Virus record (IMG/VR): IMGVR_UViG_3300030117_002455
Location: 1 to 28,106 of that record
From: a virus
DNA: 28,106 nucleotides
Direction: 5' to 3' (one strand)
This document shows, in pieces, positions 1-28,106 of the stretch (position 1 is the first letter of the stretch; each line of letters starts with the position of its first letter). The position numbers were made by a program, and so were the translations under genes. Under the pieces are notes generated by a model, which was not told the DNA's origin, did not search any database, and was given only the letters and a program-made list of their open reading frames with translations.

Positions 1-64
1 TTCTAGACGATGCATCGGTGCACTTGAGTAGTTAGAGTAGCTGCACTACGCTTAATTAATGCAA

Positions 65-172
65 ATAAAGCACAGTTTAACAATAGTGGATAAGGTAGTC
101 GGATTTGCACCCGATGAACTGCATATGTGGAACACTATAAAACTAAGTTATAACCCTTAGTCTGTGCTTTAT
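65..172 (+). promoter_or_regulatory. structured RNA leader, three-way-junction-like
   Basis: A perfect 11-bp inverted repeat (65-75 with 162-172) encloses 86 nt. Inside it a perfect 6-bp stem (83-88 with 133-138) encloses a hairpin (95-102 with 111-113 and 118-122, loop 103-110). A second hairpin (142-146 with 157-161) sits beside it. Together these make a closed three-way-junction fold. The closing stem ends about 9 nt before the ribosome site of the gene starting at 191, so it could gate that gene or be a processed small RNA. It does not fold as a tRNA and matches no riboswitch class I recognise. Upstream, bases 1-64 hold only a short perfect palindrome at 8-17; I see no convincing promoter there. 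Confidence 0.5.
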
Positions 173-190
173 AGAAAGAAGGGAGTGGAT

Positions 191-580
191 ATGAAACCAA
201 ATATTATAGAAGTCTTTTACTCTCAAGATATGTTAGAAAGTTATGAACATCGTATCAAGATGAAAGATATATTCAATATGAATTTAGATTTTACAATAGA
301 TATAGATCAGATTATTCGTGTTGAACAGATGTGGGAACGATATCATAACAATACTAACTGGTGTTATTTTGGGATACCTAAGACTGATGAAGAGTTGGTA
401 GAGGATGGAATGTATGGTAGGCCACCAGATAAATATAGAATATTTGGCCCAATGATGAAAATAGATATAGATTTATTTAGAAAAGCATTGTATTATGAAA
501 GAAACAATATATCATATCAATTCTATCTTGAATTTGCAATAAAATATATTCATGTTAGACTGAGGAGGTTGAATGGATGA
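191..580 (+). CDS. hypothetical protein, 129 aa
   Basis: I do not recognise this protein. ATG at 191 is chosen because an AAGGGAG ribosome site lies 5-6 bases before it. An in-frame GTG at 164 falls inside the closing stem of the upstream RNA element and has no ribosome site. The product is soluble and mixed alpha/beta by appearance, rich in Tyr, Met and charged residues, with a basic end (VRLRRLNG). No signal peptide or membrane segment is visible. It is the first gene of a tightly packed + strand run, and its end overlaps the start of the next gene by 8 bases. Confidence 0.7.
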   Translation: MKPNIIEVFYSQDMLESYEHRIKMKDIFNMNLDFTIDIDQIIRVEQMWERYHNNTNWCYFGIPKTDEELVEDGMYGRPPDKYRIFGPMMKIDIDLFRKALYYERNNISYQFYLEFAIKYIHVRLRRLNG

Positions 581-752
581 AGTAATAAAGCCAAGAAATA
601 AAGCCCTTACAAAAAAAGAAAGAGAAGAAGGTAGGCTAAAGTTCTGGAAAAGATATGGAGCCTGGTATGCTTTCTGTTACAAAAAGAATGGCAGAAAATC
701 TTGGATAGATAAATTTGATAAACAAAGTAATCAAGATAAACAAGGATGGTGA
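573..752 (+). CDS. small basic hypothetical protein, 59 aa
   Basis: A short gene with an excellent ribosome site (GAGGAGG at 562-568) five bases before ATG 573. The product begins MDEVIKPRNK and is very rich in Lys, Arg and Trp, with a central aromatic stretch (FWKRYGAWYAFCY). High positive charge with aromatic residues would suit a small nucleic-acid- or host-protein-binding phage factor, but this is inference only. It overlaps the preceding stop and is followed after 2 bases by the next gene, so translation is probably coupled. Confidence 0.65.
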   Translation: MDEVIKPRNKALTKKEREEGRLKFWKRYGAWYAFCYKKNGRKSWIDKFDKQSNQDKQGW

Positions 753-754
753 AT

Positions 755-895
755 ATGTATTATGATGTAGAAAAAGACATAGTGTATTTTGCTTGTCTTT
801 CAGTAGTAGAACTAATGTTTTTATGTTTATGCATTGTTGTGTTATATGAAGCAATAAAATATATTGCAAGGATGGTGCGTAATGGAAAACAATAA
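755..895 (+). CDS. small single-pass membrane protein, 46 aa
   Basis: A short gene starting MYYDVEKDIV. It has one long hydrophobic stretch (about residues 9-34, Cys/Leu/Val rich) and a basic tail (ARMVRNGKQ), consistent with a single transmembrane helix with a cytoplasmic C-terminus. A GGATGG sequence overlapping the end of the previous gene serves as a weak ribosome site. The end overlaps the start of the next gene at 882. Small early membrane proteins are common in phages, with roles such as superinfection exclusion, but nothing here identifies a role. Confidence 0.55.
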   Translation: MYYDVEKDIVYFACLSVVELMFLCLCIVVLYEAIKYIARMVRNGKQ

Positions 896-1295
896 TGAAG
901 AAATACTTAGAAGATTCAAAGAACAAATGACATGGGCTGGTGAACAGTTAGTATCATGTAAAGACTTGGAATCATTTGAGTTGAGAGATGCGATAGTAAA
1001 TAAAAGTACTGATGTTGCATCAAAAAGATTGGATGATGGTAAGAAAAAATACTTACATCAAGTACCAATAACTTTGGAAGAATGTTTCAATGCAAATCGA
1101 AACAATCTGACAGAGTCAATAGAAGAAGTAATAGATGGATTGATATATGTAATAGCTGAGACTATTTTACAAACTCAGATTACAGATGAGATAACATCTA
1201 GTTACTTAGAGAAAGCTAAGGCATATCAGTTTTACAGCTTGTTTTTCCTAATGGTAGCTGATATGCACGACAAAAAAGGAAAAGAAAATGAGTGA
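882..1295 (+). CDS. hypothetical protein, 137 aa, possibly MazG-like helical fold
   Basis: ATG 882 is preferred to the in-frame TTG at 864, because AAGGAT lies about 8 bases upstream. The protein looks wholly helical. The segment around residues 76-93 has the pattern E-x2-EE-x2-DG-x2-Y (E78, E81, E82, D85, Y89). This resembles the metal-binding acidic helix of all-alpha NTP pyrophosphohydrolases (MazG/dimeric dUTPase fold), which many phages encode to adjust nucleotide pools. The likeness is weak and the full set of acidic residues is not clear. The end overlaps the next gene by 8 bases, so it is co-translated with the ubiquitin-type cassette downstream. Confidence 0.55.
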   Translation: MENNNEEILRRFKEQMTWAGEQLVSCKDLESFELRDAIVNKSTDVASKRLDDGKKKYLHQVPITLEECFNANRNNLTESIEEVIDGLIYVIAETILQTQITDEITSSYLEKAKAYQFYSLFFLMVADMHDKKGKENE

Positions 1296-1602
1296 TGAAA
1301 CTCAAGTCCAGATATCTGGCATTCGTTATAAGGTTAATTCAACAGAGTGGGTTGTAGACACATCAGACACCGCAAGAGGTTTGAGTAGTGTTCGTGATCT
1401 AGTAGAATACTTACAGACAGTTGATCCAGCTTCTTACAGTGGTATTGATACTGAGAATCCTCAAGGTAGTATCAGAGTCAATATGAACAGAGCAAACTTA
1501 AGAACATTGTTAACACCAATGCATCCATCAGCACCAGAAGGTGAGAGATGGGCGTTTGTTGCGTTCAATACTGAAAGAAAGAAAGGTGGATGCCTTAACT
1601 AG
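1288..1602 (+). CDS. candidate ubiquitin-like modifier with C-terminal Gly-Gly
   Basis: 104 aa. Seen directly: a compact, mostly beta-looking sequence whose last strand (WAFVAFNTER) runs into KKGG and then only three residues (Cys-Leu-Asn). Ubiquitin and many ubiquitin-like proteins end in Gly-Gly and are made with a short tail that a peptidase trims. A JAMM peptidase, an E1-like enzyme and a candidate E2 are encoded immediately downstream, so this is the natural candidate for the conjugated modifier. I could not confirm a beta-grasp fold by eye. It could instead be an unrelated small protein with a chance GG. The start overlaps the previous gene by 8 bases and has AAAGGA upstream. Confidence 0.5.
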   Translation: MSDETQVQISGIRYKVNSTEWVVDTSDTARGLSSVRDLVEYLQTVDPASYSGIDTENPQGSIRVNMNRANLRTLLTPMHPSAPEGERWAFVAFNTERKKGGCLN

Positions 1603-1613
1603 TAATAATAATA

Positions 1614-1637
1614 GAGGGGTAGTGTATGCTGCCCCTC
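1614..1637 (+). promoter_or_regulatory. strong stem-loop between modifier and E2-like genes
   Basis: A 9-bp stem (1614-1622 with 1629-1637, one G-U pair) with a 6-nt loop lies 11 bases after the modifier stop and 7 bases before the ribosome site of the next gene. It has no T-run after it, so it is not a standard terminator. It could partly stop transcription, or protect the upstream mRNA 3' end, so that more modifier than enzyme is made. This is inferred from position only. Confidence 0.5.
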
Positions 1638-1655
1638 ATAAACGTAGGAGTGTTT

Positions 1656-3548
1656 ATGTGGATTAAAGAAAGTTGGGATGATGTTGAGATAAATCTTGAC
1701 AACATTTCACAGGAAATGATAGTAGGTCCTTCTAATATGGTAGCACAAAGATTATCTAGCATCAATGATAGATATCTTACAGCTAGATATATTGGAGGTA
1801 ACAGGTCTATGGTAGAACCTATAAAGCCTCTAAGTTTTACAAGAACTTACAGATGGTCACCAGGATACAAAGATACTATCAAAAAAGTTCTATGGGACAA
1901 CTTGTATCAATTTAGTAAAAAGAGTGGTTCACTAGAAACAATGTTCAATAGAGAACGCAATGCTCAATACAATACTAATCATTTCAAAGAACAATTGTTG
2001 CAAGTAGATGATTTATTGAAAGAGCTTAGAAGTAGAAAGGCTACAACAGATACCGATGTTGAAACAGCAAAAGGTATTGTTGCAGATTTGTTAAGTAGAA
2101 TGCAAGAAAAGATGGATGAAGCAGAACTTATATTTGGATTGGATAAAAATATTCAACATGAGTTTGTATTCAGATATTACAGAAATGAAAGCATGGAAGA
2201 TGAACCTACTGAAGAACAAGTACAATTACTTAGATTCTTGACTGGTGAACTTGAACTTAACTTGACATACAAAAATGTAGAAATACCTATTGTTCATAGT
2301 CAATTGAATAAAACATATGGTTCATTGGAATATTGTCATGATATATCTTTGACATTTAGTATGCCATTTTACATTGTATTTCAGTCTTTGTTTACAAAAG
2401 ATTTTGATACATTGAATGGTAATGATGTATATGGTGAAAGATACAGAACACAAAGAACCATTGATAATCATTTGCTTGGAGCAGGTTTGTCTACAAACAG
2501 AAGTAGTTTTAGATATACTGACAGTTCATTCTTGGGATGGGGTGGTTGCAAAGAAATGAATGGTTACAGATCATTTCCATACATCAGTTCATCTAATAGA
2601 GATATAGAAGATATAGATAGAATGCATCATGTATGTTATGGTAACATGCAGAATGATGTTCAAAATTCATTTGTTAGATTAGATTTTGTAAGTCTAGCAG
2701 ATAATATATCTCATTGGATGAGTTATGATTTGCACGATACTAATCCATTGAATCAACTTACATATTCATTCGTTACAATACCAGCAGATAAATTTGATGC
2801 TGATATTGTAGAAGATTATGGTGGATTTAATTTTGAATATATGCATGATAAATTGATTGGTGATTGTTTGCCAATAAATATGGAGTTATTCAAAGAACTA
2901 ACATATCATACTGGTGACTCTTGGATGCCAAGGAATTATGATATACAGTATGCTTTATGGTCGTATGGTAATATATCTAAAAAAGATGTTACAATCAATG
3001 AACAGAAAGCAATATTTGGATGGGATTGTATGCATGAAAGATATGTTCCAAATCAAATACATGTAACTGAAGCACTAAAATACATGCATGATGAACTAGG
3101 TATGATAGATGCAGATAAATTAGAACTTGAAGAAGGTACACTTCATTACAAGATTAATTTACCTCTGATGAATAGATACTATGAGTTTTTGTACAGCGTG
3201 TTATCAGCAGTTGACTTTATACTTGAAGAAGATAAATGCTTATCAAGAACATATGGTCATAGTGTTGCAATAAAGCGTGTCATAACTTACATAGAAGATG
3301 GCATGCCTACACTTGGTAAAACTGATATTGAAAGATTGGAAGAACAACTTCAAGAAAAGTTAGTAAATCCTTTACAAACAATAGAAGTAAATCCTAATGC
3401 AGACTTACCATTTGGATCAGTTGAAGTAACAGCTGACCCAGATGCTGAAGATTTGTATGAAATGGATTATCCAGAAACAGAAACTGCACACTTAAGTGTA
3501 GAAGAGATACAAAGAAGAATCGATACACAAATGATGGAGGATATGTAA
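1656..3548 (+). CDS. large protein with candidate E2-like (UBC-type) domain
   Basis: 630 aa. ATG 1656 has TAGGAG five bases upstream. An in-frame ATG at 1626 lies in the loop of the preceding hairpin and lacks a ribosome site. Residues ~105-170 look coiled-coil. Residues ~195-370 have an order reminiscent of bacterial E2-like domains: alternating strands, a Trp-Gly-Gly turn (295-297), FPYIS (307-311), then HHVCYGN (324-330) with C327 as candidate catalytic Cys, then a helix and NPLNQL. Bacterial E2-like families (for example PRTRC protein B) typically show HPH(V/I) followed by a Cys-aromatic-Gly motif. The remaining C-terminal ~260 residues are unrecognised and end in an acidic tail. Its place between modifier and JAB/E1 genes supports the call. 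E2 identity is an inference and the length is far above a bare E2 domain. Confidence 0.45.
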   Translation: MWIKESWDDVEINLDNISQEMIVGPSNMVAQRLSSINDRYLTARYIGGNRSMVEPIKPLSFTRTYRWSPGYKDTIKKVLWDNLYQFSKKSGSLETMFNRERNAQYNTNHFKEQLLQVDDLLKELRSRKATTDTDVETAKGIVADLLSRMQEKMDEAELIFGLDKNIQHEFVFRYYRNESMEDEPTEEQVQLLRFLTGELELNLTYKNVEIPIVHSQLNKTYGSLEYCHDISLTFSMPFYIVFQSLFTKDFDTLNGNDVYGERYRTQRTIDNHLLGAGLSTNRSSFRYTDSSFLGWGGCKEMNGYRSFPYISSSNRDIEDIDRMHHVCYGNMQNDVQNSFVRLDFVSLADNISHWMSYDLHDTNPLNQLTYSFVTIPADKFDADIVEDYGGFNFEYMHDKLIGDCLPINMELFKELTYHTGDSWMPRNYDIQYALWSYGNISKKDVTINEQKAIFGWDCMHERYVPNQIHVTEALKYMHDELGMIDADKLELEEGTLHYKINLPLMNRYYEFLYSVLSAVDFILEEDKCLSRTYGHSVAIKRVITYIEDGMPTLGKTDIERLEEQLQEKLVNPLQTIEVNPNADLPFGSVEVTADPDAEDLYEMDYPETETAHLSVEEIQRRIDTQMMEDM

Positions 3549-3549
3549 G

Positions 3550-4434
3550 ATGAGTAAATTCATAATGAGTAATGATGATTGGAACACACTTCAACATTAC
3601 GCACAATATGCATGGGATGAACATCAAGCAGAGATTGGTGGTTACATGGTAGTAAAATATGTAAATGATCAGTTTGTGTTTAGTGAACCTTGCATACTAG
3701 AACAAGAAATAACTGGTGGTAATACTGATATTACTCAAGATGCACTTGCTGAATATTACATGAAGCAAGAAGTAGAAAATGTATCAGAACCGTATTGGTT
3801 ATGTTGGTGGCATAGTCATCACACTATGGGAGTGTTCTGGTCTAGTACAGATCATGCAGCAATAGAACAATCTAAGTGTAATGGTTATGCTTTTGCATTG
3901 GTAATTAACTTGAAAGGTGAACAAATCTTGAGAGTTAGTGATTGGAAAACTGGTATACACACTGACACAGAAGTACAAATACAAAGTGTTAAGAATGAAA
4001 TACCAGATACAATCAAGAAAGAAGTAGAGAAGTTGTGTACTAAACCTAAGTTTGAAATAAAGAAGTACCAAACTCCTACAATACGTAAAGGATATAATCC
4101 TTATCAACATACTTATGCTCAGATAGGTATGTGGGAAGATAAACAAGATGATGAGAAAGTACAACTTGAAGCTGACTTAGACAACATACTTCAAGACTAT
4201 CTAATGGATAATGATTATGATAGTTGTAGAAAAAAGGTTGGTAATCTCAATAGAAAATTGGGAAGAGACAAGAGTGAGTTACGAGTTGTAAACTTGAAAA
4301 AAGATAACCTTGATCTAGTAATCAATGTTGCATTAGCAGAAGATTATATTTATGTCAAGGGTACAGAACATGATACTGATGGTATGGTAGCACAAGCCAT
4401 TGCTGACAGTGCGTTCGAAAGGAGTTTCAAATGA
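3550..4434 (+). CDS. JAB/JAMM (MPN) metalloprotease, deubiquitinase-like
   Basis: 294 aa. The first ~130 residues carry the complete JAMM zinc motif: E28 in AEIGGY, then H88-S-H90, seven residues, S98-x2-D101. This is the exact E...HSH-x7-S-x2-D pattern of active JAB1/MPN+ isopeptidases, so catalytic activity is likely. Such enzymes cut after a ubiquitin-like C-terminus, either trimming a precursor tail or removing the modifier from targets. Here the obvious substrate is the 104-aa protein ending GG-CLN. Residues ~130-294 are a separate, charged, mostly helical region of unknown role, possibly for substrate or partner binding. The gene begins 1 base after the E2-like stop, with GGAGG upstream, and overlaps the E1-like gene (ATGA). 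Confidence 0.88.
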   Translation: MSKFIMSNDDWNTLQHYAQYAWDEHQAEIGGYMVVKYVNDQFVFSEPCILEQEITGGNTDITQDALAEYYMKQEVENVSEPYWLCWWHSHHTMGVFWSSTDHAAIEQSKCNGYAFALVINLKGEQILRVSDWKTGIHTDTEVQIQSVKNEIPDTIKKEVEKLCTKPKFEIKKYQTPTIRKGYNPYQHTYAQIGMWEDKQDDEKVQLEADLDNILQDYLMDNDYDSCRKKVGNLNRKLGRDKSELRVVNLKKDNLDLVINVALAEDYIYVKGTEHDTDGMVAQAIADSAFERSFK

Positions 4435-5081
4435 ATGAAAGGTATTCAGGTATAGTTACAAACTTTGGTGAATACGCTTATCATTTTCTAGGTTGCGGTG
4501 CTATTGGTAGTGCCGCAGCTATGACAATGGCTAAGATGGGTGCAACTACTATACATCTATATGATATGGATATAGTAGAAAGTCCAAACATTGGTGTTTC
4601 AGTATATGACAATAACGACTTACGTAAAACAAAAGTCGAAGCATTGAGAGATAGATTGCTTGCAATTAATCCATCAATGAATGTTTATGCACATCATGGT
4701 GAGTTCAAAAATATATCACCAGAACATAATAACATTGTAATCATGGGATTTGATTCTATGGAAGCAAGGTTAGATGCAGTAACTAATATACTAAAACTAG
4801 AGAAACCAGATGTATTGATTGATGGTAGAATGGGAGCAGAACACTATCAACAATACACATTCAAGAGTCCAACACTAGCACAATACAAGAAAACTTGGTA
4901 TTCAGATGCTGAAGGTGATGATGACCCTTGTAATGCAAGAGCTACAAGTTATTGTAGTAATATGTCTGGTAGTTTCATATGCAACAGTGTAAAACAGATA
5001 TTGAAAGAAGAACCTTATTGCAAGGATTTTTCTTTTAATTTCCAAACAATGTCGCTAGATTCTACTGGATTATACACATAA
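4431..5081 (+). CDS. E1-like ThiF/MoeB-family adenylyltransferase
   Basis: 216 aa, shorter than typical ThiF/MoeB (~240-250). A Rossmann nucleotide-binding loop GCGAIG (21-26) is followed by LYDMDIVE (D45, D47), N53, K66/K68, and D108 with R113. This is the usual E1 order for ATP binding and acyl-adenylation of a Gly-Gly C-terminus. Two cysteines in DPCNARATSYC (C167, C175) sit where E1-like proteins carry a catalytic Cys. The Arg usual three residues after the conserved Asn (NxxRQ in MoeB/ThiF) is Val56 here, so the adenylation site is somewhat unusual. The zinc CxxC pairs of MoeB are absent. It overlaps the JAB gene by 4 bases and has an AAAGGAG site, so both are made together. Thiamine or molybdenum cofactor work is unlikely, since no such genes are nearby. 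Confidence 0.85.
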   Translation: MNERYSGIVTNFGEYAYHFLGCGAIGSAAAMTMAKMGATTIHLYDMDIVESPNIGVSVYDNNDLRKTKVEALRDRLLAINPSMNVYAHHGEFKNISPEHNNIVIMGFDSMEARLDAVTNILKLEKPDVLIDGRMGAEHYQQYTFKSPTLAQYKKTWYSDAEGDDDPCNARATSYCSNMSGSFICNSVKQILKEEPYCKDFSFNFQTMSLDSTGLYT

Positions 5082-5090
5082 AATAAATAG

Positions 5091-5146
5091 GGAGGGTCGC
5101 ATAAATATACCTCTCTTCTCAATCCACTATAACACAGCGGCCCTCT
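5091..5146 (+). terminator. stem-loop closing the ubiquitin-type cassette
   Basis: A 10-bp stem (5091-5100 with 5137-5146, two G-U pairs) with a 36-nt AT-rich loop starts 9 bases after the E1-like stop. TTTATTG follows it. The T-tract is poor and the loop long, so it may be a weak terminator or a processing/stability element. It lies 6 bases before the GAAAGG site of the next gene. Confidence 0.4.
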
Positions 5147-5163
5147 TTATTGAAAGGTTAAAT

Positions 5164-5448
5164 ATGAAAGAAATGAAAGACACTACATGGTCAATCAAAC
5201 ATGAGGGTAAGTTAAATCCTAATAATATCATCTTCAATAATAAGTATAAAGAACTATCACAAAAACTTAAAGAAGTTGATGATTCAATAAAAGAAATACA
5301 CAATGAAGATCCAGGACTATTAGTATGTACAGTATGTAATACAGGTTCAAATCCAGCAGGACATGCTGAAGAGTTTGGTGATATATGGGTAGCATATTGT
5401 CAAGGTTGTGGTGATTATGGTGAATTTATTTACGAAAAAGATTTGTAA
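5164..5448 (+). CDS. zinc-ribbon protein, 94 aa
   Basis: ATG 5164 follows GAAAGG (5152-5157). The N-terminal half (residues ~24-48) is a Lys/Glu-rich helix. The C-terminal half is a zinc ribbon with CTVC (C55, C58) and CQGC (C79, C82), four Cys for one zinc. Small zinc ribbons bind nucleic acid or proteins. Lying directly after the E1-like gene, it could be an adaptor for the modifier system, but it is separated by a stem-loop and may simply be the first replication-region gene. It has too few ligands for a RING finger. No closer family assignment is possible. Confidence 0.7.
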   Translation: MKEMKDTTWSIKHEGKLNPNNIIFNNKYKELSQKLKEVDDSIKEIHNEDPGLLVCTVCNTGSNPAGHAEEFGDIWVAYCQGCGDYGEFIYEKDL

Positions 5449-5611
5449 TATTCAATATTTATTTGTATATTACAAGGTTAGATATTAGCAGGTTGCCACA
5501 AAATGCCCGAGGGAGCAGATACTGTATTCATAGAGGATGGCAACCTTGAGAATCCCTAATTGCACTTGCGTAATATTGTGATGTGTTGTGCCAACATCGC
5601 CCCTGCAATAT
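5443..5611 (+). promoter_or_regulatory. structured untranslated region with competing helices
   Basis: Several perfect helices fill the gap before the gene at 5653. (1) 5443-5451 with 5467-5475, 9 bp, over the previous stop codon. (2) 5490-5498 with 5538-5546, 9 bp, enclosing a small hairpin from 5504. (3) 5573-5578 with 5606-5611, enclosing a bulged hairpin (5580-5588 with 5592-5598). In addition CAAGGTT (5473-5479) can pair with 5542-5548. That pairing would break helices 1 and 2, a switch-like arrangement. A ribosome site (GAAAGG) follows at 5637. It matches no riboswitch class I know, including the glutamine aptamers of marine phages. A promoter may lie here too, but I cannot point to one. 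Confidence 0.5.
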
Positions 5612-5652
5612 CTACATAATAATAATAATAAGAAACGAAAGGTAATTTGAAT

Positions 5653-6231
5653 ATGAAGTTCAAAGGTAAAGAATATACTGAAGTAAAAGATCGTCTTGAC
5701 GCATTCTTGTCAGAATATCCCGAAGCAACAATAGAACCTAGATTAGTATCTGTAAATAATGTTACAGACACAGCGTCTGGTGAAAGATGTAACGAATATT
5801 TGATGCAAGCTACAGTATACCCTGACAAAAGTAACAAACCTGATTGGTATTATGTTGGACACGCAGCAGAGCGTGACAATACAGGATTTGTTAACAAAAC
5901 ATCAGCTCTAGAAAATGCAGAAACATCTGCAGCTGGTAGAGCATTAGCATTTGCTGGCTTTGGTGGAGGCTATTCAATAGCTTCTAAAGAAGAAGTAGAG
6001 AATGCTAAAACTGCACAAAAGAAATCTCATGTTACTATTAAAAAACTAGAAGCATTAGATAAATTAGCTGCAACCGCTGCACCATTCATAGGTGATGAAG
6101 CATATCTTAAATACAAGAAGCAAAGACAAGATGGTTATTTTGATACAGTAGTAAGAGTCAATACAGCTACATCTTTCTTCGAAGCTAAGATACAAGACGG
6201 AGGATCGAATGGTAAAAAAGAGGATGCCTAG
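5653..6231 (+). CDS. candidate single-strand annealing protein (ERF/Rad52-like)
   Basis: 192 aa. ATG 5653 is chosen over the in-frame TTG 5647 because of its better distance from GAAAGG (5637-5642). An N-terminal alpha/beta domain has strands LMQATVYP and WYYVGHA. It is followed by ALENAETSAAGRALAFAGFG (residues ~94-114), then IASKEEVENA. This TSAxGRAL...G...AS-x-EEV pattern is typical of phage single-strand annealing proteins of the ERF/Rad52-like group, which coat and pair single strands during recombination-dependent replication. The C-terminal third is charged and probably flexible. It sits just upstream of an SSB-like gene and the primase-helicase, which fits. The exact subfamily is unsure. 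Confidence 0.55.
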   Translation: MKFKGKEYTEVKDRLDAFLSEYPEATIEPRLVSVNNVTDTASGERCNEYLMQATVYPDKSNKPDWYYVGHAAERDNTGFVNKTSALENAETSAAGRALAFAGFGGGYSIASKEEVENAKTAQKKSHVTIKKLEALDKLAATAAPFIGDEAYLKYKKQRQDGYFDTVVRVNTATSFFEAKIQDGGSNGKKEDA

Positions 6232-6460
6232 CGAGCATAGAATATCTGGTTTAGAACCAGGTGAAATACAAACTATATCAAATGACTTTGGTGATTTTGT
6301 ATTAATAAGAATACCATATGTTAAAACAGAATATGGGTATGAACTTATAGATAATAAAAAAGTTATTGATGCATTAATCAATCATTGTGATACACATAAT
6401 GATATGATGAACGATGCAGTCAATGAGAAAACGAACGACTATATGGAGGATAGTAAATAA
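6209..6460 (+). CDS. hypothetical protein, 83 aa
   Basis: Starts at ATG 6209 inside the end of the preceding gene, with ACGGAGGA (6197-6203) upstream. The first half is beta-like (GEIQTISNDFGDFVLIRIPYV); the second half is an acidic helix (KVIDALINHCDTHNDMMNDAV). I do not recognise it. Its stop overlaps the next start (TAATG), and it sits between the annealing-type and SSB-like genes, so it probably takes part in DNA replication or recombination. No motif shows how. Confidence 0.65.
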   Translation: MVKKRMPSEHRISGLEPGEIQTISNDFGDFVLIRIPYVKTEYGYELIDNKKVIDALINHCDTHNDMMNDAVNEKTNDYMEDSK

Positions 6461-6999
6461 TGGCTATTACAGGTACTAAATACAGTAACGCTAGCAAAAC
6501 ATTGAAAAATTATTTTGTTAACGATACTACAATAACAGATGTTGAAGTTATGGATTCACAATACGCAGACTTAAGTTTGAAATTGTTATTAACAGATGAT
6601 AACAATGGATATACTTATACTTGCTTTGTAAATCAAAAGTTTGACAAAGATAATAACGGAGTTGTAACAGGTTTGACTTATCCAGATGACTTGAATACAT
6701 TATTCGTTGCAGCTAAATGTGATCTGAATGTAAGTGATAACGGTGTTTTAGATACTAAATCATTAGAATCTTTAACAGATAAAAAAGTATCATGCATTAC
6801 ATACAAATCAACAGGTAAGTATAAGAGACAAACTTGGGGTGTTGTATCTAGTCCAGATGCAAAAGAACAACTTGAGTCACGTTTCAATCAACAATTATCA
6901 AAAGGCTATCCAAAAGACTATGATAAAGGTTCATCCGAAGATACACCTGTAGTTCAACAAGCTAAAGAAACTTTCAGTGGTGAGGAGATGCCGTTTTAA
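6460..6999 (+). CDS. single-stranded DNA-binding protein (SSB-like)
   Basis: 179 aa with a GGAGGA site (6445-6450). The first ~120 residues look like a beta-rich, OB-fold-type domain with aromatic residues in strands. A hydrophilic linker (about 140-165) and an acidic tip ending SGEEMPF follow. Bacterial SSB ends in an acidic tip finishing in Pro-Phe, which docks SSB-interacting proteins; this tail copies that design. T7 gp2.5 and T4 gp32 also have acidic tails but without the Pro-Phe end. It lies between the annealing protein and the primase-helicase, as expected for a replisome SSB. The fold itself is inferred, not matched. Confidence 0.6.
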   Translation: MAITGTKYSNASKTLKNYFVNDTTITDVEVMDSQYADLSLKLLLTDDNNGYTYTCFVNQKFDKDNNGVVTGLTYPDDLNTLFVAAKCDLNVSDNGVLDTKSLESLTDKKVSCITYKSTGKYKRQTWGVVSSPDAKEQLESRFNQQLSKGYPKDYDKGSSEDTPVVQQAKETFSGEEMPF

Positions 7000-7253
7000 T
7001 GACTGCTGAAGAGATAGTTATAGCATGGATAAAGAGCATTAAAAACAGAAATAATGTTTTTTATAGCTATGATTTAGAAGGCAGTTTACCATTATACGGT
7101 AGGCTTACGCATCAAAAGATGCATACTGCAAGTACTTATGCTAGGGCATTTAGAAAGATACGTGAAAGTAATACTTTAAAAAAGCATGGTATAAAACTTG
7201 AAGAAGTTGAACATAACAGTGGGAAAGTAAAAGGATGGAAAATAATAGGATAG
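6999..7253 (+). CDS. small putative winged-helix-like protein, 84 aa
   Basis: The ATG overlaps the previous stop by one base (TAATG). The sequence has helices (EEIVIAWIKSIK; TASTYARAFRKIRE) and then a short beta hairpin (KLEEVEH...KVKGWKII), the helix-helix-hairpin order of a small winged-helix DNA-binding domain. The second helix has evenly spaced Arg residues suited to DNA contact. The family is not recognised. Its place just before, and overlapping, the primase-helicase suggests a replication accessory or regulator. Confidence 0.6.
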   Translation: MTAEEIVIAWIKSIKNRNNVFYSYDLEGSLPLYGRLTHQKMHTASTYARAFRKIRESNTLKKHGIKLEEVEHNSGKVKGWKIIG

Positions 7254-9028
7254 TAGAAGTTGTTACTGGTGGCATTAATAAAAGAAATACATTGATGCCA
7301 TACAATAATTACTTAGAGTTAGAAAGTAAAAACGCTTTTAAAAAAGAGATGTATAGATCATACTATATGTTTGATGATACATTTAATCAACATGTGTCTA
7401 CACATAAAAGCGTAAAAGGATACAATGGTTTAGTGTATCCTGACAGATTAATTATAGACTTAGATAAAGGTGATATAGATGGAGAAAATCTACAAAGTTA
7501 TCTCAAACATGTTTGTAATGAGTTGTTTGATTTTGGTATTGACAGCAGTCATATTAATGTCTGGTTTAGTGGTAGTGGCTATCACATTGAGTTACTTAAT
7601 GTATTTGGCTTTCAACCAAACAAAAACCTACATGTCAAAGTTAAATCTACTTTAACAGAACATTTTAGTTTTGGTGATAACATATATGATAAGACAAGAA
7701 TAATAAGATCAAAATGGTCTTTGAATTTGAAAACTAATTTATATAAAGTATGGATTCCATTAGAAGATATTTGGACAATATCTTATGATGAAGTATGTAA
7801 TCTTGCTAAGTCTAAAAAATCATATGATGAGTATGTAAAAACTAAACCTAATTTCTATGCAACATTGAACAGTGAAGACGTAGTAATAGAACCTTACTTA
7901 CAAACTTCTATTATAGCTAGCCCTAGCAATAGTGCTAGCCTTACCCCTGTGCGTGCTGGAGATACTAATTCAGTAGTAACTTGTGTACAACATATATTTA
8001 ATGAAGGACCTACTCAAGGTTCACGCAATAAAAATATGATGCGTATGATAAGCTCTTGGAAGAGAGCTGGAATACCATTTATTGTAACGTTAAACGGTAT
8101 GATAAAGTGGTCACAAGGAGAACTAGATACTAATGAAATAGAACGTACTGTAATGAATGTGTATGATAATCAGTACATTTACGGATGTGATGATTCAATA
8201 CTTATGGAGTATTGTGATCCAAAATGTATACACTTCAAACGTAAAGACTATGTATTGGACATTAGAGATGTAGATTCATTAGAAAATACATTTGTAGAAT
8301 ATATACAAAAAGACTTTACAAAACGCAGTATAAATATTGCTGATGTGTTTCCAGGTGGACCAGATTATATCTTTAAACCTGGTGAATTAGTAGTCTTCAG
8401 TGGTGACACTGGTATGGGTAAGACAGCATTTGTACAGAATCTTGTAGCTAAATCTAAGAAAGATACATTGTTTCTATCATTAGAAATGAATGAAATCTTA
8501 ATATGGAGACGCTTTGCACAGATCATAATGGAACAGAATGCTGATTGGGTAATCAATCAGTACAAAAGTAATCCAGACTTTTCTGTAAAAGAGTTGCTAG
8601 ACCATCTTAAAATTATGGTAATAGCACCAGAGATTGAAGCTGTAAAGAAAGTAGTAGCACAATATGAACCTAATATATTAGTAGTAGATACTACTGATGA
8701 GATGCAAGTAGATAGATATGATGGTGAAATACAAAAACAAAATGTAATTATAGATGCATTGAAACAGATAGCACAACGTAATAACACTTTGATATTTGCT
8801 ATACATCACTTGAATAAAGCTAGTGCTTCTCAAGGCACAGTTGGACTACACTCTTTAAAAGGTTCATCTAATGTTGTACAAAAAGCAGATAAAGTTATTG
8901 TTTTAAAAGGTAATCGTAACGAAATTTATAGGACTGTTATGTCAGAGAAATCTAGAGATGATGGTAAATTAGAATTTGTTACAGAGTTTCACCCTGAAAC
9001 AATGACATTTAAACGAATAGAAGTTTGA
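7235..9028 (+). CDS. bifunctional primase-helicase (AEP primase + RecA-type helicase)
   Basis: 597 aa. The N-terminal half has the three archaeo-eukaryotic primase motifs: LIIDLD (D75, D77, metal binding), SGSGYH (112-117, His in the nucleotide site), and DKTRIIRSKWSLNLKT (about 152-167) with its Arg and Lys residues. The C-terminal half is a DnaB/RecA-type ATPase with Walker A GDTGMGKT (390-397), LSLEMNE, Walker B ILVVDTTDE around D485, and HHLNK as the sensor-type motif. The protein would prime and unwind at the fork, a layout comparable to T7 gp4 but with an AEP primase instead of a DnaG-type one. It overlaps the preceding gene by 19 bases. A GGGAAAG site lies 7 bases before the ATG. Confidence 0.85.
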   Translation: MENNRIVEVVTGGINKRNTLMPYNNYLELESKNAFKKEMYRSYYMFDDTFNQHVSTHKSVKGYNGLVYPDRLIIDLDKGDIDGENLQSYLKHVCNELFDFGIDSSHINVWFSGSGYHIELLNVFGFQPNKNLHVKVKSTLTEHFSFGDNIYDKTRIIRSKWSLNLKTNLYKVWIPLEDIWTISYDEVCNLAKSKKSYDEYVKTKPNFYATLNSEDVVIEPYLQTSIIASPSNSASLTPVRAGDTNSVVTCVQHIFNEGPTQGSRNKNMMRMISSWKRAGIPFIVTLNGMIKWSQGELDTNEIERTVMNVYDNQYIYGCDDSILMEYCDPKCIHFKRKDYVLDIRDVDSLENTFVEYIQKDFTKRSINIADVFPGGPDYIFKPGELVVFSGDTGMGKTAFVQNLVAKSKKDTLFLSLEMNEILIWRRFAQIIMEQNADWVINQYKSNPDFSVKELLDHLKIMVIAPEIEAVKKVVAQYEPNILVVDTTDEMQVDRYDGEIQKQNVIIDALKQIAQRNNTLIFAIHHLNKASASQGTVGLHSLKGSSNVVQKADKVIVLKGNRNEIYRTVMSEKSRDDGKLEFVTEFHPETMTFKRIEV

Positions 9029-9039
9029 AAGGAAATAAC

Positions 9040-9243
9040 ATGATAAAGTATATCAAAACAAATAGTAATGGTATTAATATGAAACGAATAAGAATCTTTG
9101 GATTTTTAGATTTTACATATTATATCGATACAAATATTGGTAATCATTACGGAATATCTATTGGTATAGGTAATAAACAATTACATTTATTATTTAGACA
9201 ATGGAACACTGGACTTACTTCAGGTGATGTATATGACGCATAG
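9040..9243 (+). CDS. hypothetical protein, 67 aa
   Basis: ATG 9040 is preferred to the in-frame TTG 9025, because AAAGGAA lies about 8 bases before it. The product is beta-rich by appearance (RIRIFGFLDFTYYI; YGISIGIGNKQLHLLF), with many aromatic and Ile residues. No motif is recognised. The end overlaps the next gene by 11 bases. Confidence 0.55.
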   Translation: MIKYIKTNSNGINMKRIRIFGFLDFTYYIDTNIGNHYGISIGIGNKQLHLLFRQWNTGLTSGDVYDA

Positions 9244-9568
9244 AAATAAAGTTCGTGGTAACAACCTTGAAAGAGAAGTTGTTAATGCAGCTAAGGAAGT
9301 GGGGCTCTCTGCAAAGAGGGCCTATGCTTCTGATGGCAGATCATTAGGAAAGTCTGAGGTTGTTGATGTGATCGTAGAAGATTACTGCGTTCAAGCTAAA
9401 CGTAGAAAGAAAGTAGCTGAATGGTTATATCCAGAAAACCATGGTGATGATGTAGATGTAGTTGTTACTAGAATGGATAGAAAGCAAGCATTGGTAGTAA
9501 TGCCACTAAATGAATGGTTAAGATTAATAAAAATAGAAAGGGACAATAATGATGATCGAGATGAATAA
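9233..9568 (+). CDS. Holliday-junction-resolvase-like PDDEXK nuclease
   Basis: 111 aa. ATG 9233 follows AGGTGA (9222-9227); GTG 9224 and ATG 9227 in the same frame are too close to that site. The motif order is that of Hjr-like PDDEXK nucleases: E13 in an N-terminal helix, R29 and S33 (basic/Ser turn), SEVVDV with D45, then VQAKRRKK with Q54 and K56. The (E)...VD...QxK set forms the metal site that cuts branched DNA. In a phage this resolves replication or recombination intermediates, or trims DNA before packaging. It lies next to the primase-helicase and in the same block as the annealing protein. Confidence 0.75.
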   Translation: MTHRNKVRGNNLEREVVNAAKEVGLSAKRAYASDGRSLGKSEVVDVIVEDYCVQAKRRKKVAEWLYPENHGDDVDVVVTRMDRKQALVVMPLNEWLRLIKIERDNNDDRDE

Positions 9569-9722
9569 AGATGAAGCTACCATAATAATTAAGTTAGCTC
9601 AGAAAATTATTACAGCTCTTGAAGAAGAGTTAAAAGAAAAGCATAACAAACAGATCAGAAAATCAGAAGATAGTGAAGATAGTACTGATGGTTATGTAAA
9701 CCAAAGCGGGAGTTACGAATGA
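9549..9722 (+). CDS. small acidic helical protein, 57 aa
   Basis: A short gene whose ATG 9549 lies 6 bases after GAAAGGG (9536-9542) and overlaps the resolvase-like gene by 20 bases. The N-terminal ~38 residues form a long charged helix (IIIKLAQKIITALEEELKEKH). The rest is Ser/Asp/Glu-rich and probably disordered. In-frame ATGs at 9552 and 9561 are alternative starts. Function unknown. Confidence 0.55.
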   Translation: MMIEMNKDEATIIIKLAQKIITALEEELKEKHNKQIRKSEDSEDSTDGYVNQSGSYE

Positions 9723-9895
9723 GTAATAATACCACAACTGTACACGTAGATACAGAATTAATGTTGTTGTTTTATAATCCAGCTGAAATATTGTTAGTAA
9801 AAGCAGCTTTAGTTAATTATAAGAAAGCACCATTTGTATCTAAACAAGAAATGATTATTCTTGAAGAGTTACTTGACAGAGTAAACGAATTATAA
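9719..9895 (+). CDS. hypothetical protein, 58 aa
   Basis: The ATG overlaps the previous stop (ATGA), with GGGAG six bases before it. The sequence is helical and amphipathic (ELMLLFYNPAEILLVKAALVNY), then KQEMIILEELLDRVNEL. It is the last gene of the + strand block, ending 22 bases before the terminator hairpin. Function unknown. Confidence 0.55.
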   Translation: MSNNTTTVHVDTELMLLFYNPAEILLVKAALVNYKKAPFVSKQEMIILEELLDRVNEL

Positions 9896-9917
9896 TTATC
9901 ATATACTCCTATATGAA

Positions 9918-9955
9918 GGGTAGAAGTTTGTTAACGTTCTTCTACCCAATCTTTT
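9918..9955 (+). terminator. rho-independent-type terminator of the left block
   Basis: A perfect 9-bp stem (9918-9926 with 9939-9947) with a 12-nt loop is followed by AATCTTTT. It stands 22 bases after the last + strand stop codon. The T-run is short, so read-through into the next element is possible. Confidence 0.7.
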
Positions 9956-10070
9956 GGCCTACTAAACACGGCTTAAAAGGAGTCGGGCAGGTATAAAATC
10001 CTGTGTTACCCTGATAAGCAAATACAAATTGGTTGGCAAACTATATTAGTATATTAACTGTAGGCCAAAA
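9952..10070 (+). promoter_or_regulatory. structured element between convergent blocks
   Basis: A perfect 11-bp inverted repeat (9952-9962 with 10060-10070) closes a 97-nt interior with at least two hairpins: 9970-9973 with 9981-9984, and 9985-9991 with 10000-10003 plus 10009-10011. A-rich sequence follows. It could serve as a second, possibly bidirectional, terminator or as a stable small RNA. The closing T4/A4 tracts would give terminator-like ends on both strands. The design (11-bp closing stem, ~90-nt interior) is like that of the element at 65-172. It is not a tRNA. Bases 10071-10132 show only purine-rich sequence and an A9 run. Confidence 0.5.
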
Positions 10071-10132
10071 AATTATAAAAAGGGGAAAAGAAAAGGACGA
10101 TGGAAAAGGGTATCAGCCACCGAAAAAAAAAT

Positions 10133-13100
10133 TTAATCCTCATCTAAGTCAAGTATATCATCTTCTGTTTCAAGTAACCTTTGTTCGTTGATTTGATCAC
10201 GTCTTAGTTGATGTAATCTATGTAGTGGTAGTCCAGTCATAAAATCTACTGCCATAGCTGGTGATTCATATGTACGTTTAGCATCACGATACAATCTACC
10301 AAAAGGAAAATATGTTGCTAATTGATACTTAGTAAAGTTTTCCCAATCACCATTAAGAATAGAAGTCATAGGAGATAATACAAATCTACCAATAGGAGGA
10401 GTTACCACCTGTAAAGGAGCAAGCACAGGATGAGGATAAGAACTAAAGAATGCACGTTCTCTATCTTTAGCATCACCAAATAGTAATGCAGATGTATCTT
10501 GTAACCAATTCATAGGTGGAGATAATGCATATTCAAAGATACTTGCAACAAATATATTAGCTAAACCTAATGCAAACAGATCAAAAGTAAATTGTCTTTG
10601 AAACTTTTTACTTGCTAATACTTCTCTGTTCCAACCTGTTTGTCTAGCATCTTTAAATAGATTCATACGTCTACCAATACTATTCCATGCATATGGTTGG
10701 AATCTAGTCAATACACGACCTAAAGATGTATTAGCAAAGTTAGGTCTAAATGTAGCTTGATACATAAATTGAGATGCAGTAACACCCTTCATTGCAAAGT
10801 CTACCAATACATTACTATTAAATGGTATTCCTTCAGCAATCTTAGGTCCCAATACATTTTGATGCATGTTAATATAGTTAGCTAAGAAAGCAGTACCACG
10901 TAGTTTACGTTCAGACCACTTCATAGGCAATGCACCAAAGTCTGTTATAGGTATATCTATCTTAGAATCTCTCAATACTTCTCTTAATGTTTTTTTAGCA
11001 TCTCTATTTGCAATAGCTTCTGTAGTTATTTTACCCTTAGCATAAGAACGATTTGTTCTTCTCAGCCACTCTTCTACTACTTTTCTTACATTATCTTTAC
11101 CATATTGTTTATCTAAAGCTATCAAGTCTAGAAACATCTGGTCATATACACCTAATGATTCTAACCACTCATAAATTCTTTTCTCACTGTTAATTTTTTT
11201 CTTAACAACTTTACCACCAGTACCAATAAAACTAAACTCTGCTCTACCATTATCAAATATATTCTTAATCATCCAAGCTGGATCATTAGCTCGTCTAAAA
11301 GACTGCCAACCTGTATCAGATATGGTATTAATAGTACCACCATATAAATTTGTTATAGCTGTTTTAGGGTGAGATAATAAAGATAATAACTCAAACTTAC
11401 CTTCTAAATCACTTAAGTTTCTAATGCGTGACATAATGGCAAACTGTCTATCTCTAGGATTGGTAGGTAAATCACCAAAAACTTTACCACCAAATAATTT
11501 ATTTATTCTTGTAAATGCAGCTACTGCAACTTCATCACTAGTATAATGATACAATGAACCATACTTACCTGTAGTATTTACTTGTTTTACTAAGTCTTTA
11601 GCACGTTTCATCTTCAATGCATTAACTTCTTTTTGTGCAGCAGCAACTTTGTTTCTATTACGTCTTAATATAAGTAATTGTTCTTGTGGTCTAACTTCAA
11701 TAGCATGATTAAAATCTCTTAACAATTCTAACTCATAGTTCTTTTTAGGTCCCATCTTGTCTATATCTAAATCATTCTTAATAAACTCTTCAAATAATGG
11801 TTGATCTTGCTTTCTAATACCATGAATATTGTATGCTCTATATGTACTTAAACCCATCATATTAGTTGCAGCATTACGTATATAGTTTGACCATTCTCTA
11901 GCATATTGTTTACCTTGATTTCTGTAATCAAAGTTTTTCAATAATATCTCAGTACGTAATCCAGCTAAATTAGTAAAGTACATTTTAAATAATCCAGTAG
12001 TATAATATCTTAAAGCATCTAAATCTTTTTTATAGTATGGCATAAACTGTTCACCTCTACTCTTTGTAGAACCCGCAGCATAGTCTCCAATAAAACCATC
12101 TACATTAGGTCTAGACATTAAATCTATAATTTGTCTTTCAGCCTTAGCTTGACCAGCAGTTAATGAACTACCCATTTGTCTTTCAAAATTAGACATCAAT
12201 TGTGATTCATATATCTTCAATGCAGTCTCAACATCTAATCTTTTATATGCAATCTCTACTCTTAAATCTACAGGTATTTTAGTATTGTCTTCTCTAGCAG
12301 CTTTTATATCATCTTTTATTTTATTTTTTTGCCAGTCTTCTAATAAATCTTTTTCTGCTTTTATAGAACCGTGAGAATTTCTAGGAAAGTATCCTTGTAC
12401 AATATCTCCAACTTGAAACCTTGCAAAGTAATCTGTGTTCTTACCTTGCTTACCATATAACTCCCTAACTACTTGTCTTTGTATTGTTTTTAAATCTTTA
12501 CTATTCAATGGTTTATTTAAATCTATTTTAGGATATAAAAATTGGACTCTATCTTTTACTTCTAAATGAAACTTAAAGAATCTGTAGTCGTTAATACTAG
12601 GTAAATACTTAGATATGTATTCACGTTTAGATATACTAGCACGATCAATATCTTTGTATAGTATAGATATTTTTTTAGTATCTATAATTCCTGACTCTTG
12701 TAAAAATAATTGTTCCATATTTACTACGCTTTTATTCTCAGGATTTGTTTTAGATAGCTTCCATTTACCTATAACAGTACCATCTTTTTTCATTCTTAAT
12801 CCAGATACTTTGTAATTATTAATTAAAGTTCTTGCTAACTGCTTATCTCTAGATTTAATAAATACTTTATCTATATCTTTTACTAAGGTATCTATATCAC
12901 TTCTAATTTTTTCTACAAAAGCATCAGCTGTTATCCTTTCTTTTACAGCATCTTTAGTTCCAGAAGTAATAGGAAATTTAAAACCTTCTGCATCTAGTTC
13001 TTTAATAGCTTTTTCAGAATCTTTCCATGCTTTAGTAATTGCTGCTCTTTCAGCTTTATCAAATGAACCAGTAGGAAACTTACCATCATTCCACTCTTGT

Positions 13101-16100
13101 TTATTAACAGCAGCTTCAAATAATAAATCTCTATATTCTTTTAATGTATTACTACCATAATCCAAATATTCAAATGTTTCATTTATCTTATCCTGCATTA
13201 ATGGATTCATAACCTTTTGAAATGTATCAAAAGAATCTATTGTTTGCCTAGCTAACTCTAACGTAGATGTTGGTACTTCAATTCTTACAACTTTCATTTC
13301 TCCGTTTTTATCTACTATTGGTCTACTAAACTCATCTGTTAACTGTTCTGTTTTAGCTAATTCTTTATTAACTACAGTGTAATTTAAAGTATTATCTAAT
13401 GCATTTGGTCCTCTAGAAAACTCTCCTAATTTTTGTGATGGTTTTTTAGATGAGTATAATACTTCCAAATTATCATTAAACATTTTTAAATCTTTTGTTG
13501 TAAGAGTATCTAATCTTCTACCCATACCTTCTAATCTATAAGTTAAATCAATAAATAATTCTTCAAATCTATTTATAGCATCAGGTGATTTAGTTATTAT
13601 TTGTCTTAATCTTTTTAACTGAGTTTGTGCTTCTGTAGTAATTACTTGGTTTCTTAGATTCTGTTGATTGGTTATATAATCAAACTGTGGTAATAGTTTA
13701 CCTATTAATTCTTCAGAGTTAAATAATTTATCTGCTATTTTTTCAGTATCTTTAGCTGGTTTTTTACCAGACTCTTGTGCTTTATTAAATCCTTGCCAGT
13801 CATATACAACAGTTCTGTCATCTCCAGTACCTTCTATCTTTATATACTCAGACATTTTAGAATTATTTTCTAAGGCTTTTTCTATAGTATTAATATCAAA
13901 AGTTCTATCACCACCAATAATATAATCATTAATAAACTTCTCTACGTTTTGATCTTTAACAGTTCGTAATCTATTAGCTATAGTCATTGTATTTTTATTT
14001 AGTAATATACCAGATCTTTCAAAAAACTTTTTCTTATTCTCTGGTTTAATAGCTATAGACTTTATTACAAATGGTGCTTGTGCTTGTATACTGTTAATAG
14101 CTTTTCTTTTTATGTCTAATGCTTTTTGATATATACCGTCTTCTACTGTAAAATTTTTATCTTGTTCTTTTAATACCATTTCTACATTTTGTGCTTCAAT
14201 ATCTGCTATTACTTTTTCTTGTAATTTAGTAGGGTCTTTACCTACAATAGGTGTTGCTAATAACCAAGTATCTATTATTTCTTCTAATCTATTTACTAAT
14301 ACAGGCTCATCTTTAAATTTATTTTTAACTTTAAACTTTAATGTAGCAATCATATTATTTATATCTGCTATTTCTAATTCAAACTTTTCTTTACCTGTAA
14401 TAGACTGTAACTGGTCTCTATCATATAATCTTTTAATTTTATATGTCTGATCTATAATATCTCTAGCAACTATCTCTATAGATTCTCCAGTATATTTACT
14501 TTGTAAAGCACCGTCAACATCTTTTATAAGAGTATCTGTCATTCTTGATGCTATAAATACACCTTGGTATTCAATCATTTTCTGATGTAATGCATCATAG
14601 TTTTCATTCTTAATCAACATATCTAATGTAGCTCTTGCTTCTAAATCATTACGATAATTATCAGATAGATCAAATCGTTGTAGTTTTTTATCTTTTAAAA
14701 GTTTTTCTCTTAATAGTAAAGTATATTGTCTAGCAACTTCTACGTTATTAAATCCTTGAAAATTGTCTGCAAACATATATTTAAAAGGATTAATAGTAAA
14801 ATTATTATATGCTTTCATACCATTTGCAAGTTCATAATAGTAATGATTTTGTGCACCAAACTTATCAATATAACTATCTGCTATTTTTTGTGCTATATCA
14901 AACTTCATTTGTCCTTTACCAAGATAAACTACATTGTGTAGCTCTCTTATATGATTTAAAGCATCAATATTTTTAAATGCTGTAGTAAAATTATCTACCT
15001 TTGCACCTGTAACTTGAAAGTATTTCTTAAAGAACGTATCTTGTATTTTATTAAACTTTTCTATCTTTACAAAGTTAGCAGAGTCTGCCATTAAATTTAC
15101 ACCGATATAATTATCTAACTGTAAATCTTTTATATTACCTTTAAACTTTATAGAAACTGGAGATTCAACTACCTTCTTTAGTTTTTTACTGTAAACACTA
15201 TGAGTAGCATTCAATACACCGCCATTTTGTTGTATTAAGTCTGCAACAACTTGCATCTTGTTAAAACTTGAAACAACATAATCAATATTAACTTTACCTA
15301 TCTTAGCATTACGTGCTACATTTATACGTGTATCGGTATTTAAAAGATCTTCTAATGCTTTTTTACTACCTTTAGATACTTTTACTTTACCAGTGGTATC
15401 ATAAGGCTCAACTAGTTTTGTGTCCTTCCAGGTACCTTCTGGTTGCTCAAATGACCTAGTCTCGCCATTAACAAACAATTCACTTTCATATTTATTAAAT
15501 ACTTTTTTAAATATACTAGGCATATTTTGATATACCATAATACCATCAGCGTCTTTATCTGCACCACCTAAATAATAGTCTGTCTTGGATGTAGTTACAG
15601 CATGTATACCTTGACGTTTACTAAATCCAGCAAACTCTACAACACGTACACCACCATTACCACTGTTAGGGTTTCTCATAATTAAAAATGTTAATGCTTC
15701 TTTATAATTATTATATAGTTTATGTTGAGTAGGATTACTTCTCATTGGTTTAAATGTATTCCATGCCTGCTCTAATGTAACTTCACCAACATCTTTTACA
15801 TTTATTTTTTTAGATCTTACATCTTCACCAAATTTTATTTGATTATCTTTTAATCCAGAAGCTACTTCCAAATCTGCTGGACCTAACTTAGCTTCAAATC
15901 CATATTGTGTAGTAGGTTTTACAAGTCTTGTTTGTCTATAGTTAGATAAACTTTTATTTACCCAAGATAATATAGGTGGATAAGTTATTGCTCCTATATC
16001 ATAATCTACTTTAGCTAATATATCTGGTACATCCATAGTCTCTATACCAAAAACTTCTGGATCTAGTTTATCACCTTGTTCTTGTATTTGATTGTGATAA

Positions 16101-19100
16101 TCCTCTTGACCTCTCTCTATTATTTTCTTTAATACTTTTCTACCAAACTCAGTACGTACACCAGTTTCAGATATAGCTTCATTAATTAAATCTAAACTAA
16201 CACTATTCAAATCTCTTATTTCAAATGTTCCGTCATTCTTTTTCATAGCAGTTTGAAAAGCTATATTATCTGCTTCTTTACCACCTAAAGATTCTTGTAC
16301 TAATTTTCTATACGCATTTCTAAAATCTGCACTATCAGTACCTAACTGTTCGTAATTTATCTTATCAAACATTTGTTTAGATATAAGTACAGGTCTATTT
16401 AATTTACCATAGTTCTCATATACACCATAATTAAGATACAGTTCTTCTGGTTTCATCTTAAATGATTGTATAGGTTCTTTAACACTCCACTCATTTTTAG
16501 TAGCATTATAATCTAAAGTATGTTTCTTTAATCCTACCTGAGTTTTGGTTGCAGATTCTGACGCTATAAAATGTATATTATTATCTAACATAAATTTATT
16601 CATAGCATCTGTAGCCTTAAATGTTCCTGTCTTTAATAATATATTACCTACCCCATCAGCTGGTGCTTTAAATCCTACAAGTTTTAAAAATCCATTACGT
16701 GCTGGTCTATAGTTTTTTGTTTGGAATACATCAAATGTATCTTGTCTAGTGTATACTACAGCATCTGTAGCAGACACAGAAGGTTCTCCCTTAACTGTAA
16801 AACTTGATGGCAAATCTTTAAATTGTATAAAATTAAATGTACCATCAGTCCTTAAGTTTGGATCTTTATTGTTTTGTAAGTGTTGTACAAAGTCTACTGC
16901 TTCTTGTTTAATATCAGCACCTTGTGCTAAGTTTTGATATTTATTAAATGATTGTACGGTTTCAAATAAAGGTTCTTTAATATACTCTCGCATACCTTTT
17001 GTTAAACTATCTACAGTAGGAGGAACATCAGTTCTAATATAACCTGATTCTGCTAATAAATAATATACGTTAGATACATATTCTTTTGCTTGTTCGTTAG
17101 TAACTTTTTTACCAGTAAATAAACCTAAGTTTTTTAAAATTTGTTTTTGTTGTGCAGTATTTAATTCTGAATTAGTAAACGGAAACTTATGTATAAGTAA
17201 CATTCCACTATCTTTTGCACCACCATATATGTATGCATCTTTTTTAGCAAGTTCTTTTTTAATAGTTTGTAATGCTTCTTTAGTTAAATAATCTCTAAAC
17301 TGTTCTGCTTTTAATGTTTGTAATTCTTTCTTAGTTAATGGTTTAGATTCAAATCCTAAAGGAGACTCTACCCTAAACTGTGCTTCTTCATTTAATCTTT
17401 GCTTTATACCATAGGTATTATAACTGTCTAATACATAAGACTTTCTTAAAATTAATCGTACTCTTCTACCATCTAATCTTTTAAATGCTTGATTGTATTT
17501 ATTCTCTGCTCTACTAGCATTAATAGGTAATCCTTCTATACTAACTTTAGGTGCTGGTATAATCTGTAATCCATCGCTAGATAAGTCTATTAACAACTCT
17601 GGTCTATCTACAATGTTCTTTCTTACTTTTAAATATGAACCTAATCTATTAACACCTATATCTCTTAATGCCTTAACAGTATCTCCTTTACCTTTATACT
17701 TAGCAGTGAATAATTGTTGAAATGTAGGTAAATCATAATTACTATCTACTGCAATTTTAGATATTTCTGTCATAAGAGCGTCTGTATTTCTACCTATCTT
17801 ATAACCACGCATTACATCTGCGATTAAACGTAAATCATTATTCATTACCAATGGTTCATTTATATCTTTATTATCTACAGTTTTTAAAAATCCTTCATAG
17901 TCTAACCCTATGTCATTAATAATATCTTTTTTTATTTTATCAAATTGTTTTTGTTTTTCTGGTTTGTTAGATAGGTCATCTTGAAATTCTATAATAGGGT
18001 CTTCTAAAACTTCTGCTATTTTCTGTTCTTGTGCTTTTTTCTTTATAAATTCGAATTGTTCTTTACTTGCTTTAGGTAAATCAATGTTATTTTCTTTAGC
18101 TATTTGTTTTATAAGAGCTATAGCTTCACCCTCTAAAGTATTTCTTCTGTTAAAAATTTGTTGTTGTACTACGTTAATATGATTCTTAATATAGTTTTGG
18201 TCATAAGAAGTAAGTTTTGCAAACTCTTTATCTTTACTTAAATCTTTTAATACTTGATCAACTGGTTTTGTAGGATCTCCAATCTTAGAAAAGTTTTTAT
18301 TTATATATCTAGTTCTATCTATAAAGCCTCTATCTCTAGCAGTAGCACCAAAGAAAGCACCTAATAAATATTCATATACTTGTTCTGGTACTGGTAGTCC
18401 TTGTGCTGTAGCCATACCACCCTGAAATCCTGCACCCATTGCACCTTTAAGTGCCATATTAATACCACGTAACTGTGTTTCTGTATCATATGCTTTTTGT
18501 GCTACACCTCTTACTATTTGTTGTCCCACTTTTTCTGTCTTAGGATTACCTAATAGTCGTGCTACATTAACATAGTTACCTATAGTACCAAATAATGCAC
18601 CAGCAGCAGCACCATGTATAGCAGTATCAGCCATAGCTTTAGGTCCATCTTTCCAACTAGATACACCCATAGCAACACCTAAGTGCAATGCCTGTTCTCC
18701 AACATCTCTTACTCTAGCATTAGCAAATATACCTTTAGATAAGAAACCCATAGTATCTACATTTGCTCTACCTAAACTAGATTTAATATTTTCAGTAGCA
18801 ATATCTGCTATTTTCATTGGTATTGATTGTAATACAAAGGTATCAGTACCTATCTCTTTTCTTAAAAATGATGGAGCTTTTTGACCAGCTTTTTGTAGTC
18901 CTTTAGATACAGCACCAGCACTACCACGACTGATAGCTTTAGCAGTAGCAATAGGTACATATTGTCCCATAGATAATACACTAGCAACAACGTCAGGTGC
19001 AAATCCAATCAAATGTCCTACTTTATTAGCAATAGATTCTGCTGTAGTATCAGGGTCTTCTGCCCAACCAAGTGTAGTAAAACCTTCTACCATACCAGAT

Positions 19101-19333
19101 ACAAACTGATTTACAGTAGACATAAGATTAGCATCGGCTGCTTCTAAATCTCTATTAAAAGGCAAGTCTACTTTTTTAAATTCTTTTGCCATAAAGTCTA
19201 CCTCTTCTTCGGTAAATGAAGTAGGGTTAGCTCTATATATAAGATCTAATTGATTGTAGTATTCTTGCGGATTTAATACACCCTTGCTATAAGCATCAAG
19301 TGCTTGAATTAAATACGGATTCTTATATTCCAT
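10133..19333 (-). CDS. giant internal virion protein with RNA-polymerase-like core
   Basis: 3066 aa. The N-terminal ~340 residues are Gly/Ala-rich with amphipathic or membrane-like helices (HLIGFAPDVVASVLSMGQYV; GALFGTIGNYV). The C-terminal ~450 residues have LSHPKTAITNLYGG (from about 2653), then hydrophobic Pro/Phe-rich helices. This make-up fits proteins ejected with DNA that bridge the cell envelope. The middle holds K901, K906 and SATK (K930), then RNP (R1220-P1222) and GADKDADG with D1259, D1261, D1263. This order resembles the two double-psi barrels of multisubunit, YonO- and crAss-type RNA polymerases (NRAP ... NADFDGD in bacterial beta-prime, ~35 residues apart; 39 here). I infer a virion-packaged polymerase. 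The Gly of DFDGD is Ala here. No lysozyme domain is seen inside it. It is the last gene of the block, with TAATG overlap to its neighbour. Confidence 0.7.
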   Translation of the reverse strand: MEYKNPYLIQALDAYSKGVLNPQEYYNQLDLIYRANPTSFTEEEVDFMAKEFKKVDLPFNRDLEAADANLMSTVNQFVSGMVEGFTTLGWAEDPDTTAESIANKVGHLIGFAPDVVASVLSMGQYVPIATAKAISRGSAGAVSKGLQKAGQKAPSFLRKEIGTDTFVLQSIPMKIADIATENIKSSLGRANVDTMGFLSKGIFANARVRDVGEQALHLGVAMGVSSWKDGPKAMADTAIHGAAAGALFGTIGNYVNVARLLGNPKTEKVGQQIVRGVAQKAYDTETQLRGINMALKGAMGAGFQGGMATAQGLPVPEQVYEYLLGAFFGATARDRGFIDRTRYINKNFSKIGDPTKPVDQVLKDLSKDKEFAKLTSYDQNYIKNHINVVQQQIFNRRNTLEGEAIALIKQIAKENNIDLPKASKEQFEFIKKKAQEQKIAEVLEDPIIEFQDDLSNKPEKQKQFDKIKKDIINDIGLDYEGFLKTVDNKDINEPLVMNNDLRLIADVMRGYKIGRNTDALMTEISKIAVDSNYDLPTFQQLFTAKYKGKGDTVKALRDIGVNRLGSYLKVRKNIVDRPELLIDLSSDGLQIIPAPKVSIEGLPINASRAENKYNQAFKRLDGRRVRLILRKSYVLDSYNTYGIKQRLNEEAQFRVESPLGFESKPLTKKELQTLKAEQFRDYLTKEALQTIKKELAKKDAYIYGGAKDSGMLLIHKFPFTNSELNTAQQKQILKNLGLFTGKKVTNEQAKEYVSNVYYLLAESGYIRTDVPPTVDSLTKGMREYIKEPLFETVQSFNKYQNLAQGADIKQEAVDFVQHLQNNKDPNLRTDGTFNFIQFKDLPSSFTVKGEPSVSATDAVVYTRQDTFDVFQTKNYRPARNGFLKLVGFKAPADGVGNILLKTGTFKATDAMNKFMLDNNIHFIASESATKTQVGLKKHTLDYNATKNEWSVKEPIQSFKMKPEELYLNYGVYENYGKLNRPVLISKQMFDKINYEQLGTDSADFRNAYRKLVQESLGGKEADNIAFQTAMKKNDGTFEIRDLNSVSLDLINEAISETGVRTEFGRKVLKKIIERGQEDYHNQIQEQGDKLDPEVFGIETMDVPDILAKVDYDIGAITYPPILSWVNKSLSNYRQTRLVKPTTQYGFEAKLGPADLEVASGLKDNQIKFGEDVRSKKINVKDVGEVTLEQAWNTFKPMRSNPTQHKLYNNYKEALTFLIMRNPNSGNGGVRVVEFAGFSKRQGIHAVTTSKTDYYLGGADKDADGIMVYQNMPSIFKKVFNKYESELFVNGETRSFEQPEGTWKDTKLVEPYDTTGKVKVSKGSKKALEDLLNTDTRINVARNAKIGKVNIDYVVSSFNKMQVVADLIQQNGGVLNATHSVYSKKLKKVVESPVSIKFKGNIKDLQLDNYIGVNLMADSANFVKIEKFNKIQDTFFKKYFQVTGAKVDNFTTAFKNIDALNHIRELHNVVYLGKGQMKFDIAQKIADSYIDKFGAQNHYYYELANGMKAYNNFTINPFKYMFADNFQGFNNVEVARQYTLLLREKLLKDKKLQRFDLSDNYRNDLEARATLDMLIKNENYDALHQKMIEYQGVFIASRMTDTLIKDVDGALQSKYTGESIEIVARDIIDQTYKIKRLYDRDQLQSITGKEKFELEIADINNMIATLKFKVKNKFKDEPVLVNRLEEIIDTWLLATPIVGKDPTKLQEKVIADIEAQNVEMVLKEQDKNFTVEDGIYQKALDIKRKAINSIQAQAPFVIKSIAIKPENKKKFFERSGILLNKNTMTIANRLRTVKDQNVEKFINDYIIGGDRTFDINTIEKALENNSKMSEYIKIEGTGDDRTVVYDWQGFNKAQESGKKPAKDTEKIADKLFNSEELIGKLLPQFDYITNQQNLRNQVITTEAQTQLKRLRQIITKSPDAINRFEELFIDLTYRLEGMGRRLDTLTTKDLKMFNDNLEVLYSSKKPSQKLGEFSRGPNALDNTLNYTVVNKELAKTEQLTDEFSRPIVDKNGEMKVVRIEVPTSTLELARQTIDSFDTFQKVMNPLMQDKINETFEYLDYGSNTLKEYRDLLFEAAVNKQEWNDGKFPTGSFDKAERAAITKAWKDSEKAIKELDAEGFKFPITSGTKDAVKERITADAFVEKIRSDIDTLVKDIDKVFIKSRDKQLARTLINNYKVSGLRMKKDGTVIGKWKLSKTNPENKSVVNMEQLFLQESGIIDTKKISILYKDIDRASISKREYISKYLPSINDYRFFKFHLEVKDRVQFLYPKIDLNKPLNSKDLKTIQRQVVRELYGKQGKNTDYFARFQVGDIVQGYFPRNSHGSIKAEKDLLEDWQKNKIKDDIKAAREDNTKIPVDLRVEIAYKRLDVETALKIYESQLMSNFERQMGSSLTAGQAKAERQIIDLMSRPNVDGFIGDYAAGSTKSRGEQFMPYYKKDLDALRYYTTGLFKMYFTNLAGLRTEILLKNFDYRNQGKQYAREWSNYIRNAATNMMGLSTYRAYNIHGIRKQDQPLFEEFIKNDLDIDKMGPKKNYELELLRDFNHAIEVRPQEQLLILRRNRNKVAAAQKEVNALKMKRAKDLVKQVNTTGKYGSLYHYTSDEVAVAAFTRINKLFGGKVFGDLPTNPRDRQFAIMSRIRNLSDLEGKFELLSLLSHPKTAITNLYGGTINTISDTGWQSFRRANDPAWMIKNIFDNGRAEFSFIGTGGKVVKKKINSEKRIYEWLESLGVYDQMFLDLIALDKQYGKDNVRKVVEEWLRRTNRSYAKGKITTEAIANRDAKKTLREVLRDSKIDIPITDFGALPMKWSERKLRGTAFLANYINMHQNVLGPKIAEGIPFNSNVLVDFAMKGVTASQFMYQATFRPNFANTSLGRVLTRFQPYAWNSIGRRMNLFKDARQTGWNREVLASKKFQRQFTFDLFALGLANIFVASIFEYALSPPMNWLQDTSALLFGDAKDRERAFFSSYPHPVLAPLQVVTPPIGRFVLSPMTSILNGDWENFTKYQLATYFPFGRLYRDAKRTYESPAMAVDFMTGLPLHRLHQLRRDQINEQRLLETEDDILDLDED

Positions 19334-19959
19334 TAATCCTCTATTTGTGTAATAATATTATCTATTAATCCTACTTGTGCATCTAATCTAGCTAAAGTAT
19401 CTTGTGAACGACCTTTAACAGTAAACACTCCACCTTCACCTCTAGACTCAAATACAGTTGATTCATACAAATCTCTAGCAGCTAGCAGATTATCTCTTTG
19501 TTGTTTCAAAGCATTATTAGCTTCTGCTATTATTGGATTACTTGTACCACCAGTCATTTTAGCTGATGTAACTAGTTTATTATAATAACCTCTTTGTTGA
19601 TCATAATTCTTTTCAAAAGTATCTAAAAAACTTTCTAAATCATTATTAATTTTTCTTCTACCAAATCTATAAAAAAACCCTGGTAATCCTTCTTCTTGGA
19701 ATTCTTCTAATTTAGCTGAACTTAATTTAGAAGTAGGTATAGAAGTTACTGCTGCTTCGTATCCTGAAAAACCTTGCTCTACCAATCTACCTGCTATACC
19801 TAGTTTAATATTAGCAATAGCAGCATCTTGTTGTAATTTTGCTTGTTGTAAATTTATTACCATAGTACTTACTAAACTATCTACAGAATCATCTTTTAAT
19901 CCTTGTGCTGCTTGTGTAACAGCTCTTAATCCATCTAACACATCTTTACTATAACTCAT
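19333..19959 (-). CDS. putative virion protein, 208 aa
   Basis: Mostly helical, Gln/Ala/Leu-rich at the N-terminus (AVTQAAQGLKD; LQQAKLQQDAAIANIK), with a central FFYRFGRRK and a Gly-rich tail (GEGGVFTVKGR). No family is recognised. It has a clear AGGAGA site and its stop overlaps the start of the giant protein (TAATG). Small helical proteins just ahead of a giant internal protein commonly belong to the same ejected inner-capsid set (compare T7 gp14, gp15, gp16), which is my inference for this one. Confidence 0.6.
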   Translation of the reverse strand: MSYSKDVLDGLRAVTQAAQGLKDDSVDSLVSTMVINLQQAKLQQDAAIANIKLGIAGRLVEQGFSGYEAAVTSIPTSKLSSAKLEEFQEEGLPGFFYRFGRRKINNDLESFLDTFEKNYDQQRGYYNKLVTSAKMTGGTSNPIIAEANNALKQQRDNLLAARDLYESTVFESRGEGGVFTVKGRSQDTLARLDAQVGLIDNIITQIED

Positions 19960-19967
19960 TTTATCTC

Positions 19968-20495
19968 CTAACTAATATCGTACATTTCTAATACGTTAAT
20001 ATTTCTACCACTATAAGCAGACAACTCTAACAAATTACTTTGTATATCTCTAAGTCTAGATTCTTTTTGTTGCTCTAACTGATACTGTTCTGAACGCATA
20101 CCCAAACTAGCTTGTTGTTGTCCTAACTGAAATTGATCTTGTAAGTAAGTTGCTGATTGAGATATTGCTCCTGAACCTGCTAAACCTGTTCTTGCTGCAG
20201 TATCTACAACATTTTTCATACCCTCTCTATATCCTGTAGCTGCTTGCTGTTGACCAATATTAAATCCTTCTTGTAAGAACTCTCCTTGTTGTTGAGTATC
20301 TTGTACTACATTACCTGCTGCACCTAGTAATAATCCTTCTGATTTTTTAGCACGAGCTCTACGTCTTCGCATTTCTCTTCTTCTTCTACGTCTAGCACCA
20401 ACGCTTGTAAAAAACCCACCTATTATACTAGCAGCTCCTAATCCAGGACTTGCTGCTTCTGCTGCAGAATTAATTGCTTTTAATAAACCACTCAT
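19968..20495 (-). CDS. putative internal virion protein with Arg-rich tract, 175 aa
   Basis: Starts MSGLLKAINSAAEAASPGLG with an apolar Gly/Ala segment (ASIIGGFFTSVG). An extreme basic tract at about residues 35-52 (ARRRRRREMRRRRARAKK) follows, then long Gln/Gly/Ala-rich helices. The hydrophobic-basic-Gln-rich layout is similar to T7 gp14-like ejection proteins, which enter the host envelope. It overlaps the upstream gene (ATGA). Its function is inferred from composition and position only. The Arg tract could bind packaged DNA. Confidence 0.6.
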   Translation of the reverse strand: MSGLLKAINSAAEAASPGLGAASIIGGFFTSVGARRRRRREMRRRRARAKKSEGLLLGAAGNVVQDTQQQGEFLQEGFNIGQQQAATGYREGMKNVVDTAARTGLAGSGAISQSATYLQDQFQLGQQQASLGMRSEQYQLEQQKESRLRDIQSNLLELSAYSGRNINVLEMYDIS

Positions 20496-20887
20496 TGTTT
20501 GTCCTCTTTCTTAAATGGATTAAACTCCAAACCTAAATCTGTAGCTATATCCCATATACTAAAATTTTTACCTATCTCAACCTCTGCTGCTCTCCTTGCT
20601 AAAGAATCTTGTTGGGCCTGAAAATCTCTTTCATCTTTCATTATTTGCATTTTTAGTTCAAACTCAGAGCTTCCAGGAGTCATATACAATTCACCAGGTT
20701 GTCCAGTGCCTCTTAAATTAGGGTCTTGATTACCCTCAAACATAACATCATCTCTTAATGCAGCATTAACTGAATCTTGTTGTGCTTTCATTGCAGCTGC
20801 AAAATCTGGATCTGGTTTATCTGGAGCACCTAATACTTCGTTCTCTCCTGCTATTTGCATTATTGATTTCTTTTTATCTTGTGCCAT
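20492..20887 (-). CDS. hypothetical virion-region protein, 131 aa
   Basis: Hydrophilic and partly disordered: an N-terminal AAMKAQQDSVNAALRDD helix, a Gly/Pro-rich middle (GTGQPGELYMTPGSS), then a charged helix (KMQIMKDERDFQAQQDSLARRAAE) and an aromatic end. No family is recognised. It overlaps both neighbours in the - strand operon and lies between lysozyme and the giant internal protein, suggesting an assembly or inner-virion role. Confidence 0.6.
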   Translation of the reverse strand: MAQDKKKSIMQIAGENEVLGAPDKPDPDFAAAMKAQQDSVNAALRDDVMFEGNQDPNLRGTGQPGELYMTPGSSEFELKMQIMKDERDFQAQQDSLARRAAEVEIGKNFSIWDIATDLGLEFNPFKKEDKQ

Positions 20888-21089
20888 TATTGCCTGCCTT
20901 TTTTAAATTTTTTACCTTTTTAGCTCTAGGAAAAAATATACTAGGAGTTTTAGGTTTACCTTTAATATCTGTACCTAGCCCATAATCGTATAATTCTACT
21001 TCTTGTTTATAAAAAGTACCTTCCTCTATTAATTTTTTAGTTGGTAATTTTTTTAAATCATAACCTTTTTTCTTTTTTTTGTTTACCAT
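20874..21089 (-). CDS. small basic protein, 71 aa
   Basis: Starts MVNKKKKKGYDLKKLPTKK, is rich in Lys throughout and ends in KKAGNNGTR. A GGAGAATAAGTA leader gives a plausible ribosome site. Its start overlaps the lysozyme stop (TAATG) and its end overlaps the next gene by 14 bases. The charge suits binding to DNA or to an acidic partner inside the capsid. Function unknown. Confidence 0.6.
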   Translation of the reverse strand: MVNKKKKKGYDLKKLPTKKLIEEGTFYKQEVELYDYGLGTDIKGKPKTPSIFFPRAKKVKNLKKAGNNGTR

Positions 21090-21583
21090 TACTTATTCTC
21101 CTTAACATTCTCTATCGCTTCTACAAAATCCTTTACTCTTACTGGTGTTTGTTTATACCAACGAGAGTACCTCTCTTCTTCCTTATTTGCATACATGATT
21201 TCATCTATTGCTTTGTCATACTCTCGGTGACATAACGCTTTCCATGCTGCAGGAAACTTTCTAAACCATTTAGTACCTAACTGAAAGTTTACAGATGTTA
21301 ATGCAATCTTAAAATCTGTATCAAATACATTTAGTATTTTACATTGTTCGTTACAGGCGTCTAATGATTTTTGTATATCATTATCATACCACTCTTTAAT
21401 TAAAGATTCTTTTAATGGTGAATCTACAGGGTATAATTCTTTTTCTTCTTTTGATAACAAATGACCTATACCACCAGTAGGTTTACCTAATGTGTCTAAA
21501 TAAACTACGTTCTTATATCCTTCACGTAATTTAATATGGTCATATAATTTTTGTCTAAAACTAATTTCTTTTGGTATTATCAT
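21089..21583 (-). CDS. T4-type lysozyme (GH24 endolysin)
   Basis: 164 aa, the same size as T4 lysozyme. The catalytic region reads REGYKNVVYLDTLGKPTGGIGHLL, here given in two parts: REGYKNVVYLD (E21, D30) and TLGKPTGGIGHLL (T36). The E-x8-D-x5-T spacing is identical to E11/D20/T26 of T4 lysozyme, so the muramidase should be active against peptidoglycan. There is no signal peptide, so release would need a holin, or the enzyme may be virion-borne, given its place among virion genes. The C-terminal half matches the helical lobe (ALTSVNFQLG, FPAAWKAL). It overlaps the upstream gene (ATGA). Confidence 0.92.
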   Translation of the reverse strand: MIIPKEISFRQKLYDHIKLREGYKNVVYLDTLGKPTGGIGHLLSKEEKELYPVDSPLKESLIKEWYDNDIQKSLDACNEQCKILNVFDTDFKIALTSVNFQLGTKWFRKFPAAWKALCHREYDKAIDEIMYANKEEERYSRWYKQTPVRVKDFVEAIENVKENK

Positions 21584-22134
21584 TTTCCAAACCTCTTTAA
21601 CATTCCTTGACCTGGTTCAAATTTACCTACTGTATAATTTATAATACTACCATCTGATGTAACATTTGTTAATTGTACTGATTGAGTAATGTCATTAACC
21701 TGATCTGACAGTCCTAATTGTGGAATAATAACACCTAAATCATCACTTAATTCAGTAGCAATTGCTGATATAGTTTTATCTGTTACTTTACTTGCAAAAA
21801 GCTCATCATAAACTGGTCCATATTTAGAAGGATTTTTTGCTACTAATCCTTTCAAGTTTGTTTTTAAATTTTTTACAATATCTCTTTCTTCAATATATTT
21901 ATCTAATATTTGTTGTTCTTTTGATCTAGTGTCTGTCATGCTTGCAATACCCTCGGTTAATGCTTGAGATGTATTGTATGCTTCCATACCTGCAGCAATA
22001 TCAAATAAAGCACCTGGTACTCCACCCATATAACCTAAAGGACCCTTTTTAAATTCTCTTTCTTCTTCTTTTATTTCTTCTCTTTTGTTTGCAGCATAAA
22101 AAGCCTGCATAATATTTTGTGCTTGTGTAGCCAT
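21580..22134 (-). CDS. putative virion protein, 184 aa
   Basis: ATG at 22134 (MATQAQNIMQ) is chosen because AGGAGG lies 10 bases upstream and the codon overlaps the previous stop (TAATG). An in-frame start at 22170 would place translation inside the upstream gene. A charged helix (KREEIKEEEREFKK) is followed by an apolar Gly-rich part (GPLGYMGGVPGALFDIAAGM), then more helix and a beta-rich end (SVQLTNVTSDGSIINYTVG). Unrecognised; probably structural or assembly-related, just upstream of lysozyme. Confidence 0.6.
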   Translation of the reverse strand: MATQAQNIMQAFYAANKREEIKEEEREFKKGPLGYMGGVPGALFDIAAGMEAYNTSQALTEGIASMTDTRSKEQQILDKYIEERDIVKNLKTNLKGLVAKNPSKYGPVYDELFASKVTDKTISAIATELSDDLGVIIPQLGLSDQVNDITQSVQLTNVTSDGSIINYTVGKFEPGQGMLKRFGK

Positions 22135-22382
22135 TATATTTCTACCTCCTGTAACTGAGTTTTTTTCCATCTGTCATTTACTTTTACATATAAAAATTCT
22201 TCATTGCCTTCTACTATAACTTTCTTATCACCATTTTCACCATCAGTATTAGACGGTCTTACATTGTCTTGTTCAGTTGGTGTAGCAAATTGTTGTTTAA
22301 CTTCTTCTATTTCTAACTGAACATTACTTTGTCTAGCTATATTATTTAAAACTGTACCCTGTCTACCAAAAAATCTACTCAT
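22134..22382 (-). CDS. hypothetical protein, 82 aa
   Basis: Starts MSRFFGRQGTVLNNIARQ. A polar, likely disordered centre (PTEQDNVRPSNTDGENGDKK) is followed by a short beta hairpin (EEFLYVKVNDRWKKTQL). The ATG overlaps the stop of the 797-aa gene (ATGA) and AAAGGTG serves as its ribosome site. No family is recognised. It travels with the structural genes. Confidence 0.6.
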   Translation of the reverse strand: MSRFFGRQGTVLNNIARQSNVQLEIEEVKQQFATPTEQDNVRPSNTDGENGDKKVIVEGNEEFLYVKVNDRWKKTQLQEVEI

Positions 22383-24772
22383 CGTGTCACCTTTTCTCTA
22401 TATACAATCTGTATATCGTTAACTTCAAAATTCGCATTTGTAGTGCCTGTTGTAGTCAAGGCTATACCTACCCCTGCACAGTTCTTAAAAGTGTCAGGAA
22501 AGGCCATTTTCGTCGTTTTATAGCCACCTGAGGACAATGTTCCAACATCAGTTAACGATATTTCAGATGCATCTATCTTTGTACCAAATGCTTGTACCTT
22601 AACATTATTACCTTCTTTATAATTAATATACAATGTATTATAATTTTTATTAGTTGCAGCAGATCCCATATCAAATTCTTTTGTTTGGTATAACACTTGA
22701 CTACCACTTTTAGTGCTAGGTGTCTTATCCCACTTTACTAAATCTATAGTATCTGGATTACTATTTAAACCTGCTACTGATGACCACCAATACAAATCAC
22801 CATTATTAAAATTTACTAAGTTTGTAATATCTCTATTACTAAATGTATTAGATTGTCTCCATGATTCTGATTTTAAATCATAAAACAATATATTATTATT
22901 CTTATTAACTATAATTAATTCTTTACTCTTAGGCAAATAACCTATAACATTGTTATCATGATAGTGACTTGTAGACCAATTAGTTAATTTAGGTTGTCCA
23001 TTTTGTGCTAAATTAATATCTATAACTTGTTGTCCATTGTAAATATATGCACCATATGTATTAAACCAAGCAACAAAACCTTCCCCCTTAACTACATGAT
23101 AGTCTTTCTCACAACCTTTATGTTCATACTCAGCTTCTAAAAATTCTATATCTCTAGATACATTTATAATAAATAATTTATTTCTTTTAAACTGTAACAA
23201 TTTATTACCTAATGATTCTAATTTAATAATAGTATCACCATCTTCTACCTCTACATCTATAAAAGTATTTTCTGGAAAGTTATCAAATTGATTTGGTAGT
23301 GACTTTAATACTCTATCGGATTTAGTTACAAGTTTTCTTTCACTATCATAATACTGTACATTACCTGCATAAACTCTTCTATTCAATATTGTAGATGTTT
23401 TAAATCCTGTATTAGCCTCACCTATAACAGAAGGACCTTCTACAATATATGGTTCTGCTATAGATAAATCAGTTATACCATCAGCTATAAATCTATCTGT
23501 ACTCATCCAACCTTGTATAGGCCATGTCCATTGTTTATCACTGTTTAATGTATATGGAAATAAAAATTGATAAGTCTGACTACCAGCATAACGTAGTCCT
23601 TTTGCAAAATCTACTTCTGCTAATAAATATTTTACTCCTATATTAGTAGAATTATCAATGGTAGCACCCTCTTGAAATCCATCCATTAAAGCATAATATA
23701 TTTTAAATCCAGAATATCTAGGATCTTTATCACCCATACGACCTGTTAATCCAAAATATAATTTTTGTGCTACATCTGTACTGCTTCCTCCTACAGATAC
23801 ATGTTGATATACATTACCTAAATATACTGCAACAGACTCTGATTTATTTGTATCGCTATCATAATTAGAATATACTTTAGATGCCCATAACCCATATCTT
23901 TTACCTGATTTAGGTTTAATACTTGTATCGTCATCAGCATTAACATCATTTCTAAAATATGCTATAACTGCCATAGAACCTTTACCATCAGAAGTATAAC
24001 CACTTGCATTGTCTAAATAACCATCTAATAAATCATGCATTTCTACAGCAGTTACTTCTACTTTATTTACATCTCCGCCAGTCCCCATAGCATAAGTACC
24101 ACTACTTTGTACATCTAACATAAATATTTCAGAATCATTATCAGGATGAAAGTGTGTCATTTTATTATACAATTTATCTGTTTCATATGCTACATTACTA
24201 CTAGTACCACCTTGTATAGGTGCTATATGTAGATTACTAGACACATAAACATTTGATAAGGAATTATTTATAGGTGATGTAGATGTAGTATATCCAAAGT
24301 TTCTATCAAAGTTATAATAACCTAAAACCTGTGGAGTATTACCTGCATTACCATAATGAGGTACAACTCTTATCTGTCCATCAACTGAGTACATTTCTAC
24401 CAATGATGCAGTATTACCATAGTCAATAGTTGTAGCTTCTGCTGCACTATTAGTAACATCATATATACGAACTATACTATCAGTCTTATCATTAATAAAT
24501 AAATACTCAGTTTCATTAATACCAGCTGCACCAAAGTTTCTATCTAAGTTTGTATGTAATAATCCATTACCATAGTTTAAAGCATCTATAGCTGTAACAT
24601 CGTTAGAACTTATGCTAGAAGCAATAGATCTACCTTCCATTACTAATTTACCTGGTATTTCATTAGATACATTTAATAATACTTGCGATTCTACATCTAA
24701 TATATCTCTACGATTAGTATTATTATTTAAACCACCACTAAAATTAGCTACATTTTTAATTAACTTTGGCAC
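22379..24772 (-). CDS. large beta-rich structural protein (tail nozzle/stabilisation-like)
   Basis: 797 aa with a GTG start at 24772, supported by GAGG seven bases upstream and an earlier in-frame limit. The N-terminus (NFSGGLNNNTNRRDILDVES) matches a pattern common in podovirus tail proteins, where a short Gly-Leu-Asn motif begins a beta-propeller-type body. Repeated strand-turn units (LLQFKRNKLFIIN; AWFNTYGAYIYNGQ; IGYLPKSKELIIVN) and a C-terminal jelly-roll-like part (CAGVGIALTTTGTTNANFEV) follow. T7 gp12-type nozzle proteins are the functional comparison; this is from architecture, not a sequence match. It overlaps the small genes on both sides. Confidence 0.6.
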   Translation of the reverse strand: MPKLIKNVANFSGGLNNNTNRRDILDVESQVLLNVSNEIPGKLVMEGRSIASSISSNDVTAIDALNYGNGLLHTNLDRNFGAAGINETEYLFINDKTDSIVRIYDVTNSAAEATTIDYGNTASLVEMYSVDGQIRVVPHYGNAGNTPQVLGYYNFDRNFGYTTSTSPINNSLSNVYVSSNLHIAPIQGGTSSNVAYETDKLYNKMTHFHPDNDSEIFMLDVQSSGTYAMGTGGDVNKVEVTAVEMHDLLDGYLDNASGYTSDGKGSMAVIAYFRNDVNADDDTSIKPKSGKRYGLWASKVYSNYDSDTNKSESVAVYLGNVYQHVSVGGSSTDVAQKLYFGLTGRMGDKDPRYSGFKIYYALMDGFQEGATIDNSTNIGVKYLLAEVDFAKGLRYAGSQTYQFLFPYTLNSDKQWTWPIQGWMSTDRFIADGITDLSIAEPYIVEGPSVIGEANTGFKTSTILNRRVYAGNVQYYDSERKLVTKSDRVLKSLPNQFDNFPENTFIDVEVEDGDTIIKLESLGNKLLQFKRNKLFIINVSRDIEFLEAEYEHKGCEKDYHVVKGEGFVAWFNTYGAYIYNGQQVIDINLAQNGQPKLTNWSTSHYHDNNVIGYLPKSKELIIVNKNNNILFYDLKSESWRQSNTFSNRDITNLVNFNNGDLYWWSSVAGLNSNPDTIDLVKWDKTPSTKSGSQVLYQTKEFDMGSAATNKNYNTLYINYKEGNNVKVQAFGTKIDASEISLTDVGTLSSGGYKTTKMAFPDTFKNCAGVGIALTTTGTTNANFEVNDIQIVYREKVTR

Positions 24773-24944
24773 TTTCTTTCCTCAACTTTACACAAAGCAT
24801 ATTACCTCTAGTAATATCATTCATATTTATAACCTTAACTTTTTTCTTTGATTTAGTTTTAAGATTATACTTACGTCTGCTATCACTAATAGACTTGCCT
24901 TTAAATTCTTGGCCTTTACCAGTCTCTGTATTAAACATTGCCAT
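24756..24944 (-). CDS. small basic protein, 62 aa
   Basis: Starts MAMFNTETGKGQEF, then a strongly basic region (SRRKYNLKTKSKKKVKV) and ends MLCVKLRKESAKVN. GGGGAGA lies before the ATG, inside the end of the metallophosphoesterase gene, and the end overlaps the GTG start of the 797-aa gene by 17 bases. This nested spacing at both ends, continuous with the operon, is why I accept it. Function unknown. Confidence 0.55.
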   Translation of the reverse strand: MAMFNTETGKGQEFKGKSISDSRRKYNLKTKSKKKVKVINMNDITRGNMLCVKLRKESAKVN

Positions 24945-25698
24945 CTATTATCTCTCCCCACAAAGATGTTTTACCATCTATTATCTCTACTACTTCCACT
25001 TTAAACTCACCGTTAGTATACCAATCAACAACAGCAAATGCATGACCCCAGTTATGTAGTCTACCTTTGAGCCATTTATTTTGTTCATGTGACATATCTT
25101 TCAAACATCCCAATGACCAAGCACCAATGTTACCATTAAGTTTTGTTAGTGTATGTCTTTGTATGTCGTGTGTATGTCCGTATATTACATTTTCTCCATA
25201 GGTTTCTAAGTGTTTCTTTGCATGGTATGTTGTAGCAAATGCTCCATGAAAGAATGTTAGCTTACCTATTTGTATTGGTAAATTATACTCAGTATATTTA
25301 TATCCTCTTTCTTTTATTTTACACGCTTTAAAAAAACTGTAATTACTAAGATAGGGATACTTATTAGAAAAATTATCCAGCCAGAGATCGTGATTGCCTT
25401 GAAGTAAATATTTCTTTTTACATTTAACTTCTTCCAATACTTTATCCCAAACATCTAATCCTTCATTTACCAATCGTATATCTTCATTAACTATAGGTAA
25501 TTGAAACTCAAGTGGTGGTAGTTTCTTATCTTTATATTTCCATGCTGATACAGACTCCCACTCCCCAACATCTCCTAGATTAACAAATACATCTGGTTCT
25601 ATTTTTTGTATAGCTTTTACTACACAATTAACTGCAGCTTTATCTTCTAATGGATAATGCTGGTCTGGTATTATTATACCACGTTGCTTAAGTTTCAA
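24931..25698 (-). CDS. calcineurin-like metallophosphoesterase
   Basis: 255 aa from a TTG start at 25698, with AGGAGG five bases upstream. All family motifs are present in order: D12-x-H14, GD (42-43), GNHD (101-104), H151 in FFHG, and GHTH (174-177). These bind two metal ions and hydrolyse phosphomonoesters or diesters. Substrates across the family range from nucleotides to DNA and proteins, so the target cannot be named. It lies among virion/late genes, away from the replication genes, which is notable. It could cleave a host signal nucleotide, process DNA ends or dephosphorylate something at assembly. Confidence 0.88.
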   Translation of the reverse strand: MKLKQRGIIIPDQHYPLEDKAAVNCVVKAIQKIEPDVFVNLGDVGEWESVSAWKYKDKKLPPLEFQLPIVNEDIRLVNEGLDVWDKVLEEVKCKKKYLLQGNHDLWLDNFSNKYPYLSNYSFFKACKIKERGYKYTEYNLPIQIGKLTFFHGAFATTYHAKKHLETYGENVIYGHTHDIQRHTLTKLNGNIGAWSLGCLKDMSHEQNKWLKGRLHNWGHAFAVVDWYTNGEFKVEVVEIIDGKTSLWGEIIDGNV

Positions 25699-25707
25699 TG
25701 GTACCTC

Positions 25708-25866
25708 CTATTTTTTATCTAAGGCTTTTTTAACTTCAGCCCATAGTTTGTCATCAAGTTTGTTAGATGATTTAGCTACTAACCAATCACCTAAATGCAT
25801 GATAACTGCTTTAATTAGTTTTTCTGTTCCTAAACTAGTTAGAACTTTACCTAATATTGGTCCCAT
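25708..25866 (-). CDS. small helical protein, 52 aa
   Basis: A short gene with an AGGAGA site. The start overlaps the previous stop (TAATG) and the end is 9 bases before the metallophosphoesterase start. MGPILGKVLTSLG leads an amphipathic helix (IKAVIMHLGDWLVAK), followed by SSNKLDDKLWAEVKKALDKK. The Asn-Lys-Leu-Asp-Asp-Lys ending in a helix is seen in many small phage proteins encoded near lysis genes, so a holin-accessory role is possible but unproven. Confidence 0.6.
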   Translation of the reverse strand: MGPILGKVLTSLGTEKLIKAVIMHLGDWLVAKSSNKLDDKLWAEVKKALDKK

Positions 25867-26063
25867 TATTTTTTCTCCTCACAGTTTTTATCGCAAGCTT
25901 CAAGACCTTTCATATAACCTTGATGCTCAATGATCATTTGTTTTACTTCTGCTAGCCTAGCATTACCTTCTTGAATTTGCCCAGCAAGTTCATTGTGTTG
26001 CTCTACTAGTGATTCCATTTTACTTTCTGCTTCTTTACGAAGATCGACTTTTTCTTTAGCCAT
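25866..26063 (-). CDS. coiled-coil protein, 65 aa
   Basis: Almost wholly helical with heptad-like hydrophobic spacing (MESLVEQHNELAGQIQEGNARLAEVKQMI), indicating a coiled coil. The tail has two Cys (EACDKNCEEKK). GAAGGAGAAG supplies the ribosome site. It may be an oligomeric scaffold-like or chaperone-type small protein in the virion operon. No family is recognised. Confidence 0.65.
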   Translation of the reverse strand: MAKEKVDLRKEAESKMESLVEQHNELAGQIQEGNARLAEVKQMIIEHQGYMKGLEACDKNCEEKK

Positions 26064-26080
26064 TGCTTCTCCTTCTTTTG

Positions 26081-26710
26081 TTAAAAAATACCTTTTCTTT
26101 TACGCTTTTCATCATCTATTGCCATCTTAATAAATGGAGCAACAGCACCAACCAAATCTAGCATACCTACTTTAGGAAACTTTAATTTTAATTGACTCCC
26201 TCCTTTACTAGATGCTATTTTTTTCTTAAGATCATCTGGAAGTTTTACATCAGTAACTTTTTCTCCAAGACCTTTAGTAGCTTTTTTTGCTAAATCATCA
26301 CCATATACAGTTGTATTAGGTGTTTTACTTTTAACTGTATCACGAATAATTTTACCAGATGTGTTTGGTTGATTAGCTGGTGTTTTAACCTTAATATTAG
26401 GTGTATCTCCACCACCTACGTCTGCTGGTGCTGTAGTTGCTCTAGCTTTTTCAAAAACCTCTCCAAAAACACCACCTGTACCTTTACCTCTTAATACGGA
26501 TGCTGCACTTTGAAGCAAGCCGTATCCAGCTCCTAATGGAGCAGCAGTAACACCTTTAAGTACATTAAGTGCTACACCTGCAGCCTTTCTACCTGGTGCT
26601 GATGCTAAACTTGATAAAGCAGCACCAGTACCTACAAGTTTTAAATTTCTCTCTAAATCAGCTTGTTTTTGAGCTTCAGTTTTATTGTTATCATCAAAAT
26701 TCCACGACAT
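26081..26710 (-). CDS. Gly/Ala-rich putative virion or membrane-associated protein, 209 aa
   Basis: A helical N-terminus is followed by long Gly/Ala/Leu-rich stretches (LVGTGAALSSLASAPG; GVALNVLKGVTAAPLGAG) able to contact membranes. Then come a Thr/Pro/Lys-rich linker and a C-terminal apolar segment (VGMLDLVGAVAPFIKMAI) followed by a basic tail (KRKRKGIF). A strong AGGAGGC site precedes the ATG. The layout suits an ejected or envelope-interacting virion protein. No family is recognised. Confidence 0.6.
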   Translation of the reverse strand: MSWNFDDNNKTEAQKQADLERNLKLVGTGAALSSLASAPGRKAAGVALNVLKGVTAAPLGAGYGLLQSAASVLRGKGTGGVFGEVFEKARATTAPADVGGGDTPNIKVKTPANQPNTSGKIIRDTVKSKTPNTTVYGDDLAKKATKGLGEKVTDVKLPDDLKKKIASSKGGSQLKLKFPKVGMLDLVGAVAPFIKMAIDDEKRKRKGIF

Positions 26711-26730
26711 AACGCCTCCTAATTTATATA

Positions 26731-27108
26731 TTATTTTATTTCTTTCCTAATATTTTCTAAAACAGATTGTTCATCAAACTTCATTGATATACCTGCTTCA
26801 AATCTTTTCACTTCTTTACCATTCTGAAATATAATAATAGTTGGTACTACCTTTATACTCCATTCTTTTTGTATTACTGCACCAATAGTTTTATTAGTTA
26901 AATCTACTTCTGCTATATAACAATCTTTCAACTTAGCAATGTCTAATCTATTAGCAAAGTTCCAAGAAGCATTTACCTGTACTACAGCACACTCTTCTAG
27001 GCTCATTAATTGTATTGCTTGAAAATTATCTAAGTTAACTGACTGCGAGTGTAGCCATGTAGACGATAGTCCAAGCCATAAGCATAATGATAATATAAAC
27101 TTTCTCAT
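26731..27108 (-). CDS. secreted thioredoxin-fold protein lacking CxxC
   Basis: 125 aa. An N-terminal signal peptide (MRKFILSLCLWLGLSSTWLH, likely cleavage near residues 21-23) is followed by a thioredoxin domain: VVQVNASWNFANR where the active site WCxxC would be, VDLTN, and the cis-Pro segment VVPTIIIFQNGKEV (P89). The two redox cysteines are absent (N50 and N53 region), so it should not be a thiol oxidoreductase. Other Cys (C40, C62) are not in the active-site place. A chaperone-like, structural or decoy role in the periplasm or virion is possible. It lies between a membrane/coiled-coil gene and a Gly/Ala-rich gene in the late operon. Confidence 0.75.
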   Translation of the reverse strand: MRKFILSLCLWLGLSSTWLHSQSVNLDNFQAIQLMSLEECAVVQVNASWNFANRLDIAKLKDCYIAEVDLTNKTIGAVIQKEWSIKVVPTIIIFQNGKEVKRFEAGISMKFDEQSVLENIRKEIK

Positions 27109-27117
27109 GATTCATCC

Positions 27118-27414
27118 TCATTTATTATTCATATCTATAAGTGTTTGAGTGATAGCTTTTGTGTCTTCTTTAATATCATCTACCTTCTCTTCTAACTTAT
27201 CTACTTTATTTTCTGTATTTAATATTGAATCACGAATCATTTGATCTTTCAAATCATATTCCATACGTGAAACCTCAGGCTCTGGCAGTTCTTTTGCAAG
27301 TTCTATCTCTGCTTGTAATGAATACCACATACCTATAATCATACCTACAGTAACTAAGATACTAATACCTGTTTCTATAGATAATGTAAATTTAGTGTCT
27401 TTACCTACTTCCAT
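27118..27414 (-). CDS. single-pass membrane protein with coiled coil, 98 aa
   Basis: One transmembrane helix (about residues 14-34, ETGISILVTVGMIIGMWYSL) is followed by a long coiled coil (DKLEEKVDDIKEDTKAITQTL). This anchor-plus-coil form is shared by Rz-type inner-membrane spanins and by some phage holin-like proteins. A spanin or other lysis role is therefore possible, but the lysozyme gene is 6 kb away. It starts 1 base after the stop of the Hint-domain gene. Confidence 0.65.
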   Translation of the reverse strand: MEVGKDTKFTLSIETGISILVTVGMIIGMWYSLQAEIELAKELPEPEVSRMEYDLKDQMIRDSILNTENKVDKLEEKVDDIKEDTKAITQTLIDMNNK

Positions 27415-27415
27415 T

Positions 27416-28106
27416 TTATTCCCCTATTTCTGAGTGTACCAATACGCCACCTGCGTAAAAGTTATTGTTTTTCGTTAATATGGTATATGTAGTATCCTTA
27501 TCTGCCATATACTCAAATCTATGTATTGCTTTTGTACCATCAATCATCTGTATACTATTACCTACTTCTAATTGATTTGCATCTAAATCATATAAATCTT
27601 TTGTTCTTTGTGGCCTATAACTAGCCATAGAACCATCTGCTAAATATATAGGGTGATCCCTAGTAACTATTATATTTTTTAATTCATCATTATCATCATA
27701 CATAACTTTAATTAAATTGTTATGTGCTACAAATAATGTATCTAATATTGGTACTTCTTCTATACTTTCTGTTTCAAAGTTATAAGAATAAATAATATCA
27801 CCATTATCTAAGTCATATATGCTTTTCATACCATCAGGAGTATTTACTAATATACTACCATGTATACACAATCCTTGTCCTAATCCACCAGATTGGAAAG
27901 TTATATTACCAGTTATAGCTGAAGTGTTAGCACCATTGTTTACCAAAGTAAAACTAAATGAACCAGTACCATCTTTATTAGAAGGTGTATGTTGCCAACC
28001 TGGTCTTAACTTTAATGTACCAGAATTAAAACTACTTAATGAACTTTCTAACTGACTAATACTAGATGCTCCACTTGTACCACTGCTTGGTGTACTTCCA
28101 TCTGTA
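27416..28106 (-). CDS. virion protein C-terminus with Hint (intein-like) domain, partial
   Basis: The frame is open to the window edge, so the start lies outside; 229 residues are visible. It begins with a Ser/Gly/Thr-rich linker and a beta segment (GSFSFTLVNNGAN; AITGNITFQ) typical of fibre or adhesin proteins. A Hint domain follows from the Cys encoded at 27866-27868: GLCIHGSILVNTPDGMKSI (block A), GDIIYSYN, VTRDHPIYL (block B TxxH), and YTILTKNNNFYAGGVLVHS (blocks F/G). Cys1 and TxxH are present. The usual terminal Asn after the penultimate His is Ser, and only five residues follow. N-terminal autocleavage is therefore plausible, while full protein splicing is not. An internal TTG (27946) is not the real start. 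Confidence 0.75.
   Translation of the reverse strand, partial: TDGSTPSSGTSGASSISQLESSLSSFNSGTLKLRPGWQHTPSNKDGTGSFSFTLVNNGANTSAITGNITFQSGGLGQGLCIHGSILVNTPDGMKSIYDLDNGDIIYSYNFETESIEEVPILDTLFVAHNNLIKVMYDDNDELKNIIVTRDHPIYLADGSMASYRPQRTKDLYDLDANQLEVGNSIQMIDGTKAIHRFEYMADKDTTYTILTKNNNFYAGGVLVHSEIGE

Follow-up and report, generated by a model that had tools for sequence, protein, structure and literature searches.

A gene cassette kept beside the replication genes of a phage lineage probably encodes a ubiquitin-like conjugation pathway

Bacterial Bil systems carry separate genes for a ubiquitin-like modifier (Ubl; BilA), an E2 (BilB), a JAB/JAMM protein (BilC) and an E1 (BilD); BilA consists of two Ub-like domains, and BilD is an E1 of pseudodimeric form that carries an extra Cys domain (PMC11354881). 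The PRTRC, or class 6d, operons also hold separate Ubl, E2-like, JAB and E1 genes (Iyer et al. 2006; PMC1779556). Phages themselves encode a Ubl together with a JAB/NlpC protein in lambda-type tail assembly (TAPI/TAPK; PMC1779556). A phage-borne Ubl cassette is not described in the open-access literature that we searched; subscription papers could hold one. Likewise, the main texts of the crAss papers examined do not mention ubiquitin, and where they were searched for ThiF or thiamine, neither was found.

The present study concerns a 28.1-kb virus record, taken whole and hereafter called the window. Four consecutive genes on its plus strand (1288-5081) encode a Ubl, a 630-aa candidate E2, a JAB/JAMM protease and an E1-like ThiF protein, at the positions where a sequence-only reading of this DNA had placed them (Table 1). 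The translational coupling proposed in the same reading holds at three tight junctions, namely the overlap of the upstream 143-aa gene with the Ubl gene, the 1 nt between the 630-aa stop and the JAB start, and the 4-nt overlap of JAB and E1. It does not extend to the Ubl stop and the 630-aa start, which lie 53 nt apart; the 630-aa gene has its own Shine-Dalgarno sequence, with AGGAG 5 nt upstream of the ATG at 1656, and a longer ORF opens at 1626. A primase-helicase gene (7235-9028) follows about 2 kb downstream of the cassette. The 143-aa protein, which has no Pfam family, is a conserved neighbour in only part of the family; it has 20 homologues in E1-anchored loci and precedes the Ubl in most primase-anchored loci. 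A zinc-ribbon-like protein encoded downstream (5164-5448) was considered as an E3 and dropped, as its homologues occur in several loci but their adjacency is inconstant.

Table 1. Coordinates of the cassette, its upstream neighbour and the proposed functional residues in the window
Feature	Position	Strand	Remark
Conserved 143-aa protein	864..1295	+	overlaps the Ubl start by 8 nt; excluded from pathway membership
Ubiquitin-like modifier (Ubl), 104 aa	1288..1602	+	ThiS/MoaD-type beta-grasp, C-terminus KKGG-CLN
Di-glycine G100-G101 codons	1585..1590	+	invariant 33/33
E2 candidate, 630 aa	1656..3548	+	invariant-cysteine motif
C327 codon (proposed thioester cysteine, E2 candidate)	2634..2636	+	invariant in 46/46 non-redundant homologues
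JAB/JAMM metalloprotease, 294 aa	3550..4434	+	Pfam Prok-JAB, JAMM motif
E28 codon (partner glutamate of JAMM motif)	3631-3633		98% conserved
JAMM motif HSHHTMGVFWSSTD (H88, H90, S98, D101)	3811..3852	+	57/57 sequences covering the region
E1-like ThiF adenylyltransferase, 216 aa	4431..5081	+	GCGAIGS nucleotide-binding loop, IDGRMGAEHYQQY motif
C167 codon (proposed catalytic cysteine of E1, PC-N-A-R-A-T)	4929..4931	+	invariant, 25 phage E1s

The cassette has the same four parts as Bil, in an order that matches the naming order BilA-B-C-D (PMC11354881). However, its Ubl is a single domain of 104 aa and not a two-domain, ISG15-like protein, its E1 spans only 216 aa, and it is a phage-borne core, whereas Bil is a bacterial defence. 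In PADLOC-DB, no Bil model was matched by the Ubl, the 630-aa protein or the JAB protein, and none stood among the best 25 of the 33 E1 matches; the BilD model matched the E1 of phage crAss001 weakly (2.5e-5). As regards PRTRC, the E2-JAB-E1 order is also that of a bacterial locus (L087), and a VCxGN cysteine pattern is common to the E2 candidate and some PRTRC-B proteins. In contrast, the window E1 scores 18.8 bits on PRTRC_ThiF (TIGR03736; cut-off 144.75), there is no match to PRTRC_A, PRTRC_B or PRTRC_C, and the E2 candidate has 630 aa where a PRTRC E2 has about 250. Nor did a ParB, the partner gene of PRTRC, come up among the proteins scanned. Prok-E2_D (PF14460) was found neither in the 630-aa protein nor in the list of Pfam families matched by 41 members of its family. 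With CBASS/6A-MBL systems, the cassette shares E1 domain similarity (NF058523, 1.7e-11; PADLOC E1-E2, 1e-12) and a JAB partner. It differs from type II CBASS Cap2/Cap3 in keeping E1 and E2 candidate as separate genes and in having a dedicated Ubl; no Cap2-type E2-E1 fusion is present, the 216-aa E1 having no room for an E2 domain, and no CD-NTase was matched by the cassette proteins or the scanned neighbours. The lambda-type pair, unlike the cassette, belongs to tail assembly genes, and E1 and E2 are not described there. Thus, the cassette would work like Bil or PRTRC, but we do not file it as a member of either because it falls short of the curated models.

The E1 assignment, already made in the sequence-only reading, stands on a Pfam ThiF match at 4.6e-18, and the protein is a ThiF adenylyltransferase with a conserved cysteine. 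This residue, C167, is invariant across all 25 aligned phage E1s, those of crAss001 and Flavobacterium phage Fpv1 included; its position and invariance suggest that it is the catalytic cysteine. The phage E1s also have the motif IDGR(M/L)-x2-E-x2-Q in common. Among curated models, ThiF fits best, at 59.3 bits against an equivalog cut-off of 159, and MoeB gives 36.5 bits against a cut-off of 266. In a tree whose branches are long and whose outgroup is small, the phage E1s cluster apart from PRTRC and from two Bradyrhizobium ThiF-like proteins (94/79). The latter, of about 747 aa, came from a scan of 84,980 species genomes and are not members of the family. As the scan turned up no family E1 in those genomes, neither a prophage nor a host was found. 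The crAss001 E1, sought in plasmids, was not found there.

The JAB protein matches Pfam Prok-JAB at 4.7e-5 (23.7 bits, just below the cut-off of 25) and is present in 78 of 82 sources. Its JAMM motif had been called perfect; the pattern H-x-H-x7-S-x2-D is indeed complete in 57 of 59 non-redundant sequences, that is, in every relative covering the region, which is far beyond chance, and the metal site is intact. Its predicted role is both maturation and deconjugation of the Ubl.

The 104-aa protein is a member of the ThiS/MoaD/ubiquitin-like family. Its relatives are mostly 66-80 aa long and follow a ThiS-like pattern, VNG...L.DGD.VA.V..NKTGG; the window protein has insertions relative to the family. 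Of 33 relatives, 12 match Pfam ThiS (best 1.9e-5), and a PDB search with the family profile leads to MoaD (E=0.005); the window protein itself gives nothing convincing in Pfam, and a scan with one 66-aa relative retrieved only that relative. An AF2 model of the window protein (pLDDT 81) has top fold matches that are nearly all Ub-like, with weak E-values (best 0.08). The beta-grasp fold, a check named beforehand, is therefore supported by sequence through the relatives, and the model agrees. The C-terminal glycine motif is present too, but the protein does not end in GG as first read: its end is KKGG-CLN, with a three-residue tail after the di-glycine. In the alignment of 33 relatives, G100 and G101 are invariant and K98 is nearly so, giving a K-x-G-G terminus. 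No residue follows the di-glycine in 18 of 46 distinct sequences, and 1-10 residues do in the other 28, so that most of these modifiers would need trimming. For the window Ubl, the JAB protein is predicted to cut off the CLN tail.

Judged by its sequence, the 630-aa protein is probably the E2, although it has no convincing match in Pfam and no recognised family. The Cys-Gly motif that had drawn attention to it contains C327, within HHVC-Y-G, as a catalytic-type cysteine; it shares its invariance across the 46 non-redundant homologues with another cysteine, C528, and an alignment of 41 family sequences adds G24 to these two. The family motif reads HP(Y/F)I-x(n)-(V/I)-C-x-G; a conserved W and then P-L-N come after it, with a constant spacing of 36-37 residues from C327 to P364. 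Around this cysteine core lie a helical N-terminal region with conserved GP(Q/S) and RWxPG, a beta-meander and a variable C-terminal region. In the AF2 model (pLDDT 77, with low confidence in the cysteine-loop region), the beta-meander (166-237) is followed by the cysteine loop and helices, which would be the order expected of a UBC domain. Foldseek found no E2 match for this model in the PDB, nothing being better than E=2.3; against BFVD it gave six significant matches, all to unnamed viral proteins that are probably members of the same family. The family profile had no match in the PDB either, a negative that is uninformative because a control PRTRC-B profile, built from Pfam Prok-E2_D proteins, had none. 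Aligned by hhalign with PRTRC-B, the candidate matched over ..VCYGNM../..VCVGNA.. alone (E=0.09), and a comparison with 11 PRTRC-B sequences gave no significance either.

That the four genes should be conserved together had been set beforehand as a refuting test, and the support is overwhelming. The E1 has 219 relatives in a scan of IMG/VR, from which we retained 80 loci; 48 of these have at least 4.2 kb upstream, and JAB and the 630-aa family are present in all 48. The modifier, and with it the order Ubl, E2 candidate, JAB, E1, was found in 45/45 assessable loci; in the other three, the 630-aa gene is itself truncated by the end of the sequence. To avoid the bias of anchoring on the cassette, the primase-helicase was used as an independent anchor in 31 loci, down to 55% identity. 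Five of them (L111, L114, L123, L133 and L138) are cut off and were left out, and 25 of the 26 assessable loci carry all four genes in the same order; some of these are near-copies, so the independent phages number fewer than 25. The exception is a 27.8-kb fragment (L132, from the same contig as L023), on which the Ubl is directly followed by the JAB gene, with no match to the E2 family. The cassette therefore belongs to the core of this lineage. Purifying selection acts on each of the four genes (dN/dS 0.03-0.45). A modifier, a JAB protein, an E1 and an E2 candidate do occur together in a phage, adjoining replication genes, as had been supposed; the remark that such a set would be unusual is wrong for these phages, in which it is near-universal.

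Among named phages, the nearest E1s are those of Crassvirales and Flavobacterium phages. In Crassvirales (Steigviridae), a set of equivalent genes, arranged as in the window, adjoins the primase gene, and the set of Flavobacterium phage Fpv1 is ordered likewise. These sets share with the window the succession of Ubl, Cys-x-Gly protein, JAB and ThiF, the IDGR(M/L)xxExxQ motif and the invariant E1 cysteine. In crAss001, the genes are gp79 (Ubl, with a beta-grasp-like N-terminus and the end KKIKSG), gp78 (H-x-H...C-x-G), gp77 (JAB) and gp76 (ThiF), located, together with one further gene, between the primase and a uracil-DNA glycosylase. The same type of arrangement is found in cr106_1, cr126_1, 'frurule', cr128_1, cr85_1, cr111_1 and Dulem virus 41. 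The order is unchanged in DAC15, where every gene is annotated hypothetical, and bajarodcaudo virus 1 has the four genes with the primase upstream on a stretch that stops before any glycosylase. Homologues of gp78 occur in 45 phage records, and those of gp79 also in 45. The crAss and Flavobacterium phage Ubls have a beta-grasp-like N-terminal domain and end in K-x-SG or KSGG; unlike that of the window, most are fused to a C-terminal region. Between crAss gp78 and the window 630-aa protein, profile-profile comparison gives no significant similarity. For the Crassvirales genes, the annotations go no further than 'metalloprotease' and 'thiamine biosynthesis protein'.

By analogy with Bil and Cap2/Cap3, from which the biochemistry is inferred, the cassette quite likely gives the phage its own ubiquitin-like conjugation pathway, complete and reversible; this estimate applies to the pathway and not to the class of its target. 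Where the Ubl is tailed, the JAB protein would trim it to the K-x-G-G terminus. The ThiF-like E1 would then adenylate the C-terminal glycine and, presumably, carry the modifier on C167. From there, the Ubl would be handed to the E2-like 630-aa protein, at its C327, and on to an amino group of the target, and the JAB protein would remove it again. We see no gene for an E3, so target choice may fall to the 630-aa protein, through its large N- and C-terminal regions. The module is near-universal; about 2 kb separate it from the primase-helicase, and in crAss-like phages it stands beside the primase. On these grounds of position and conservation, we tentatively, and at less than even odds, take the likeliest target to be a replication or transcription protein, of phage or host, that every infection needs, rather than a virion protein or one defence system.

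The main rival to conjugation is a sulfur-carrier system, in which the E1 would make a ThiS/MoaD-like Ubl thiocarboxylate, the JAB protein would trim the Ubl and the 630-aa enzyme would use the sulfur for nucleotide, tRNA or cofactor modification. The Ubl profiles are closest to ThiS and MoaD, the best curated models of the E1 are ThiF, and clusters of ThiS/MoaD, JAB and E1 exist in bacterial sulfur assimilation (PMC1779556). However, as in conjugation operons, the gene flanked by Ubl and JAB encodes a protein with an invariant cysteine and an E2-like motif, and among the scanned proteins, a subset of the genes, there was neither a rhodanese nor a cysteine desulfurase nor any other member of a sulfur pathway. 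We regard a sulfur carrier as unlikely, and it keeps that standing while the E2 fold of the candidate is unproven. A chance neighbourhood of unrelated genes with look-alike motifs might draw on the lack of a recognised family for the 630-aa protein, yet the linkage is kept in dozens of divergent phages under purifying selection; such an explanation is refuted by synteny and has a negligible probability.

Two other explanations are compatible with a working conjugation pathway and vary its use or its target. As counter-defence, the cassette would compete for or remove the conjugates of host Bil or type II CBASS (Cap2/Cap3). The component classes are those of Bil (PMC11354881) and Cap2/Cap3 (PMC10097602), and the E1 resembles the PADLOC E1-E2 models mentioned above. 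Against this, the BilA, BilB and BilC models have no match, a cassette that is core to its lineage and not patchy is not what an optional counter-defence gene would look like, and the JAB protein alone might suffice for reversal, yet the phage retains the modifier and the activating enzyme. This use, too, seems improbable to us. Alternatively, the Ubl might be attached to a structural protein of the phage during assembly or packaging. Bacterial Bil is reported to act on a tail protein of a phage, which would make tail proteins possible substrates. Lambda-type tail genes, moreover, encode both a Ubl and a JAB protein (PMC1779556). However, the cassette adjoins replication genes and not structural genes, gp76 and gp77 are unnamed in the main text of both crAss001 virion papers, and gp75, gp78 and gp79 are unnamed in that of one of them. 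Modification of the virion is therefore, in our view, quite improbable.

Under the conjugation reading, the crAss labels would need correcting, since the 'thiamine biosynthesis protein' resembles an E1 and the 'metalloprotease' a Ubl protease. What is unusual is not the occurrence of the cassette but the lack of a published description in the open-access literature searched. The Ubl conjugation systems with assigned functions, Bil and type II CBASS, are anti-phage, and a pathway carried by the phage reverses the roles. It is conceivable, if somewhat short of an even chance, that a core Ubl pathway, complete in itself and with related E1s, directed at replication or take-over and not at defence, is shared by at least three phage lineages, namely the uncultured group of the window, the crAss-like gut phages and the Flavobacterium phages. 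Because the gene block is near-universal in phages that include the culturable crAss001, the search for the tagged protein is a tractable test. If real, such a shared pathway would be a virus-encoded ubiquitin system in bacteria outside defence.

Near the C-terminus of the 630-aa E2 candidate, the family alignment places a cysteine triad (YC-x4-IxC-x4-C-x2-Y) in most of its relatives. The window protein retains only the middle cysteine of this triad, C528, and this residue is invariant across the family.

On the contig shared by loci L132 and L023, JAB directly follows the Ubl gene (L132 1375-2714) with no E2-family gene between them, and none was found anywhere in the 27.8-kb L132 fragment. 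On three other contigs (L044, L045, and L047), the E2-family gene and JAB are separated by ~3.3 kb comprising roughly eleven small ORFs. In the crAss-like cr106_1 (L090 2199-3402), the Ubl domain is encoded by a separate 92-aa gene with the C-terminal end KKIKSGKF, whereas its relatives carry a single fused gene; an HNH endonuclease gene and then another small gene follow it. In Flavobacterium phage Fpv1 (L083 3653-5945), the JAB gene is apparently in two pieces, 3653-4006 and 5001-5945, and an opposite-strand ORF with LAGLIDADG-like motifs (4169-4918) sits between them. The Fpv1 JAB gene looks like one split by an intron that carries a homing endonuclease gene.

Homologues of the zinc-ribbon-like protein encoded just after E1 occur in many relatives, adjoining E1 in some and lying ~5 kb off in others. 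Elsewhere in the window, a Pfam search of the 3066-aa protein gave no match. The pretoxin HINT/AXH protein runs past the contig end; its Pfam matches point to an autoprocessing or intein-like domain in a phage protein.

Other genes of the window
Feature	Position	Strand	Remarks
94-aa protein, zinc-ribbon-like	5164-5448	+	two CxxC pairs; just after E1
3066-aa protein	10133-19333	-	about a third of the window
Lysozyme/endolysin-like protein	21089-21583	-	PHROGs
Metallophosphoesterase	24931-25698	-	PHROGs
Pretoxin HINT/AXH protein	27416-28105	-	Pfam: pretoxin HINT 8e-7, AXH 1.8e-7
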